DNA of 64,000 nt, taken from assembly GCF_000828085.3 (NCBI RefSeq), contig NZ_JXCA02000001.1, positions 221,296-285,295 of the forward strand, written 5' to 3'. Shown here piece by piece: positions 1 through 64,000 of this stretch. The notes below the pieces were generated by a model. It was not told where the DNA came from. It ran no database searches and was given only the letters and a program-made list of their open reading frames with translations. Positions within the stretch are counted from its first letter, which is position 1. Each line of letters opens with the position of its first letter. Origin of the DNA: Scytonema tolypothrichoides VB-61278. GTDB taxonomy: Bacteria > Cyanobacteriota > Cyanobacteriia > Cyanobacteriales > Nostocaceae. Position numbers and translations under genes: made by a program.

Positions 1-153
1 ACTATCAAAATCTGGAATTTGAATACTGGGCAATTGCTGCGTACCCTTGAAGGTCATTCTAATTCGCTTGGTTCTGTTGCCATTAGTCCGGATAATCATA
101 ATCTAGTCAGTGGTAGCTGGGACAATACTATTAAGATTTGGCGAGATAATTAG
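1..153 (+). CDS. WD40-repeat protein, C-terminal end (5' part outside window)
   Basis: The frame is open from the first base to a TAG at 151-153 and encodes about 50 residues. It contains two WD40 blade ends: TIKIWNLNTGQ, then LEGH, then a DNTIKIWRDN terminus. This is the usual C-terminus of cyanobacterial WD40 propeller proteins, which act as scaffolds. The N-terminal domain, and so the specific function, lies outside the window. Confidence 0.85.
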   Translation, partial: TIKIWNLNTGQLLRTLEGHSNSLGSVAISPDNHNLVSGSWDNTIKIWRDN

Positions 154-286
154 GTAAGTTGTCACGCATTTAACTTGCAATAATAGCATTGCCCTGATTC
201 TTAATCTTTGTTTTCCATTTAACAAGAAGAACAGAGGCGTCAGTCGCCAGAATTCAGAATTGAATTGGCTAAAACTCTTAAACTGC

Positions 287-361
287 GTAGGTTGGGTTGA
301 CGTAAGGAAACCCAACAACAAACGTTTTATGTTGGGTTTCGCTACGCTTAACCCAACCTAC
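287..361. repeat. Imperfect inverted repeat (GTAGGTTGGGTT type)
   Basis: The arms GTAGGTTGGGTT and AACCCAACCTAC enclose an inner pair, AAACCCAAC and GTTGGGTTT. The whole can fold into a long cruciform or RNA hairpin. This palindrome class is widespread in filamentous cyanobacteria. It lies in a 660-base gene-free stretch (154-813), in which I see no other gene. Confidence 0.75.
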
Positions 362-364
362 TAG

Positions 365-469
365 CTCAATAATCGGGAGGCTGAGCCTCCCAACCCTCGT
401 TCCCAGGCTGAGCCTGGGAACGAGATATCGAGGCTCTGCCTCATTGTTGATACTGGTGCAAGATCTCAG
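365..469. repeat. Dispersed two-hairpin repeat, copy 1
   Basis: About 105 bp with two short palindromes (GGGAGGC/GCCTCCC and CCCAGGCT/AGCCTGGG) followed by a conserved tail ending in AGATCTCAG. A near-identical copy lies at 57034-57139 and a partial relative at 30973-31085. The differences between the two full copies fall mainly in the hairpin loops. The rest of the upstream region to 813 is AT-rich with no recognisable gene. Confidence 0.85.
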
Positions 470-813
470 TTTTAACGGACTTGGGTTTAAATAACGACAG
501 TTAACGGGAGTGTCTACTTAGTATTTATAACTTAATTTAATACATTAACATTTCAGTGTTTTTTGTGATAAAAATCTAAAAAAATAAGTGTTTACTCTGA
601 AAAAAGCTTTGAAATGAGAGGTACTATGTCTTAGTTTTTTAACATTCAAGAAGATTACTTACACAAAAATTGTGTCAATGATTCCTAAAATGTATAATCT
701 ACATCTCATTGTTGTTTCCAAAAATAAAAAATACAAAAGTTAAAACTGAAGACGTTGACCACTAGTGATGCTAAAGTGGCAAGAAATTCATGTGAAATTT
801 TCAGCGGGAATCA

Positions 814-3006
814 ATGCTGAAGAAGCTACAGACAAAGCATATTTCTCTCATAGTGGGTGCTGGACTATGTGCCTTCTTAGGTGGGGCAATCCTGTCAGCT
901 CCCGAGATAGGAAAATCAGTAAGTCAATGGCTTAAACCGCACAAGACTGAACCAGAGAAGCTTTCGGAAGAAAGCAAAGCGAAATCACCCGTTTTTGCCT
1001 TGGTATCACAATCTCCGCAAGAACGTGGTGCAAAACTAGAAGCACTAATAAAGGAGGCATCAAAATCAGCAGATCAAAATCGCGCTCGTTATCTTTTGGC
1101 AAGTGACTTAATTGAACAAAAGCAAGCTCAACCTGCACTAAAGTTACTAGATGGATTAGACAGAGATTATCCAGTCCTTGCGCCTTATGTGTTGCTAAAA
1201 CAAGCGCAGGCACACGAAATTCTAGGACAAGAAGGCAAAGCCTCGGATCTGAGGCAGAAAGTGCTCAAAGACTACCCCAAAGAAGCGGCTGCTGCTAAAG
1301 CCTTGTATCTCATCGGACTCCCGGAGTATCAGAACAAAGCAATAGCTGAATTTCCTTCTCATCCCCTTACCTGGGAAATCATCCGTAAACGGTTGGAGAC
1401 AAATCCCAATCAGCCGCAATTGCAGTTAGTTTTGGCAAAATATGCCTATGATCAACCAGGAACTGTACCTGTGGTGGATCAGCTGGCGAAGAATTCCACC
1501 CTAAAACCCGAAGAGTGGGACATCGTTGGTACAGCTTACTGGGAAAACAATGAATTTGGCAAAGTAACGACAGCATACGCCAAAGGAAGTAAAACAGCCC
1601 GCAACCTCTACCGTGTTGGCAGAGGATTGCAGGTGAGTGGAAAACGACCAGAAGCCCTTGCTGTCTATCAAGAACTAGTCAAAGCATTTCCGGAAGCCAG
1701 AGAAACTAGCACTGCTTTGTTACGCTTAGCAGAAATGGCAACAGTACGTAAAGATGCTTTGCCATATCTTGATCAGGTTATTACTAAATTTCCTGACAAA
1801 GCAGGTAAAGCGCTGGTAGAAAAAATCAAAATTCTTCAAAATCAAGATCAAAAAGCAGCGAGTGAAGCTACTAAGCTCCTGATTACCAAGTACGCCAACT
1901 CTGAGGAAGCGGCAGAATATCGCTGGAAAATCGCACAACAAAAAGCGAAAGCTAAAGATTATAAAGCTGCATGGCAATGGGCAGAACCGATTCCCAAAAA
2001 TAACCCCAACAGTATTTTGGCTCCTAGAGCAAGCTTTTGGGTTGGAAAATGGGCAACCAAACTCGGGAAAAAGGAGGAAGCAAAACAAGCTTATGAGTAT
2101 ACCCTCAGCAATTTTCCCCATTCTTACTATTCGTGGCGAGCAGGGGCAACTTTAGGACTCAATGTTGGCAATTTCAACTCCGTGCGCCAGATGAACCCAA
2201 ACATCGTCCCGTTGCAGCGTCCGGTACCAACTGCTGGTTCTGAGACATTTAAAGAATTATACCTGCTTGGTCAAGACCGCGATGCTTGGTTGCAATGGCA
2301 GACCGAATTTCAAAACAAAATGCAACCAACAGTAGCGGAGCAATTTACTGAAGGTTTGATGCAGCTGGCAAAAGGAGAAAATATCGTCGGGATTGATACG
2401 GTTTCCAAACTAGAAGACCGCGAAACACCAGAAGAACAAGCACAGTACCAGGCTTTAAGCAAACAAGTCACTTACTGGCAAGCTCGTTATCCCTTCCCCT
2501 ATCAAAAAGAAATTGAGCAATGGTCCCAAAAGCGTCAGCTCAATCCTCTGCTAGTGACTGGGCTTATGCGTCAGGAATCACATTTTGAGCCAAAAGTCCG
2601 TTCTACAGCTGGTGCGGTTGGTTTAATGCAGGTGCTACCAAGTACAGCTAAATGGATTGCCCCACAAATTCAGTTTGACAGCACAAAAATAAATTTGGAA
2701 AATCCCAACGAGAATATCATGTTCGGGACTTGGTATTTGGATCACACTCATGAGCAATATGGTAATAACTCGATGCTGGCGATCGCCAGTTACAATGCAG
2801 GTCCGGGTAACGTTTCCAAATGGGTAAAAACTCTGCCAAAGGAAGACCCAGATGAATTTGTAGAATCAATTCCCTTTGATGAAACCAAAAATTATGTCCG
2901 TCAGGTATTGGGTAACTACTGGAATTACCTAAGACTGTATAACTCAGAAACTTCCCAGCTGGTAGGAAAATATTCGACTGTACACCCACAACTACCCGTT
3001 CAGTGA
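814..3006 (+). CDS. Slt70-like soluble lytic transglycosylase with TPR-like N-terminus
   Basis: A 730-residue periplasmic peptidoglycan-cleaving enzyme. An N-terminal hydrophobic segment (about residues 10-30) acts as signal or anchor. A long alpha-helical TPR-like region (about 60-500) is followed by a C-terminal SLT domain (about 570-710). The catalytic glutamate is E588 in GLMRQESHFEP, followed by the family motifs GAVGLMQVLP and ASYNAGPGNV. The family cuts the glycan strand between MurNAc and GlcNAc without water, leaving anhydro-MurNAc. Length fits cyanobacterial Slt proteins. It starts at an ATG with no strong Shine-Dalgarno sequence. It lies 91 bases before tatC on the same strand, with a hairpin between them. 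Confidence 0.93.
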   Translation: MLKKLQTKHISLIVGAGLCAFLGGAILSAPEIGKSVSQWLKPHKTEPEKLSEESKAKSPVFALVSQSPQERGAKLEALIKEASKSADQNRARYLLASDLIEQKQAQPALKLLDGLDRDYPVLAPYVLLKQAQAHEILGQEGKASDLRQKVLKDYPKEAAAAKALYLIGLPEYQNKAIAEFPSHPLTWEIIRKRLETNPNQPQLQLVLAKYAYDQPGTVPVVDQLAKNSTLKPEEWDIVGTAYWENNEFGKVTTAYAKGSKTARNLYRVGRGLQVSGKRPEALAVYQELVKAFPEARETSTALLRLAEMATVRKDALPYLDQVITKFPDKAGKALVEKIKILQNQDQKAASEATKLLITKYANSEEAAEYRWKIAQQKAKAKDYKAAWQWAEPIPKNNPNSILAPRASFWVGKWATKLGKKEEAKQAYEYTLSNFPHSYYSWRAGATLGLNVGNFNSVRQMNPNIVPLQRPVPTAGSETFKELYLLGQDRDAWLQWQTEFQNKMQPTVAEQFTEGLMQLAKGENIVGIDTVSKLEDRETPEEQAQYQALSKQVTYWQARYPFPYQKEIEQWSQKRQLNPLLVTGLMRQESHFEPKVRSTAGAVGLMQVLPSTAKWIAPQIQFDSTKINLENPNENIMFGTWYLDHTHEQYGNNSMLAIASYNAGPGNVSKWVKTLPKEDPDEFVESIPFDETKNYVRQVLGNYWNYLRLYNSETSQLVGKYSTVHPQLPVQ

Positions 3007-3015
3007 TGTCAAAAA

Positions 3016-3043
3016 GTAGAGACGCGCAATTGCGTGTCTCTAC
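3016..3043. repeat. GTAGAGAC...GTCTCTAC palindrome after slt
   Basis: A 28-bp near-perfect palindrome with arms GTAGAGACGCGCAA and TTGCGTGTCTCTAC, nine bases after the transglycosylase stop codon. It may act as an mRNA 3'-end hairpin, but has no T-run. A second member of the class (GTAGAGAC arms) lies at 40086-40113. Confidence 0.75.
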
Positions 3044-3097
3044 ATCCACCTGCTTCCCAGATACAATAGTTAAAAGGTGATGCACTCTAGCTAACTC

Positions 3098-3907
3098 ATG
3101 ACACCTTCACAAAACGTAGACACAACAACACCATACACTGTTGACTTAGAAGTAGATGGTGACTCCAAACCGGAAATAGATCCTATGGATCCTCTTGATG
3201 AGTTGCCCGGTGAAGTCGAAATGTCAATTTTCGACCACTTGGAAGAGTTACGACAACGGATTTTTTACTCGCTCATTGCTGTAGTAGTGGGTGTTGTTGG
3301 CTGCTTTCTTGCTGTTAAGCCGATTGTTCAGCTGCTAGAAGTGCCAGCACAGGGAGTAAAATTTTTGCAACTGGCTCCTGGTGAATATTTCTTTGTTTCA
3401 ATGAAAGTTGCAGGCTACAGTGGGTTGGTTTTGTCTAGCCCGTTTGTGCTATTCCAAGTTATCCAGTTTGTTCTCCCTGGACTGACTCGTCGTGAACGTC
3501 GCTTGCTGGGACCTGTGGTTTTGGGGTCGAGTTTTTTGTTTGCAGGAGGGTTAGTCTTTGCATATCTTTTATTGGTACCCGCTGCTTTGAAATTTTTCAT
3601 CAGCTACGGTGCTGATGTCGTAGAACAACTGTGGTCGATTGATAAATATTTTGAATTTGTCTTGTTGCTGCTATTTAGTACTGGGTTAGCATTTCAAATT
3701 CCGATTATCCAAGTTCTACTTGGTGCTTTGGGAATAGTCTCTTCTGGGCAAATGCTTTCTGGTTGGCGCTACGTTATTATGGGCGCGGTAGTTTTAGGAG
3801 CAATTCTCACACCTTCAACTGACCCCTTTACCCAAAGTCTTTTAGCAGGGGCAGTTTTGGGACTTTATTTTGGTGGTATTGGTTTAGTTAAGTTGGTAGG
3901 GAAATGA
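3098..3907 (+). CDS. tatC: Twin-arginine translocase subunit TatC
   Basis: A 269-residue multi-spanning membrane protein of the Tat translocase, which exports folded proteins across the plasma and thylakoid membranes. After an acidic cytoplasmic leader of about 45 residues comes the family motif [11 protein letters not shown], then about six hydrophobic helices and the conserved GLTRRERR loop. The stop codon overlaps the ATG of the csaA-like gene in an ATGA, so the two were once translationally coupled. Likely Tat substrates in this window are the Rieske protein (5531-6070) and the multicopper oxidase (31149-32639). tatC near petC-petA is a familiar cyanobacterial arrangement. Confidence 0.96.
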
Positions 3908-3990
3908 GGGAAATAAGTTACGATGACTTTGAACGTATTGCGCGACACTCCCTACCAAGAGCCGCAGGCGGGGTAGAGAAGGATAGCGCG

Positions 3991-4383
3991 TCAGGGTCGA
4001 GCTTGATTCTGGATATATTTCTTTAGGACTTCTATTGGTGCTCCACCACAAGAAGAAACGTAATAAGAATTAGACCAAAACGAAACTTTCCCCCAATAAT
4101 ACTTTTTTACCTCTTCAGGAAATTCTTTTTTTAACATTCTTGCCGTAGAACTTTTTAAACTTCCTACGACTGCTGCAATTGAGTTTTTAGGATGGAAATC
4201 TAACAAGATGTGCACATGGTCTGATTCACCATTAAACTCAATTAACTGACAATCCATTTTGTCTGATACCTGCTCGACCATTTCTTTTAATCGGTCGAGC
4301 ATTTTTGCATTTAGAGCTTTACGTCTGTAATGAGTTACAAAAAAAAAGTGCAGTGGTATTGGCAACATCAAAGACTTAATCAA
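3991..4383 (-). CDS. tnpA: IS200/IS605 TnpA-type Y1 (HUH) transposase
   Basis: A 130-residue single-strand transposase of the Y1 HUH class. Visible are the VTHYRRKAL beta-strand near the N-terminus, the HUH metal-binding motif in SDHVHILLDF, and the catalytic tyrosine in the C-terminal helix KKYIQNQ. The first dozen residues (MIKSLMLPIPLHF) do not look like the usual TnpA N-terminus, and the ORF begins at the edge of the tnpB remnant. The 5' end may therefore be a deletion junction and the protein impaired. The key catalytic residues are present. Confidence 0.85.
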   Translation of the reverse strand: MIKSLMLPIPLHFFFVTHYRRKALNAKMLDRLKEMVEQVSDKMDCQLIEFNGESDHVHILLDFHPKNSIAAVVGSLKSSTARMLKKEFPEEVKKYYWGKVSFWSNSYYVSSCGGAPIEVLKKYIQNQARP

Positions 4384-4684
4384 GTATAAAGTTACTGAGT
4401 CTGGAGGTTTTTACATTGAGGTTCCAACTCAAAAAGTAAAACCTTCCCAAACTTGCCCTAATTGCGGTCACCAAAAAAAGAAAACACTAGCAGAAAGAGA
4501 ACATCATTGTGATAATTGCGGTTATCGGTGTGATAGAGATGTAGCAGCAGCAATGGTAATGCTTAATTACGCAAGGGGTATGGAACGTACCTCTACAGAC
4601 TTAGATGAGTCAACCTCTACTTGGTGCAGAAGCTTCAAGCAAGTTGCTCAGAGGAAGAGTCAGAAACGTGTAGCTCAGTCGTAG
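4382..4684 (+). pseudogene. tnpB C-terminal remnant (zinc ribbon)
   Basis: An open frame of 100 codons ending at TAG 4682-4684 encodes the C-terminal end of an IS605-family TnpB, an RNA-guided nuclease ancestral to Cas12. The zinc ribbon CPNCGHQ plus CDNCGYRCDRD and the RDVAAAMVM motif with the last RuvC aspartate are clear. The WED/REC domains and the first two RuvC motifs are absent, so it is non-functional. The right-end region that would carry the omega RNA follows at 4685-4706. Confidence 0.85.
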
Positions 4685-4820
4685 ACGGCTACACGTAGTT
4701 CATAAAGTAGAAATTCGTGTTGGCAAAGTCATCAAAGTAGAAGATTTTCCTCAAGCCAGAAAACCAGCATACAAACTTTGGATAGATTTTGGTGATTTGG
4801 GCGTCACTCGCTTCGCTCAA

Positions 4821-4851
4821 ATTCAAAATTCAAAATTCAAAATTCAAAATT
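4821..4851. repeat. (ATTCAAA)n heptanucleotide repeat
   Basis: Four and a half tandem copies of ATTCAAA, a short tandem repeat class common in heterocystous cyanobacteria. It sits inside the csaA-like coding sequence and introduces a stop. Confidence 0.85.
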
Positions 4852-4992
4852 TAATTAGTGGCGTCGTGGTAGACGATGGTGAAGTCGTGTTGATTCAGCC
4901 AGAAAAAGAGGTTCCTCTGGGTAAAAGAGTTCTGTAACAATCTCCGCATTTTTATCTAGAGGTTTCGCCGTAATTGGTGAAAGTATTTACCA

Positions 4993-5304
4993 CTACTCGA
5001 TCAACCATTCCGCCGCACGTTCGCCTAAATCTAACGGAATGCTGACAGCTTTACCAAGTCGTGGGCGTTCTCGTGTTTGTCGAATATAGGTTTTCACCTG
5101 TGTTTCACCACCCAAGCCATTCAGATAATTGGCGATGCTATCCAAATGCTCTTGATATTCTACCTCATTTAATGGGAAAGACACTTGCTCTAAATATTTC
5201 CACATAACTTGTAAGAAAATTTTACCTTGTGTGCGACGCAATTGGACATCATAGGAGCGTCCCCACTTCTCAAGCAACAGTTGGCGTAATTCCTGTCCCG
5301 TCAT
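4993..5304 (-). CDS. DUF3067 family protein
   Basis: A 103-residue protein of the cyanobacterial and plastid DUF3067 family, recognised from the N-terminal TGQELRQLLLEKWGRSYD and the C-terminal RPRLGKAVSIPLDLG. No enzyme motif or membrane segment is visible and its role is unproven. An ATG at 5304 giving MTGQELR fits the family better than the TTG at 5316. It lies convergent to the csaA remnant and divergent from petC, 226 bases away. Confidence 0.85.
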   Translation of the reverse strand: MTGQELRQLLLEKWGRSYDVQLRRTQGKIFLQVMWKYLEQVSFPLNEVEYQEHLDSIANYLNGLGGETQVKTYIRQTRERPRLGKAVSIPLDLGERAAEWLIE

Positions 5305-5530
5305 ATCTTTTCTCAAATATTTTTACATTTAGTTATGATGTTAAGTTCCATGACTCAAGTATGATAGGACTATAAAGAAATGTAATCCTACTAAGAAAGA
5401 TGCTGGAAAGATTTTTGCACAAAGCATTTTGGCATCCTTGTAGGCATTATCCTTTTCACTCAGACAAGAGTTTCTTAATGAAAAACTCAAGTCATATTTG
5501 TTAACAAAATACACAAAGAACGCGTAGGTT

Positions 5531-6070
5531 ATGGCTCAATTTTCTGAATCAATGGACGTGCCCGATATGGGGCGTCGTCAATTCATGAATCTTCTGACAT
5601 TTGGAACTGTAACCGGAGTGGCTCTGGGAGCATTGTATCCCGTTGTCAACTATTTTATTCCTCCAGCAAGCGGTGGTGCTGGGGGTGGTACAACGGCAAA
5701 AAACGAGCTGGGCAACGATGTCAGTGTTAGCAAGTTTTTGGAAAGTCATAATGTAGGCGATCGCGTTCTCGTTCAAGGACTCAAGGGAGACCCCACCTAT
5801 ATTGTTGTAGATAGCAAAGAGGCGATTACTGATTACGGGATTAACGCCGTTTGCACGCACTTAGGTTGTGTTGTTCCTTGGAACGCAGCAGAGAACAAGT
5901 TTAAGTGTCCCTGTCATGGTTCACAGTACGACGCTACTGGTAAGGTTGTCCGAGGTCCTGCACCACTATCTTTAGCTTTGAGTCATGCAAAAGCCGAAGA
6001 AGACAAAATCGTCCTGACTCAATGGACGGAAACCGACTTCCGTACAGGCGAAGATCCTTGGTGGGCTTAA
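5531..6070 (+). CDS. petC: Cytochrome b6f Rieske iron-sulfur protein
   Basis: A 179-residue Rieske subunit that takes electrons from plastoquinol and passes them to cytochrome f at the lumenal side of the thylakoid. The N-terminal MGRRQFMN plus hydrophobic helix (about residues 15-43) is a Tat-type signal anchor, followed by the glycine-rich hinge ASGGAGGGT. The 2Fe-2S ligands are C108/H110 (CTHLGC) and C126/H129 (CPCHG), with C113 and C128 placed for the disulfide. It starts at ATG 5531. petA follows on the same strand after 199 bases, as in most cyanobacteria. Confidence 0.98.
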
Positions 6071-6269
6071 CAGTTAACAGTTATCAGTTATCAGCTGATC
6101 TTGGCTTGATAACTCTTCACTGTTTACTGTTCACTCAAAAGGCTGTTCACCGATTTAATCAGTGCATAGTCTGTAGTTTGGAGTCGAAATTTGACTCTTG
6201 ACTAATGACTCTTGAGTAATGACGAATGACTAATATCAGAGAATCGTTGTCCTAGTTGTCCTTATAGAG

Positions 6270-7271
6270 ATGAGAAATGTTTGTCAAACAGCGAGTTTAA
6301 CTCGCAGTGCTAGAACAATTATCAAAACCTTGCTCGTAGCGATCGCCACAGTGACATTTTTCTTCACCAGCGATCTAGTTCTACCTCAAGCAGCTCAAGC
6401 ATATCCCTTTTGGGCACAGGAAACCTACCCCGAAAGTCCTCGCCAACCGACAGGGCTAATTGTGTGTGCTAACTGTCACCTAGCAGCAAAGCCTACCGAA
6501 GTCGAAATTCCCCAGTCTGTTCTGCCTGACACAGTATTTAAAGCTGTGGTAAAAATTCCCTACGATACAAGCGTACAACAGGTGGGTGCGGATGGTTCTA
6601 AAGTTGGCTTGAACGTCGGTGCTGTGCTGATGCTGCCAGAAGGCTTCAAGATTGCTCCTGAAGAACGCATCCCCGAGGAGTGGAAGGAAGAAATCGAGGG
6701 TTTATACTACCAACCCTACACCGAAGATCAAGAAAACGTCGTCATCATCGGACCACTACCTGGTGAACAATATCAGGAAATCGTCTTCCCCGTCCTTTCT
6801 CCTAACCCTGCAACTGACAAGAAAATTCACTTTGGTAAGTACGCTGTTCACGTAGGTGGTAACCGTGGACGCGGACAAGTTTACCCCACTGGCCAAAAGA
6901 GCAACAACACGGTATACACGGCTTCTGCTGCTGGTACAATTAGCAAGATTGCCAAAATAGAAGATGAAGACGGTAACGTCAACTACGAACTCAGCATCCA
7001 ACCTGAATCTGGGGACGCAGTCGTTGACACCATACCCGCAGGACCAGAATTGATTGTCTCTGAAGGACAAGTGGTCAAAAAAGATGAACCTTTGACCAAT
7101 AATCCAAACGTCGGTGGATTTGGTCAAGATGATGGGGAAATTGTGCTACAAGATGCTACAAGAGTTCAATGGTTGATTGCATTTGTCGCACTTGTGATGT
7201 TGGCTCAAGTTATGCTTGTCCTCAAGAAGAAGCAGGTTGAAAAGGTTCAAGCTGCAGAGATGAATTTCTAA
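6270..7271 (+). CDS. petA: Cytochrome f apoprotein
   Basis: A 333-residue c-type cytochrome of the b6f complex. It has a Sec signal peptide cleaved after AQA at about residue 44, so that mature Tyr1 (YPFWAQ) becomes the axial haem ligand. The haem site is CANCH (C66, C69, H70). A large lumenal domain is followed by one C-terminal transmembrane helix (about 298-317) and a basic stromal tail. It passes electrons from the Rieske protein to plastocyanin or cytochrome c6. A rho-independent terminator follows at 7298-7323, closing the petCA unit. Confidence 0.98.
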
Positions 7272-7297
7272 ATTCAGAGCCAAATTATCAGTCGTAG

Positions 7298-7323
7298 GAC
7301 AGGCATTTGACCTGTCTTTTTTA
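7298..7323 (+). terminator. Rho-independent terminator of petCA
   Basis: A six-base-pair stem GACAGG/CCTGTC with a seven-base loop is followed directly by a run of T residues, 26 bases after the petA stop codon. Confidence 0.85.
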
Positions 7324-7330
7324 TGTTTGT

Positions 7331-7358
7331 TTGACTTTATTATAATAAATGTTATAAT
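7331..7358 (+). promoter_or_regulatory. Promoter of the toxin-antitoxin operon
   Basis: TTGACT (7331-7336) and TATAAT (7353-7358) are separated by 16 bases and fit a sigma-70-type promoter. A strong ribosome binding site AAGGAG (7375-7380) precedes the ATG at 7390. AT-rich direct repeats (TTGACTTTAT, TATAATAAA) overlap the promoter and could be an operator. Confidence 0.7.
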
Positions 7359-7389
7359 AAAAATTGACTTTATAAAGGAGTTAACTTAG

Positions 7390-7713
7390 ATGACTGACAA
7401 GACCTATCCTATAGCTTCTGCTAAGATAGGCACGCAAGATGGTTTTCGCTTACCTCGTGCTTTTTCTAAAGACCATCCTCATTTAGTTAATACTTCAGGT
7501 TATGTCCAAGTCTTATCCAAAAATACCTTTTTAGTGCAATTAGAGACTGATGAAGTTGAGGAGGTAGATGAAACAGAATCTATTATGATGAGTCTGTTCC
7601 TCGACTTTTTGATGAAAGATGCTATTAAAAATCCTGACCAACTCGTTGCTTATACAAAAGAAATGAGCGACGAAATGGATGAACTACTTTGTGATGTCGT
7701 TTTGGATTCATGA
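7390..7713 (+). CDS. Putative antitoxin, partner of YhaV-type toxin
   Basis: A 107-residue acidic protein directly upstream of, and overlapping by ATGA, the YhaV-type toxin gene. The N-terminal part (AKIGTQDGFRLPRAF) resembles the swapped-hairpin AbrB/PrlF DNA-binding pattern, and the C-terminal half is acidic and helical, as in antitoxins that wrap their toxin. In known PrlF-YhaV pairs the antitoxin neutralises the RNase and represses the operon. The role here is inferred from position and pattern. Confidence 0.7.
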   Translation: MTDKTYPIASAKIGTQDGFRLPRAFSKDHPHLVNTSGYVQVLSKNTFLVQLETDEVEEVDETESIMMSLFLDFLMKDAIKNPDQLVAYTKEMSDEMDELLCDVVLDS

Positions 7714-8192
7714 GTTCATTCATTTGTCATGGATGGAGAATTTTTTTCTACCCATTGTTTGATAAGCAGTGGGTAGAATTGTCTCATCGGGTTCGTATTT
7801 TAAAAACTGAGTTATCTAAAGAAGAGTTTATGACTCATGGAGATGTAAAGCTACTAAAGGGCTTGAATATTGGTATTAAAGAAAAAATTACTCAAGATCC
7901 TTTTGCATCTCACTTTGTATTACACAAACCTTTACACAGGTATGGTCGTCTGAAGAAAATGGGGCTACCTGCCCGATATAGATTATTTTTTAGAGCATTT
8001 AAAGAACAAAAAGTTATTATTATTATTTGGTTAGGATTCCCGCGTAAAGAAGGGGATAAAAACGATTGTTATCAGGTTTTTGCAAAAAAAGTTACTAATA
8101 TTGACTTTCCGGAAAATGTAGAAAAACTGCTTGCAGAATGTGAGGTAACAGATTCTCAGGAACAAAAGAAAGATTCACTGGAAACCAAATGA
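7710..8192 (+). CDS. YhaV-family type II toxin (ribonuclease)
   Basis: A 160-residue protein with the YhaV signature: HGWRIFFYPLFDKQW near the N-terminus, LPARYRLFFRAF in the core, and the C-terminal IIIWLGFPRKEG and DCYQVFAKK. YhaV proteins are RelE-superfamily ribonucleases that arrest translation. The ATG overlaps the antitoxin stop, and its own stop overlaps a third small ORF. The length matches the family, so it is probably intact. Confidence 0.85.
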   Translation: MSSFICHGWRIFFYPLFDKQWVELSHRVRILKTELSKEEFMTHGDVKLLKGLNIGIKEKITQDPFASHFVLHKPLHRYGRLKKMGLPARYRLFFRAFKEQKVIIIIWLGFPRKEGDKNDCYQVFAKKVTNIDFPENVEKLLAECEVTDSQEQKKDSLETK

Positions 8193-8353
8193 TTAGCAAA
8201 GATGCTGCTTTTTGTCTCAAAGCCCAGGTTCTACAACGCCAAGGAAATCAGCAAGCCTCTGTTTCAGATTGGAAGAACTGCATGAAATATGGTGATCCAC
8301 AAAACCCTGATGAACGGGTGTTCATTAGTCTCGCACCACTAAATCTCAAGTAG
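8189..8353 (+). CDS. Small 54-residue ORF coupled to the toxin gene, TPR-like
   Basis: ATG at 8189 overlaps the toxin stop (ATGA) and the frame runs to TAG 8351-8353. The residues AFCLKAQVLQRQGNQQ and WKNCMKYGDPQNPDE resemble one helical TPR hairpin. This could be the remnant of the end of a TPR protein caught in the operon, or a small third component. I cannot decide between these. Confidence 0.45.
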   Translation: MISKDAAFCLKAQVLQRQGNQQASVSDWKNCMKYGDPQNPDERVFISLAPLNLK

Positions 8354-8382
8354 GGCTTGATTATAAAACCGATGTCCGCGAT

Positions 8383-9504
8383 TTAATTCGCTCTTTCCCA
8401 TAAGCGCTGAATTTCTGTAATCATTTGGGTATTAGGGGGTGGTAGAGTCTGTATAGATGGTTGGATTTCAGCACCTGGGATATTTTTACTCCAAGGACTA
8501 TTAGGCACAGATTTTAAATCAACAGAATTATTTGCTGGACGAAAACCATGCTGTATAAATACTACTTGCTGTTCTGGTAGTGTGAGAAAATCGAGAAACT
8601 TTTTTGCAGCTTTGGCTGTTGTTGCATCTATATCTTGACGAACAATTGCTGCAGTTGAAACTGTCTCAATGGTTGGGTTGAGATAGTAGATTTGGTAAGG
8701 CTTTCCTTGATTAGTACCTGCTTGCTCCCAACGAGAAAGCGCTATGCTTTCATATACTGTGGCAACATCAGCATCATTAGCACCTCTGGCAATAAATTCT
8801 TGCAACAAAATATCTGTAGAACGAGGTGGTTGATAAACTGATTTTTTAATCAAACCAAACAGCGATACCACAGACAAATTGTTTAAGCTAGCACTGTTAA
8901 GATTTCCACCTAATTTGGATTGTGCCCATAAATTTAATGTTAGCTGACCAATATTAGAACGAGTTGGATCAGTGGTGACAAAATCAAAACTTCCCCAATT
9001 ACTTGAACCGCCGATTTTTTTCCAGTCTCCTGCTTCCATAGCCTGTTCTAAGCGTTGCCAACGGAAGCGTCCGTCAGGGAAAAGTACTTTGCCACGTTCT
9101 TGCCAAGCAATTCCAACTAACATTGTTTTTGCTATAGGGCGAGGAGAATCATAAAAAGGTTCGGTGTTATTTGTTGCTTTGTATCTCTCGCTCAATTCTG
9201 TGAGAATCACTCCATTAGCTGGAATTAAAACTGTTGGTTTAAAGTCATTCTTATGGTCAATATATTTATTGACCATCTCCTGGGAACCTTGAAATTTGAG
9301 TGACAATTTAATGTTTGGATTTTCCCGCTCAAATTTAGCCTCTAGTTCTTGTAGAGGTGCTTGTAGTTCCGTACCACTGACAACGATCACTGTTTGCTCT
9401 AATCCTGGTAGTGGTGCATAGGTTAAACAGAGTGATGCGAAGATAATTGCGAATGAAATGAAAACACGATTTTGTCGTTGAGATTTTGATTTTTTCTTAG
9501 TCAT
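8383..9504 (-). CDS. Extracellular solute-binding protein
   Basis: A 373-residue secreted protein with a charged N-terminus (TKKKSKSQRQNR) and a hydrophobic signal segment (about residues 15-36). The body has a periplasmic binding protein type 2 pattern: ELEAKFERENPNIKLSLKFQGS early and TTDPTRSNIGQLTL in the middle, as in molybdate- or phosphate-type binding proteins. The ligand is unknown. It is the last of three minus-strand genes that begin with a VWA lipoprotein carrying the same kind of binding domain, which suggests a common envelope-associated function. No ABC permease or ATPase gene is next to it. Confidence 0.75.
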   Translation of the reverse strand: MTKKKSKSQRQNRVFISFAIIFASLCLTYAPLPGLEQTVIVVSGTELQAPLQELEAKFERENPNIKLSLKFQGSQEMVNKYIDHKNDFKPTVLIPANGVILTELSERYKATNNTEPFYDSPRPIAKTMLVGIAWQERGKVLFPDGRFRWQRLEQAMEAGDWKKIGGSSNWGSFDFVTTDPTRSNIGQLTLNLWAQSKLGGNLNSASLNNLSVVSLFGLIKKSVYQPPRSTDILLQEFIARGANDADVATVYESIALSRWEQAGTNQGKPYQIYYLNPTIETVSTAAIVRQDIDATTAKAAKKFLDFLTLPEQQVVFIQHGFRPANNSVDLKSVPNSPWSKNIPGAEIQPSIQTLPPPNTQMITEIQRLWERAN

Positions 9505-9588
9505 AATTTTGGCTCAATCAAATTCATACAGAGTTTTTCCAACTAACCATTCAAAAAAATCATGGTAAAACAACTAAAAAAAGCCTAA

Positions 9589-10311
9589 TTATCTACGAAC
9601 CAGCAAATCAATATTTGCTTCGAGGTTGCTGAATTCATCAACAAGTGCTTGCAACTCGCTAATTTGTGCAGAGTCGCTTAAATCAGATGTGCGCAATTTA
9701 GTTTGCGATCGCTGTAAGATACCACTAGCATCTTGAATCAAAGTAGAAATATTAACCATTTGTGCTAAACGAGTATCATGACCTTCTTTGGCTAGTTGAA
9801 TGTTGCGGCTGAGGCTATTTGCTAGTTGACTGAGGTGTTGCTTGGCTACGCCTGAACTAGACTCAAGTCTTTGCTGAACTTCTGCTAGCTGTTGTTGCAA
9901 TTGTTGAACCGAAAGTAGTGAATGACTATCTTGCAAACGCCGTGCCAGATTATCAATTTTTTTCGGAAGTTCAACAGCACGAGCGCAATTAATTTGTAAT
10001 GCTGCTAAAAGCTCCAAATGGAAAGTATCAGTTAACATTTTTGTTGCTTCTAAATGTAACCCTTTGGCTTTGTTGGCTAAGTTATTAGCTGAAACACTAA
10101 TTCTTTGTAGTTCCTCTGCTAATTCTGGATTTTCTAAATTCAAGTATTCAGGTTTGCGGACTTTCAAATAATTCGCACTAACAAGACTGATTCCAACTGC
10201 CACAGGTAGCACAATTGCACTAGGTAACTGGACCAAACGCACGCCAATAAAAAGAGTTATTGCCCCACCGAAAACAGCAACAGGATAATACAATGGATTA
10301 ACGATTTTCAT
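9589..10311 (-). CDS. Membrane-anchored coiled-coil protein of unknown function
   Basis: A 240-residue protein with two closely spaced hydrophobic segments (about residues 8-25 and 30-46), followed by a long helical, glutamine- and leucine-rich region with coiled-coil character (about 60-235). I do not recognise the family. It begins two bases after the VWA lipoprotein stop, so the two are surely cotranscribed, and the solute-binding protein follows. A scaffold role at the membrane is an inference only. Confidence 0.7.
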   Translation of the reverse strand: MKIVNPLYYPVAVFGGAITLFIGVRLVQLPSAIVLPVAVGISLVSANYLKVRKPEYLNLENPELAEELQRISVSANNLANKAKGLHLEATKMLTDTFHLELLAALQINCARAVELPKKIDNLARRLQDSHSLLSVQQLQQQLAEVQQRLESSSGVAKQHLSQLANSLSRNIQLAKEGHDTRLAQMVNISTLIQDASGILQRSQTKLRTSDLSDSAQISELQALVDEFSNLEANIDLLVRR

Positions 10312-10313
10312 AT

Positions 10314-12056
10314 TTAAAACTCTACCTGTAAATCTGCTATCAACCGAGAAATTGTTTCTGGGTCACCTTTGGAATAGTAACCACCATTCAACTCAGCGAT
10401 TTTCTTGAGTGCATTAGCATCAAATTCGCCTTCGTTTCCGTAGCCAACAGTGAAAAACCCAATTCGTTGCTCGCTATTAAAACCACTTTTTTGCAGTTCT
10501 TGTGACAGTTGTTCAAGGGATATTTGCGAACCTGTATCTTCACCGTCGGTTAATATCAAAACTGCATTAATAGCATCTGGACGAAGATTTTGCAGCAACC
10601 AGTTGCGGGCGTTAAGAGCCGCATCATATAATTTTGTGTTGCCATCAGCTGTGAGTCCGCTGAGAAATTGCAAACCGCGCTCTTTTCCTTGTGGTGTTCC
10701 ATCTACCAATACAGGCCGACGAATTTGGGAGTCAAAATCAATCAAAGCGATTTGCTCTTTCGGTCCCAAATTGTTGATGTAGTTTTTGAGAGTATTCTGT
10801 GCGGCTGATAACTTCTCACCTGCCATTGATCCAGAAGAATCTACTACCATTACTACGAGTGATGCTTTTTTAGCGACTTGTTGCCAAGATTTCAGCATCG
10901 CCTCTACAACTTGCGGTTGGGGAGGTCGCAAGGAATCGTACTTGGCTTGGGGATTGACTCCAAATTCTTGGGAAAACTTTGTTCCCAAGGGGACTCCTGG
11001 TGTACCTGGTCGTAAACCTAAATCTGTGGCAATTTTTTGAATTTCAGGCGATCGCAAATAAGCAATGAACTTTTCCCCCGCCGCCTTTTCATCTGCACTC
11101 ACCCAAGGTGCATTCGGCAAAATCGCCCGCATATTTGAGGTCAATGTAGCTTTAGGATAAACTGCTTCGTAGCGCTGTTGACCTGGTTGTAAATGGGAAT
11201 TTGCTGCAATCACGCTAGATTCATACACAGAAGCCACACTCGCCCAATATGGACCGTTCTTAACCATTGCTTTGGCTAAAGAATTGGTAGAAACACCGTA
11301 ACGGGTAATCTTGGTTTGGATTTGTTGAATCTGTGGTTGAAACTGTTGGACATCAGTTGTTGTCAGTTGTTCTGGACGCTTAGACGATACACTGGCATAT
11401 TGAGTTACGAGAGTTTGTAGTCCAGAATTAGAACGAGTCGGTGCAGTATGGACATAGTGAACTGGTTGCAGTGGTGCAGATGGGTCAATATCACGGTGAG
11501 TCTTCGCTGCGACTAAAGCCTTGTATAAGTCAGGGGTTTTTCTCAGTCCATCTGCAACATCAGCTTGCGCCATAAACACCATTGGTGAGTAAGCCAACAG
11601 TGGTGAATCAATGATTTCGGGAATATATTTTTGTCCTGGAAAAAGCTGATTCATGCGGTAAATGAGTTGACTATGATAAATCTCCCCATCCACAGAAACG
11701 ATAGTAGGGAACTCTTCTGCATCAGCTTGCACAGTACCATTCTTTAATTGAGTTGCTAAAGAAACCACTTTGGTAACGACATCACCGCTACCCTGCGCTT
11801 CGCATTTGATCTGAAATGGTGTACCATTATCTAGCTTCGGTTGTGTAGAATTAAAGCTTTGTGAGGCTTGGTTGCAAAAATCTCCCAAGGCGCTACCCAC
11901 CAAAACTTTAACTTTCAAGCCCGTGAAGTTATCATCCTTATCATTGTCAGTGCGATACGCCTCTGACGTTAAACTTCGCTGATCGCAAGCCGTTATTAAC
12001 AAGATACTGAAGGTTGCTACAACACCAGCAATTAACCGACGACCTTTGAGAGGCAT
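10314..12056 (-). CDS. Lipoprotein with solute-binding and VWA domains
   Basis: About 580 residues from ATG 12056, which has a GGAGA ribosome binding site; a TTG at 12068 is less likely. The N-terminus is a lipoprotein signal with lipobox ITAC. A substrate-binding domain follows (about 50-370, with HTAPTRSNSGLQTL), then a von Willebrand A domain with an intact MIDAS motif, DSSGS, and the TDGEDTGS loop. VWA domains bind partners through a metal ion. It is the first gene of a three-gene operon. The TRSN motif shared with the third gene suggests the two binding domains are related. Confidence 0.82.
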   Translation of the reverse strand: MPLKGRRLIAGVVATFSILLITACDQRSLTSEAYRTDNDKDDNFTGLKVKVLVGSALGDFCNQASQSFNSTQPKLDNGTPFQIKCEAQGSGDVVTKVVSLATQLKNGTVQADAEEFPTIVSVDGEIYHSQLIYRMNQLFPGQKYIPEIIDSPLLAYSPMVFMAQADVADGLRKTPDLYKALVAAKTHRDIDPSAPLQPVHYVHTAPTRSNSGLQTLVTQYASVSSKRPEQLTTTDVQQFQPQIQQIQTKITRYGVSTNSLAKAMVKNGPYWASVASVYESSVIAANSHLQPGQQRYEAVYPKATLTSNMRAILPNAPWVSADEKAAGEKFIAYLRSPEIQKIATDLGLRPGTPGVPLGTKFSQEFGVNPQAKYDSLRPPQPQVVEAMLKSWQQVAKKASLVVMVVDSSGSMAGEKLSAAQNTLKNYINNLGPKEQIALIDFDSQIRRPVLVDGTPQGKERGLQFLSGLTADGNTKLYDAALNARNWLLQNLRPDAINAVLILTDGEDTGSQISLEQLSQELQKSGFNSEQRIGFFTVGYGNEGEFDANALKKIAELNGGYYSKGDPETISRLIADLQVEF

Positions 12057-12235
12057 AGATTTCTCCAATCAAAATTAAATACGAAATCAGTGCTCACATC
12101 AGCTGCACACAAATATATCTCTGGCGGTTGGCAGAGAATTTATTTTTATGGCAATATTTCTTAACATTTAGGACTAGCTTTTTACAAATCAACTATTGTG
12201 TGATTTTTTAGCCAGTGCGCTGGTACAGTAGTCTC

Positions 12236-12306
12236 AAAAACCCGGTTTCTTTAAGTTGAGTCAACGAGATCTCAAGGTTTGCAAGCGAGGAAACCGGTTT
12301 TTTTTC
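12236..12306 (+). terminator. CCGGTTTC/GAAACCGG hairpin with T-run
   Basis: CCCGGTTTC and GAAACCGG arms lie either side of a loop of about 37 bases, followed by eight T residues. This AAACCGGTTT sequence is also a common interspersed repeat of cyanobacteria, so it may be a repeat rather than a working terminator. The flanking bases between 12069 and 12371 show no gene. Confidence 0.45.
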
Positions 12307-12371
12307 TCCATTTTGATTGATGTACCGACGCTCTTCCTGATATTTCAACACTCACACTATCTAATGTAGTC

Positions 12372-12775
12372 TTGGTAGTGTTAAGTGCATGCGAAACCGC
12401 AGTCGGTGGTATTCTGGGTAATGGAGAAGAAATTTTGGGTTTTGGTTACCAGATGCAGGATGCGGCAGCAAAAGCTGTCATTGCATCTTTATGGTCTGTA
12501 AATGATGGCGGTACACAAACCTTGATGAATGCTTTCTACGCAATGCTGTATCAAGGTAATATGACAAAGGCTGAGGCTTTACGTCAAGCGCAAGTGGCAA
12601 TGATTACGGACAACTACTCAAGGTTGTTCAACAGCAAAACAAAGCTATTTTAGAATCTACGCGCGATCTGTGCGCAGCGCAGCAGCGAAGCTATCGCTTG
12701 CCACCAAAAGTCGCTAATAATCTTAGTCATCCCTATTATTGGGCACCATTCATATTAATTGGTAATGGCTTGTAA
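12372..12775 (+). pseudogene. CHAT-domain protein remnant, truncated and frameshifted
   Basis: The frame from 12372 gives VVLSACETAVGG, with the caspase-like catalytic cysteine motif SACET, then AVIASLWSVND and MTKAEALRQAQ, all typical of the C-terminal half of a CHAT protease domain. It stops at 12651-12653. The end of the same domain (HPYYWAPFILIGNGL) follows in another frame, up to TAA 12773-12775. There is no upstream open frame for the N-terminal half with its histidine. It is a decayed gene. Confidence 0.8.
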
Positions 12776-12862
12776 GCAGAGGGTTTGGTGTTGCCCACCC
12801 GACTCTTTGCACAGCAGGTGAGGACACCCTCACCTACCGCCCCTGTTATATCCGTTTCGCTA

Positions 12863-14452
12863 CTACAATGGACGATACACTCTATAGTTAATATTCGGGA
12901 AAATATTGTCCATAAATTCAACTTTTTCCAGCCAACCGCTGTCTATTTTGCCGATTTTAACGTCTTCGTAAAGTTTGTTGAAGCGCATGAGGTGCGATCG
13001 CGTTCTTCTAACTGCATAAGGTACCATCGTTCCCGTCCGCATAATAAACGCCCAGTCGGAAGATTGCGCCAACAACAGTTCCCTCGCTGCTTGGTTCAAC
13101 GCTTTCCATTCCAACTCATCCTCTGGTTCCCGCTTTGCTATTTCAATCATCCGTTCTGCGGCTTTATGCAAATGTGGGTAAATCCACGCATTTGTTTGGT
13201 TCAACCAATACTCATGAAATCCCTTATAACCCCAACTTGATTGCGAAGGACGGCAAACTTGCTGACTTGGATTTGCCCGCAGATAATCTGCCAAGTGAGT
13301 CATTTCATAAGTCTTTTGGTCATACCATGACTTGCGGAACAGGTAATCAATGAACCAAGGACCTTCATACCACCAATGTCCATATAACTCAGCATCGTAG
13401 GGAGAAACAATAATTGGTGGACGATGCATTATACCATGAAGATGCCCGACTTGCTGCTCACGATTATACATAAAATTGGCAGCGTGTTCTGCAGCTTTTT
13501 CCCGTGCCCAATAGGGGTCGTAGAGTGCCTTATCTGCCAATCCTAAGCCGCGACCTGTAATTTTGTGATACTTAATGCCCGTATTTTTCCGTTGACCGTT
13601 AGGCATAATGTAGGGCTTAATGTACTCATATTCAGCTTCCCAGCCCAAGTCTTTGTAAAACTCGCGGTATTCTGCAGCACCAGGATAGCCGACCTCAGAA
13701 GACCACACTTGCTGAGAAGATTCATGGTCTCGACCAAACGCAGCAACGCCAGTTTCTGTAAAAATTGGGGCATAAGTGCCAAATCGTGGACGGGGACGGG
13801 CATAAAGAATACCATGTCCATCAGTAAGGAAGTAGCGCAACCCTGCATCGGCTAACATCCGCTCTACACCTTCATAGTAGGCGCATTCTGGCAGCCAAAT
13901 ACCTTTAGGTGGGCGACCAAAGTTTTCTTCGTAGTGTTCGCAAGCTACCTTTATTTGTCCCCACACAGCTTGTGGGTACATTTTCATCAGTGGTAGGTAG
14001 CCGTGGGTAGCACCGCAGGTAATGATTTCTAAATTGTTAGTGTCTTGATATTGCTTAAAAGCTGTGACTAAGTCCCCGTTGTAGCGTTCCCAAACTTCTC
14101 GTATCGCCTTAAACTCACTGGCGTAATGCTCAGCTAAATAACGAATATGACCATTGTGGACATTATGCTCGAATTCCAGTTCTATAAGTTCTTCAAGTTT
14201 GGCTAAATGAGCGTCGTAGCGTTCTTGTAAGAGAGGATCGCGTAGCATTGACACAAGGGGTGGTGTCATGCTCATCGTGATTTTAAAATCAACACCGTCT
14301 TGCTTCAAGCCTTCAAAGACTCGCAGCAAAGGAATGTAAGTTTCGGTAATGGCTTCATAGAGCCATTCTTCTTCCAGCACATAATCACTTTCTGGGTGAC
14401 GAACGAAGGGCAGATGTGCATGGAGTACGAGCGCAACGTAGCCGATAGCCAT
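12863..14452 (-). CDS. GH57 1,4-alpha-glucan branching enzyme-like protein
   Basis: A 529-residue glycoside hydrolase family 57 protein. Conserved regions are visible: HAHLPFV near the N-terminus, GIWLPECAYYEG with the nucleophile glutamate, and SPYDAELYGHWWYEGP with the acid/base aspartate. The C-terminal helical domain (WGYKGFHEYWLN onward) and total length match GH57 branching enzymes, which form alpha-1,6 branches in glycogen, rather than the longer amylopullulanases. It starts at ATG 14452. No other glycogen gene is adjacent. Confidence 0.9.
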   Translation of the reverse strand: MAIGYVALVLHAHLPFVRHPESDYVLEEEWLYEAITETYIPLLRVFEGLKQDGVDFKITMSMTPPLVSMLRDPLLQERYDAHLAKLEELIELEFEHNVHNGHIRYLAEHYASEFKAIREVWERYNGDLVTAFKQYQDTNNLEIITCGATHGYLPLMKMYPQAVWGQIKVACEHYEENFGRPPKGIWLPECAYYEGVERMLADAGLRYFLTDGHGILYARPRPRFGTYAPIFTETGVAAFGRDHESSQQVWSSEVGYPGAAEYREFYKDLGWEAEYEYIKPYIMPNGQRKNTGIKYHKITGRGLGLADKALYDPYWAREKAAEHAANFMYNREQQVGHLHGIMHRPPIIVSPYDAELYGHWWYEGPWFIDYLFRKSWYDQKTYEMTHLADYLRANPSQQVCRPSQSSWGYKGFHEYWLNQTNAWIYPHLHKAAERMIEIAKREPEDELEWKALNQAARELLLAQSSDWAFIMRTGTMVPYAVRRTRSHLMRFNKLYEDVKIGKIDSGWLEKVEFMDNIFPNINYRVYRPL

Positions 14453-14570
14453 AATTATAGTTCCGGGGTGGTACTTATTTAGATTGAAGGTTGGGATTTG
14501 GTAGATGTTAAGAATATTTTAAGACTTTATGGGGATCGTTACAGTTTTTAGTCAACTCTCCAAATTACGC

Positions 14571-15998
14571 CTATCCATTGACGCACATCTGATTCATGCC
14601 TACATCCCTCCCGCTTTCACGTCGCCAAAATTTCACCTTTAAGCCATCATGAGGACGGGAAAACGGTAGCACAACCCGCTCTAAATTTTGTCCAGGGAGT
14701 AATTCCCACTGATACTCACGAATCAACAACGCCGCAAACACCTTCATCTCCAATCTGGCAAATTCCTTGCCTAAACATTCTCGAATTCCACCACCGAACG
14801 GAATATAGCTAAAAACCTTTTGTTTGTTCTCGGTTCGATCAGGTGCAAAACGTTCTGGATCAAATCGTTTAGGTTCAGCATAGACATTCTGGTCTTGATG
14901 AGTTTCCTGGATCTGGTAAAATACATCCCAACCTTGCGGGATGAGATACCCACCGAACTCGCAGGACTCAAGCACTTTCCGCGAACCACTGCGAACCACT
15001 GGAGGTGCTATTCGTAAAACTTCTTTTAGCACTTGCTCTAGATAAGTCATTTGCTTGAGAGATTCTTGTGTTAGCGGTTGTGTCACCCCTTCGGCTGCGC
15101 TCAGGGTGAACCCTAGTTGTTCTTGTTCTGCACGGGCTGCTTGCAGCACCTCTGGATGTTGAGCAAGCAATAAACACAAGGATGTAAGTGCTGAAGTTAA
15201 GGTTTCATGTCCAGCAACGAGCATTCCCAACACGTTATCCTTCACTTCCTCTGAACTTAAACGATTACCCTCTTCATCCTGCGTCTGCAATAGAATTTCC
15301 AAAACATCCTGATTAGAGTTTCGATGTTGTTGGCGTTGGTTGATCATTTCATCAATCCTTGCAAGAAGCTGTTCACGCGCACGAACCGCACGATCAAACT
15401 TGCTCCCAGGAAATCGGATAGGAATAGATAACAGTCCCTCGCTCCAAGTCTGATAAACTTTTTCCAGGTTTTCATCTGAGGCAGTTTCAACGCTCACGAA
15501 CAACTTACAGGCAATATCCAGCGTATATTTTTTCAGTTCGGAATACCAAGTCAATGTTCCCATGCGTTCCCATCGATGCAGATAACGACGGGTCATATCT
15601 TCTATTGTCGTAGCGTACTCGGCTAATGCTCTTGGCTCAAAGGCTTGAAACAACTGCTTACGAAGTATTTGGTGAGCGCTACCTGTCTTGACGCCAATCG
15701 AATTCGCTCCCAGTAACACCTCAAAACTTGGAGTATTGGTCATCTCGAATCGCTGACTTTCATTGGTGAACAAAAAACGGGTTGCATCTGCTCCAATGAA
15801 AACAATCGTTGGACGACCAAATAGATGAGTTTTGAAAATTGTTCCATATCGCTTTTGTCGCTGATCCATAAAACGGGCTGGATCGCGCAAATAGCTGATG
15901 GATTCGCCAACGATGGGCAAACCGAAGCGACCAGGAGGTAACGGGAGATTTCCCTTTGGGGTTCGCCAAGCAAATCGCTGAGTCCAGAGGTTGGTCAT
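14571..15998 (-). CDS. Cytochrome P450 (CYP120-like)
   Basis: A P450 monooxygenase of about 475 residues. The start at ATG 15998 (MTNLWTQRFAW) is chosen over the longer frame to 16166, because the extra residues cross the palindromic operator and the TetR start. Hallmarks are LPLPPGRFGLPIVGES, the I-helix AGHETLTS, the K-helix ExxR, and the haem-binding FGGGIRECLGKE with the thiolate cysteine. The overall pattern recalls cyanobacterial CYP120/CYP26-type enzymes, which oxidise retinoids, but substrate is not shown. A short palindromic repeat is inserted in frame at 15084-15114. Divergent from, and probably repressed by, the TetR regulator at 16098. Confidence 0.92.
   Translation of the reverse strand: MTNLWTQRFAWRTPKGNLPLPPGRFGLPIVGESISYLRDPARFMDQRQKRYGTIFKTHLFGRPTIVFIGADATRFLFTNESQRFEMTNTPSFEVLLGANSIGVKTGSAHQILRKQLFQAFEPRALAEYATTIEDMTRRYLHRWERMGTLTWYSELKKYTLDIACKLFVSVETASDENLEKVYQTWSEGLLSIPIRFPGSKFDRAVRAREQLLARIDEMINQRQQHRNSNQDVLEILLQTQDEEGNRLSSEEVKDNVLGMLVAGHETLTSALTSLCLLLAQHPEVLQAARAEQEQLGFTLSAAEGVTQPLTQESLKQMTYLEQVLKEVLRIAPPVVRSGSRKVLESCEFGGYLIPQGWDVFYQIQETHQDQNVYAEPKRFDPERFAPDRTENKQKVFSYIPFGGGIRECLGKEFARLEMKVFAALLIREYQWELLPGQNLERVVLPFSRPHDGLKVKFWRRESGRDVGMNQMCVNG
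15084..15114. repeat. In-frame palindromic repeat inside the P450 gene
   Basis: The bases CACCCCTTCGGC and GCTCAGGGTG form a palindrome of the CCTTCGG(C/G)TGCGCTCAGGG class, often seen between cyanobacterial genes. Here it is translated as part of a loop (TLSAAEGV) in the P450 without breaking the frame. Confidence 0.65.
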
Positions 15999-16026
15999 GC
16001 TGTTTATGGATAAAGAAGTCTTATAT

Positions 16027-16045
16027 TTACGATACAGTATCGTAA
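16027..16045. promoter_or_regulatory. Perfect palindrome, predicted TetR-family operator
   Basis: TTACGATACAGTATCGTAA has nine-base arms around one central base. It lies 29 bases upstream of the P450 ATG and 53 upstream of the first TetR ATG, where a TetR dimer would cover both promoters. Confidence 0.82.
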
Positions 16046-16097
16046 TGTTATCTAAAATGTCAATTGGACAACTGCTTGGTAAATTGTTTAGATACGG

Positions 16098-16709
16098 ATG
16101 CCTGAGAATGACGATCGCATGAGTAAACCTGTCAAAAGTCCGCCAGGACGACCCCGTAGTGCCCAATCACATCAAGCAATTCTGCAAGCAGCCCTGGAAC
16201 TGCTGGCAGAAGTTGGATTTGAGCGCATGAGTATTGATGCGATCGCAGCCCGTGCAGGAGTTAGCAAACCCACAATTTACCGGCGCTACAAATCGAAAGA
16301 AGAATTAGTTGCAGACGCGATTGAGAGTTGTAGACAAGAGTATGTCGTTCCTGACACTGGTAGCCTCTGGGGTGATATTGACGCCTTGATCAACAGTGCT
16401 GCACAAATCACATTTACCCCTTTGGGACGACAGACAGTTGCTATGATGATCAGTACTGCTTCCAGCAATCCTCAGTTCGCTCAGGTCTACTGGACAAAAT
16501 ACTTACAACCTCGACGACAAGCCTTCGCTGTTGTCTTTGAACGCGCAAAATCGAGAAATGAAGTTCGGGTAGATTTAGATTCTGATCTCGTTTTTGACCT
16601 GATAAGTGGAATCATGCTTTATGCACTCGTGTTTCAAGCTACAACTGAACCATTGGAAGGATATATTCGTCGTACCTTGCATCTTCTTCTGAGAGAACCA
16701 TCAAGCTGA
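16098..16709 (+). CDS. TetR/AcrR-family transcriptional regulator
   Basis: 203 residues. The N-terminal helix-turn-helix domain (about residues 22-68) has the family pattern AILQAALELLAEVGFERMS followed by IAARAGVSKPTIYRRYKSKEEL. The C-terminal ligand-binding domain is diverse, as usual. ATG 16119 (MSKPVKS) is a possible alternative start. The gene is divergent from the P450 with a 19-bp palindrome between them, so it most likely represses both the P450 and itself until an inducer, perhaps the P450 substrate, binds. Confidence 0.92.
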   Translation: MPENDDRMSKPVKSPPGRPRSAQSHQAILQAALELLAEVGFERMSIDAIAARAGVSKPTIYRRYKSKEELVADAIESCRQEYVVPDTGSLWGDIDALINSAAQITFTPLGRQTVAMMISTASSNPQFAQVYWTKYLQPRRQAFAVVFERAKSRNEVRVDLDSDLVFDLISGIMLYALVFQATTEPLEGYIRRTLHLLLREPSS

Positions 16710-16754
16710 TTTTGCTTGGACAAAAAGCCGGGGGAGTGTCAATGAGGTAATTCA

Positions 16755-17843
16755 TTACTCATCAGTCTCCTGATACAACTGCTGCAACTGCTGCAACTGC
16801 GTCCTGCGTGAAGTCCGGCGATATTTCTTACTTTCTAGCTTCGGTTCGTACTGAGTCTTTCCCTTGCCTTTCGTTTTTACCTTGACAGTAGATTCAGGAT
16901 CTGACTGTTGGTTAAGCTGAGTTTGGCGCTTAATAACTTCCTCTAAAAAATCTAAGTAATGCTGATATCGTTCCCAATCTCCACGGACTACACACCCCGG
17001 TTCGTCTCGATGCAGACAATCACTAAAACGACAGCTATCAACTGCTAATTTTTGTCTTGCTTCTGGGAAATAACTGACTAATTCTTCTGGGACACAGTCA
17101 AAATCAGGTTGATTAAAACCGGGAGTATCTGCTAATAAACCGCCACTTGGTAATTCAAATAATTCTACATGGCGAGTGGTATGGCGACCTCGTGCCAGTT
17201 TACCAGAAACCTCTCCCACTCGTAAGTTAGCATTGGGAATCAGTGTATTGATCAGGCTGGACTTACCAACTCCAGAAGGCCCTGCAATCACTGTCATGTT
17301 GTCTTTGAGCTTATCGACTTTTTTCTCAATATTGATACTTTTGCTGAGACTCATAAATATTGGTTGGTAGCCCCAACCAACCAACTGCTGATTAATTTCT
17401 GCCTCTTGTTCTATTGAAATTAAATCGCATTTATTCAAGCATAAAATCACATTTAAACCCGTGGACTCAGCTTTAACTAGAAAGCGACTAAGCTGGTAGG
17501 GTTCCAAAGGCGGGTCAGCTACGGCAAATACTAAGAAAATTTGATTAACATTAGCAATTGCAGGACGATCCAATTCACTTTTACGAGGTAGGACTTGAGC
17601 GATCGCCCCTCGTCCGCCAGCCCAATCTGGTTCTTCTACGATAACGCGATCGCCCACCATCACCTGTTGCCCGATTTTTTTCAACCGTGTTCTGCGAGTG
17701 CATAAAAGCATGGAGGGATGAGGAGGACTTTGCTCACTGATCTCCCTCATCCCCATATCTAACTGCACTCGGTAAAAATTAGCTTGCACGGCTAGAACCG
17801 TGCCTAGTAACTGATCGGTAGCTTCTAAGCCTTCCCCTCTCAT
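16755..17843 (-). CDS. rsgA: Ribosome small-subunit biogenesis GTPase RsgA
   Basis: A 362-residue circularly permuted GTPase that checks late 30S maturation. After an N-terminal OB-fold the G motifs come in permuted order: NKCDL (G4), then GPSGVGKSSLIN (G1), then DTPGF (G3). The C-terminal zinc site is CRFSDCLHRDEPGC. A basic tail (about 315-350) is rich in K, R and T. The ATG overlaps the tusA-like stop by four bases, so translation is coupled. Confidence 0.95.
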   Translation of the reverse strand: MRGEGLEATDQLLGTVLAVQANFYRVQLDMGMREISEQSPPHPSMLLCTRRTRLKKIGQQVMVGDRVIVEEPDWAGGRGAIAQVLPRKSELDRPAIANVNQIFLVFAVADPPLEPYQLSRFLVKAESTGLNVILCLNKCDLISIEQEAEINQQLVGWGYQPIFMSLSKSINIEKKVDKLKDNMTVIAGPSGVGKSSLINTLIPNANLRVGEVSGKLARGRHTTRHVELFELPSGGLLADTPGFNQPDFDCVPEELVSYFPEARQKLAVDSCRFSDCLHRDEPGCVVRGDWERYQHYLDFLEEVIKRQTQLNQQSDPESTVKVKTKGKGKTQYEPKLESKKYRRTSRRTQLQQLQQLYQETDE

Positions 17844-18097
17844 TCGGCACTCACAGGGCGGCGGACTAGTAGGGAAAAATAACTAACACAATCTGTAATT
17901 TGCTCTACCTGATACCCTGCCATTGTTAAACTATCAGGAACCTGCTCAATCGGTTCCCCTGAATCTAGCCAGACTTCTAGTAATTCTCCCGGATTCATTT
18001 GCTCCAGACGGAGTTTCGTCCGCACAAAATTTATCGGGCAAGGGGTGCCACGCAAATCGAGTTGAGCATTAGGAGTTGAGAGGGAGGATACACTCAT
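17840..18097 (-). CDS. TusA-family sulfur carrier protein
   Basis: An 85-residue TusA/SirA-fold protein. The sulfur-accepting cysteine is in [14 protein letters not shown], followed by the family pattern [13 protein letters not shown]. TusA proteins carry persulfide sulfur between enzymes, in tRNA thiolation and other paths. The gene overlaps dnaJ and rsgA by four bases on each side, an arrangement common in cyanobacteria. Whether it supplies sulfur to the Dnd proteins of this strain is unknown. Confidence 0.9.
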
Positions 18098-19227
18098 CGT
18101 TGGTGAAAGAAGTTTCCTAAAAATCCTTCTAGTCCGCCTTTACCAGTGCGATCTCCTTTTATTTTAGCGAGCTTCTCCAGAAGTTCACGTTCTTCAAGTG
18201 TCAACTTAGTTGGAATATCAATTAACACCGTAATCATGTGGTCGCCACGACTGACGGGATTACCCAAGCGCGGTACTCCACGATTTTCCAGCTTCATGAC
18301 AGTATTTGGCTGAGTTCCTGGTGGAATCAACAATTCCTGTGGTCCATCTACAGTATTTACCTCCAAGCGACAGCCCAAAATTGCTTGCAGGTAGCTAATT
18401 TTGAGTTCCGAGAGAATATTAATTCCATCCCGATGGAATTCCTCGTCCTCATTGATAAACAGATAAACGTATAAATCTCCAGGAGGACCACTGCGTTGAC
18501 CTGCATCACCTTCTGAGGAGATCCGCAAGCGTGTACCGTTGTCCACCCCAGCTGGAATGGATATTTTTAGTTTCTTGGTAACTTGTTTTGCACCCTTACC
18601 GTCGCAAGCATCACATTTGTCTTCGATCACCATCCCCGTACCATTACAGGTAGGACAAGTCGAAACTTGGGTGAAGCTACCAAAGGGCGTTCTGGTGACG
18701 CGACGTACTTGACCTGTTCCGGTACAAGTCGAACAAGTGCGAGGGCGAGTTCCGGGTTTCGCACCAGATCCGCTACAAATCTCACAAGTCTCTAGATGAG
18801 AAATGCGAATTTCCTTTTCACCGCCAAAGACTGCTTCTCGAAAGTCTAGCTTTAGGTCTAGCCGCAGATCGTCGCCCCGCACTGGTCCACTGCGTCGTCT
18901 TTGGGTTGTACCACCTGCACTACCAGCAAAGCCTGAGAAAATGCTTTCAAAGATATCAGCAAACCCGCCCATGTCACCCATATCTTGGAAGCCTGCACCA
19001 GCTCCACCATTCACAGCAGCTTCACCAAAGCGGTCATAACGTGCGCGGGTTTCCGGCTCAGAAAGAACTTCATAAGCACGGTTAATTTCTTTGAAGCGAT
19101 CTTCTGCTCCCGGTTCTTTGTTCACGTCTGGGTGATACTTCCGGGCTTGACGGCGGTAAGCGTGTTTGATTTCTTCTTTGTCGGCGTCACGAGAGACACC
19201 TAGAATTTCATAATAGTCGCGAGCCAT
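18094..19227 (-). CDS. dnaJ: Molecular chaperone DnaJ (type I)
   Basis: About 377 residues from ATG 19227 ([11 protein letters not shown]). The frame is open to 19326, but the extra 33 residues are not DnaJ-like. Domain order is J-domain with HPD (KYHPDVN), a Gly-rich linker (about 70-105), a zinc domain with four CxxCxGxG repeats ([32 protein letters not shown]), and C-terminal substrate domains. It stimulates DnaK ATPase and holds unfolded proteins. The stop overlaps the tusA start. Confidence 0.97.
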
Positions 19228-19768
19228 AGAGCAAAGGTGAAAGTTAAAAGGTAGAAAGCGGGCTATGCAAACAGAACTTTTAACGACGAGTTCCGCCGTT
19301 TGGAAGTTCGGGAAGGCAGAAGGCAATAGTTAAGTTTTATTAATACTAAAATTTTACCTTTTCCTTTATACAAAAATCACCATAACAGTTCTGAATGTTA
19401 AGCACTGAGTCAAAGCAATCTGGAATTAGTTTTGAAATCAAAGACTAAGTTAAGACCAGAAAAATTTTTACTCACTACTGACAACAGCAACAGGTGCCTT
19501 CCTCATGGTAAACGACAAAAGCAATAGCCTGAGGCTGTCTCTTTTACAATTGTGCTACGTATATTGCAAAAACTCCGCTTACTTTACAGACGAGCTAACC
19601 GCACTAAAAAGTGTGGAAAACCGTTCATGAAAGTCATGGTATTACCGGATATGTATGGTGTAAGGCAAGCTGACAAGCAAATTTCAGAGATTCAATAATT
19701 AAAAGTGTAGAGGAGTGACAATCTAGAATCCGTCATTTTTGGACACAACCCAAACTCTTGGCAATTCT
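19228..19768. other. Gene-free stretch between dnaK and dnaJ
   Basis: About 540 bases with only short open frames. I see no tRNA, hairpin with T-run, or recognisable gene remnant. It probably holds the dnaJ promoter, so dnaJ-tusA-rsgA may be transcribed separately from grpE-dnaK. Confidence 0.5.
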
Positions 19769-21727
19769 CTAGTCTATTGCCTCATAACCAACCTGCATTA
19801 TACTCTCGTCTTTCAAATCAAAGTCAAATGGTGGTGTTGACGTTCCACTAGGGGGCGCTGCTGATTCTAAAGTCAATTGATTATCTGAAGCTGCGATTAT
19901 TGTATCAGTTTGGCTATTAACGCGGTTATAGACTTGGGAGCCAATGGCAAACAAAGTTTGCTGGAAGTTATCTAAGTGTTGTTGGAATTGGGCTACAGAA
20001 ATAGATTCATCTGTCATAGCTGCTTGTAGCTGTATGACTTTTTCATGTGCCAAAACTTTCATCTGGTCATCAATCATACCGCCATTATGCTTTAAGGTTG
20101 ATTCGTAACTATACAGTAGATTATCTGCTTGATTTTTCAGTTCAACCAGTTGCATACGTCTTTTGTCATCTTCGGCAAACATTTCTGCTTGTTGCCGCAT
20201 TTTTTCAACTTCGTTGGCACTTAAGCCACCTGTATTGGTAATGACAATACTTTGTTCTCGAAGAGTGCCTTTGTCTTGTGCCGCAACTTTGAGAATACCA
20301 TTAACATCAATTTCAAAACACACTTCAATTTGCGGTACACCACGCGGAACTGCCGGAATTCCCTGAAGAATAAATTTGCCCAAACTCTTGTTATCCCGTG
20401 CCATTGCCCGTTCACCTTGAAGGACGTGAATTTCCACAGAGGTTTGTCCATCAACTGCTGTAGAAAAAATTTGGGACTGGCTGGTTGGAATTGTGGTATT
20501 GCGTTCGATAATTTTGGTGAACACTTCTCCCAAGGTTTCAATTCCCAAAGACAAGGGCGTAACATCTAACAAAAGTAAATGATCTACGTCACCACCCAGC
20601 ACCCCAGCTTGAATAGCTGCCCCCAGTGCGACTGCTTCGTCGGGGTTGACACAACGATCTGGAGTTTTGCCATCAAAAAATTTGCTCAAGGCATTTTGAA
20701 CAGCCCGAATCCGAGTGGAACCGCCCACTAAGATTATCCGATCAATGTCTTGTGGTTTGAGTTGTGCATCTTTGAGCGCCTGACTCATCGGTTCGATGAT
20801 CGCTTCAACCAGATGTGTTGTTAACTCTTCAAATTTGGCGCGGGTGAGTTCCATTTGCAAATGCTTTGGTCCTGTTTCATCAGCTGCGATAAAAGGCAAG
20901 TTAATTGAAGTGCTGATTCTACTGGAAAGTTCCGTTTTTGCCACCTCCGCTGCTTCCCGCAAACGTTGCAAAGCGATTTTGTCCCTAGAAAGGTCAATTT
21001 TCTCTTTTTCTTGGAAGCGTGTGATCATCCAGAGGACAATACAGTGATCAAAATCGTCCCCACCTAAGTGGTTGTTGCCACAAGTCGCCTTGACTTCAAA
21101 TACTCCATCCCCCAGTTGTAGAATGGAGACATCGAAGGTACCGCCTCCTAAGTCAAATACCAGAATGAGCTGCTCTTGGTCTTGCTTGTCCAACCCAAAC
21201 GCTAAAGCAGCTGCAGTCGGTTCATTGATAATCCGCAAAACTTCTAGTCCGGCAATAGTGCCAGCGTCTTTGGTCGCTTGTCTTTGGGCATGTGTAAAAT
21301 ATGCGGGTACTGTGATCACGACCTGAGTGACAGGTTCACCTAAAAAGTTTTCCGCATCCTGTTTGAGTTTTTGCAGGATCATCGCGGAGATTTCTTGTGG
21401 TGTATAATTATTTCCGTGAAGGAGCACATCAACAGTGTCATCTCGACCTTTGACACAGGTGTAAGAAATGCGCGAGCGTTCACCTACAGTCTCATCCCAA
21501 CGACGACCGATAAATCGCTTAATACTGAGAATAGTGTTTTCAGCATTCGTGACAGCTTGACGTTTTGCCAGTTGACCAACCAAGCGTTCACCATCGTTAC
21601 TGAATCCCACAATACTGGGAGTCGTTCGTTCACCCTCTGAATTCGTAATCACAATTGGTTGACCACCTTCCAGAACCGCGACACAACTGTTGGTAGTGCC
21701 TAAATCGATCCCAATAACTTTTCCCAT
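19769..21727 (-). CDS. dnaK: Molecular chaperone DnaK (Hsp70)
   Basis: 652 residues. The nucleotide-binding domain begins [21 protein letters not shown] and contains [13 protein letters not shown] and the ILVGGSTRI phosphate motif. The linker [11 protein letters not shown] leads to the substrate-binding domain. The C-terminal helical lid is followed by a short tail without the EEVD-like end of some paralogues. Cyanobacteria have several dnaK genes; this copy is paired with grpE upstream and dnaJ downstream. Its ATG at 21727 is about 215 bases after grpE. Confidence 0.97.
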
Positions 21728-21942
21728 AAATATTCAGTTGTGTAACATCAGTATTTTTACTGGATACTTTGTCTATAAAGTTTTGAGCAACTTCAGTCCG
21801 GTGTTAGCGATACACAAACACCGGGTAAAGGTTGCTAAACTTTGGGCGTGATGTTTCCGTGACTATCTGTCAGGTGTGGTTAGATTGCTCGCCCCTGTTT
21901 TCCAGGGACTTTTTATCAGTAAGACGAGCGAAGACAGCTTAG

Positions 21943-22692
21943 TTATTGGCTGGACTCGACTGAATTTTCCTCGGAAGAGGGTGCATCCTCCTTCGGGGCA
22001 GCCACCTTCACCATTGCATGGCGCAGGACGCGATCGCCCAAGTAATATCCGCGTACTAACTCTTCTAACACTGTTCCTTCAGAATATTCATCCGTAGGTT
22101 CGCGCAATACTGCTTCGTGCAAGTTGGGATCAAATGGTTGATTTTCAGGACGCATTGGTGAGACACCCAAGCGCTTTAAGGAATCTACTAATAGCTTGTA
22201 AACACCTTGGTAACTTTTGTGAATCGTCATCTCCCCATCATTTTGGGGTTTGATTTGCGCTCTTGCTCGTTCAAAATTATCAACGATTGGTAGTAATTCA
22301 GTAATCGTGTTCCGTTTTATCTGCTGTTCCAAATCTTCTTTCTCTTTTTGATTCCGTTTGCGGTAATTCTCAAAATCAGCCACAATCCGCATGTATTGAG
22401 TGCTACGCTCTTCTAACTGCGCTTTTAAGGACTCAATTTGTTGGTGAAGTGCTGCTTCTTTGGCTGTCAAGTCAGTACTTGCGCCCTCAACTTTTGCAGC
22501 AACACTATTGTCTTGATTCTGTGTCTGTGTATTTTCTGATACATTTGTTGGACTTGCCACTGGCTCAGTCTGGCTTTGGGTTACGTTGGCATTGATTTCG
22601 GCTGTAGAGTCGCTTGTCATTGCTTGCTTTTCCTCGCTTTCTTCACCTGATTGCTGGTTTGTCTTGTTTTGGTGTTTATCTTCGTCTATCAT
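21943..22692 (-). CDS. grpE: Nucleotide exchange factor GrpE
   Basis: About 249 residues from ATG 22692 ([10 protein letters not shown]). The frame is open to 22803, but the added residues are not family-like. A low-complexity acidic N-terminus (about 1-85) leads into the long dimerising coiled coil (about 90-140, with [16 protein letters not shown]) and the beta domain ending [15 protein letters not shown]. It releases ADP from DnaK and serves as a thermosensor in other bacteria. No CIRCE element (TTAGCACTC inverted repeat) is visible upstream. Confidence 0.95.
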
Positions 22693-23230
22693 TGTGCACT
22701 CTTCCCAGATGCTGATAGTGGTAGTTATCCCCATATCTTGCAACAATTGAATTCGGGTGCAAAAACTGGTTACCTGAAGTATGAAGTATGAACTAGGCAA
22801 CAAAGTTGCGGACGAATTCTTATAGGATTGTATAAACTATGAATGAAGTACGGAATATTTCATTCTTCATCCTTTAGCTTGAGAGTGACCACCGTCATCT
22901 ATTTTGACAAATTGAGTCAAGTTAGCGTATACGCTGCTTGGACGGGTTACCGTCTTCAAGGTATTCCAGAGTGGATCGAGAGTAAGGTGATTTCGCCGCA
23001 ATTTGGTATGACTTTTTCGCCAGACTAAGCCCGCGCCGGAAATCTCTACATCGACTTTAGAATAAAAAGCTCTAACAGCCAGTTGAGGGTGCAGAAGATA
23101 GGCTCTACTGAACTATGCTAGAGATTTCACAGGGTTTGGACGCATGTCCGTGGAGTAGCAATTACGCCATCAGCTCTTGAGTGTTGACTCTTAACTCCTA
23201 ACGATTGACTATAACGATGGATTAATATTT
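22693..23230. other. Gene-free stretch between grpE and surE
   Basis: This 538-base intergenic stretch separates the divergent grpE and surE genes. A 61-codon open frame at 22843-23028 has no family resemblance I recognise and no good ribosome binding site. No RNA gene or clear terminator is visible. Confidence 0.4.
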
Positions 23231-24028
23231 ATGAAAATACTGATTAGCAACGATGATGGTGTTTCTGCTTTAGGTATTCGTACTCTAGCAAACACTCTAG
23301 CGCAAGCAGGTCATGAGATCAATGTAGTTTGCCCGGATCGAGAGCGTTCTGCAACCGGGCATGGATTAACAATGCATCAACCAATTCGCGCTGAAATGGT
23401 TGAGTCGATTTTTCATCCTGCTGTCAAAGCTTGGGCTTGTGATGGAACTCCCTCAGACTGTGTTAAATTGGCGCTGTGGGCTTTGTTAGACTCTCCACCA
23501 GATTTAGTTCTATCTGGCATTAATCAGGGTGCTAATTTAGGAACTGAAATTCTTTACTCTGGTACTGTCTCTGCCGCAATGGAAGGTTTGATTGAAGGCA
23601 TTCCCAGTGTGGCGCTCAGTCTTACGAGTCATATAAATAGGGACTTTCAACCGGCTGCTAACTTTGCCAAAATCTTGGTAGGACAGCTGGCGCAAAACCC
23701 TTTACCAGAGTTGATGTTACTTAACATTAATATTCCTGCTGTTAAATGGGAAGAAATTGCAGGAGTTAGTGTTACCCGCCAGGGAATACGGCGTTATATT
23801 GAGGTTTTTGATAAACGAGTAGACCCGCGTGGGAAAACTTATTATTGGTTAACGGGAGAAGTTGTGGAAGATGTGGAACCTCCATTAGGTTTAAATCTTT
23901 CTGAAAACATACCTATAGATGTGCATATGATCCGTAAAAACTACATCAGTATAACCCCATTACAATACAACCTTACTTATGCAAATGGATTGAATCAATT
24001 ATCTCAGTGGAATTTTAAATTTCCCTAA
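23231..24028 (+). CDS. surE: 5'/3'-nucleotidase SurE
   Basis: A 265-residue metal-dependent nucleoside monophosphate phosphatase. The N-terminal motif [14 protein letters not shown] carries the metal-binding DD pair, SATGHGLT follows, and [19 protein letters not shown] carries the metal-binding asparagine. Length matches the family. It starts at ATG 23231 with weak ribosome binding signals. Confidence 0.95.
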
Positions 24029-24310
24029 TGTCTTTTCTTTATGACAGCAAGTATATGGATAAAACCATGACAGCAAAATATCGGTTATAAAGTAGGAAGT
24101 TAAGTGAAAATAATTTATACGCAAATGTTTGCACTCCAAAACTTCTACCTTGAAGTTTTTCATAGGTAAAGACAAAAGTAACCTGAAACAAGGTATGCTG
24201 TTTTACCAAGAAATTCCACTACTACTAAAAGTCGTGAAACAGAATAAACTGAACAAAATAAGTAATAATTTTTTTTATTGAGTGCCCGCTCAGTCCAGCA
24301 AGCAACACCC

Positions 24311-25231
24311 ATGTCTAGGATAGAGAATCAATTTACCGTACATTTTTGGGGCGTTCGTGGCAGTATCCCCTGTCCGGGACCACACACCGTTCGTTATGGC
24401 GGTAATACCCCTTGTGTAGAGATGCAAGTGGGTGGCAGACGTTTAATTTTTGATGGAGGCACAGGACTGCACGTTTTAGGGCAATCTTTGTTGTCTAATA
24501 TGCCGATAGAGGCACACGTTTTTTTCACCCACTCCCACTGGGATCATATGCAGGGTTTCCCTTTCTTTTCCCCAGGATTTGTCAAGGGAAATACTTTTCA
24601 TATTTACGGTGCGATCGCTCCCGATGGTTCAACCATAGAACAGCGTCTTAATGACCAAATGCTACACCCAAATTTTCCTGTTCCCTTGCAGATTATGCAG
24701 GCAAATTTAGATTTCTACGACGTTATATCAGGGCGACCGATTCACATTCATGACATTACCATAGAAACAGCTCCACTCAACCATCCAGGAGAAGCGGTCG
24801 GGTACAGAGTTAATTGGCGTGGTGGGGCAATAGCTTATATTACTGATACTGAACATTATTCTGACAGACTAGATGAAAACGCCCTGCGATTAGCTCGTAA
24901 CGCCGACATCCTGATTTACGATTGCACCTACACTGATGAAGAGTATAATTCCCCAATTCAGCCTAAAATTGGTTGGGGACACTCTACATGGCAAGAAGGT
25001 GTAAAGATAGCCAGATCCGCTAATGTCAAAACTTTGGTCATTTTTCATCACGATCCATCTCATGACGATGAGTTTTTGGATCGTGTGGGACAAGAAGCCA
25101 CACAGAAATTTCCTGGTGCTATCATGGCACGTGAAGGAATGGTACTTCAAGTTCCTGTACCAGTCCCTTTATCAGAATCTTTTCCTATTAAGAAATTTTC
25201 GACTTATAGATTGCAATCGGAGCAACTTTAA
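24311..25231 (+). CDS. MBL-fold metallo-hydrolase
   Basis: About 306 residues from ATG 24311 (MSRIENQF); a TTG at 24278 would add 11 residues. The N-terminal VHFWGVRGSIPCPGP and the metal motif FTHSHWDHMQGFP (HxHxDH) mark the metallo-beta-lactamase superfamily. Further ligands are likely H in PLNHPGEAVGY, D in YITDTEH and H in VIFHHDPSHDD. The subgroup includes proteins with phosphodiesterase-like folds. Substrate is unknown. Confidence 0.85.
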   Translation: MSRIENQFTVHFWGVRGSIPCPGPHTVRYGGNTPCVEMQVGGRRLIFDGGTGLHVLGQSLLSNMPIEAHVFFTHSHWDHMQGFPFFSPGFVKGNTFHIYGAIAPDGSTIEQRLNDQMLHPNFPVPLQIMQANLDFYDVISGRPIHIHDITIETAPLNHPGEAVGYRVNWRGGAIAYITDTEHYSDRLDENALRLARNADILIYDCTYTDEEYNSPIQPKIGWGHSTWQEGVKIARSANVKTLVIFHHDPSHDDEFLDRVGQEATQKFPGAIMAREGMVLQVPVPVPLSESFPIKKFSTYRLQSEQL

Positions 25232-25409
25232 ATTTTGGATTAGATTGGTGATTAGGAGCTTTCAGCAATCAGTCGCTAGCACACAACTCGTGCGGAGGTG
25301 TCAACGAACAGTTGCACAAGCATACCCACCACTAGGGAAGGCATAGGGCTTTGGTTCTTAGAACTGTATTAGCTGAGAGCTTAATATAACCTCAAATCCC
25401 AGAATCGAC

Positions 25410-26480
25410 GTGCTAAATTTGTCTCAAAATGGGTGTTCTGTGTGGGTAACTTCTTCAACCGAATTGGCTCGAACTCCAACTTTTGTTGCTCTTGGCAAGT
25501 TTGACGGCGTACACCGTGGTCATCAAAAGGTTATTCAACCTATATTACCGCCCTTCAACAGAGCAGAAGACGTGGGGAACTTTGCCGAAACGCTGTTTGC
25601 GTCCTCTCAAACTCCACACGTTTACTCAACGGTTGTCACCTTTAATCCTCATCCACAAGAATTTTTTACTGGGCAACCCCGTACTTGGTTAACACCACTG
25701 GATGAAAAAATTGATCAGTTGCGATCGCTGGGAGTAGAACAACTCGTCCTGCTACCCTTCGACAAAGAATTATCTGCCTTATCTGCTGAACAGTTTGTAG
25801 AAAAGATTCTGGTGAAACAACTGCAAGCTGCACGAATTAGCGTTGGGCAAGATTTTTGCTTTGGTTCCAACCGCAGTGGTACAGCGCTAGATTTGAAGTT
25901 GATCGCCGCCCAGTACGGCATTCCTGTTTCTATTGTTCCTCTAGAAACATCTGCAAGTCATGGATCTTGTGACAGCAGTGATGTCAGTGTTGCTTGGGCC
26001 GAGGAAACTCGCATTAGCACTTCACTCATCCGGCAACTTTTACTCCGAGGCGATCTTCAAAGCGCAAATCAACTGTTAGGACGTGCATACACTCTTATCG
26101 GTACTGTTATCATTGGTCAACAACTGGGCAGAACTATTGGCTTTCCCACAGCCAACCTACAATTACCGAAAGACAAGTTTTTGCCCTGCCACGGTGTCTA
26201 CGCTGTTCGCGTTTTAATCTACGATGAAACACCAGACAATCCAGAGAATATTTACTTGGGCGTGATGAATATAGGTCATCGCCCAACGGTAAACGGTACG
26301 TATCAATCTGTGGAAATCCATCTGTTAGATTGGTCTGGTGATTTGTATGGCAAAAAGTTGTTAGTGCAACTAGAAAGATTTTTGCGACCAGAACAAAAAT
26401 TTTCTTCTCTAGAAGCCCTAAAAACACAAATTCAACAAGACTGTGATATCGCTAGAGCTTTTTTTAGTGCAGAGTCTTAG
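25410..26480 (+). CDS. ribF: Bifunctional riboflavin kinase/FAD synthetase
   Basis: 356 residues from a GTG start at 25410. The N-terminal adenylyltransferase half shows ALGKFDGVHRGHQKVI and GQDFCFGSNRSG. The C-terminal flavokinase half shows GRTIGFPTANLQLP, HGVYAVRV and the GDLYGKKLLV strand. It converts riboflavin to FMN and then FAD. A short linker insertion (about residues 180-195, ETSASHGSCDSSD) is longer than usual. No FMN riboswitch pattern is seen upstream. Confidence 0.94.
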   Translation: MLNLSQNGCSVWVTSSTELARTPTFVALGKFDGVHRGHQKVIQPILPPFNRAEDVGNFAETLFASSQTPHVYSTVVTFNPHPQEFFTGQPRTWLTPLDEKIDQLRSLGVEQLVLLPFDKELSALSAEQFVEKILVKQLQAARISVGQDFCFGSNRSGTALDLKLIAAQYGIPVSIVPLETSASHGSCDSSDVSVAWAEETRISTSLIRQLLLRGDLQSANQLLGRAYTLIGTVIIGQQLGRTIGFPTANLQLPKDKFLPCHGVYAVRVLIYDETPDNPENIYLGVMNIGHRPTVNGTYQSVEIHLLDWSGDLYGKKLLVQLERFLRPEQKFSSLEALKTQIQQDCDIARAFFSAES

Positions 26481-27199
26481 TCTAGGTTATTGGGGGAATA
26501 CTAAGAGGATGTCTGTCCCAAAAGTGTCATTTTGTCATTCTCAGTAGAGCGAAGTGAGACTAGTACTGTTTTAACTCATCCCACAGCTTAAAGCTGTGGG
26601 ATTTCGAGTCATTAGTGAGACCAGTGCTGCGGTCGTTGTTTCCCGACAACAGGCATCTGGCGTAAGCGCAAAGCGCACGCCAAGGGCTAACGCGTAAGCG
26701 CAAAGCGTGCCGCTAGGCATACGCGCAGCGTGTCCCAAAGGGACTCAGCGTCTGGGCAGGAGATACCCGAAGGGTCATTAGTCCTTGGTAAGCGCCTTAC
26801 TCGCGTGCATTTTTCACGATACGAGCGTTTTTAACAGTACTAATGACTATTGACAAAGACGGGAAACATCGATGGAAGCAACTGGTGAGTCCAGTCCTGC
26901 ACCGACGTTTTTCCCGTCTTGGAATCTAACACCCATTCAAAATGATTTAACAGATGGAACACTAAAAGGGGTTACCAGTAACTCTTTTAGAATCCAAAAT
27001 CACGCCACGTGCTACAACGGAGGGAACCTCCAAGGGCGCAGTGGCTCCAAAATCTAAAATCCAAAATGGTATAACTTTCTCGTTGGGCGGAACGAGGGAT
27101 CCCAGTTTACCGTCAAAATCAGAGTATCCTTCAGTCAGAACAGTTCGATGACATTAATTTGTTAACGACGACAAATAAGATGTTATTTGATCACTCAAA
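26481..27199. repeat. Repeat-rich gene-free stretch before tRNA-Thr
   Basis: It begins with a perfect 25-bp palindrome at 26578-26602 (ATCCCACAGCTT/AAGCTGTGGGAT). It continues with clustered GCGTAAGCGCAAAGCG-type palindromic repeats (about 26650-26765), the same class found at 36890-37045 and 61860-62045. The remainder to 27199 has short frames only and no recognisable gene. Confidence 0.6.
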
Positions 27200-27271
27200 A
27201 GCCAGCAGTCGGATTTGAACCGACGACCTTCCGATTACAAGTCGGATGCACTACCACTGTGCTATGCTGGC
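27200..27271 (-). tRNA. tRNA-Thr (anticodon TGT)
   Basis: On the minus strand the sequence folds as a 72-nt tRNA. The acceptor is GCCAGCA/TGCTGGC, the D-arm lies around AGTGGTAGT, the anticodon stem is TCCGA/TCGGA with loop CTTGTAA (anticodon TGT, codon ACA), and the T-arm is GTCGG-TTCAAAT-CCGAC. The discriminator is T and CCA is not encoded. Confidence 0.95.
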
Positions 27272-27630
27272 GTATTCGGCTTTTTTGAACATCACACTAA
27301 TTTATGAGTATACCATAGACAAGCTGATTTGACAATATACTAGTGTGAAGAGTTATATTTGTCCAAATTGCGCTGAAAATATCTTATTTTCATCATACTA
27401 CCGATGTCACCACCTAGAAGCATATTTACAAGCGCGGTTAGTGTAATGAAAATCAAACAAACTTGTGATTATTTTCACTGACGATATTGATAAACTAGTG
27501 ATATACCAAAGCCACCTTAAAACTATGGACTAGACAGAAAATATCTGGTGTAGTTTTCAGGCAAAATTTTTTTGACACGGCTGGGTACACCAAACAGAAA
27601 GGCAAAACTGTTCTTTGTAGAGCAACAAGC

Positions 27631-28557
27631 ATGGCAGCGTTGATCGGACGGGATTTATTAAGTCTGGCAGATTTTAGTCCAACTGAAGTTCTAGAACTTC
27701 TGCAAATGGCATCTCGGCTAAAATCACAAAAGCTGAGATTGCGGTGTCATAAAGTGTTAGGGCTGTTGTTCTCCAAGGCTTCAACTCGAACACGAGTCAG
27801 TTTTACTGTAGCAATGTACAAACTGGGTGGACAGGTGATTGATCTCAATCCCAATGTGACTCAAGTTAGTCGCGGGGAACCAGTGCAGGATACAGCGCGA
27901 GTTCTGGATAGATACCTCGATATTTTAGCGATTCGTACCTTTGCACAGCAGGAATTGGAAATTTTTGCTAATTATGCCAAAATTCCTGTTATTAATGCTC
28001 TCACTGATTTAGAACATCCTTGTCAAGTCTTGGCTGATTTGATGACAGTCCAAGAATGCTTTGGCACTTTTTCTGGACTGACTTTGACTTATGTCGGAGA
28101 TGGGAATAATGTTGCAAATTCCCTGTTATTGGGTTGCGCTTTGGTGGGAATGAATGTGAGAATTGCCACTCCCAACGGATTTGAACCAAATGCAGCAATT
28201 GTAGAAACAGCACGTTCCATTGCAGCCAATAAAACCGAAGTCCTCTTAACTCATGATCCAGAAATTGCAACAAAAGGTTCTCATGTCATTTACACTGATG
28301 TTTGGGCAAGTATGGGGCAAGAACAAGAAGCAAACAACAGAATGCCAATTTTCCAACCTTATCAAGTAAATGAACAACTGATGAGTCTTGCTCAAAGCGA
28401 GGCAATTGTTTTACACTGTTTACCAGCACATCGTGGTGAAGAAATTACTGATGAGGTTATGGAAGGTCCTCAGTCACGTATTTGGGATCAAGCTGAAAAT
28501 CGAATGCACGCTCAAAAAGCTTTACTTGCAAGCATCTTAGGGGCAGAAGAATTTTAA
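27631..28557 (+). CDS. argF: Ornithine carbamoyltransferase
   Basis: 308 residues. The carbamoyl phosphate site is SKASTRTRVSF (STRTR motif) and the ornithine site is VLHCLPAHRGEEI; DLEHPCQVLADL is also conserved. It forms citrulline from ornithine and carbamoyl phosphate in arginine synthesis. It starts at ATG 27631 after a 359-base gene-free stretch from the tRNA in which I see nothing else. Length is normal. Confidence 0.96.
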   Translation: MAALIGRDLLSLADFSPTEVLELLQMASRLKSQKLRLRCHKVLGLLFSKASTRTRVSFTVAMYKLGGQVIDLNPNVTQVSRGEPVQDTARVLDRYLDILAIRTFAQQELEIFANYAKIPVINALTDLEHPCQVLADLMTVQECFGTFSGLTLTYVGDGNNVANSLLLGCALVGMNVRIATPNGFEPNAAIVETARSIAANKTEVLLTHDPEIATKGSHVIYTDVWASMGQEQEANNRMPIFQPYQVNEQLMSLAQSEAIVLHCLPAHRGEEITDEVMEGPQSRIWDQAENRMHAQKALLASILGAEEF

Positions 28558-28671
28558 GGTGTGAGTTATAAATAGTTAGATTTTTACTCGATCATTGACT
28601 CATTTATTCTCTGTTCTAACTTGAATTTATCAAAATATCTAAAATAAATAGTGCGTAGGGAGGTTTTTTGT

Positions 28672-28685
28672 AGTACTAATGTTCT
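28672..28685. promoter_or_regulatory. LexA box upstream of lexA
   Basis: AGTACTAATGTTCT matches the published cyanobacterial LexA consensus RGTACNNNDGTWCB at every position and lies 32 bases upstream of the lexA ATG, as expected for autoregulation. Confidence 0.85.
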
Positions 28686-28717
28686 AGGAGCATTTGTATT
28701 CACCTCCCTACAAATTT

Positions 28718-29323
28718 ATGGAACGTCTGACAGAAGCTCAAAAACAACTTTATGAATGGCTGGCTGAATACATACGAGGACACCAGCATTCACCTTCGAT
28801 TCGACAAATGATGCAGGCGATGAATTTAAAATCGCCTGCACCAATTCAAAGTCGCTTGGAACATTTACGCAATAAGGGGTACATTGAATGGAGTGAAGGT
28901 AAAGCACGGACAATTAGAGTTCTACAAGGGTTAAAACAAGGTGTACCAATTTTGGGAACGATCGCCGCTGGTGGATTAATAGAACCCTTCACTGAGGCTG
29001 TAGAAAATATTGATTTCGCTCATTTGTCATTACCTCCCCAAACATATGCTTTGCGGGTTACTGGTGACAGCATGATTGAAGATTCAATCGTGGAGGGAGA
29101 TTTGGTATTTTTGCGTCCAGTGCTAGAACCAGATCAACTCAAAAATGGAACTATCGTCGCCGCCAGAGTAGATAGTATCGGTACGACTTTGAAGCGGTTT
29201 TATCGACTGGGCGATCGCATTACCCTCAAACCTGCAAACCCGAAATACGATCCCATAGAGGTGAACGCTATTCAGGTACAGGTGCAAGGTTCCCTTGTCG
29301 CCATTTGGCGTAATTACAACTGA
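28718..29323 (+). CDS. lexA: LexA repressor
   Basis: About 201 residues from ATG 28718 (MERLTEAQKQ). The N-terminal winged helix (about 1-70) is followed by the S24 autoprotease domain. Its scissile Ala-Gly lies in GTIAAGGLIEP, the catalytic serine in GDSMIEDS and the lysine in TTLKRF, so self-cleavage looks possible. LexA represses DNA-damage genes and in cyanobacteria also some metabolic genes. A LexA box lies at 28672-28685. The Dnd restriction-like helicase gene follows 85 bases later on the same strand. Confidence 0.94.
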   Translation: MERLTEAQKQLYEWLAEYIRGHQHSPSIRQMMQAMNLKSPAPIQSRLEHLRNKGYIEWSEGKARTIRVLQGLKQGVPILGTIAAGGLIEPFTEAVENIDFAHLSLPPQTYALRVTGDSMIEDSIVEGDLVFLRPVLEPDQLKNGTIVAARVDSIGTTLKRFYRLGDRITLKPANPKYDPIEVNAIQVQVQGSLVAIWRNYN

Positions 29324-29347
29324 TAAATACAGAAAGGGGATTGGGGA

Positions 29348-29371
29348 GATGAGGGAAATAATTTCCTCATC
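29348..29371 (+). terminator. Hairpin between lexA and the helicase gene
   Basis: GATGAGGGAAAT and ATTTCCTCATC pair with one bulge, and TTT follows. The short T-run makes it a weak terminator or an attenuator, so read-through into the helicase is possible. Confidence 0.5.
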
Positions 29372-29408
29372 TTTCCACTCACCACTACCTTGACGTTATT
29401 GCCTTTCT

Positions 29409-30887
29409 ATGTATTTGACAAAAAATCAAGTTAAGCAAACAGCTACATTCAAATTAAAATTACCATTTGTAGGCGAAAGTAAGGGTGGGTATCAGACACA
29501 ACCATTACCAGGATGCCCTAAAATGCCACAATCTCTGCAATTGCGAGGGTATCAGCGACAAGCCGTTAATAACTGGTTTGCCAACAATGGTAGAGGAACG
29601 CTGAAAATGGCGACTGGTAGTGGGAAGACAATTACGGCGCTGGCGATCGCCACTGAATTATACAAGCAAATAAAGTTACAAGTCTTGCTGGTCGTTTGTC
29701 CCTATCGACATCTTGTCACCCAATGGGCGCGAGAATGTGCAAAATTTAATTTGCAACCTATTTTAGCTTTTGAGAGTTTACACAATTGGCAGAGTCAACT
29801 TTCCACACAACTTTATAATGTCCGTTCTGGTTCTCAATTATTTCTGACAGTTATTACTAGTAACTCTACTTTAATTGGAGATGGCTTTCAATCTCAACTC
29901 AAATATTTTCCGGAAAAGACTTTAATTATTGGAGACGAAGCACATAACTTAGGCGCACCGAAGTTGGAAGAAAGTTTACCTCGTCGTGTGGGGTTACGAC
30001 TGGCTTTATCTGCTACGCCAGAAAGGTATTTTGATGAAGATGGAACTCAATCTTTATTTGATTATTTTGGTCCTGTTCTCAAACCAGAGTTTACCTTAAG
30101 AGATGCGATCGCTCAAGGAGCCTTAGTACATTATCTTTATTATCCCATATTAGTAGAGTTAACAGAAATAGAAAGCCGTGCCTATGCTAGGCTAACGCAC
30201 AAGATTGGAAAGGCACTGTTATATCGAAATCGTGAAAATCTTGACTTGGTAGATTTGGAAGATAACGAAGATTTGAAGCCATTATTAATGCAGCGAGCAA
30301 GATTAGTTGGTGCAGCCGAAAATAAGTTAAATGCTTTACGGGAGTTAATGTCAACTCGCCGGGAAACAACTCATACACTTTTCTATTGTAGTGATGGTTC
30401 ACAAGAAGTGGGAGAGGGTTCTAGCTTACGTCAACTGAAAGCTGTCGTCAAAACTCTGGGGGTAGAACTGGGTTATAAAGTTAGTACCTACACATCCCAA
30501 ACATCTATAGAAGAAAGAGAAGTTTTACGGCGTCAATTTGAAAGTGGAGAATTGCAAGGTTTAGTCGCTATTCGCTGTTTAGATGAAGGAGTTGATATTC
30601 CTGCAATTCAAACGGCTGTGATTTTGGCAAGTTCAGCTAATCCCCGCCAGTTCATTCAACGGCGGGGAAGAGTTTTGCGTCCTCATCCAGGAAAGGAACG
30701 TGCCACAATTTTTGATATGATTGTTTTACCTCCTGATTTAGATAGGAAAACTCTAGAAGTTGAACGCAATTTATTGAGAAAGGAATTACTGAGATTGGTT
30801 GAGTTTGCTGATTTAGCTGATAACGCGGGTGAAGCGAGGATGAAGTTACTCAACTTGCAGAAGCGATATGGTTTGTTGGATTTGTGA
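29409..30887 (+). CDS. SF2 helicase, resembling Dnd-system restriction enzyme
   Basis: 492 residues. A superfamily 2 helicase core lies after a short N-terminus: Walker A ATGSGKTITA, DEAH-type box GDEAHN, motif III LSATPE, and in the second RecA domain DEGVDIPAIQT and QRRGRVLRPHPG. The pattern LRGYQRQAVNNWF plus this architecture recalls the family described as the DNA phosphorothioation system restriction enzyme, a type I/III-like helicase linked to dnd genes. No nuclease motif is evident to me, so cleavage would need another domain or partner. It lies 85 bases after lexA and about 7 kb from the dnd island. Other helicases of type III restriction origin remain possible. Confidence 0.72.
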   Translation: MYLTKNQVKQTATFKLKLPFVGESKGGYQTQPLPGCPKMPQSLQLRGYQRQAVNNWFANNGRGTLKMATGSGKTITALAIATELYKQIKLQVLLVVCPYRHLVTQWARECAKFNLQPILAFESLHNWQSQLSTQLYNVRSGSQLFLTVITSNSTLIGDGFQSQLKYFPEKTLIIGDEAHNLGAPKLEESLPRRVGLRLALSATPERYFDEDGTQSLFDYFGPVLKPEFTLRDAIAQGALVHYLYYPILVELTEIESRAYARLTHKIGKALLYRNRENLDLVDLEDNEDLKPLLMQRARLVGAAENKLNALRELMSTRRETTHTLFYCSDGSQEVGEGSSLRQLKAVVKTLGVELGYKVSTYTSQTSIEEREVLRRQFESGELQGLVAIRCLDEGVDIPAIQTAVILASSANPRQFIQRRGRVLRPHPGKERATIFDMIVLPPDLDRKTLEVERNLLRKELLRLVEFADLADNAGEARMKLLNLQKRYGLLDL

Positions 30888-30972
30888 GTGGTTGTGTTTA
30901 GCTTGGGAACAGGGAACAGCTTAATTGGGAACTTATAACAGATATAGCAATTTTATTTAATTTGTGAAAATC

Positions 30973-31085
30973 ACTCTCGTTCCCAGGCTCCAGCCTGGGA
31001 ATGGAATGTGCTTAGGCTCTGCCTATGGTAACTTAGAAGGCGGAGCCTTGATTGCTGCATTCCTTGCAACAGACAAGGAACGAGA
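30973..31085. repeat. Partial relative of the two-hairpin dispersed repeat
   Basis: CTCGTTCCCAGGCTCCAGCC and the following GGCTCTGCC segment are related to the repeats at 365-469 and 57034-57139, but the second half has diverged. Confidence 0.65.
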
Positions 31086-31148
31086 CATCTGGATGGCTGA
31101 GTTGTCTGCTTAGAGCGATCGCTCCAAGGACACTCCATTCCCCGTATA

Positions 31149-32639
31149 TTAAAGTGGAGGTGGTGGAAGCGGTCTAGCTAGGGCTGACATCGGATTGATC
31201 CCATTTTGCCCGATTTCAAACTGGCTCATCATATCACGGTCTTCATGAACCATGTTGTGGCAATGGTACATAAATTTTCCGCTTGGTGTAAACCTACCTA
31301 TCAACCGTATTGTTTCATTTTCACCAAGGTAAAAAACATCCTTATTGCCACGTTCATAAGGAAAAGGTGCCTGACCATTCCGGTCGAGAATTTGACTCTT
31401 GATCAGGTGAAGGTGAACAGGATGAAACGCGCCACTTGACTCGTTGCGAAATGTCCAAATTTCCACATCTCCTGGTTGTGGATTGGCATCTATTCGATTT
31501 GCGTCCCATCCATTACCGTTGATCATCCACATTTGATTCCTCAACTCAAACAAGAAATCGCGGGTTCGCACAGCAGCAGATTCTGGAATGAATTCAACAT
31601 TGCGGAGTGTGCTAGGAACAACGCTGTTGTCTGTTTGAGAACGCACAACATCAAAGCGCATAATTTTGTCTGTGTTGGCGAAAGAAGTGTTATTTGGTAG
31701 TGGAAGATTTTGCAATTCTACCTGAGTCCCCACAGGATATCTGGAAAAATCGATAATTATGTCATACCGTTCTCCCGATACAAGACGTAGATCTTGAGTA
31801 TTCACTGGTGCAGACATTAACCCAGCATCAGTACCAATTACAGTTAACGCATCACCTGTACTCAAAGCAAGTCTATACGCCCGAGAACTTGATGCATTTA
31901 AAACTCGGAAACGGTACTTACGGTTAGCCACTTCCATACGGGGCCAAGCTACGCCGTTGACTAGAATTGTGTCACCCATGACACTCGTCTGACCTTGATT
32001 ATCAAAAATGAGTGAATTATCAGACGCAAATTGCCTATCCTGAATCATAACAGGGATATCATAATTGTCTTTGGGAAGTGGCAACGCAAGTTCTTCATCA
32101 TCTTGGACGATATACATTCCAGCTAAACCCATATACACATTTTGGGCAGTTTGAGCAAGCCCGTGGTCGTGGTACCATAAATTAGCAGCGAAGGAGTTGG
32201 GGTAAACGTAATCTTTGTAATACCCTGGAGGAATGAAATCTAGAGCGTAGCCATCGTACTGGGGTAAAGATGCCATCCCATGCAGGTGAACAGATGTATT
32301 CTCATCAAGATTATTGATAAACCGCACAATTGATTTCCGGTTTGCACGCTGTTTAATTATCGGTCCGGGAAATATACCGTTATAAGCCCAAACCTCGGTA
32401 GTGCGTCCGGGTAAAATCTGTACTTGAGCCTTCTGCATCCTAATTTGGTAGTAATCAGTTGTTGAATCCTTACGTACTGGGTTCAACACTGTTGGTGTGC
32501 GAAAGGGAAGTGTAAATGGCGCGACTGTTCCATTGGCTATTTGAGCGTATCCCCGATATTGAAGCCCTACAGGAAGTAAAATCGAACCTCCCGCAAGCGC
32601 GACAATCTTCATTGCTTCACGTCTGCTGATTCTCTTCAT
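31149..32639 (-). CDS. Multicopper oxidase with Tat signal
   Basis: 496 residues. The N-terminus MKRISRREAMKIVALAGGS is a twin-arginine signal, so it is exported folded. Four copper-binding motifs are present: VHLHGMAS, WYHDHGLAQ, HPVHLHLI and YHCHNMVHEDRDMM. The last carries the type 1 copper ligands and an axial methionine candidate. The pattern fits bilirubin oxidase/CotA-like or SufI-like enzymes, which oxidise phenolics, bilirubin or metal ions with O2. Substrate is not shown. Divergence from neighbouring defence genes suggests an unrelated role. Confidence 0.92.
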   Translation of the reverse strand: MKRISRREAMKIVALAGGSILLPVGLQYRGYAQIANGTVAPFTLPFRTPTVLNPVRKDSTTDYYQIRMQKAQVQILPGRTTEVWAYNGIFPGPIIKQRANRKSIVRFINNLDENTSVHLHGMASLPQYDGYALDFIPPGYYKDYVYPNSFAANLWYHDHGLAQTAQNVYMGLAGMYIVQDDEELALPLPKDNYDIPVMIQDRQFASDNSLIFDNQGQTSVMGDTILVNGVAWPRMEVANRKYRFRVLNASSSRAYRLALSTGDALTVIGTDAGLMSAPVNTQDLRLVSGERYDIIIDFSRYPVGTQVELQNLPLPNNTSFANTDKIMRFDVVRSQTDNSVVPSTLRNVEFIPESAAVRTRDFLFELRNQMWMINGNGWDANRIDANPQPGDVEIWTFRNESSGAFHPVHLHLIKSQILDRNGQAPFPYERGNKDVFYLGENETIRLIGRFTPSGKFMYHCHNMVHEDRDMMSQFEIGQNGINPMSALARPLPPPPL

Positions 32640-32692
32640 GCTTAAGTTTTCTCTTTAAATTTGTATAATTTTCAGTAATATCGTACGTATGA

Positions 32693-35600
32693 TTACGCTT
32701 TACTCAAATTGATTCGGACAGTTAAATCGTTGTAATCTCTGTCACCGCCATTAACGATATCCTCAAAACCAAAAACGTTATCTCCCAACAGACAAACATG
32801 ATCCGCTTTGTCAGAATTAGCACCCAAGAATGGAAAATAAACTTGCGGGTCGTTATTGGAATTACTATCTAAAAGTGCATCCGGTTTTCCATTGACGATC
32901 ATGAACGGGGCATACAGCGAACCGCCTTTGAAAGTTCCAGTGAAATTTGCCGTCGCTTGGTTGTTCACCGTCAAGTCAATCCCAGGAACACGTCCCTTAA
33001 CAGCAGCTTGTGCATAACCAGCATCCCCTGGACGCAGGTCAACAATACCGTCACCATTGGTATCAATACCACCCTTGTCATCTGCTATTTCATAGAAACC
33101 AATAAAGTCACTAAAAGCAGCTTCTCTGTTGAGAATAAAATCAGCTTTGACTTGAGTGTTAACTTGTCGCAAGTCGATGAGTTCATCTTGCGGCTTTCCT
33201 TGCAGACTGGTTCCTAAAGAAAATTCTTCATTTGTTGCTTTTACCTTGATTCCCAAAGCATTGAAGTCACCATTTTGAGTTAATGGATCTTTCCAAGCCG
33301 CATTGAACTCTCCGTTGTTCAAGCTTTCGACTTTGAAATTTGCCGCAGATGGAAACACGACTTTTGTTAAAGAGGTGTTACCAAATAATACTGCATCTGT
33401 GGTGCTGTCAGGTACTAAGTAGAATCTTAAGTTGGCATTTGAGTCAAACGCCAACTTGCGTGTCAAGTCGGTATCAAATCCATTTGGGGTATTAGCAAGA
33501 GCAGAGAAAATAACCTGAGAGCGATTCAAGGCAGCTTGGCTGTAACCAGCGCTACCAGGGACAATACCGTTGATTCGACCTTGTGCATCGTCAACGGTAA
33601 ATACTCCTACTTCATTGACGAGTGAAGAACTATGTTGTGTGAGCTGAACTGAAAGTTTGGCTTGACTACTGTTACCTTTAATGGTAAAAACATCAGAAGC
33701 AATTTGAGTTAACTGAGGAGTTGGTATCGGCTGGATAGGTGGAGGAGAGGGATTACCCTTATCGCCGCCGTTATCGCCGCCTTTACCGCCGCCGTTATCA
33801 ACACCCTTATTGACATTAATAGTGAACTGTTTGTCAAAGTAGAGTCCACCGTTATCAGTAGTACGGGCGCGGATGTTGTAACTAGATTTGCTTGCAAAGT
33901 TAGGAGAATTATTAATGAGTAGTTTGTTGCCGTTAATACTAAAGACGGCATTATCAGCATCGCCCGTCCCCGTCACTAAGCTGTAGGTGTGCTGGTCGTT
34001 TGTGTCTAGATCTGTGGTGATGAAAGCACCAATTTCTGTTGCCACAGGCACCTTTTCATCTACGCTAGTACCACTCAACGCCAAGTTTGTTGGGGCGTTG
34101 TTGGTAATAGTGTCGTAGAGGAAGATATCACGGCTGTTATTCGTGTCTCCTATCACTAGGTTGCTGGCATATGACTCATACGCGACATAACGTCCTGAAG
34201 CGGAGATGACGGAGTTGTTGGATAAGTCATTTCCCTGATTGCGTTGTGAATCTATAGAAACGCGTTTGGTGCTACGTGTTTGAGTGTCGTAGACAAAGAT
34301 ATCGGCAGTGTCATTGGTGTCTCCTGCTACTAAGTTATTAGCATATGAAGCAAATGCCACATAACGTCCATCTCCCGAGATGCTGGGAGAGAAAGATTCG
34401 TTATTCCCCTGATTGCCCTGTGAATCTACAGAAACGCGGCTGGTGGTGCGTGTTTGGGTGTCATAAACGAAGATGTCACCAGTGTCGTTAGTGTCTGGTG
34501 GCACTAAGTTATTAGCATATGAAGCAAACGCCACATAACGTCCATCTCCCGAGATAGCAGGTGAGAAGGATATTTGGTTTCCTTGATTGCCCTGTGAATT
34601 TACGGAAACGCGGTTGGTGGTGCTTGTTTGGATGTCATAAACGAAGATGTCACGAGTATTGTTTGTATCTTCCGGAACTAAGTTACTAGCAAACGAATCA
34701 AACGCCACATAGCGTCCATCTGCCGAAATGGCGGGAGAGAAAGATGCGTTATTCCCTTGATTACTCTGTGAATTTACGGAAACACGGCTAGTGGTGCGTG
34801 TTTGAGTATCGTAGACGAAGATGTCATTAAAGTTATTCGTGTCATCTGCTACTAAATTGCTGGCATATGACTCAAACGCCACATAACGTCCATCTCCCGA
34901 AATGGTGGGGGATGAGGATAGGCTATTCGCCTGATTACCCTGTGAATCTACGGAAACACGGCTGGTGGTGCCTGTTTGAGTGTCATAAACAAAGATGTCA
35001 CTAAAATTATTCGTGTCATCTGCGACTAGGTTGCTAGCGTATGACTCAAACGCCACATAACGTCCATCTCCTGAGATAGCGGGACCTCCATTAGCGGGGT
35101 TATTTCCCTCGACGCCAGATGGACCTACGGAAACGCGGTTGGTAATGCCTGTGTCAGTATTGTAGACAAAAATGTCACTGGAGTTGTTTGTGTCATTCGC
35201 TACTAAGTTGCTGGCATCAGACCGAAATGCTATGTAACGCCCTGAAGCGGAGATGGCTGGACGCAAGGAGTTGTCATTTGTCTGGTTACCGCTTGCACCT
35301 ACGGAGACGCGGTTAGGGTTTAACACTCCAGTATATGCGACTTGAGTTGCAACAGGAAATGCCAAGGATATGGTCATCTTCTCTGTAGTGACTTCCAGTT
35401 TCCAGTTACCGCCTAAAGCTGGATGACCTGTGGGGGTCGTGGAAGCAGCTATTTTTGCTTTTGTTTTTTGGCGCAATTTACCTAGAAATTCTATGCCAAT
35501 GTCTGTGGCTGCAATGTTGCAGCCATAAAGCAATAATGAGGGAGTAGAACCCTTTGGAAACCATCCCTCTAAGAAACTGGCGTAGAATTCTAGGGTTTTT

Positions 35601-35905
35601 AAGTTCAAGCAGGTATTGCCCAGATACAAGCATCCTGGTGAACCGTGTGAGACTATATGGACTGTGGTAATATCGTCTGCTTGCTGAGACAATGCAGTGG
35701 TAATTTGCTCGACACCATCCCATTCTGGGTGCAGGAGTATCACCTGTGTGCCCTTCTCCACTCCAGACATTAGGGTTTGATAATCCGCTACGGCTGTGTC
35801 TATGAATACTAAGTTTTTATAAGTGACACTGCTGGACTGATTCTGCTGTGTTGCAATACCAAAACGATTGTGTCTATCAAGGGTTTGTATTTGAGTTGGC
35901 TGCAT
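32693..35905 (-). CDS. DUF4347 protein with seven propeller repeats and C-terminal DUF4114-like domain
   Basis: A 1070-residue, probably secreted surface protein. The N-terminal DUF4347 domain (about 25-190) shows VHIVSHGSPGCLYLG and LLYGCNIA, a peptidase-like fold found in large cyanobacterial adhesins. Seven PD40-like repeats of about 60 residues follow (about 195-610), each with ISGDGRYVAF and DIFVYDTQT and the spacing of a seven-bladed propeller. A cadherin-like domain (about 610-700) and a G/K/D/N-rich linker come next. The C-terminal part ends GFEDIVNGGDRDYNDLTVRI, a DUF4114-type calcium-binding pattern. The central repeats are very alike in DNA (about 34100-35330), which suggests recent duplication. 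Confidence 0.88.
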   Translation of the reverse strand: MQPTQIQTLDRHNRFGIATQQNQSSSVTYKNLVFIDTAVADYQTLMSGVEKGTQVILLHPEWDGVEQITTALSQQADDITTVHIVSHGSPGCLYLGNTCLNLKTLEFYASFLEGWFPKGSTPSLLLYGCNIAATDIGIEFLGKLRQKTKAKIAASTTPTGHPALGGNWKLEVTTEKMTISLAFPVATQVAYTGVLNPNRVSVGASGNQTNDNSLRPAISASGRYIAFRSDASNLVANDTNNSSDIFVYNTDTGITNRVSVGPSGVEGNNPANGGPAISGDGRYVAFESYASNLVADDTNNFSDIFVYDTQTGTTSRVSVDSQGNQANSLSSSPTISGDGRYVAFESYASNLVADDTNNFNDIFVYDTQTRTTSRVSVNSQSNQGNNASFSPAISADGRYVAFDSFASNLVPEDTNNTRDIFVYDIQTSTTNRVSVNSQGNQGNQISFSPAISGDGRYVAFASYANNLVPPDTNDTGDIFVYDTQTRTTSRVSVDSQGNQGNNESFSPSISGDGRYVAFASYANNLVAGDTNDTADIFVYDTQTRSTKRVSIDSQRNQGNDLSNNSVISASGRYVAYESYASNLVIGDTNNSRDIFLYDTITNNAPTNLALSGTSVDEKVPVATEIGAFITTDLDTNDQHTYSLVTGTGDADNAVFSINGNKLLINNSPNFASKSSYNIRARTTDNGGLYFDKQFTINVNKGVDNGGGKGGDNGGDKGNPSPPPIQPIPTPQLTQIASDVFTIKGNSSQAKLSVQLTQHSSSLVNEVGVFTVDDAQGRINGIVPGSAGYSQAALNRSQVIFSALANTPNGFDTDLTRKLAFDSNANLRFYLVPDSTTDAVLFGNTSLTKVVFPSAANFKVESLNNGEFNAAWKDPLTQNGDFNALGIKVKATNEEFSLGTSLQGKPQDELIDLRQVNTQVKADFILNREAAFSDFIGFYEIADDKGGIDTNGDGIVDLRPGDAGYAQAAVKGRVPGIDLTVNNQATANFTGTFKGGSLYAPFMIVNGKPDALLDSNSNNDPQVYFPFLGANSDKADHVCLLGDNVFGFEDIVNGGDRDYNDLTVRINLSKA

Positions 35906-37800
35906 GAGTATTTGTCATAAATTGTCACACTGTTTTAACCTGTCACGGATATATTGAATTGAGATCAGCTCACACGCTTTAGCTTGGACGGCAAAGTTAG
36001 TTAGCACGTTCTTCTAGTTCGGCGTAAGTTTAAGCGACTTGTGCATCTACAACCGCAAGTTGTTGTAATACTCTTTGAGGAGCGTAAATTTTTAGAAAAA
36101 GACACAAGCTATTTGTGCATTTTTGGTAGAATGTTTCCTCCTACGGTTGTGTTGACACAGAAAAAAGTACGAAGCAGCAACAATTACTCTTCTGTCAAAT
36201 AAATTTAATTAGAGTCCAGAGGAGAGTGTGATTTTACTTTTAAGGAAATCCCTTGGTTGACTGATTTTGAGTCTTTCAAACAATTGTCAGGCTAAACAGT
36301 AACTACTTTTCCTTATCAAAAGATCAAAGTTTTTTCCTGAGCATTATGACTGATGTTGACTTGACATATTATTCTTATCAAAAAAAATGTAAACTTGACA
36401 ATTAAACATGTGTCAAAATCATGAATTTTTCAGGTATAAATTCTTTATTATTTATTTGTTCAGAAGAATAATCTCTGTCAATATTATTTTGCGAATGCAG
36501 CGGACAATATTAGCATCAATAGAATAGAGAGCAATGTAAATTTTCTGTTTTCTTGTATTTATATATAATAAAGTGTGGCAAATATCTTAGACCAACAACA
36601 ACTGGTACTGGTCAGGACTTACACAAAATTATGAAAAAACGTAGACGCGGAACGGCTTCCCGCAGGGTACCGCAAAGGACGCACTCGTACACGAAGCGCG
36701 TAGCGTACGCTGTCTTCACATAGGAATAAGAGTTTTAGAGAGTTCTTGCGTAAGTCCTACTGGTGGTAAAACCAAAGTGCAATGTGGAAAGTCGTGCACA
36801 GACGCAATAGCGTTTTACTCCTGATTCGCCAGGAGAATATTTATTTTTGAACCGCAGAGGAAGCAGCGAAAAGTCTGAACGGAGGAAACCTCCGTAAGCG
36901 CAAAGCCCACGCGGCTTAGGCGTATCTCCTCCACCAGACGCTAAGCGCCAAAGGCGTTCGCTTTTGGCGTGCGCTTGCGCTTACGCTAAAGCCGTAAGGC
37001 GTGCCGGTGTTCCCTACGCGTAGCGTCTCCTCTGGAGACTCAGACCTTTTCAAGAGAGAGAAACACAGATAGAGAGACACACATAGGAGTAAGTTATTAT
37101 AAGTAATTTTAGAACGGTTCAAGAGTAGACTGAAGAACTGTCTCCTGCCTAACAAATATAGGTTTTACAACAATGCTTGAACAGGACAAGCTAGATTTTG
37201 GAGACAAGGAGGACAAAAGAGAAAAAGCTTATTCGGAGTGTTCACATTAAAGTCCTGTCTGACTCACCGTTTTATAAAAAAGCTACACCTATGAGGAGAT
37301 CCTCAAGGGCGCTTAGTCTCATCAGTTAAATGAACCAAATCTCAGTGGCTGGAAAACTTTTGTCAGTCAACGAAAGAACAAGGGTTTGGACTGATATTTC
37401 TGGAACCTCCCACTTATGCTGAGTTGCATTGCAAACGGAACGAAATGAAGTGAAGCAAGACAGATAGATATTTGAAATTGTTTGGGAGCATTTACAATGA
37501 CATTATTAAACCAATTTTTATGTGATTTCATATGATTCTTTATTCATCAAAATTGAAAACTTCAAGTTTGATAAAATATTGTTGATAGTTAATTTCATGA
37601 TAGTTATAAAACAATACAGCAGTTGATTTTATTTTTGAGAAATGAACCACAAATAACGCAGATAAGCCAGTGCGTTGCGGGGGTTCCTCCGAGGGTGTCA
37701 CCTGGCGCGATACAGAAGAAGAAAATCATATGATCTCGCAATTGATGAGCGGGTTGCTATATAATATGGGAATGTATAAAGCTTATATTTGAAAAACCAG
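35906..37800. other. 1.9-kb repeat-rich gene-free stretch at the left edge of the defence island
   Basis: AT-rich DNA with GC-rich repeat patches. It contains a MITE at 36613-36757 and a cluster of GCGTAAGCGC-type palindromic repeats at about 36890-37045. Short open frames here are translations of the repeats. A -10-like TATAAT lies at 37760-37765, just before the first island gene. I see no tRNA that could serve as an integration site. Confidence 0.55.
36606..36764. mobile_element. MITE-like element with 7-bp target duplication (copy B)
   Basis: The direct repeat TACTGGT (36606-36612 and 36758-36764) flanks inverted ends CAGGACTTACACAA and TTGCGTAAGTCC. The element is about 145 bp and has no transposase gene. 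Its ends match those of the element at 45124-45214. Confidence 0.72.
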
Positions 37801-37974
37801 ATGACAAACGAGACTAATATTGATTATGTTCAAGAACCAATTAGTAGTGCTCCACCAGAAGTAAGGCAAATTATTGATCGGGTATGGCAACTGGAGAAAA
37901 GTAGGCTAGATAAGAAAATTAACAGCCATATTAATGATGATATTCTGGCGATTGTGAAGGAAGCGGTGAAATGA
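37801..37974 (+). CDS. 57-residue protein coupled to the SMC-like ATPase
   Basis: ATG at 37801 (MTNETNIDYVQE), preferred to the TTG at 37789. The protein is mainly helical and charged, with EVRQIIDRVWQLEKSRLDKK and a terminal DDILAIVKEAVK. I know no family for it. Its stop overlaps the start of the ATPase by four bases (ATGA), so the two are translated together and it is likely a small subunit or regulator of the ATPase. A TATAAT at 37760-37765 may drive the pair. Confidence 0.65.
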   Translation: MTNETNIDYVQEPISSAPPEVRQIIDRVWQLEKSRLDKKINSHINDDILAIVKEAVK

Positions 37975-40043
37975 AGCTAGCTTCGATTAAACTGTGTAAC
38001 TTTCGCTCTTTTTATGGCAAGACGCCAGAAATCATTCTTGCAGGAGGAGATACTCGCAACACAACGATAATTCACGGTAATAATGGTTCCGGAAAAACGA
38101 GTCTATTGAATGCGTTTACTTGGGTGTTGTATGAGAAATTTAGTGCAGCGTTTGCATCGACTGAACAATTAGTGAATAAGCGTGCGATCGCCGAAGCCAA
38201 ACCCGGACAAGCTGTGGAATGTTGGGTAGAGGTAGAGTGGGAACATGACGGCAAACGCTACAACGTGAAACGCCTGTGTCGGGTTTATAAAAATGAAACT
38301 GACTTCAACGTTACTAAAACAGAATTGCGTATGCAGGTAGCTGGGGATGATGGACGTTGGTATTTTCCACCTCAGCAACCAGAAGACGTGATTGGGCAAA
38401 TTTTACCCATGAGTTTATATCAATATTTCTTCTTTGACGGCGAACGTATTGAAGAGATCGTTCGTTCTGACAAGAAAGCTGAAATCGCTGAAGCCACGAA
38501 GATTTTTTTAGGCGTGGAAGTGATTAACCGTTCCATCAATCATCTCAAGGAAGCTAAAAAAAGTCTCGAAAATGAGTTAAAAGCTATTGGTGATTCAGAA
38601 ATTAAACAGCTTTTGAAACAGCAAAATACTTTCGAGCAGGAAATTGAGCGCATCACAAAGCGACAAACAGAAATTAAACAAGAGTTAGAATATCAAGAAA
38701 CTTTTAAAAAAGAGACAAGCAACCGCTTAAGAGAACTGAGTGCTGCCAAGGAATTAGAAGAAAGACGAAGAGAATTAGAAAAACAAAAAGTATCAACTCA
38801 GGAAAATCTCAGAGAAAGTCGGGAAGCTATTAAAAAAGCAATTTCTGCACGTGGTTATACTATATTACTTTCACAAAACACAGCACAATTTCGAGAAATT
38901 ATAGATGATTTAAAGCAGCGAGGTGAGTTAACCTCTGGAATCTCACGGGAATTTGTGAATGAGTTACTCGACACTCAACGCTGTATTTGTGGTGCAGACT
39001 TATGCCAAGGAAGTCACTCACACGACAATGTGATAAAATTATTAGCTAAAGCGGGTTCTTCAATTGTGGAAGAAACAGCCATCCGCATGAGTGCTCAAGT
39101 CGATGAAATTGACAAGCAAGCAGTTAGCTTTTGGTCAGAAGTTGATAGAGAGCAAGCACGGATTAATCAGTTAAGACAAACTATATCACAAACTGAAGGT
39201 GAGTTAGATAATATTCAAGAACGATTGCGAAAAGATACTAATGAAGAAATTAGCAGTTTACAAAAGCGGTTAGATGAGATTGAAGAGAAAATTAGAGATT
39301 TGATATTAGAACAAGGAGCAAATCAGCAACAAATAGCGAACTTGAAAACTGACTTGGAAGGTTTGAGAAAACAAATCGCCAAGCAAAAACTGAATGAAGA
39401 TAGACAAGCATTGGCGCAACGACGCATCAGCGCGACTCAAGATGCTATTGAACGATTAACAGAAGTCAGAAACCGTCAAGAAAAGCAGTTTCGTTGGCAA
39501 TTAGAAAAGCGGGTACAAGAAATCTTCAACGAAATTTCGTTTACACCTTATATTCCTAAAATCAGCGAGAAATATGAACTGACGCTGGTGGAGAATACGT
39601 CAGGGATCGAAATGCCAGTTGCAGCTTCCACAGGAGAAAATCAAATTCTCAGTTTATCCTTTATTGCCAGCATTATCGATAGAGTACGGGAGTGGAGTGA
39701 AAAGAAAAAAATCCTACTGGTTCCTGATAGTAGCACTTTCCCGATTGTTATGGATTCTCCCTTTGGCAGTTTGGATGAAATTTCTCGACGACAAATCGCA
39801 AAGACAATTCCCAAATTAGCAAATCAGTTAATTGTGTTGGTGACTAAGACGCAGTGGCGGGGTGAGGTGGAAGAAGAAATGGCAGGTAAAATTGGTAGGG
39901 AATATGTGCTGACATACTATTCTTCTAAGCCTGAGTGTGAACAGGATTATATTGACTTGGGTGGGGAACGGTATCCTTTGGTGAGACAAAGTCCGAATGA
40001 GTTTGAGTACACAGAGATTCTTGAGGTGATGCGGGAAAGGTAG
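37971..40043 (+). CDS. DndD-like SMC/Rad50-type ATPase with cysteine hook
   Basis: 690 residues. Walker A is GNNGSGKTS (residues 36-44). The FFFDGERIEEI motif (about 153-163) is shared with DndD. Long coiled coils (about 185-290 and 360-500) flank a turn with CICGADLC (C338, C340, C345), a candidate metal-binding hook. The C-terminal lobe has STGENQILSLSF and the Walker B FPIVMDSPFGSLDE. It is a paralogue rather than a second copy of the DndD at 47747. SMC-like ATPases in defence islands (Lamassu, Gabija-like and others) sense or process DNA ends. Substrate here is unknown. Confidence 0.82.
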   Translation: MKLASIKLCNFRSFYGKTPEIILAGGDTRNTTIIHGNNGSGKTSLLNAFTWVLYEKFSAAFASTEQLVNKRAIAEAKPGQAVECWVEVEWEHDGKRYNVKRLCRVYKNETDFNVTKTELRMQVAGDDGRWYFPPQQPEDVIGQILPMSLYQYFFFDGERIEEIVRSDKKAEIAEATKIFLGVEVINRSINHLKEAKKSLENELKAIGDSEIKQLLKQQNTFEQEIERITKRQTEIKQELEYQETFKKETSNRLRELSAAKELEERRRELEKQKVSTQENLRESREAIKKAISARGYTILLSQNTAQFREIIDDLKQRGELTSGISREFVNELLDTQRCICGADLCQGSHSHDNVIKLLAKAGSSIVEETAIRMSAQVDEIDKQAVSFWSEVDREQARINQLRQTISQTEGELDNIQERLRKDTNEEISSLQKRLDEIEEKIRDLILEQGANQQQIANLKTDLEGLRKQIAKQKLNEDRQALAQRRISATQDAIERLTEVRNRQEKQFRWQLEKRVQEIFNEISFTPYIPKISEKYELTLVENTSGIEMPVAASTGENQILSLSFIASIIDRVREWSEKKKILLVPDSSTFPIVMDSPFGSLDEISRRQIAKTIPKLANQLIVLVTKTQWRGEVEEEMAGKIGREYVLTYYSSKPECEQDYIDLGGERYPLVRQSPNEFEYTEILEVMRER

Positions 40044-40085
40044 TTTTTGAACTTTCAGACACAAATACTCACACACAAAAACAAT

Positions 40086-40113
40086 GTAGAGACACGAAAC
40101 CTCGCGTCTCTAC
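40086..40113. repeat. GTAGAGAC...GTCTCTAC palindrome after the SMC-like ATPase
   Basis: Arms GTAGAGAC and GTCTCTAC lie 42 bases after the ATPase stop. It is the same class as 3016-3043 and may stabilise the 3' end of the mRNA. The rest of the gene-free stretch 40044-40658 shows only short frames, plus a GTTTTTAAAAAC palindrome at 40263-40274. Confidence 0.7.
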
Positions 40114-40262
40114 AGCGTCTTTGCCTAAGTTGATAGAACTCATAAATCCCAGAAGCGTAGATAATATAGAGAGTAGAAAAGAGAGTGCTGTTGCTTCCTA
40201 TGAAGGAAATACAACAAATTCACTTCCAGGTAGTTCTTGAACTACCATGATATTGGGTAATG

Positions 40263-40274
40263 GTTTTTAAAAAC
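40263..40274. promoter_or_regulatory. GTTTTTAAAAAC palindrome upstream of the Uma2 gene
   Basis: A 12-bp perfect palindrome identical to the core at 45093-45104 in the dndB/dndC promoter region. It may be a further binding site of an island regulator, but AT-rich palindromes can arise by chance. Confidence 0.35.
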
Positions 40275-40658
40275 TCTTCTCTCACTGTTCTCATCGCCCC
40301 TGTTGTGACTGTATCAACTTACAGCGCCCTTACTTTTTTCATCTTTGACAATCTTTGGGCTATAGATTGTCTTAATGAGATGTCACCCTAATGCCTGGAG
40401 AACTACTATGTGGAAGTTTCTATTTCTATCTTACTATCACGCGTAGGCAGTTTGTGGTGTTGATGTTGGACACTTTGTTAAAAAGTTTTGTAAAGCACAG
40501 TGAAATTGCTTTTGGACAGATAAACAGCAAAGACGTGGAGGATACAAAAGGGAGAAAGTACGAGTCAAGTATCTACTGTATGGTTAATTAACAGCAATAG
40601 CAAGAAGTTAAAGTTGAAGCAATAGTCTTGTAAAAACACTTTAGCAAAACATTGGGTT

Positions 40659-41228
40659 ATGGTTGCAAGTTCAGATCGTCAGTACATGAGACCTCAGGAG
40701 TACTTGGAATGGGAAGAACGCCAAGACATCAAGTACGAGTACATCAACGGCGAAGTTTTTGCCATGACTGGCGGTACTCTTGCCCATACTACCATTGCTC
40801 TTAACCTGGCTTCGGCATTAAAAAGCCATCTCAGAGGTGGTGGTTGTCGTGCTTTTATGGCGGATGCGAAAGTAGGCGTATCCGAAAACGGATCATTTCA
40901 CTACCCAGATGTGGTTGTTAGCTGTGATCAACGAGATAAACAGGCGATGAAATTCCTTCTCTACCCTTGTCTGATTGTGGAAGTCCTTTCGCCTAGTACA
41001 GAAGGTTATGACAGAGGCGGTAAATTTTACCAATACCGTCGCATTCAGACTTTAAGAGAATACGTTCTTATTGATGCTGAAAAAATCAGTGTAGAATGCT
41101 TTCGGCTGAATGAAAAAAGTATCTGGGAATTACATCCCTACGAGGAGGGGGATGAAGTTCACTTAAGCTGTGTTGATTTTCACTTTCCTATATCTCTGGT
41201 TTATGAAGATGTTCAGTTTTTGAGGTAG
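40659..41228 (+). CDS. Uma2-family putative PD-(D/E)XK nuclease
   Basis: 189 residues of the Uma2 (DUF820) family, very common in cyanobacteria. The fold belongs to the PD-(D/E)XK nucleases. Visible are [17 protein letters not shown] near the N-terminus, [10 protein letters not shown] with the metal-binding PD, and [19 protein letters not shown] with the E-x-L motif. Function is not established, and these genes often travel with transposons. It starts at ATG 40659. It lies in the dnd island, but its family is not specific to Dnd. Confidence 0.88.
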
Positions 41229-41242
41229 GCGTAGTTTTAAAC

Positions 41243-41272
41243 GAACCGCCAAGACGCCAAGGACGCAGAGGG
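41243..41272. repeat. CCGCCAAGACGCCAAGGACGCAGAG-type dispersed repeat
   Basis: This 30-bp sequence reappears in inverted form at about 45165-45190 and 49765-49795 (CTTTGCGTCCTTTGCGGTT type). All three copies lie between genes of the dnd island. Confidence 0.6.
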
Positions 41273-41359
41273 AAGAGAGTGTATGGATGTGTAGTAGATT
41301 GTTGTTACACATCACTTTGACCTTTAAGTTAAGATTGTCACAAACTAGATTTAAGTAAA

Positions 41360-41830
41360 ATGGCTGAAACTGGTAGAATCAGGGTTGCTAAAGATAAGGC
41401 TGAGTTGGTAAAAGCTTTAACATCAGTTGATGGTGCAACTGGTCCTTTTCAAACCTATGCTGATGTGATTGTGTTTGCTGCTGCTTTGGGTGCAAAGCAT
41501 AATAAGCGGGTTCCTTTGGGGGAAATTTCTAAAAGAGAACCATCGCCAATTCCCCAAGAACAGTTTATTGTTAGGGGATATGATACGGTAATTAATTTAA
41601 TTGCAATTACTGAGACTAAGGATATCAAAATTTTATCTTTCAATGAAGACAAAAGTGTTGAAAAACGCAACCACATATTTGAAGAATATGCAAATGGTGG
41701 ACTGGAGTTTTTACAAGCAGAATTACGTGGGGCAGTAGATTACACAGAAAGAATTTTACTAATGCTTAGTTCAGAGAAATTGGAAAGTCAGCCCGAAGAG
41801 GAGTTTGATTTAAGTCGGTTTATTTCATAG
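41360..41830 (+). CDS. DNA phosphorothioation-associated protein 4-like
   Basis: A 156-residue protein whose pattern (IRVAKDKAELVKALT, then FQTYADVIVFAAALGAKHN, then PIPQEQF, then EYANGGLEFL) matches my memory of the Dnd-associated protein 4 family, small proteins found only beside dnd genes. Biochemical role is unknown. The acidic C-terminus EEEFDLSRFIS is typical. It converges with the AIPR gene, and the 237 bases between them hold nothing I recognise. Confidence 0.72.
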   Translation: MAETGRIRVAKDKAELVKALTSVDGATGPFQTYADVIVFAAALGAKHNKRVPLGEISKREPSPIPQEQFIVRGYDTVINLIAITETKDIKILSFNEDKSVEKRNHIFEEYANGGLEFLQAELRGAVDYTERILLMLSSEKLESQPEEEFDLSRFIS

Positions 41831-42066
41831 TTTTTCTAAACAAACACATTTGATAAGCAAAAATTTGTTAATTGATGCGTCTGAGTATCCAAGAATAATA
41901 ATGGGTAAATTGAGGAAGACTGAAAATCATAACGGTTCAGATAAGACCAAAACCATTACCAAGACAACAATGTGAAAGTGCATGCACTTTCACTACACAT
42001 CACCAAATTTCACCCAAAATCCTTAACAGCAACTGTATTGGAGTAGAAATTAATAAGTACATTCAA

Positions 42067-43272
42067 CTACTCAGCCAGCTTTAACTGCATGGGGACTAAA
42101 AGAAGATTAGACCATGTTGAAGCAGAACGACCAAAGAAAGCTGGGTTTCCTCGCCCTTCATTTCTGTATGCGGTTAGCAAGTTATTAAGGAGGGTGCTTC
42201 CCATCTCATCCCATAACTGTTCAACAGGCTTCTCCCACTTTCCATCTTTAATAAAGACACGAAAAGCTGCAAGTATAGGAAATACGAAAGGAAGAGGAAG
42301 AGTATGATTAAATTGCCTACCTGTGATGAACAGATAAGGCTTTTTTTCGACGCCGTTTAACTTGCTAAGTCCTTTTTGTTGATCGTATTCACTGCGAAGG
42401 CACTCCTCAAGATAGAGTACATCCTTGAGTAAAGGCACAATCTCTCTGAAGTCTTCCTTTTTCCAATTCTTGATGAGAGTGCCGTATGCAGTAAAGGTGG
42501 CACTAGGATTTTTAGGTGAACCGTCTGAACCACGCCAAGGATAGATTTTATTATTAATGCAAGCAAGACGACGAACCAAGTCAGTCACATCATATTGCTT
42601 ATCTTCTCCTTCTCTGAAAGCTACATATGGTTTGCAGTCAGCAGGAAGGTATTCTTGGATGATGTCCCACTCCCCAGCCAGATTCTTTAGACTAAACTCC
42701 TCAACACTCTCACTGGTATTGCGATACCTGCTGATGTTTGATATTTCTTCTTCGTTGATGTTGACTAGCACAAATATTTGTACACTAGCCTTTTCCAACT
42801 CTGAATAGTCATTCTTACCCGTTTCTGGTAATGGTTTTGGTTTAGAACGTCTGGATTGAAGCTTATCGTAATTTTCGCGGGCTTTTATGATCGCAGTATA
42901 GGTGTGTCCGCCATTGACAATACCGTTGCCAATCAATTTTTCCTCTTCTTCCTTGCTAGGACTGACCAGCGAAAGCTCAACATCAAAGCCCCCACCAGTA
43001 CCATGACCTTTAACTTGAATAGAGTCTGCAACAATTAGGATACCATTGTTGTAGAAGATAAACTCTTCTGGTTCCTGTGCTAGAGTAGCAAGCATACTCT
43101 TGACAGTCCGCCGTTTCTCGTTTGCTAGCCTAGCATTGGGGTCTAAAGGTAAGTCTTTTGGTACTTGACAGACAGGAACTGTAAGATTCCATATGACTCG
43201 ACCAGATTCTTTGTCCTCTTTGTATGCTTTGCAAGCAGCAGTAGCAAACAATGAAGCAATTGTCGTAAGCAT
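42067..43272 (-). CDS. AIPR family protein (abortive phage infection type)
   Basis: A 401-residue protein of the AIPR family, named for abortive-infection phage resistance. Visible are FIFYNNGILIVAD, NGIVNGGHTYTAI and VLVNINEEEISNISRYRNTSE. The NNGI and NGGH/Q-T motifs are shared with DGQHR-type domains in a broad sense. It starts at ATG 43272 with GGAGA in front (AGGAGACATAA). It lies 153 bases after the DndB-like gene on the same strand and may be cotranscribed. Mechanism is not known for this family. A defence role is inferred from the family name and context. Confidence 0.82.
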   Translation of the reverse strand: MLTTIASLFATAACKAYKEDKESGRVIWNLTVPVCQVPKDLPLDPNARLANEKRRTVKSMLATLAQEPEEFIFYNNGILIVADSIQVKGHGTGGGFDVELSLVSPSKEEEEKLIGNGIVNGGHTYTAIIKARENYDKLQSRRSKPKPLPETGKNDYSELEKASVQIFVLVNINEEEISNISRYRNTSESVEEFSLKNLAGEWDIIQEYLPADCKPYVAFREGEDKQYDVTDLVRRLACINNKIYPWRGSDGSPKNPSATFTAYGTLIKNWKKEDFREIVPLLKDVLYLEECLRSEYDQQKGLSKLNGVEKKPYLFITGRQFNHTLPLPFVFPILAAFRVFIKDGKWEKPVEQLWDEMGSTLLNNLLTAYRNEGRGNPAFFGRSASTWSNLLLVPMQLKLAE

Positions 43273-43425
43273 TTATGTCTCCTGCGCTCTACGGAACGCT
43301 TAAAATGTTTACGTGCCCAACAGGACACATCAACAATTATACGCCAGTAAAAACCCGTAATACTAGCGTGATGAAAAATTTACAAGAATGTCAGAAACCT
43401 TACACTTGCCACATAATTATGCCAA

Positions 43426-45024
43426 TTAAAGAACAGGTGGAAGTCCTACTTGCTTGGGTTCAACAAACTTACCGTCAAACCCAATTGTTTTATTTTCCAC
43501 AGTTCTCGCTTTAGCCAAATCCTTGCGAAGTTCCGCACGTTCCATCTGATCCTGAATTCCACCCAAGATGTAAATCAGTAACTTTGCCGCTAAATCCCGC
43601 CCAGCAACTTGGACTCGCTTTTTATTTGGATCATACAAAATACCGTACCACAGAGATTGCGGGTACTCCATACCGCTAAAACCACCGGAACGGTCGAACT
43701 TTTGCAGCTTCTTAAAAATATCTGCACTCGATCGCCCTTTTTTAAAAACCAAAATACCCAAAGCTTGCGCTAAAGCCACTTGACCAACAGGACGGAAAAG
43801 CATATTTCCTTCGCCGCCATCTTTCTCAAAGCTGAATCGTCGCAATGCAGGCGTACCCTCATCTTCAAGAAGTTTATAACTTGGAAGCGTTGCCAAATAA
43901 TCGAAGAACTTGTGAAACTCCTGTATCCCCTCATAAAGTTCCTCATCCTCTGGACGCATGGGAATGAGACCTTTATCCAAGGGTTTCCAGTGCGAGTACT
44001 TTTGCCCCAAGTATCGTTCAGACATTTCTTTTAAAGCTTGCAGCGTTGTCAAAACTGTTGAGTTGGCTGCAACTGTCGCACTATTCCAATTGACACGAGG
44101 CTTTCGCGTTTCCTGTTGTTCCAAAAGCGGATGATTGACAGCAATTTTTCTGGCAACGATCGCAAAACCATCATCCTCATTCAGCTGTGCTAACTGACCT
44201 TTGGTTAAAGGAACAGCCATCAGGTTCACATGAACAAAGATGGATCTCACCCGTCGCCTTGCCTCTTCGCGGGTTTCACCAACCCCAACTCCACAAATAA
44301 ACTCAATACCAATTTTTTCTTTGGGCAAGCTTTGCAGGTAAGCTGGTTCCACACGATATTGTTCTGCCAAGTCAGCCAAGGTAATGAAAGTTTCGTAAGC
44401 AGTTTTATCCTTTTTGTATCGCTGGAGTTTGCCAGTTTTGAGTAACTCCATCAAACCCTGCACCCCCATCAATCGATGTTGACCATCCAAGGCATAAATG
44501 GTGACATTTTCTTCACAAAGGTTAAGCAGACCGACTTTATCATCTTGATCCAATGCGATGAATTCGGTGGTAGATTTTTTGGCGCGTCCCTGACTATCCC
44601 ACTCAGCAGCTTTGGGATTATCCACCCACGGTTGGTTAATCACCACGAGAACTGGTGGAAACTTGTGACTTTTTCGCGCTGCCAAATACTGCACAAGCGG
44701 TGCTTGACGTGACCAATCAAGAGGACGCTGTTGAATTTCATCAATAGTATCCGCGTCAATTTCGATGTTATCAGTTTCTGGATTGTACTTTTTTTGCAGC
44801 AGTGGTAAGCCAGACGCGAAGTGAACGCGACCCGCAAACCATTCTAGGGTGACAGAACCAACATAAGCCTCGGTACCACCCATCTCAGTTTTCTGAACGA
44901 GAATGCGATCGTTCCTCCCAAGGAACTTCTCTAGCAGTAAAGTGAGTAGCTGTTGGTCTTTGATTTCCCGTTGCAAGTACTCGTTGGTGATGTCAGTGGT
45001 TGGGTCAGATGCGCTGTCCTTCAT
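43426..45024 (-). CDS. dndB: DndB-like DGQHR-domain protein
   Basis: About 533 residues from ATG 45024 (MKDSASDP); a TTG at 45057 is less likely. The hallmark DGQHR motif is in IYALDGQHRLMGVQGL, near residue 195. QLAQLNEDDGFAIVARKIAV is also DGQHR-family-like. In Dnd systems studied elsewhere DndB is dispensable for modification and represses dnd transcription. It is longer than enterobacterial DndB proteins, so the assignment is to the DGQHR group with a DndB role inferred. It is divergent from dndC, with a palindrome-bearing promoter region between them. Confidence 0.82.
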   Translation of the reverse strand: MKDSASDPTTDITNEYLQREIKDQQLLTLLLEKFLGRNDRILVQKTEMGGTEAYVGSVTLEWFAGRVHFASGLPLLQKKYNPETDNIEIDADTIDEIQQRPLDWSRQAPLVQYLAARKSHKFPPVLVVINQPWVDNPKAAEWDSQGRAKKSTTEFIALDQDDKVGLLNLCEENVTIYALDGQHRLMGVQGLMELLKTGKLQRYKKDKTAYETFITLADLAEQYRVEPAYLQSLPKEKIGIEFICGVGVGETREEARRRVRSIFVHVNLMAVPLTKGQLAQLNEDDGFAIVARKIAVNHPLLEQQETRKPRVNWNSATVAANSTVLTTLQALKEMSERYLGQKYSHWKPLDKGLIPMRPEDEELYEGIQEFHKFFDYLATLPSYKLLEDEGTPALRRFSFEKDGGEGNMLFRPVGQVALAQALGILVFKKGRSSADIFKKLQKFDRSGGFSGMEYPQSLWYGILYDPNKKRVQVAGRDLAAKLLIYILGGIQDQMERAELRKDLAKARTVENKTIGFDGKFVEPKQVGLPPVL

Positions 45025-45337
45025 AATGGTTTTTGAAAACTGGAGGCTTTGGTACAAATTAATTCTCTATAATATTCGGGTAATATGAAAAAGTTTTTAA
45101 AAACTTTACGTTTTACAATACTAGGGCTTACGCAAAAACTCTTTTAAACTCTCTTAACTTCGTGTTCTTTGCGTCCTTTGCGGTTTATTTTTTCATTATT
45201 TTGCGTAAGTCCTGAATACTAGGACTGCAATCGCACAGAGTGCCCACACAATTGCGATCGCCCTTGGCAGGGCGAAAGCCCATCGCACTACATATCATTC
45301 GGATGACTAACGTCCGTGTTTAGACAGGGAAGGAGAA
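45025..45337. promoter_or_regulatory. Divergent dndB/dndC promoter region with palindromes
   Basis: GTTTTTGAAAAC (45029-45040) and a perfect 18-bp palindrome AAAGTTTTTAAAAACTTT (45090-45107) are centred 64 bases apart on the dndB side. They are candidate operators, perhaps for DndB itself. A MITE follows at 45124-45214. A GGAGAA ribosome binding site precedes the dndC ATG. Confidence 0.6.
45117..45223. mobile_element. MITE-like element with target duplication in the dnd promoter (copy A)
   Basis: The direct repeat AATACTAGG (45117-45125 and 45215-45223) flanks ends GCTTACGCAAAA and TTTTGCGTAAG. The element is about 90 bp, without a coding region. Its ends are nearly identical to those of copy B at 36613-36757. 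It lies between the palindromes and dndC. Confidence 0.78.
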
Positions 45338-46960
45338 ATGGCTACAGCACAACAGTCAGAAAATCAAAGTCAGCAAGCCCGTACTGTGGCAGAGTTAGTC
45401 GATTATATCCAAGAACTCACCACTGAAATACAAGAACTATACTGTCTGGATGCCATTCCTTGGGTAGTTGGATACTCTGGTGGGAAAGATTCAACAGCGA
45501 CTTTGCAGTTAATTTGGAATGCGATCGCACAACTACCAAGCGAAAAACGAACCAAAGCTATCCATGTGATCACAACAGACACCCTGGTAGAAAACCCTGT
45601 CGTCTCTGCTTGGGTACGCAACTCTCTGGATCAGATGAAGGTCGCGGCGAAAGAACAAGGAATGCCTATTGAACCTCATCTAAATTATCCAGCAATCAAA
45701 GATACTTTTTGGGTATGCTTGATTGGCAAAGGTTACCCAGCACCACGTAACAGATTTAGATGGTGTACTGAACGCCTGAAAATTCAACCCGCCGACAACT
45801 TCATCCGTGAAATGATTCGTGCCAGCGGTGAAGTTATTCTTGTACTTGGTACACGTAAAGCCGAAAGCGTTAAACGGGCTGTAACGATGGCAAAGCATCG
45901 AGACTGGCGAATACGCGATCGCCTCAATACTAATCCCAATCGCCCTAACTCGCTGATTTACCTTCCCATAGAAGACTGGCGTACTCATGAAGTGTGGATT
46001 TACCTCAACCAATGGCAAAATCCTTGGGGATATAGCAACAAAGATTTATTCACCATGTATCGAGGTGCAACAGCTGATAATGAATGTCCCCTCGTGATTG
46101 ATACTTCTACCCCTAGTTGTGGCGATTCTCGCTTTGGTTGCTGGGTTTGCACAATGGTTAGTAAGGATAAATCGATGGAGGCGATGATTCAAAATGACGA
46201 AGAAAAAGAATGGATGCAACCTCTATTAAATATCCGCAATGAATTAGATGCTGAAGATGACCGCGACAAAAGAGACTTCCGTCGCATCTGGGGCGAAGTC
46301 ACATTATTTGAACGCAACATCGATGGAGAAATCTCCGTAGAACCAATTCCTGGTCCCTATACTAAATATTGGCGTGAACATTGGCTAAGAAAAGTTTTAG
46401 AAGCCCAAACACAAATCCGCCGCACAGCACCAGAAAATATGCGTGATATTACCCTAATTACTATAGAAGAATTGAGTGAGATTCGCCGGATTTGGCTAGA
46501 AGAAAAACACGAATTTGATGATACTTTACCGCGCATTTATATGGAATTGACAGGCGAACCTTTTATAGATCCGCGTCCTGGTGCTGGTAACAGTCTCCTG
46601 GGTAGTGATGAATGGGCGGTATTGGAAGAAATTTGTGAAGAAGATGCAATGCACTTAGAACTGATGGCGAAGCTTTTAGACACAGAACGCCAATACCGCA
46701 AAATGTCGCGTCGCGTGGGAATTTACGATGCCCTAGCTAAATGTTTTGAAACAAGTTCCCGTTCTCCAGATGAAGCAATTAAAAATGCCCATTTGAAACG
46801 AGATTTGAAAGCAGCAGCGAGTGAAGGCGACGTTGAAAAAGTTAAGCAGTTGACTTTGGGTGATGTTGCTGTTTCTGAAAATGATCAAACAGCCAAACTG
46901 CAAAATTGGGCAAACATCAAATTTAAAAACAGCGATTCAGCACAGAAACCAGGCGAATAG
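45338..46960 (+). CDS. dndC: DNA phosphorothioation protein DndC
   Basis: A 540-residue PAPS-reductase-like ATP pyrophosphatase that activates sulfur for insertion into the DNA backbone. The PP-loop SGGKDST is at residues 47-53. Cysteines fit the known 4Fe-4S cluster of DndC: C143 (RWCTERLK), C261, C268 and C271 (PSCGDSRFGCWVC). The start at ATG 45338 has GGAGAA in front. Sulfur normally reaches DndC from DndA or IscS; there is no dndA here. The gene is separated from dndD by 786 bases of transposase remnants, which is unusual. Confidence 0.95.
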   Translation: MATAQQSENQSQQARTVAELVDYIQELTTEIQELYCLDAIPWVVGYSGGKDSTATLQLIWNAIAQLPSEKRTKAIHVITTDTLVENPVVSAWVRNSLDQMKVAAKEQGMPIEPHLNYPAIKDTFWVCLIGKGYPAPRNRFRWCTERLKIQPADNFIREMIRASGEVILVLGTRKAESVKRAVTMAKHRDWRIRDRLNTNPNRPNSLIYLPIEDWRTHEVWIYLNQWQNPWGYSNKDLFTMYRGATADNECPLVIDTSTPSCGDSRFGCWVCTMVSKDKSMEAMIQNDEEKEWMQPLLNIRNELDAEDDRDKRDFRRIWGEVTLFERNIDGEISVEPIPGPYTKYWREHWLRKVLEAQTQIRRTAPENMRDITLITIEELSEIRRIWLEEKHEFDDTLPRIYMELTGEPFIDPRPGAGNSLLGSDEWAVLEEICEEDAMHLELMAKLLDTERQYRKMSRRVGIYDALAKCFETSSRSPDEAIKNAHLKRDLKAAASEGDVEKVKQLTLGDVAVSENDQTAKLQNWANIKFKNSDSAQKPGE

Positions 46961-47063
46961 AATGAGACTGTTGGCGAATAAGTGAGGGGTCGTACCCCGT
47001 ATACAGAGGTAAGAATGAGTAATGAGAATGATTGTGTGACAAAAGTGGCATAAATAATAAAGT

Positions 47064-47333
47064 ATGACTCTTCATCCGCGAGACTGGTCAGAAATTCCAG
47101 AAATGACAGTGCAAATTGCACAAAAATCCTTTGCGAAAGGAAACGTGTATATGAAAATGCGGGATGAACTTGGAGTGTTGTACAAAGATAATGACTTTGT
47201 CACGCTGTTTCGGGCAGACTGTGGTCAAAGTGCTTTATCACCAGGACAGTTGGCATTAGTGAGTGTGATGCAATTTGCCGAAGGATTGACTGACCGACAA
47301 GCGGCAGATGCAGTCAGGAGTAGAATTGATTAG
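47064..47333 (+). pseudogene. Transposase N-terminal fragment (IS1182/DUF772 type)
   Basis: 89 codons matching the N-terminus of an IS1182- or IS5-like transposase: MTLHPRDWSEIPEMT, then DFVTLFRADCGQ, then FAEGLTDRQAADAVRSRID. The frame ends exactly where the family continues with a WKYAL-like segment. The catalytic DDE domain is missing. It is a remnant lying between dndC and dndD. Confidence 0.82.
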
Positions 47334-47365
47334 TTTATGCAACAATCATAAAGGAGTGTGAACAG

Positions 47366-47656
47366 TTGAAATGTACTGTAATTGCAGTAGGTGGTGTTGA
47401 GGATCATGTTCATCTGTTAACAGGCTTTCCGCCAACTCTGACTGTATCTGAGTTAATTAAACAAATTAAGGGAAGTTCTTCCCATTTCATCACTCATGAA
47501 GTCAAGCCAGGTGAATTTTTCAAATGGCAAGGTAGCTATGGCGCTTTTACAGTTAGTCATGATGCCATAGACAGCGTAGCTAATTATATCGGAAACCAAG
47601 CTACCCACCATCTTCAAAAATCAATCATTCCTATCTGGGAACTGACTCCTGGATAA
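47366..47656 (+). pseudogene. IS200-like Y1 transposase, 5'-truncated
   Basis: 96 codons from a TTG at 47366, with a chance AAGGAG in front. The HUH motif is in EDHVHLLTGFPP and the catalytic tyrosine in NYIGNQATHH. The first 50 or so residues of a full TnpA, including the RYR-like strand, are missing. The family differs from the tnpA at 3991. It probably arose from a separate insertion. Confidence 0.82.
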
Positions 47657-47746
47657 CCTAAAAATCCTGCATTTAATTAGTCCGCGCAGGCGGACTTTGC
47701 CTGTGTAGACGCGAATTCCATTCGCCTAATATATTAGTATTATCAC

Positions 47747-49741
47747 ATGATATTTCTTGAACTCGTACTAGAAAACTTTGGTCCCTACAATGGACGCCAA
47801 GTTATCAACCTTAACCCACAAGAGAATGAGAATTCTCGCCCCATCATTTTATTAGGTGGAATGAACGGTGGTGGCAAAACAACTTTGATGGACGCGATTC
47901 GCCTCGCCCTTTATGGACCTCGTGCTCAATGTTCTACTCGTGGTAATTTAAGCTATGGTGATTTTCTCACCCAATGCGTTAACAGTCATACTCCAGCGAT
48001 TGATAAAACCCGGATTGAATTGCTTTTTGAACACATTGAAAATGATAAGCCAGTCAAATACCGTATTGTGCGAACTTGGGAAAAAAATCCGAAAGATGGT
48101 AAAGACCATTTAGGAATTTATGAATTAGACGCAAGACTTGAGGATTGGCCCAGAGAAGAATTAGTGAACACTTGGGACGATTATATTGAAAATCTACTCC
48201 CTTTAGGAATTTCTAATTTGTTTCTCTTTGACGGTGAACAGGTTAAAGAACTTGCAGAACAGGAAGTACCACCACCTATTGTCGTTGATGCAATTCGTGG
48301 ACTTTTAGGGCTAGAGTTGGCAGAACGTTTAGCAGTTGATCTAGAAATTGTAGTCAACCGCAAACGTAAAGAAATAGCCGAAACTAAAGATTTGGTAAAT
48401 TTAGAAGAAATTGAAAAAAGACTCAAACAACAACAAGCTGAATACGAAGAAAATAAAAACAGAAATGAAAACTTAAAAACAGAATTACAAGAATCAGAAA
48501 AAGAAAAGCAAGAAGCGTTTGATAAATTTGTTTCTGAAGGCGGTAAACTCGCAGCGGAACGAAATCAGCTAGAACTACAAAAGAAACAAAAAACTGCTGA
48601 GGTAGAACAAGCACGTCAGGGGATGTGTCAATTAGCGGATAGTATCCTGCCACTCGCGTTGATTGAACCTCTACTAACTCAAGCCCAACGCCAAGGAGAA
48701 AAAGAATTTCGTATTCAACAGGCACAAATAGCAAGAGATATCTTGTTTGATCGAGATCAACGTTTACTCAATTGGATGACTCAATTAGGCATTTCCGAAG
48801 AACAAGTTGAAAAAATCAAAGTATTTTTGGAAAAAGATGAAGAGACATTGCGAGCCAATTTGATACAACCAGAAGAATCTTGGTTATTAGCTGACGCTGA
48901 AACTTTAAGTCAATTGGGTAATGTTTTCTACTACTTGCAAAATGACAAGAAAATAGCCAAGCAGCAAATTGGTATTCTCAAAAATAAGGAAGAAGAAATT
49001 ATAACTCTGGAAAGACAAATACAGACTGCAGCCGAACCAGAAGCTTATAAACAGTTAGTTGAGACACTGGAAGCAGCACAAAATAAAGTTTCCCAAATTC
49101 AAGCAGCAAGCGTTGTCACAAAACGCCGCTGTGATGAACTAGAAGCTGAAATAAAAAATATCAAAAAGGACTTACAAGAATATAGTAAGCAAAATATTGA
49201 CCGCAAAAACTACGAACATATTATTACCTCTGCTGCTAAAGTCCAACAAACACTTAAGCTTTTCCGCGAAAAATTAACCCTGCGTAAACTAAACAAACTC
49301 GAAGTCGAAGTCACCGAGTGCTTCCGCTACCTCCTCCACAAATCAGACTTAGTCCATCGCATCGCAATTGACACTCACACCTTTAGCCTCTCGCTGTACG
49401 ATTTACAAGGTAAACCCGTTCCAAAACATCGCCTTTCGGCTGGCGAAAAACAACTCTTAGCGATCGCCTTCCTTTGGGGATTAGCCCGTGTTTCCGGACG
49501 ACGCTTACCAGTCGCAATTGACACACCCCTAGGACGCTTAGACTCTTCTCACCGCAGTAACCTAGTTGAACGTTACTTTCCATCAGCCAGCCATCAAGTC
49601 ATTTTGTTATCGACTGATACAGAGATAGGAGAAAAAGAAGTCAAAATATTGCGAGAAAACGAGGCGATCGCCCGCGAACACCTCCTCGAATACAACTCAT
49701 CCACCCGCCAAACAACAGTTCAACCAGGTTACTTCTGGTAA
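47747..49741 (+). CDS. dndD: DNA phosphorothioation ATPase DndD
   Basis: 664 residues. An SMC-like ATPase: Walker A GGMNGGGKTT (residues 37-46), the DndD hallmark LFLFDGEQVKELAEQE, long coiled coils (about 200-290 and 410-520), the ABC signature LSAGEKQLLAIAF and Walker B LPVAIDTPLGRLD (D592). It lacks a cysteine hook. DndD is thought to use ATP to nick or open DNA for sulfur insertion. It starts at ATG 47747, followed by dndE after 64 bases. Confidence 0.94.
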   Translation: MIFLELVLENFGPYNGRQVINLNPQENENSRPIILLGGMNGGGKTTLMDAIRLALYGPRAQCSTRGNLSYGDFLTQCVNSHTPAIDKTRIELLFEHIENDKPVKYRIVRTWEKNPKDGKDHLGIYELDARLEDWPREELVNTWDDYIENLLPLGISNLFLFDGEQVKELAEQEVPPPIVVDAIRGLLGLELAERLAVDLEIVVNRKRKEIAETKDLVNLEEIEKRLKQQQAEYEENKNRNENLKTELQESEKEKQEAFDKFVSEGGKLAAERNQLELQKKQKTAEVEQARQGMCQLADSILPLALIEPLLTQAQRQGEKEFRIQQAQIARDILFDRDQRLLNWMTQLGISEEQVEKIKVFLEKDEETLRANLIQPEESWLLADAETLSQLGNVFYYLQNDKKIAKQQIGILKNKEEEIITLERQIQTAAEPEAYKQLVETLEAAQNKVSQIQAASVVTKRRCDELEAEIKNIKKDLQEYSKQNIDRKNYEHIITSAAKVQQTLKLFREKLTLRKLNKLEVEVTECFRYLLHKSDLVHRIAIDTHTFSLSLYDLQGKPVPKHRLSAGEKQLLAIAFLWGLARVSGRRLPVAIDTPLGRLDSSHRSNLVERYFPSASHQVILLSTDTEIGEKEVKILRENEAIAREHLLEYNSSTRQTTVQPGYFW

Positions 49742-49805
49742 CCTCTCTGAATTATTCTTTCCTTTGTGTCCTTTGCGCCTTTGCGGTTCGTTATTCTAAG
49801 ACAAC

Positions 49806-50195
49806 ATGGAAACCCCAATAGATCGTATCAAACTCTCCCAAACAGCCAAAGACCAACTCCTCAAACTCAGACGCAACACCAAAATCGACCAATGGAACAT
49901 CCTGTGTCGTTGGGCGTTTTGTCGTTCCTTAGCCGAACCAACTTCACCCTCACCCGTCCCAATTCCTCAAGATAGCAACGTCGAGATGACATGGCGTGTC
50001 TTTGGCGGCGAAATCTCTGATATATTGTTACTCGCCCTCAAGCAACGCTGCTACAACGATGGCTTCCCAACAGACAAAGAAACCCTAGCGACACAATTTC
50101 GCCTCCACCTACATCGCGGTATTGGTTACCTCGCAGGCGATCCAAATATCAAGAAGATTGAAGATTTAGTTGAATTAGCGACGAAAAAGATATAA
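49806..50195 (+). CDS. dndE: DNA phosphorothioation protein DndE
   Basis: A 129-residue small helical protein. Family patterns are DRIKLSQTAKDQLLKLR, then QWNILCRWAFCRSLAEP, then EMTWRVFGGEISDIL. DndE is known to bind nicked DNA and to associate with DndC and DndD. Length fits. It starts at ATG 49806, and a repeat of the CTTTGCG type precedes it. The putative methyltransferase follows. Confidence 0.93.
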   Translation: METPIDRIKLSQTAKDQLLKLRRNTKIDQWNILCRWAFCRSLAEPTSPSPVPIPQDSNVEMTWRVFGGEISDILLLALKQRCYNDGFPTDKETLATQFRLHLHRGIGYLAGDPNIKKIEDLVELATKKI

Positions 50196-50264
50196 GGATT
50201 AATAAGCCACAGATGCACACAGATGCTTATGATTGTGTTTATCTGTGGTTCTTTTAATATCCTT

Positions 50265-51728
50265 ATGTCGTCACAGAACTACGTAGAAATAGAACGCCAT
50301 AAAGCCGCGATTTTTCGCACTGACTTATCCAGACCTGTGCGATTGGCAATAGAATGGTCAATTATAAATAACAATACCACGTTTTTTGATTACGGTTGCG
50401 GACACGGTGGCGATGTACAGCGAATAGCCAACTTAGGCTACACCAGTGCAGGCTGGGATCCATACTACTACCCTGATACGCCGTGCATTTGCGCTGATGT
50501 CGTGAATTTGGGCTACATCCTGAACGTGATTGAAGACCCAGAGGAACGTCGTCAAGCTCTTTGCAAAGCATGGGAACTCGCCCAAAAAGTCTTAATTGTT
50601 GCGGCTCAAGTTTTGATAAATGCTCCCAGCAAGACTCAAGTTGCTTACAGTGATGGTATCGTCACAAGTCGCAATACCTTTCAGAAATATTACGAGCAAG
50701 AAGAACTCAAAAGTTACATTGATGAAAGCCTGAGTGTAGATGCGGTACCAGTCGCGTTGGGTGTGTATTTTGTTTTTCGAGATGAAGCTGAAAAGGAAGA
50801 ATTCAAAGCGATACGCTTTTTCTCTAGAACCTCAACACCAAAGGTACGCATTCCTACGAAACGGTTTGAGGACTACAAAGAAATGTTGGAACCACTGATG
50901 TATTTTTTTACTCTACGTGGAAGACTTCCAGTCAAAGGCGAATTGGATAACGAACAGGAATTACTCGGTGAATTTGGGAACTTCCGCCGTGCTTTTGGTG
51001 TGGTTTTACAAGCAACTGATGAGGCAGAATGGGATGCGATCGCCTACCGTCGCTCTCTTGATATCCAAGTTTATCTTGCTCTCACCCACTTCGATAAACG
51101 CCCGACATCGCATAAATTATCACCAGAAATGCGCCATGATATCAAAGCCTTTTTTGGCAGTTATGAAGAAGCTTGCGAAGTTGCTGATGCTAAGCTTTTC
51201 AGTTTGGGGAAAACCGAAGTCGTGCAAACTGCTTGCGAAAAAAGTAAAATAGGCAAACACACTCGTAGCGCCCTTTACGTCCATGTTTCTGCGCTTGGCG
51301 AACTTGACCCCTTGCTGCGAATTTACGAAGGCTGCGCTAGCCGCACTATTGGGCGTGTCGATGACGCAACACTGATAAAGTTTTGTCTAGATGAACCGCG
51401 AATATCCTACCTGTTCTACCCGGAATTCGATACTGATGCTCATCCAGCATTAAAGGCGAGTATCACGATTGATTTAAAAACTTTGCGCATAACTCACCGA
51501 GATTATGAACAAAGGAAAAATCCGCCAATTCTCCATCGTAAAGAAACATTTGTCACCTCTAACTATTCATTATACCAAGAATTTGCTGAACTCACCCAAC
51601 AAGAACAAAAATTAGGACTACTCAAGCATAAAAGCGAGATTGGTACTCGTGAAGGTTGGGCAAAATGTCTTGCAGAACGCGGTGTAGAAATCATAAGTCA
51701 TCAAATTCATTTCCTTAACGAAAGTTAA
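50265..51728 (+). CDS. DNA phosphorothioation-associated putative methyltransferase
   Basis: About 487 residues from ATG 50265 (MSSQNYVEIERHK). Upstream residues from 50223 are read through a CACAGATG-type repeat and are unlikely to be translated. The AdoMet motif is FFDYGCGHGGDVQRI and motif II VVNLGYILNVIED. The family is known as a Dnd-related putative methyltransferase and often closes cyanobacterial dnd operons. Target is not shown. It may add a methyl group beside the phosphorothioate or act in restriction control. The body contains CEVADAKLFSLGK and HVSALGELDP, which are family-typical. Confidence 0.86.
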   Translation: MSSQNYVEIERHKAAIFRTDLSRPVRLAIEWSIINNNTTFFDYGCGHGGDVQRIANLGYTSAGWDPYYYPDTPCICADVVNLGYILNVIEDPEERRQALCKAWELAQKVLIVAAQVLINAPSKTQVAYSDGIVTSRNTFQKYYEQEELKSYIDESLSVDAVPVALGVYFVFRDEAEKEEFKAIRFFSRTSTPKVRIPTKRFEDYKEMLEPLMYFFTLRGRLPVKGELDNEQELLGEFGNFRRAFGVVLQATDEAEWDAIAYRRSLDIQVYLALTHFDKRPTSHKLSPEMRHDIKAFFGSYEEACEVADAKLFSLGKTEVVQTACEKSKIGKHTRSALYVHVSALGELDPLLRIYEGCASRTIGRVDDATLIKFCLDEPRISYLFYPEFDTDAHPALKASITIDLKTLRITHRDYEQRKNPPILHRKETFVTSNYSLYQEFAELTQQEQKLGLLKHKSEIGTREGWAKCLAERGVEIISHQIHFLNES

Positions 51729-51869
51729 GAAACAGTCAAAAAAGAAAAAATGCAAACTGCGTAAGATTGTGGAACTTTGCGTTATATATAGGCATCTTTG
51801 CCTGATATTACGCCGTCAGTATGACAAGATATCTAAAATTCTTCCACTTTAGGGGAAACAAATAAAACA

Positions 51870-53162
51870 GTGCAAACAATTTCATCATTACTACAAGTTT
51901 TTAAAAGCCGGAAGATGGTGGCTTTGGTGTTATTAGGTTTTTCATCCGGTTTACCCTATTTGTTAACTGGTAACACTTTGACGGCTTGGATGACCGGAGA
52001 AAATGTAGACTTGGGGACAATTGGCTGGTTTAGTCTCGTCAGTTTGCCTTATTCCTTGAAATTTCTTTGGTCACCAATGCTCGATAAATATAAACTCCCA
52101 TTTTTGGGACGGCGGCGGGGCTGGTTAATTGCAACGCAGATTGCTTTAATCGTAGCGATCGCCCTCATGGCTGGGCAACAACCCGGCACAGCACTACAAC
52201 TGCTTGCGATAAACGCAATCGCGATCGCTTTTTTGAGCGCTACACAAGACATTGCTGCTGACGCTTACCGCACCGACGTTTTAGAACCGCTAGAAGTAGG
52301 TGCTGGTGCTGGTCTTTTCGTCTCAGGTTATCGAGTTGCCATTATAGTAGCAGGTGCGTTGGCATTAATACTTGCTGACCATGTGCCTTGGAAATCGGTT
52401 TATCTGTTAATGGCGGTTTTCATGACTATCGGCATTTTTGGCACTTTGGTCGCACCAGAATCAAAGAAAGTTACTCCTCCAGATTCCTTAGCACAAGCGG
52501 TCATACTACCATTTGGAGAATTTTTTCAGCGCCTTGGTGTATACCAAGCCCCGTTGACTTTGGCATTTATTATATTTTATAAACTAGGCGATGCCTTTCT
52601 GAGCAAGATGTCCACGCCATTTTTACTCCAAACTGGCTTCAGCAAAACTGATATTGGCGCTATTCAGATCGGGATGGGTTCAATTGCTACTATTGTTGGT
52701 GCCCTAGCAGGTGGTTCGATTTTGAGCAAAATCGGTATAAATCGCTCGCTTTGGGTCTTTGGGATTTTACAAGCACTGAGTAATATAGTTTATTATATTC
52801 TGGCTACACTCGGTCAAAACTACCAATTTATGGTCATCGCCATCAATGTAGAAAACTTCTGTGGTGGTTTAGGAACAGCAGCCTTTATCGGTTTTTTGAT
52901 GAGTTTGTGTAACCCCCGGTTTTCGGCGACTCAATATGCTTTACTATCTAGTTTAATGGCTGTCAGTCGTGATATTCTCGCTACCCCAACTGGCGCAATA
53001 GCGGAAATTACGGGTTGGCAGATATTTTTCTTAATTAGCATTGCCGTGGCTGTACCAGGACTATTACTATTACCATTGTTTGCCCCTTGGAACCAAAAGC
53101 CAGTGGCAATTAAGCGACCAGGACTCAACGATGATGAAGAGGATTTATGGGGCAAAAACTAA
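51870..53162 (+). CDS. MFS transporter, AmpG-like
   Basis: 430 residues with about 12 membrane spans, from a GTG at 51870. The first helices read VLLGFSSGLPYLLTGNTL, and LPYSLKFLWSPMLDKY and GRRRGW are signature loops of AmpG-type permeases. AmpG imports anhydro-muropeptides in Gram-negatives. Here the substrate is inferred only, though it would pair with the lytic transglycosylase at 814. The next gene overlaps its end by 16 bases. Confidence 0.88.
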   Translation: MQTISSLLQVFKSRKMVALVLLGFSSGLPYLLTGNTLTAWMTGENVDLGTIGWFSLVSLPYSLKFLWSPMLDKYKLPFLGRRRGWLIATQIALIVAIALMAGQQPGTALQLLAINAIAIAFLSATQDIAADAYRTDVLEPLEVGAGAGLFVSGYRVAIIVAGALALILADHVPWKSVYLLMAVFMTIGIFGTLVAPESKKVTPPDSLAQAVILPFGEFFQRLGVYQAPLTLAFIIFYKLGDAFLSKMSTPFLLQTGFSKTDIGAIQIGMGSIATIVGALAGGSILSKIGINRSLWVFGILQALSNIVYYILATLGQNYQFMVIAINVENFCGGLGTAAFIGFLMSLCNPRFSATQYALLSSLMAVSRDILATPTGAIAEITGWQIFFLISIAVAVPGLLLLPLFAPWNQKPVAIKRPGLNDDEEDLWGKN

Positions 53163-53569
53163 TCATTATTATCGCAACGGCTATTCTTTTAATTACTGGC
53201 GTCTTACTTGGCTACGTTCTTTCCCAGTTAGTTTTGGGATATTTGACGCCTAACTTATTAACTCTTTTAGGGACTTTCAGTCTCATTATAATTTTTGGTA
53301 CACTTTATTACGTTTTATTTTGGGAGTTTAGAAGACAGCAGGCGCAGACTTCCCCAGCAGCAAGAAGGCGACCCTCCCGAAGAGAACAACAGCGTGAACC
53401 TGACGCAAATCTCAAAAACAGGCTCATCTCTTTAGCCGGTGACGCGACTGTTGCCCAACGGTTGGTAGATCAAGCCAAGCAAGACTTTCCTGGTATGCCA
53501 GAAAATTGGTATTGGGAAAGAGCAATTGCTGACTTGGAACGCGATAACCCCCCAGCGCCAACCGCCTGA
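53147..53569 (+). CDS. Small membrane protein, unknown
   Basis: 140 residues starting within the end of the MFS gene. Two hydrophobic helices (about residues 5-30 and 35-60) precede an Arg/Gln-rich hydrophilic segment (about 65-90) and a C-terminal part NRLISLAGDATVAQRLV, EWYWERAI-like, that is common in uncharacterised cyanobacterial proteins. Function unknown. Overlap with the transporter suggests cotranscription. Confidence 0.75.
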   Translation: MGQKLIIIIATAILLITGVLLGYVLSQLVLGYLTPNLLTLLGTFSLIIIFGTLYYVLFWEFRRQQAQTSPAARRRPSRREQQREPDANLKNRLISLAGDATVAQRLVDQAKQDFPGMPENWYWERAIADLERDNPPAPTA

Positions 53570-53605
53570 ACTCCTATTAAGTGAGATTCTTTCAAGAAAC
53601 ACGCT

Positions 53606-53714
53606 TAACAGTGAACAGTGAACAGTAAACAGTGAAAACTGATAACTGATAACTGACGACTGGTAACTGGTAACTAGTAACTGATAACTGATAACTGTTC
53701 ACTGATAACTGTTT
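53606..53714. repeat. GATAACTG/AACAGTGA tandem repeat region
   Basis: Short units (AACAGTGA, then GATAACTG and GGTAACTG) repeat about a dozen times with slight variation. A similar run at 6071-6130 follows petC. Such runs are common between genes in this group. Confidence 0.75.
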
Positions 53715-53815
53715 TAAGAAGGGAGGTGGTGTTTGTTTCATTCGTTACCAGCAGCGTGTCACCGCGCACGAGTTTAAGGCTCACAAAGATCAACCGTTTG
53801 TTGCAAAATGAAACT

Positions 53816-54013
53816 ATGGCTATATTTCGTCAGTACATCGCGCCGTTTTTCGTAGTGTTAATTTTCATTATTGCTCTTGTCGCAGTCAGCTCCCGCATCT
53901 TTTTACCCTCTGATATGGCTGCACCCGCACCTGTTGAAGAAACTGGGGAAGTGGGAGCAGTAAATACGCCGCTATTCACCTTGTCTACCTTGTCGCCTTC
54001 TTTAAGTGTCTGA
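53816..54013 (+). CDS. Short single-span membrane protein, unknown
   Basis: 65 residues from ATG 53816 (MAIFRQYIAPFF). A hydrophobic helix spans about residues 8-28, followed by a polar, Pro-rich tail. The larger frame from 53726 is read through repeat-like DNA. The end overlaps the acetyltransferase start by eight bases. No family is recognised. Confidence 0.6.
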   Translation: MAIFRQYIAPFFVVLIFIIALVAVSSRIFLPSDMAAPAPVEETGEVGAVNTPLFTLSTLSPSLSV

Positions 54014-54638
54014 AGAATTGCTACCGAATTACAGAATTCGCCGTGGCTCTACCTTGGATAGAGCGCTGCTCGTAAAATTCATGCAGCGAACTTACCAAGA
54101 AGCCTTTCCACAGCAAGATTTCTCCCATCTCCCGCGAACAGTTGAACAATACTTCTCCAGAGAAACTCCCCTTTGGTGGGTTGATTTTGTAGAAGTAGAA
54201 CAAGAGGAAGCACCAGAAGCCGGTGGACAGGACAATTCAAAATCGCGTAGCGTTGCAAGCGTTGCGACGCAATCTCAAAATTCAAAATTAGGAGTCTCTC
54301 CTTCCCTCCCTCACTCCCCCCCTCCCTCACTTCCTCCCTCACTCCGTTCCTCATCCCCGATCGCCGGTTTATGGGTAGGAAATGCCATAGATCAAGTGCA
54401 GGGCGATCGCCATGCTCATATCTTTTTACTCTACGTTGTGCCAGAACACCGACGACAAGGTATCGGGACAGCTTTGATGCAATATGTAGAAAATTGGGCA
54501 AGGGCTAGAGGTGACCACCAAATCGGATTACAAGTGTTTCAAACCAATACACCAGCTTTGAATCTTTACAATCAGCTAGGATATGAAACCCAATCACTGT
54601 GGATGGTAAAATCTCTTCATCCTGACAAATATGACTGA
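54006..54638 (+). CDS. GNAT-family N-acetyltransferase with in-frame repeat insertion
   Basis: 210 residues from GTG 54006. The acetyl-CoA site is VVPEHRRQGIGTALMQYV and the C-terminal LGYETQSLWMVKSL is RimI-like. Residues about 76-122 (DNSKSRSVASVATQ, then SPSLPHSPPPSLPPSLR) are encoded by intergenic-type repeats, including AATTCAAAAT units and a CTCCCTC-rich tract. Because the frame stays open the protein may still fold with a disordered loop. Substrate unknown. Confidence 0.85.
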   Translation: MSEELLPNYRIRRGSTLDRALLVKFMQRTYQEAFPQQDFSHLPRTVEQYFSRETPLWWVDFVEVEQEEAPEAGGQDNSKSRSVASVATQSQNSKLGVSPSLPHSPPPSLPPSLRSSSPIAGLWVGNAIDQVQGDRHAHIFLLYVVPEHRRQGIGTALMQYVENWARARGDHQIGLQVFQTNTPALNLYNQLGYETQSLWMVKSLHPDKYD

Positions 54639-54721
54639 AATTAATAAATTGTAAATACTAATACTGGTATAGCAAAACCGCAGTGGAAATTTAGAGAAAT
54701 TCTCTCGCATTGTGTTTAAAT

Positions 54722-55480
54722 ATGTATGACGAAGACGACCTTAGCCTATTAGATGTCGAAACAGAACTAGAAAGCCCTCTGGATCACATGGAACCGGTCA
54801 CTGCCGAAACAGAGACGCCAAAGCCCAATCCAGAGCAAATGCTAGCATTATTAGAACATCAAGAGCCGCAGCAAAGGATGTTAGCCGCGCGTGCTTTTTG
54901 CGACATAGAAGATGCTAGGGCCATCCCCCATCTGATTCGCTTATTAACTGATACCTGTCCTTTGGTACGGGTTAGCGCAGCCTATGCTATCGGACGCAAC
55001 CCAAGCTTAGATGCTGTGGAACCGTTGATTGCCCAGTTAAACCGAGATTGGAATGGCTACGTGCGTAAAGGAGTTGTTTGGGCGTTGGGGAACTGTCGCG
55101 ATCGCCGCAGCCTAGCACCTCTGGTAGACGCTTTAAGAACCGATATTTCCGCAGTACGCCTGTGGGCGGCTACCGCCTTAGCACAAATGGCAGATGTGGG
55201 ATATGAGGCTGTTGTGGGAGCAATGCCCGCCCTGATTTCGGCCTTGGTACAAGACCCCGTAGCACCAGTACGCAGTAATTGTGCTTGGACAATTGGACAA
55301 CTCTGCCGCGAACTGCCTTCTAATGTCGTTTATGCTACTGCGATTGATGCACTGATTCAAGCCTTCGCTGAAGACCAAGATTTGGGAGTGCGCGAAGATG
55401 CGAAAGCCTCCCTTTTAGGAGTTGGTGACCCCCGTGGACTTCAGTTGATTGAAACTCTCGAACAGGAAGGATGGTTTTGA
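54722..55480 (+). CDS. HEAT-repeat protein
   Basis: About 252 residues from ATG 54722 (MYDEDDLSLL). After an acidic N-terminus (about 1-40) come five to six HEAT repeats, with patterns RAIPHLIRLLTD, VRVSAAYAIGR, YVRKGVVWALGN and VRSNCAWTIGQL. In cyanobacteria such proteins include bilin lyase-type and scaffold proteins. No lyase-specific residues can be assigned. It may serve as a protein-binding adaptor. Confidence 0.85.
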   Translation: MYDEDDLSLLDVETELESPLDHMEPVTAETETPKPNPEQMLALLEHQEPQQRMLAARAFCDIEDARAIPHLIRLLTDTCPLVRVSAAYAIGRNPSLDAVEPLIAQLNRDWNGYVRKGVVWALGNCRDRRSLAPLVDALRTDISAVRLWAATALAQMADVGYEAVVGAMPALISALVQDPVAPVRSNCAWTIGQLCRELPSNVVYATAIDALIQAFAEDQDLGVREDAKASLLGVGDPRGLQLIETLEQEGWF

Positions 55481-55525
55481 TTTTAGTCATTAGTCATTAG
55501 TTATCAGTTAAAAATTATTTGATAA

Positions 55526-55586
55526 CTGTTCCCTGTTCCCTGTTCCCTGTTCCCTGTTCCCTGTTCCCTGTTCCCTGTTCCCTGTT
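55526..55586. repeat. (CTGTTCC)n tandem repeat
   Basis: About 8.7 perfect copies of the heptamer CTGTTCC in 61 bases lie between the convergent HEAT-repeat and PQQ-dehydrogenase genes. Copy number probably varies between strains. Confidence 0.95.
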
Positions 55587-55596
55587 GACCAAATGA

Positions 55597-56931
55597 CTAA
55601 CCTCTATACTGAATCCGATAAATACGGTTATTTGCTTCTTCAGTGACTAAAAGACTACCATCGGGCAAAACGAGTAAGCCCACAGGACGTCCCCAAGTCG
55701 TTGGTACAGCAGGGTTTAGGAGAAATCCAGTCAGAAAGTCTTCATAGTATCCTTGCGGACGCCCTTTAGTGTCAAATGGGACAAAGACAATTTTATATCC
55801 AGTGCCGCGATCGCGATTCCAAGAACCACGAAAAGCAACAAAAGCACCATTACGATATTTTTCCGGGAATGTCTGACCGTCAGAAAACTGCAACCCCAAT
55901 GCGGCTGAGTGCGCTTGAAATAGTACATCTGGGGTACGGGTACGACGTGCTAAATCTGGTCGTTTACTCGCATCACCCGTCTTCTGACGTGGATCGAGGT
56001 TTTTAGCTGTTAAGTACGTATACGGCCAACCATAGAATTCTCCCTGCTGAATGCGTGTCAAGTAATCTGGTACCAACTCATCGCCAATACCATCACGTTC
56101 ATTAATAGTCGCGTAAAGTTCCTTAGTCACAGGATGAAAATCTAGACCAACTGGGTTACGTAAGCCAGAGGCAAAAGTCTGCTGCTGGGAACCATCTAAA
56201 TTCATCACCTGTACTGAAGCCCGTGGTAAAGGTTCTTCGTCTACGTTAGTTCCGGAACCAACTGAAACATATAGCTTGTTACCATCGGGTGACACAACAA
56301 CGTTACGCGTCCAGTGGTTATTGTAACCTTTAGCAGGCAGGCTGGCGATTTTTGTGCCAGAACCAGTGATTTGCTGCTGATTTTTAGCGTAGGGAAACCG
56401 CAACACTGCATCAGTGTTGCCCAAGAAAAAAGAATTACCAGCAAAAGCCATACCAAAAGGTCTATTTAGTCCGTTGGCTTCACTTGCAAAAGTTTGTTTG
56501 ACATCAGCCACCCCATCACCGTTGGTATCACGCAGTAAACGAATACGATTTTGCCTAGTTTCAGTTACTAAAACATCACCGTTGGGAGTTAAAGCTAACC
56601 AGCGAGGGGCATCCAAATTATCAGCAAAAACGTTGACCACAAAGCCAGGAGGGACACGCAGAGTCGGGTTCTCTGGAATTGGTACTACCTCAGGTGACTT
56701 TGAGGCGCTATCAGTAGCGTAGGGTTTTGGCAAATCAGCAACATTAATGCGGATAGGTGTTGGTGACAATGGTTCTGTACGAATACCATTTTTCAGTTGT
56801 GTAGAACTCTGTGCTAGTTGAACAGATGGTGAAGATTGGGGTGTGGCTTCTTCTTGGAAAGCACGAGTCTGGTTACAGGCTGCTGCTGTAGTCAGTAGCA
56901 GAAAAAGCAGCAAGCAACGCAGATGTTTCAT
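55597..56931 (-). CDS. PQQ-type sorbosone/glucose dehydrogenase-like lipoprotein
   Basis: About 444 residues from ATG 56931 (MKHLRCLLLFLLL). The signal peptide ends in a lipobox (AAAC), so it is probably lipid-anchored in the periplasm. The body is a six-bladed beta-propeller of the soluble glucose/L-sorbosone dehydrogenase family, with VLVTETRQNRIRLL, SGLRNPVGLDFHP and RDGIGDELVPDY. Family members oxidise sugars with PQQ, but cyanobacteria often lack PQQ genes, so the activity may differ. The C-terminal DGSLLVTEEANNRIYRI is typical. Confidence 0.87.
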   Translation of the reverse strand: MKHLRCLLLFLLLTTAAACNQTRAFQEEATPQSSPSVQLAQSSTQLKNGIRTEPLSPTPIRINVADLPKPYATDSASKSPEVVPIPENPTLRVPPGFVVNVFADNLDAPRWLALTPNGDVLVTETRQNRIRLLRDTNGDGVADVKQTFASEANGLNRPFGMAFAGNSFFLGNTDAVLRFPYAKNQQQITGSGTKIASLPAKGYNNHWTRNVVVSPDGNKLYVSVGSGTNVDEEPLPRASVQVMNLDGSQQQTFASGLRNPVGLDFHPVTKELYATINERDGIGDELVPDYLTRIQQGEFYGWPYTYLTAKNLDPRQKTGDASKRPDLARRTRTPDVLFQAHSAALGLQFSDGQTFPEKYRNGAFVAFRGSWNRDRGTGYKIVFVPFDTKGRPQGYYEDFLTGFLLNPAVPTTWGRPVGLLVLPDGSLLVTEEANNRIYRIQYRG

Positions 56932-57033
56932 GGTAGGAATGTTAATAATGATGCACAGCTTCTTCAAGCTAGATCAGATGTTCTAAAACTGTCACCTTTC
57001 CAAAGTCCGATATTACTCAGATCTTGCAGCATT

Positions 57034-57139
57034 CTCAATAATCGGGAGGCAAAGCCTCCCAACCCTCGTTCCCAGGCTGCAGCCTGGGAACGAGATATCG
57101 AGGTTCTGCCTCATTGTTGATACTGGTGCAAGATCTCAG
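57034..57139. repeat. Dispersed two-hairpin repeat, copy 2
   Basis: Near-identical to 365-469. The arms of both hairpins are kept while the loops differ. This copy is flanked by inverted CTCAGATCTTGCA and TGCAAGATCTCAG, which suggests a small mobile unit with terminal repeats. Confidence 0.85.
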
Positions 57140-57191
57140 ATATTACTAACAAAGGAGTCATTGACAAAAACCATTGCCATTGAGAAATTTT

Positions 57192-57304
57192 CTACGCAGT
57201 TTGATTTGCTTCCAACCAGTTAAGTAAATCTTCCATCGCTGTAAAATCCAATAAAGCCTCACCCAGTGCTTCTAATCGCTCTAGGGAAAGAATATGAGTC
57301 CTAT
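57192..57304 (-). pseudogene. DUF4351-type C-terminal remnant
   Basis: On the minus strand the residues ILSLERLEALGEALLDF and TAMEDLLNWLEA end at TAG 57192-57194. This is the pattern of the DUF4351 C-terminal domain often attached to Rpn-type transposase nucleases. No upstream frame for the rest of the protein exists. A further 200 bases to 57509 show no gene. Confidence 0.6.
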
Positions 57305-57509
57305 AGCAGTCCTAAATCGCTTGTGAACAACAAGATTCCCGACATCTAAAAGAAGTCGGGAATCTGATCATGTGCGACTTATGCGCTACGCGCAGGCTAT
57401 GCCAACACAAATCAAATAGGATTGCTACAGCGTTCCATCACTCTGTGCAAAAAATATTCTGTAACCTCTGCAGCAAAAGGCTTTACGCAACAAGAAATGA
57501 GCTAGTTCA

Positions 57510-58763
57510 TCACGACTTCATAGCCGCTTCCCTAAGTTCACCCGGTCGCACGCTTAGCTGTTGACTTTGTTCACCCCGTTGTATCTTAATTTGTAAAGGT
57601 TGGTTGATTCGACTCTGTTCTACCAAGTTTTGCAACTGTTCGGCAGTCGTTATCGCTTGTTCACCAACTTGAGTAATGACATCTCCTCGACGCACACCAG
57701 CAGTAGCAGCAGGACTGTTAGGCATCACTTGTACCACCAATACACCATTGGTTTCTGGTAGAGTCAGCATCGTATTGGGGTCAGTATTGGATTGTTTTGC
57801 CAATTCTGGTGTGAGAGTCATCATCCGAACGCCAATGTAAGGATGTGGAATTTTCTCACCACGAACCAAAGCATCTTTAATAAGCTTAGCTTTGTCAATA
57901 GGAATAGCAAACCCAATTCCTTGAGCATCTGCACGAATTGCTGTATTAATGCCAATAACTTCACCTTTTTCATTCAGCAACGGACCACCAGAGTTACCAG
58001 GATTGATAGCAGCATCGGTTTGGATAAAGTCCAAGCGTTTATCCGGGATGCCAACTTGAGCGCTGGATCGATTCAACGTGCTGATAATACCCAAAGTCAC
58101 TGTGTTATCTAATCCTAACGGATTGCCGACTGCGATCGCCCAGTCACCCACTTTCAAGTCTTGAGAGTTACCAAGGGTAGCTACTGGCAAATCTTTCTCA
58201 TTAATTTTGACAACTGCCAAATCTGAAGGCTCATCCACCCCTTTCACCTCTCCTTTTAACTTGCGTCCATCCTTGAGGGTGACGGTAACAGAATCAGCAC
58301 CGCTGACAACATGAGCATTGGTGAGAATCATGCCATTGGGGTCAATAATAAAACCAGACCCTTCTCCGCGTTGGTGGTACTCTTGAGGCATAGCAGAGAA
58401 ATCATTACCAAAAAAATCACGGAAAAATGGGTCACTAAAATACGGGTCAGGTGCACGCATTGTGATTGTGCGCTCCGTATCAATTCGCACAACTGCTGCT
58501 CCAACTCGATTGACAGCAGCACTAACGAAACTGCGGATAGGAACTTCTTGGGAGTCTGCTGTTGGAGGAGTCGTCGTTTCTACTGTGGGAGTTATGGGTG
58601 CAACAGCACCCTGTAAAGATGATCGCTTAAGAATTTGTAAGTTGGGAAATGCCCATAACGTCGTCAAAGTTAACCCCACACTTAAGACAGCGATTAAAGC
58701 ATGGCTAATCACTTGACGTAAGACGGGTAAGAAACGTTGTTCTTCAGAAGATGACAAAGACAT
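57510..58763 (-). CDS. HtrA/HhoA-type serine protease
   Basis: About 417 residues from ATG 58763 (MSLSSSEEQR). A membrane anchor lies at about 18-40. The trypsin-like triad is H151 (LTNAHVVSG), D181 (PSDLAVVKI) and S258 (NPGNSGGPLL). One C-terminal PDZ domain (about 305-405) reads VLVVQVMPNSPAATAGVRRGD. Deg/HtrA proteases remove damaged periplasmic or lumenal proteins. Which of the three cyanobacterial paralogues (HhoA, HhoB, HtrA) it is cannot be told. Confidence 0.95.
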   Translation of the reverse strand: MSLSSSEEQRFLPVLRQVISHALIAVLSVGLTLTTLWAFPNLQILKRSSLQGAVAPITPTVETTTPPTADSQEVPIRSFVSAAVNRVGAAVVRIDTERTITMRAPDPYFSDPFFRDFFGNDFSAMPQEYHQRGEGSGFIIDPNGMILTNAHVVSGADSVTVTLKDGRKLKGEVKGVDEPSDLAVVKINEKDLPVATLGNSQDLKVGDWAIAVGNPLGLDNTVTLGIISTLNRSSAQVGIPDKRLDFIQTDAAINPGNSGGPLLNEKGEVIGINTAIRADAQGIGFAIPIDKAKLIKDALVRGEKIPHPYIGVRMMTLTPELAKQSNTDPNTMLTLPETNGVLVVQVMPNSPAATAGVRRGDVITQVGEQAITTAEQLQNLVEQSRINQPLQIKIQRGEQSQQLSVRPGELREAAMKS

Positions 58764-59543
58764 AGTAATTTCTGCTATCCCAAAGAGCTTATAGGTTGCA
58801 TAAACCCGAAGAATCAAGTTTTTCTTGACAACCCATCAAAATTGTGTACTTGGATTTCAAAAAAATTAGTGTCGATCATATCGGCACCTTTACGACCATT
58901 ATGACTGTAGGCTGTGCCGTTCGGCTTGCCAGCAATATTTGGTTTTGAGCTTGAGTAGGCTCAATCGCTCTTCTCTCGTCTGGAGACGTAATTTTAAGTC
59001 CGGTGAATTACTTATGGTATCTCCTCAAGCTCAATCTCCATTGCCAAAGTTGCTCAACTCTCAAGAAACACAGGGGTGTAGGGGAGGACAGTGCCGTGGG
59101 CGGGTCTCCCGACTTGAGGCACCTGTCCGTTGAGCCAGTACTTGATGAGGGTTTCCCGACAGAGGTATCTGGCGTGTGTAAGGGAAAAAGGTGTTTCTTT
59201 CATATAATGCTTGCTGCGAAGCCGCACGAGTTTGAGGCTAGTCAAACTGCATAAGTCAAAAATAACCGCAACTAAGTAGAAGAGCAGAGGGCAGAAGGGA
59301 AAACCTCGTCCTGAGAGGGTTTCATTGGTTTGCATTTTACGTTTAATTTTGTCCACCTACTTATCTGTTATCCATTAAGAGGGAACAGCTTAATTGGGAA
59401 CAGGTAACAGGGAAATCTCCATAGATAAATCAAGGGGATTTAGACAAGGACGCCTTGTTGATTCGCGTAGCGGCTTCCGTTGCGGGCTGGTCAAAACAAA
59501 ATTCCATCACTTAAACAAAACAAACAATACCTGGAGAAAAATC
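58764..59543. other. Gene-free stretch with repeats before the peptidoglycan-binding gene
   Basis: 780 bases with a GC-rich segment (about 59070-59240) of an intergenic repeat class containing GGGCGGGTCTCCCGAC. Open frames on either strand have no recognisable family. AACAGCTTAATTGGGAACAG near 59383 is a short repeat also seen near 30910. Confidence 0.5.
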
Positions 59544-60125
59544 ATGACATCTACCAATCCATCTACTGCAACTAAGAATATGCCACTTCTAAAAAAAGGT
59601 TCTAAAGGTCGGGCTGTAGCATACCTACAATTCCTGTTGATCAGCTATGGCTTTGAGATTAGTCGCGCTGGAGTAGACGGAGACTTCGGTTCAAACACAG
59701 AGAAGGCTGTCAAACAATTCCAACAAAAACGGAATTCAGTTCCTAATGTTGAGCCTCCTCAATTGAAAGTTGATGGAGAAGTTGGAGATAAAACTTGGCG
59801 TGCTTTGGGCGATAATTTCTATCGCACTTGCGGACCCACAGAATGGGATGACGCTGTAAAATTTCCCAATATAAACGGGAACGACCTACCAACTCTAAAC
59901 AAAGGTGACAAGGGTGAAGCTGTAAGATTCTTGCAACAGATATTGGTCACTCTCAATTATGTTAACAATGACTCCTTCGATGGCAATTTCTCACAAGACA
60001 TTGACCAAGCTGTAAGAGATTTCCAAACAGCTGCAAGCATCAGAGTAGATGGAGAAGTTGGTTCCAATACTTGGGGAAAATTGTTTGAAACCTCCAGAGT
60101 GGCATGCAATAGAAGCGTTGGCTAG
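59544..60125 (+). CDS. Peptidoglycan-binding domain protein (two PGB domains)
   Basis: About 193 residues from ATG 59544 (MTSTNPSTATKN), with CTGGAGAAA as ribosome binding site. Frames further upstream run through repeat DNA. Two PG_binding_1 domains are seen: LLKKGSKGRAVAYLQFLL with GVDGDFGSNTEKAVKQFQ, and LNKGDKGEAVRFLQQIL with DGNFSQDIDQAVRDFQ. No catalytic domain and no signal peptide are visible. It may bind cell wall or associate with phage-like or toxin machinery. Confidence 0.88.
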   Translation: MTSTNPSTATKNMPLLKKGSKGRAVAYLQFLLISYGFEISRAGVDGDFGSNTEKAVKQFQQKRNSVPNVEPPQLKVDGEVGDKTWRALGDNFYRTCGPTEWDDAVKFPNINGNDLPTLNKGDKGEAVRFLQQILVTLNYVNNDSFDGNFSQDIDQAVRDFQTAASIRVDGEVGSNTWGKLFETSRVACNRSVG

Positions 60126-60312
60126 CTTAAATTAACCAACTAGTGCATTCTGTTTTTGCAAGCATAGTAAGTTGCCTAACGGCAACTCACTTACCTTTAG
60201 AATCAGTGGAGATTTAGTATAAAAACCTTGGTTTGTTTAGGCAATGCAGATCAAAATTGTACGAATTTGTGATAATAAGCAAGCAGTAAAACAAAGCAAT
60301 TAGGAAACTGCG

Positions 60313-61323
60313 ATGAAAGTTTGGGAAGTTCACTCTAAAGAAGGTTTAGATGCGTTGACACTGGTTGAAAAACCAGAACCACAACCAAAAGCAGGACAGG
60401 TTCTCCTCAAGATGCGTGCGGCTTCACTGAATTACCGAGACTTGTTGACAGTGAAAGGGGCATATGGTTCTAAGCAAAAGCTACCGTTTATTCCACTTTC
60501 TGATGGTGTGGGGGAAGTCGTTGCTGTTGGCGATGGAGTGAGTAGAGTTAAGGTGGGCGATCGCGTCGCTGGCATTTTCATGCAAACCTGGTTAGAAGGA
60601 GAGTTTTCACTAGACAAATCAAAATCAGCGTTAGGGGGAGCTATTGATGGTATCTTGGCTGAGTACGTGACGCTTGATGAAAATGGCGTTGTTCATGTCC
60701 CAGAACATCTTTCTGACGAAGAAGCAGCATCCTTACCTTGTGCTGCGGTAACGGCTTGGAATGCCCTAACAACAGATGGCAAGCTGAAAGCTGGCGATAC
60801 TATTCTCATACAAGGTACCGGAGGAGTGTCTTTATTTGCCTTGCAGTTTGGCAAGATAATGGGCGTAAAAGTCATTGCCACTTCTAGCAGCGATCTGAAG
60901 TTAGAGAAATTAAAACAACTTGGGGCATCTGAACTTATCAATTACAAAACTACACCAAATTGGGATGAGAAAGTTTGGCAACTGACAAATGAGGTGGGAG
61001 TTGATCGCATCATCGAGGTTGGCGGTGCTGCAACCTTCAATAAATCCCTACGTGCTGTACGCTACGGTGGATATATCAGTTTGATTGGAGTGCTTTCTGG
61101 ATTCAGCGCAGATGTCAGTACAGTATCGATTTTGCACAAAGGAATTACCGTACAAGGCATCTATGTAGGCAGTCGCGCTATGTTTGAGGCAATGAACAAG
61201 GCAATTGCTTTACATGGTATCAAACCTATTGTTGACCGAGTTTTTCCCTTTGAGGAAGTGCGGCAGGCGTTAGAGTATATGGAAAGTGGGGCACATTTTG
61301 GTAAGATTGCGCTGCGCTTTTAG
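60313..61323 (+). CDS. Zinc-independent alcohol dehydrogenase/quinone oxidoreductase
   Basis: 336 residues of the medium-chain dehydrogenase superfamily. The N-terminal GroES-like domain (MRAASLNYRDLLTVKG) precedes a Rossmann domain with the NAD(P) motif IQGTGGVSLFALQ. The usual catalytic zinc cysteine and histidine are not evident, which fits the NADPH:quinone oxidoreductase branch. It starts at ATG 60313. Substrate unknown. Confidence 0.88.
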   Translation: MKVWEVHSKEGLDALTLVEKPEPQPKAGQVLLKMRAASLNYRDLLTVKGAYGSKQKLPFIPLSDGVGEVVAVGDGVSRVKVGDRVAGIFMQTWLEGEFSLDKSKSALGGAIDGILAEYVTLDENGVVHVPEHLSDEEAASLPCAAVTAWNALTTDGKLKAGDTILIQGTGGVSLFALQFGKIMGVKVIATSSSDLKLEKLKQLGASELINYKTTPNWDEKVWQLTNEVGVDRIIEVGGAATFNKSLRAVRYGGYISLIGVLSGFSADVSTVSILHKGITVQGIYVGSRAMFEAMNKAIALHGIKPIVDRVFPFEEVRQALEYMESGAHFGKIALRF

Positions 61324-61596
61324 CAGGAAGATTCAAACATTTAAGCTTAATTTTTCAACGATTATTAGGCGATTACAAGGGAAAGCAGACGCCCTTGGCG
61401 TATCGCTATTTGTCGAGTGGTAATGGAGAAAAACCTGAAACTACCGATTTTCGTTAAGTCGGGGGAAGTTTCCCCCAACAGATTTTATGCACAGGATAAT
61501 GAATTTGAGAACGTGCGTAAGTCCGAACAGATTACTTTTTGTTTTTAGCGCTGTAAGCCTACGCGAATAAGGCATCGCACCCAACTGCAACAAAAA

Positions 61597-61619
61597 ACCT
61601 CGGCGAAACCAACCGAGGT
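61597..61619 (-). terminator. Hairpin with T-run on the minus strand
   Basis: Read on the minus strand, ACCTCGG and CCGAGGT enclose nine bases and are followed by six T residues. It is a good rho-independent pattern. It lies about 500 bases after the lipoxygenase stop, so it may end that transcript or a short RNA. Confidence 0.6.
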
Positions 61620-61854
61620 GATGAGGAGAAGTCCAAATGTCAATAAGTACCAACGTCGAAATCTAAAAATATTAGCTGACGCCCAAGACAAGCGAAACTA
61701 GAGCGGTAACAAATATACGTAGCTCGTTTTTTTGGTTTATTTTTTTATTTTGAACTTATGTAAATAAATATAACAATTTTGTTACAGAATATCAATGAAA
61801 GTTTACATTTGAAGAGTTGATAGGGTTAATAAAATTTGCTTATCAGGAATGAGC

Positions 61855-62060
61855 GATCGGGTGATGCAGGCGAGACGCGTTTATGCGTCTGTTGCTGTGT
61901 GCGATGCTCGCCTCTGGGAGCCGCTTCGCGATAGCTAGCCCCTAAGGGGGCGCTGCGCAAACGCTTGCCTCACGCGCAAAGCGCTCAGCATGAGCGTTCG
62001 GCAGATCGCTCTTTGGAACACGCTGCGCATACCAAAGAGCGAGGATGCTTTAGGCTGAGG
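61855..62060. repeat. Cluster of GC-rich palindromic repeats
   Basis: Overlapping short palindromes (GAGACGCG/GCGTCT, GCCGCTTCGCGATAGC, GCGCAAAGCGCT, CTCTTTGG/CCAAAGAG) are packed together as in the clusters at 26650-26765 and 36890-37045. The rest of the stretch 61324-62126 shows no gene. Confidence 0.65.
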
Positions 62061-62126
62061 TGCGATACGCCATAAATCCTGCGGACATTGATAACACGGA
62101 AAGCATGATCACACAAGCTTGGTCAG

Positions 62127-63521
62127 TTAAATATTAGTGCTCATCATGATTGACTCCAAAGGTAATCCCCGCTGTATAGATTCGCGGCGTTTCCACAGGT
62201 GTTCTTTGAGGTCGGGAGAACCAAATTCCATGATGGGGTTGTAGTATACGTTCGACAGCGTCCAAACTAGGGTTACTTGTTTAGCGTGTTTTTGAGCCAC
62301 CGCAGATGGGTCATACTTAGGATTATGTTCGTCCCAAAGACCAAGAGTGGCATAGTCTATGTCACCACCATCCTCATACTGTTTGTTATTTACCCACGAA
62401 TGAAAGAACGAAGAGTGGAAAATCATGTAGATACAAAGCTGCTTCAGGTCTTTGATATTGGCGATCGCAAGTGTTCCCAATTCCGGGTTGAGGATTGAGT
62501 GGGTCACTAAGTCCTTGGACATTCCCTCAACCTCCGACCAATAAGTCTTAATACCCGTATGGTGTGCCTCGAAGAATTGCGACACGTAATCTCTAAACGC
62601 TTCCCATACACTGTTTGCCGCCGGGTCAAAGTTGTTGTTATGCACGTAATCTTTTAACGCATAACCAGAAGGACTCCAATTACGGTAAGACAGGCGTCTA
62701 ATTTCATCTTTAAGTACATTGTCTACTTCTTGGGAACTCAAAGCCGAAGCTTCAGGAATAATACCTGTATCACCAAATATTATGGAGCCTCCTAAAACGT
62801 TAATGTTGAGTAGACCGTCGAAGTGAGGTTCAAGCAGCAAGCGGATTGGGTTATTAACTATATTGCGATAGTACGCTATTGCATACTGACCCATATTTAT
62901 ATGGGTACGTGCGAGGTGAGTCTGAATTTCTTGAAAGACAAACTCAGCAGTGCGGAATAATCGCTTTGACCATTCCCAGTCAGCATCACCAGGCACATGA
63001 GTCTCTGTTTCGCCGTTGAGAGTGAATTCAATCGAGTCAAGATATAAAGCTTTATCTTCGAGTTTGAATCGTGCCTCAATTAAGGAAGGTAGAATACCAC
63101 CTTCTTTAAGTGTATACTTGGTGCAATCGTAGCGGATGATGTACTGCCAAGGCTGGTGTTTGACTCGCTTGAATTTACCTGGGTTGAAACCGTTGAGACG
63201 ACGTTCGACAAAAAAATTATCGCTGAACTTGTCAGGATGGCACCGGGTTAAGTTAGCAGGCATCCATTGAGGGGGTCTTTGTCCTATCTTTGCCATTGCT
63301 TCGAGAACACCAGTGATGCCCGGTGTTGGCGGCACAGGTGGTGAACCTGGGGTTTGGGTTTGTAGGGGAACTAGACGATGCATCGCAAGGTTTGCCACAT
63401 ATCGCGGCTTCGGCTGGACTCTTGCGGGTAAAGGACGTTTGGCGTCAAAGGATGGTACGTCTTGACCGGGCTGCCCAGCGTAGATATATTCTTCTTTGGG
63501 GTTCGGCTGGCTTGCTTGCAT
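62127..63521 (-). CDS. Minimal lipoxygenase (no PLAT domain)
   Basis: A 464-residue non-haem iron dioxygenase that oxygenates polyunsaturated fatty acids. Iron ligands fit the lipoxygenase pattern: H202 and H207 (THLARTH), H374 and N378 (FHSWVN), and the C-terminal I464 whose carboxylate binds iron. FFVERRLNGFNP and LLLEPHFDGLLNINV are also family motifs. It lacks the N-terminal PLAT beta-barrel of plant and animal enzymes and is shorter, like cyanobacterial mini-lipoxygenases. The N-terminal 85 residues are Pro-rich. Product specificity cannot be read. Confidence 0.9.
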   Translation of the reverse strand: MQASQPNPKEEYIYAGQPGQDVPSFDAKRPLPARVQPKPRYVANLAMHRLVPLQTQTPGSPPVPPTPGITGVLEAMAKIGQRPPQWMPANLTRCHPDKFSDNFFVERRLNGFNPGKFKRVKHQPWQYIIRYDCTKYTLKEGGILPSLIEARFKLEDKALYLDSIEFTLNGETETHVPGDADWEWSKRLFRTAEFVFQEIQTHLARTHINMGQYAIAYYRNIVNNPIRLLLEPHFDGLLNINVLGGSIIFGDTGIIPEASALSSQEVDNVLKDEIRRLSYRNWSPSGYALKDYVHNNNFDPAANSVWEAFRDYVSQFFEAHHTGIKTYWSEVEGMSKDLVTHSILNPELGTLAIANIKDLKQLCIYMIFHSSFFHSWVNNKQYEDGGDIDYATLGLWDEHNPKYDPSAVAQKHAKQVTLVWTLSNVYYNPIMEFGSPDLKEHLWKRRESIQRGLPLESIMMSTNI

Positions 63522-63817
63522 AGTAATATAACCGCAAATTGTGTATTGGTAATAGTGATAGGCTATGCCTAAATCAAATTACAATCACTCAAAGCGCAAT
63601 TTCAGGATTCTAGGTAAAATATTTACACCTGTTTTGATGAGCGTACTCCAAAAGTTAGAAACTCAGAATGGATGAGCCAGAAGAAAAGTCAAACTTTGTC
63701 CGTTCTTGTTCTGAGTAGAGGACACAGTCGAATAAAAGAATTTTTTAATTTAAATAAGTGCGGATTTCATCCGTGGGTAGATTCTGCGTTCTGCGTTCAG
63801 CCCAAGCTGAGTTCTTT

Positions 63818-64000
63818 TTAAGCTAGAACTGCTGCCAGTAAAAATAAGCAGTCCACCAATATGGTACTCAAAACCGCTCCACTAAAAGCGTACCAATGCC
63901 GCTGCTTTCCTGATAAAGACAAAAGCCCCACCGTTAACAAGACTATGGCGAGAGTTAGCGCCCAAGCTTGTCCCCAAGGCGTTTGGACTTGTGCCAAAGC
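63818..64000 (-). CDS. Membrane protein, C-terminal end (5' part outside window)
   Basis: The minus-strand frame is open from the window edge to TAA 63818-63820, 60 residues. Two hydrophobic helices (WALTLAIVLLTVGLLSL and AVLSTILVDCLFLLAAVLA) are separated by a basic loop GKRQRHWYAF. I do not recognise the family. The stretch 63522-63817 shows no gene. Confidence 0.6.
   Translation of the reverse strand, partial: ALAQVQTPWGQAWALTLAIVLLTVGLLSLSGKQRHWYAFSGAVLSTILVDCLFLLAAVLA

Follow-up and report, generated by a model that had tools for sequence, protein, structure and literature searches.

In the cyanobacterium Scytonema tolypothrichoides VB-61278 we identified a locus that is predicted to hold a complete set of pbeABCD, dndCDE, DGQHR and methyltransferase genes. 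The genes pbeA, pbeB, pbeC and pbeD are located together with dndC, dndD and dndE within one 22 kb stretch of the window, i.e. the 64,000-nucleotide DNA analysed here. On balance, we favour the reading that this locus encodes a vertically inherited system that marks its own DNA with phosphorothioate (PT), in which a Pbe-type arm interferes without cleavage and Uma2 is an optional nuclease. The initial annotation had named dndC, dndD, dndE, a DGQHR/DndB-like gene, a methyltransferase, dnd_assoc_4, Uma2 and AIPR, all of which were recovered by HMM, along with a second DndD-like ATPase and a small protein, which indeed exist. Its statement that no pbe genes are visible does not hold: the ATPase is PbeC, the small protein PbeB, dnd_assoc_4 is PbeD, and a PbeA gene is present as well.

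The modification genes dndC (sulfurtransferase; 45338..46960, TIGR03183 719 bits), dndD (ATPase; 47747..49741, TIGR03185 733 bits) and dndE (49806..50195, PF08870 and TIGR03184, the sole TIGR03184 match in the genome) are located on the + strand and their products each exceed the NCBIfam cut-off. On the same strand, they are followed by a gene for a Dnd-associated putative methyltransferase (dnd_rel_methyl; 50223..51728, TIGR04096 711 bits). The DGQHR/DndB-like gene (43426..45057, - strand; TIGR03187 196 bits, PF14072) is divergent from dndC. No desulfurase gene turned up when the genes of the locus were scanned. For dndFGH, the sole model used, TIGR03238 (dnd_assoc_3), gave no match in the genome; absence of dndFGH is weakly tested by it, because it matched none of the control genomes either.

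Locus counts given below come from two sets. In the first, 120 loci of the order Cyanobacteriales (80 centred on PbeC, 20 on PbeA and 20 on DndC) were hand-picked among the top-scoring matches listed, mostly one per genus outside the host's family, with 26 other genomes of the family included for PbeC; low-scoring loci are under-represented. The second comprises 80 named loci, the best 80 of 417 for PbeD, which by their titles belong to Nostocales or other cyanobacteria. Many sampled loci do not extend as far as dndD, dndE or the methyltransferase gene, and counts over both sets (108 loci) are not independent because the sets partly overlap.

The pbeC gene (37971..40043, + strand) encodes a CxC-type ABC ATPase, in which P-loop GNNGSGKT and a CIC motif can be read by eye. 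The product scores 1180 bits with PADLOC PbeC model PDLC02753 and 168 bits with DndD model TIGR03185, below its cut-off of 246. As PADLOC PbeC and DndD models overlap (the dndD product of this locus also reaches 987 bits with one PADLOC PbeC model), the PbeC call combines three points: which model scores best, the score below the DndD cut-off and gene order. A duplicate of DndD was considered for this ATPase and rejected, since the DndD cut-off is missed and the PbeC model is strongest. Hydrococcus rivularis is likewise a cyanobacterium. Resemblance of PbeC to one of its proteins was already noted by Xiong et al. 2019 (PMC6459918).

Upstream, pbeB (37801..37974, + strand) codes for a 57-aa small protein (SP) with two predicted helices, and its stop codon overlaps the pbeC start in the sequence ATGA. 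No PADLOC model matched this protein, and it was assigned as PbeB by position and size. All of 81 loci have a same-strand homologue 5' of PbeC, with the 4-base overlap in 72 and at a distance of 72-1604 bp in four; it is also present in all of the named loci inspected for it (58/58). The structure model has pLDDT 82; fold search returned three matches only, the best with E 7.7.

The dnd_assoc_4 gene (41360..41830, + strand; TIGR04062 198 bits), whose product no PADLOC model matched at E 0.01, is pbeD. Genes of this family are placed after PbeC in three bacterial phyla and adjoin it on plasmids of Ruegeria, Pontibrevibacter, Arthrobacter and Rhizobium. The profile also matches haloarchaeal genes at the equivalent position, a link that is weak but consistent. 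PbeD may be a clade-2 DndE: using Foldseek, the top eight matches of the PbeD model (pLDDT 64.5, the other four models having 37-39) were all DndE, but with E 0.58-1.5 only; profile-profile comparison of PbeD with DndE found no relation. A weak hint of PbeD and DndC alleles being shared between families was obtained as well (partial r 0.22, permutation p 0.002).

The remaining gene of the arm, pbeA (dnd_restrict_1; 29409..30887, + strand), encodes an SF2/XPB-like helicase that scores 668 bits with TIGR04095 (cut-off 600) and has XPB/RAD25 as relatives. The protein is devoid of the N-terminal HKD nuclease: the PADLOC PbeA profile is aligned in positions 242-681 of 682 only, and the HKD region, profile positions 1-240, has no match anywhere in the genome. 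An HKD region is likewise lacking in 74 of the 77 Cyanobacteriales copies examined and in 37/37 from named genomes. HKD is kept in 9/9 PbeA copies found in the same class outside the order, and Pfam PLDc_2 was detected in all three of those that were scanned. Judging from these predicted proteins, helicase-only PbeA is the standard form in Cyanobacteriales, which is a new point. It is not peculiar to them, however, as two haloarchaeal plasmid loci (Natrinema and Halorhabdus) also carry helicase-only PbeA. HKD may thus not strictly define the PbeABCD / CxC ATPase system.

To the extent of 76 of 83 rows, those with the exact GSGKT motif, a PbeA tree splits 67 helicase-only sequences from the nine outside-order ones with branch support 100/97. 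A quick tree of 48 rows, among them a single second copy that has HKD and forms a very long branch, places the nine among sequences of the order, so that a single loss of HKD is not firm. The dN/dS ratio is 0.085 for PbeA, 0.084 for lexA, 0.077 for otc and 0.122 for PbeC. Shortened PbeA is under strong purifying selection and is constrained like neighbouring housekeeping genes.

In this strain, a 7 kb insertion lies between pbeA and pbeB, with genes on the - strand for a multicopper oxidase (31149-32639) and a DUF4347/beta-propeller protein (32693-35905), both outside the system (feature span 31149..35905). The gap between dndC and dndD contains two transposase fragments (47064..47656), an IS1182-type N-terminus and an IS200-type C-terminus. 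The PbeA gene, the insertion and these fragments were outside the region covered by the initial annotation or went unnamed in it. Of 37 named relatives holding both pbeA and pbeC, 34 have less than 1 kb between the two genes. Tolypothrix campylonemoides, which has the nearest PbeD, displays the compact order otc-lexA-pbeA-pbeB-pbeC-Uma2-pbeD-HNH, then DGQHR in reverse orientation, dndC-dndD-dndE-methyltransferase.

These interruptions would fit a decaying copy that no longer works in this strain, as would the HNH gene carried by relative L133 and not found in this genome (in a search without positive control) and a weak gene trace near Uma2 (see below). We regard such decay as improbable. All core frames are open and of full length, ATPase motifs appear intact by eye, dN is well below dS in pairs with this locus (e.g. 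dS 1.0 and dN 0.1 for PbeA), and similar gaps are seen in relatives. Nevertheless, the insertion and the transposase fragments may impair expression in this strain.

The Pbe arm and DndC occur together across the order. Among 291 sampled Cyanobacteriales genomes, 217 contain DndC, PbeC and PbeA together and 39 contain none of the three. DndC and PbeC co-occur in 221/291 genomes, with an odds ratio of 93 if genomes are treated as independent, PbeA and PbeC in 236/291, and DndC without either Pbe gene in three of 291. In the window, the lexA repressor gene (28694..29323, + strand; TIGR00498 206 bits) flanks the system directly 5' of pbeA and is possibly co-transcribed with it. It is located within 2 kb 5' of pbeA in 27/28 genomes of the host's family and in 5/5 of family f18; outside these two families, none of 42 genomes shows the linkage. 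Distances of PbeA, PbeC, DGQHR and DndD track those of a housekeeping gene. Together with the lexA linkage, this argues that the locus is not a mobile block; of the "Dnd island" proposed earlier, the Dnd locus stands and the island does not. The Dnd-Pbe system is most likely vertically inherited in Cyanobacteriales.

Near-ubiquity of this kind is unusual for a defence system and speaks against the reading that we favour. It could instead reflect domestication: a PT restriction system of the Cyanobacteriales ancestor would have lost the PbeA nuclease and then been fixed as near-core machinery for chromosome maintenance or stress, with PT marks read by the SMC-like ATPase and the XPB-like helicase, and with lexA adjacent and co-expressed in the host's family. 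We hold this to be possible but rather unlikely. The 217 genomes with all three genes, PbeA constraint equal to that of lexA and otc, the vertical signal of four proteins and the lexA linkage in the family agree with it, and Jian et al. proposed an antioxidant origin in Cyanobacteria (PMC8569181). When upstream regions were searched with a consensus that we take to be the LexA box, similar sites were present 5' of lexA in 21/32 copies, but in 0/77 regions upstream of pbeA and 0/81 upstream of pbeC. The confinement of the lexA link to the host's family and f18, the 39 genomes with none of the three genes, and a slot in which accessory nuclease and AIPR/DGQHR genes vary, as in defence loci, also argue against it. 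If it were true, the published view of cyanobacterial PT without a reader arm would be wrong.

The gene between pbeC and pbeD (40659..41228, + strand; PF05685 145 bits) encodes a putative PD-(D/E)XK nuclease of the Uma2 family, which has 46 matches in this genome; the product matches solved structure 9y1l with E 1.6e-8. Uma2 is found in this position in 32 of 53 loci (30/53 if only genes of at least 150 aa are counted). Copies in this position number 43 (41 of at least 150 aa), against some 0.2 that the Uma2 density of this single genome would predict; the position is conserved beyond chance. Since it is missing from 21/53 loci, Uma2 cannot be obligatory. Uma2 as a replacement for lost HKD was ruled out, because U1-type Uma2 occurs beside full-length PbeA in five of nine outside-order loci. 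A weak trace of another gene was noticed between pbeC and Uma2; a search of window gaps for Uma2 or HNH remnants gave nothing better than E 0.1.

The variable slot lies between pbeD and DGQHR. Here it is occupied by an accessory AIPR gene (42067..43272, - strand; PF10592 119 bits), one of two AIPR copies in this genome. An SBD-HNH-type nuclease gene takes this place in 25 of the 108 loci. AIPR was found in just five of the 108, four of them also with the SBD-HNH gene, which does not bear out its regular co-occurrence with dnd. The initial annotation took the additional ATPase with its small protein, Uma2 and AIPR for a new restriction or abortive arm replacing pbe, dndFGH or ssp. Uma2 stands as a partner, and AIPR can be an abortive-infection family (PMC3506569). 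However, PbeC and PbeB account for the ATPase and its small protein, which are not new genes, PbeA and PbeD are present, and AIPR is rare, so a new arm of this composition is very improbable.

Under the favoured reading of self-marking with a non-cleaving arm, DndC, DndD and DndE, with an assumed housekeeping cysteine desulfurase (IscS/SufS), would insert sulfur into the DNA backbone, probably restrained by the divergent DGQHR protein. PbeC, as CxC ATPase, would scan DNA with PbeD and PbeB. PbeA, an XPB-like helicase only, might then travel on unmarked DNA and block replication without cutting, with Uma2 as optional nuclease of the same putative complex. Two published points weigh against this. 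Pbe systems are argued to cleave via HKD (PMC10853773), which is missing here, and loss of PbeA costs most protection in haloarchaea, less than tenfold of roughly 10^4-fold remaining (PMC6459918).

The nearest described system is DndCDEA-PbeABCD of Haloterrigena jeotgali (Xiong et al. 2019, PMC6459918), in which dndCDE likewise accompany pbeA-B-C-D. According to that work, haloarchaeal PbeABCD requires PT and stops viral DNA replication, and cleavage was not seen. PbeB and PbeD measure 66 and 152 aa in that species, as against 57 and 156 aa in our locus. In contrast to H. jeotgali, our locus showed no linked dndA, its PbeA is without HKD, Uma2 intervenes between pbeC and pbeD, and DGQHR and methyltransferase genes are linked. 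CxC ABC-ATPase systems (Rakesh, Aravind and Krishnan 2024, PMC10853773) share the CxC ATPase, small protein, SF2 helicase and DndD/DndE tandem with our locus. According to that paper, HKD is fused to the helicase in the vast majority of them, and their small protein is rapidly evolving and mostly disordered, whereas here PbeA is without HKD and conservation of the small protein is good. Its main text nowhere contains the terms Uma2, AIPR and cyanobacteri*. Our data tie the Uma2 family to one definite system as partner and identify dnd_assoc_4 as PbeD.

Cyanobacterial dnd clusters described by Jian et al. 2021 (PMC8569181) comprise the same dnd genes, are enriched in Nostocales and follow an independent cyanobacterial path. 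There, dndFGH is given as missing in Cyanobacteria and PT restriction components as absent, whereas we found PbeA and PbeC in 236/291 genomes and the Pbe arm with DndC in 217. For Microcoleus dndBCDE (PMC8546630), a PT-system restriction enzyme is reported upstream, so that a PbeA-type gene is already published for one genus; the text available makes no mention of PbeB-C-D, the missing nuclease or Uma2. The HNH product of the variable slot is a relative of SBD-HNH PT-dependent nucleases (solved SBDHga1, 8h0l); a single member was searched and matches 8h0l with E 4.6e-16. A Pbe arm without nuclease and yet constrained constitutes a natural test between Pbe cleavage (PMC10853773) and a non-cleaving block (PMC6459918).

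All genes which the initial annotation had assigned to the Dnd island were recovered by HMM searches in the window. Its statement that no pbe genes are visible has to be revised, since both a PbeC-type ATPase and a PbeA-type gene are present. The genome holding the window comprises 7.89 Mb in 31 contigs and is 99.97% complete. The ATPase (37971-40043) contains a CIC motif and scores 1180 bits with a PbeC model of PADLOC and 168 bits with the TIGR03185 DndD model, under the latter's cut-off of 246. Because PbeC and DndD models of PADLOC overlap (DndD at 47747 also gets 987 bits from one PbeC model), the PbeC call also leans on gene order. The start codon of pbeC is overlapped by the end of a 57-aa gene. 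The PbeA-type gene (29409-30887), detected by genome search with TIGR04095, lies immediately 3' of lexA and is separated from pbeB by a multicopper oxidase and a DUF4347 protein. In the latter (32693-35905, minus strand), a propeller-like unit of 174 bp (58 aa) is repeated in tandem about seven times.

Gene order was compared in 120 fetched loci of Cyanobacteriales and the window, 81 of which contain PbeC. All 81 have a small-protein gene upstream of PbeC on the same strand; the two overlap by 4 bases in 72 loci and are 72-1604 bp apart in four. PbeA is found at most 1.5 kb upstream of PbeC in 46/81 loci. In the window's family, 27 of 28 genomes have the housekeeping gene lexA no more than 2 kb upstream of pbeA, as do 5/5 genomes of family f18; none of 42 from other families does. 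Among loci with the best 80 of 417 PbeD matches, the nearest PbeD (93%) belongs to Tolypothrix campylonemoides, whose locus is compact: otc-lexA-pbeA-pbeB-pbeC-Uma2-pbeD-HNH-<DGQHR-dndC-dndD-dndE-methyltransferase. The window differs from this locus in having an insertion, transposase fragments and an AIPR gene; HNH was not found in it. Between dndC and dndD, at 47064-47656, lie fragments of two transposases, first the N-terminal part of an IS1182-type one and then the C-terminal part of an IS200-type one. At about 40270-40570, tblastn gives a weak trace (3e-4) of a gene for an SLH-domain protein, which relatives carry after pbeC.

The gene known as dnd_assoc_4 is PbeD. On Ruegeria, Pontibrevibacter and Rhizobium plasmids, "DNA phosphorothioation-associated protein 4" is annotated directly 3' of a PbeC-type ATPase, and a homologue takes the same place in an Arthrobacter record that has no gene annotation. 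The cyanobacterial profile matches genes in this place in Halococcus (37.7 bits), Halorhabdus (26.0) and Natrinema (24.4), and addition of bacterial members lifts haloarchaeal matches to 37-42 bits; E-values were given no weight, as only eight targets were searched. In the founding system, PbeB has 66 aa and PbeD 152 aa, according to the available text of PMC6459918. PbeD is proposed to be a DndE in the portion of PMC10853773 consulted. Its predicted fold is poor (the best model reaches pLDDT 64.5, the remaining four 37-39); the first eight PDB matches are nevertheless all DndE (E 0.58-1.5), and profile comparison gave no support for this kinship.

The PbeA gene of the window aligns with the 682-position PADLOC PbeA profile only from position 242 onward, and positions 1-240 have no match elsewhere in the genome. 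PbeA open frames do not exceed 577 aa among the matches listed for Cyanobacteriales, and the HKD nuclease region is missing from 74 of 77 PbeA rows (75 genomes) in the fetched loci. The three exceptions (L039, L056, L125) adjoin pbeD or dndC; those in L039 (13007-14746) and L056 (11062-13041) are second copies by pbeD, with a helicase-only copy adjacent. All 37 PbeAs in loci with the best 80 of 417 PbeD matches are likewise helicase-only, one being cut short at 230 aa. Among 116 genomes sampled from the same class, nine PbeA matches fall outside the order, with frames of 701-767 aa. All nine have the HEKLG motif, and the three scanned contain PLDc_2 (24-31 bits, one under the cut-off of 27). 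Their operon is compact, with a U1-kind Uma2 in 5/9 and HNH in 6/9. In an unrooted tree, a branch with support 100/97 splits 67 helicase-only sequences from these nine, which is consistent with one putative HKD loss at the base of the order; a quick tree including one very-long-branched HKD-bearing second copy placed the nine among order sequences. Such loss is not unique to the order, since HKD is also missing from the PbeA (469 and 477 aa) that two haloarchaeal plasmids encode next to pbeB-C-D. A Pseudanabaena galeata plasmid (L227, 6285-8423) has an annotated 476-aa PbeA preceded by an HKD region (79-82% identity), with 13 bp between the end of this region and the annotated start.

As the genome contains 46 Uma2 matches, mere proximity of Uma2 means little. 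Position is more telling: over 53 loci (70.5 kb), 43 Uma2 genes, 41 of at least 150 aa, lie between pbeC and pbeD on the pbeC strand, and about 0.2 would be expected by chance from 46 genes in 7.89 Mb, half per strand, a density taken from the window's genome only. They occur in 32/53 loci (30 with one of at least 150 aa), and in 29/58 loci of the PbeD set (28 with one of at least 150 aa). In successive 1-kb bins at and after the PbeC 3' end, same-strand Uma2 genes number 15, 30 and 2, and every other bin holds 0 or 1; opposite-strand bins hold at most 4. Several kinds occupy this place. U1 abuts or overlaps pbeC and does not resolve as one clade; U2 is a clade of 16 (support 100/99) including the window gene; a few others occur as well. 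The sole other AIPR match of the genome (C1:1173160-1174945) also adjoins a Uma2 gene.

The interval between pbeD and DGQHR, a DndB-like gene, is variable. Across 108 loci (46 + 62, the two sets sharing some species), 33 hold a further DGQHR protein about 400 aa long in this interval, 25 an SBD-HNH nuclease (frame of at least 290 aa in 22), 11 other DGQHR proteins, five AIPR and one a GmrSD_N/DUF262 protein; other genes, or nothing of size, also occur there. One SBD-HNH member matches sulfur-binding domain structure 8h0l (E 4.6e-16). HNH accompanies AIPR in four of five AIPR loci, the fifth being the window; a sixth (L140), also with HNH, ends before DGQHR and was not counted. The GmrSD_N/DUF262 protein (797 aa; L168, 10544-12937) comes from Nostoc sp. 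106C; DUF262 is reported in DndI and SspE in the available part of PMC11662687.

Further, we examined distribution, inheritance and constraint. In 291 Cyanobacteriales genomes, DndC exceeds its cut-off in 226, PbeC occurs in 242 (E up to 1e-100) and PbeA in 243 (E up to 1e-80; 239 over cut-off). All three coincide in 217 genomes and are all missing from 39. DndC stands without PbeA and PbeC in three genomes; in another 19, PbeA and PbeC occur without a DndC over its cut-off, though six of these give a weaker DndC match. This distribution contrasts with PMC8569181, where the portion consulted states that phosphorothioate (PT) restriction components are absent from Cyanobacteria. Within the window's family, pairwise distances correlate with those of otc for DndD (rho 0.89), PbeA (0.73), PbeC (0.72) and DGQHR (0.70), compared with 0.66 for lexA, so most core genes are inherited with the chromosome; low values for DndC (0.48) and PbeD (0.04) are signs of exchange. 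Residual distances of these two correlate weakly (partial r 0.22, p 0.002). Alleles of pbeD and dndC are common to families f1, f12 and f18. Median dN/dS (pairs with dS 0.1-1.5) is 0.085 for PbeA, 0.084 for lexA and 0.077 for otc, followed by DGQHR (0.098), AIPR (0.107, three pairs), PbeC (0.122), U2 (0.157), dndD (0.159), dndC (0.16), PbeB (0.165), U1 (0.22) and PbeD (0.237). A domesticated maintenance role instead of defence is conceivable for genes so inherited and constrained, and we regard it as rather unlikely.

For defence, our proposal is that DndCDE would put PT marks on DNA, PbeBCD would scan it, the helicase PbeA would drive a block of unmarked DNA, and Uma2 would serve as an optional cutter. 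In the open-access literature, we found no description of the Dnd-Pbe-Uma2 arrangement (papers naming PbeA or Dnd defence together with cyanobacteria were judged by listing, and by title no PbeA paper deals with cyanobacterial Pbe), nothing tying Uma2 to phosphorothioation, and no paper linking a phosphorothioation-associated protein with cyanobacteria. The available text of PMC8546630 mentions that Microcoleus dndBCDE is preceded by a PT-system restriction enzyme, and that of PMC2442094 mentions dndC-D-E in Microcystis. The portion of PMC10853773 consulted has DNA scanned by the ATPase pair and expects HKD to cleave. According to the available text of PMC6459918, PbeABCD requires PT and stops viral DNA replication with no visible cleavage, and removal of pbeA leaves less than tenfold of about 10^4-fold protection. 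This model accommodates a PbeA that has no nuclease and is as constrained as housekeeping genes.
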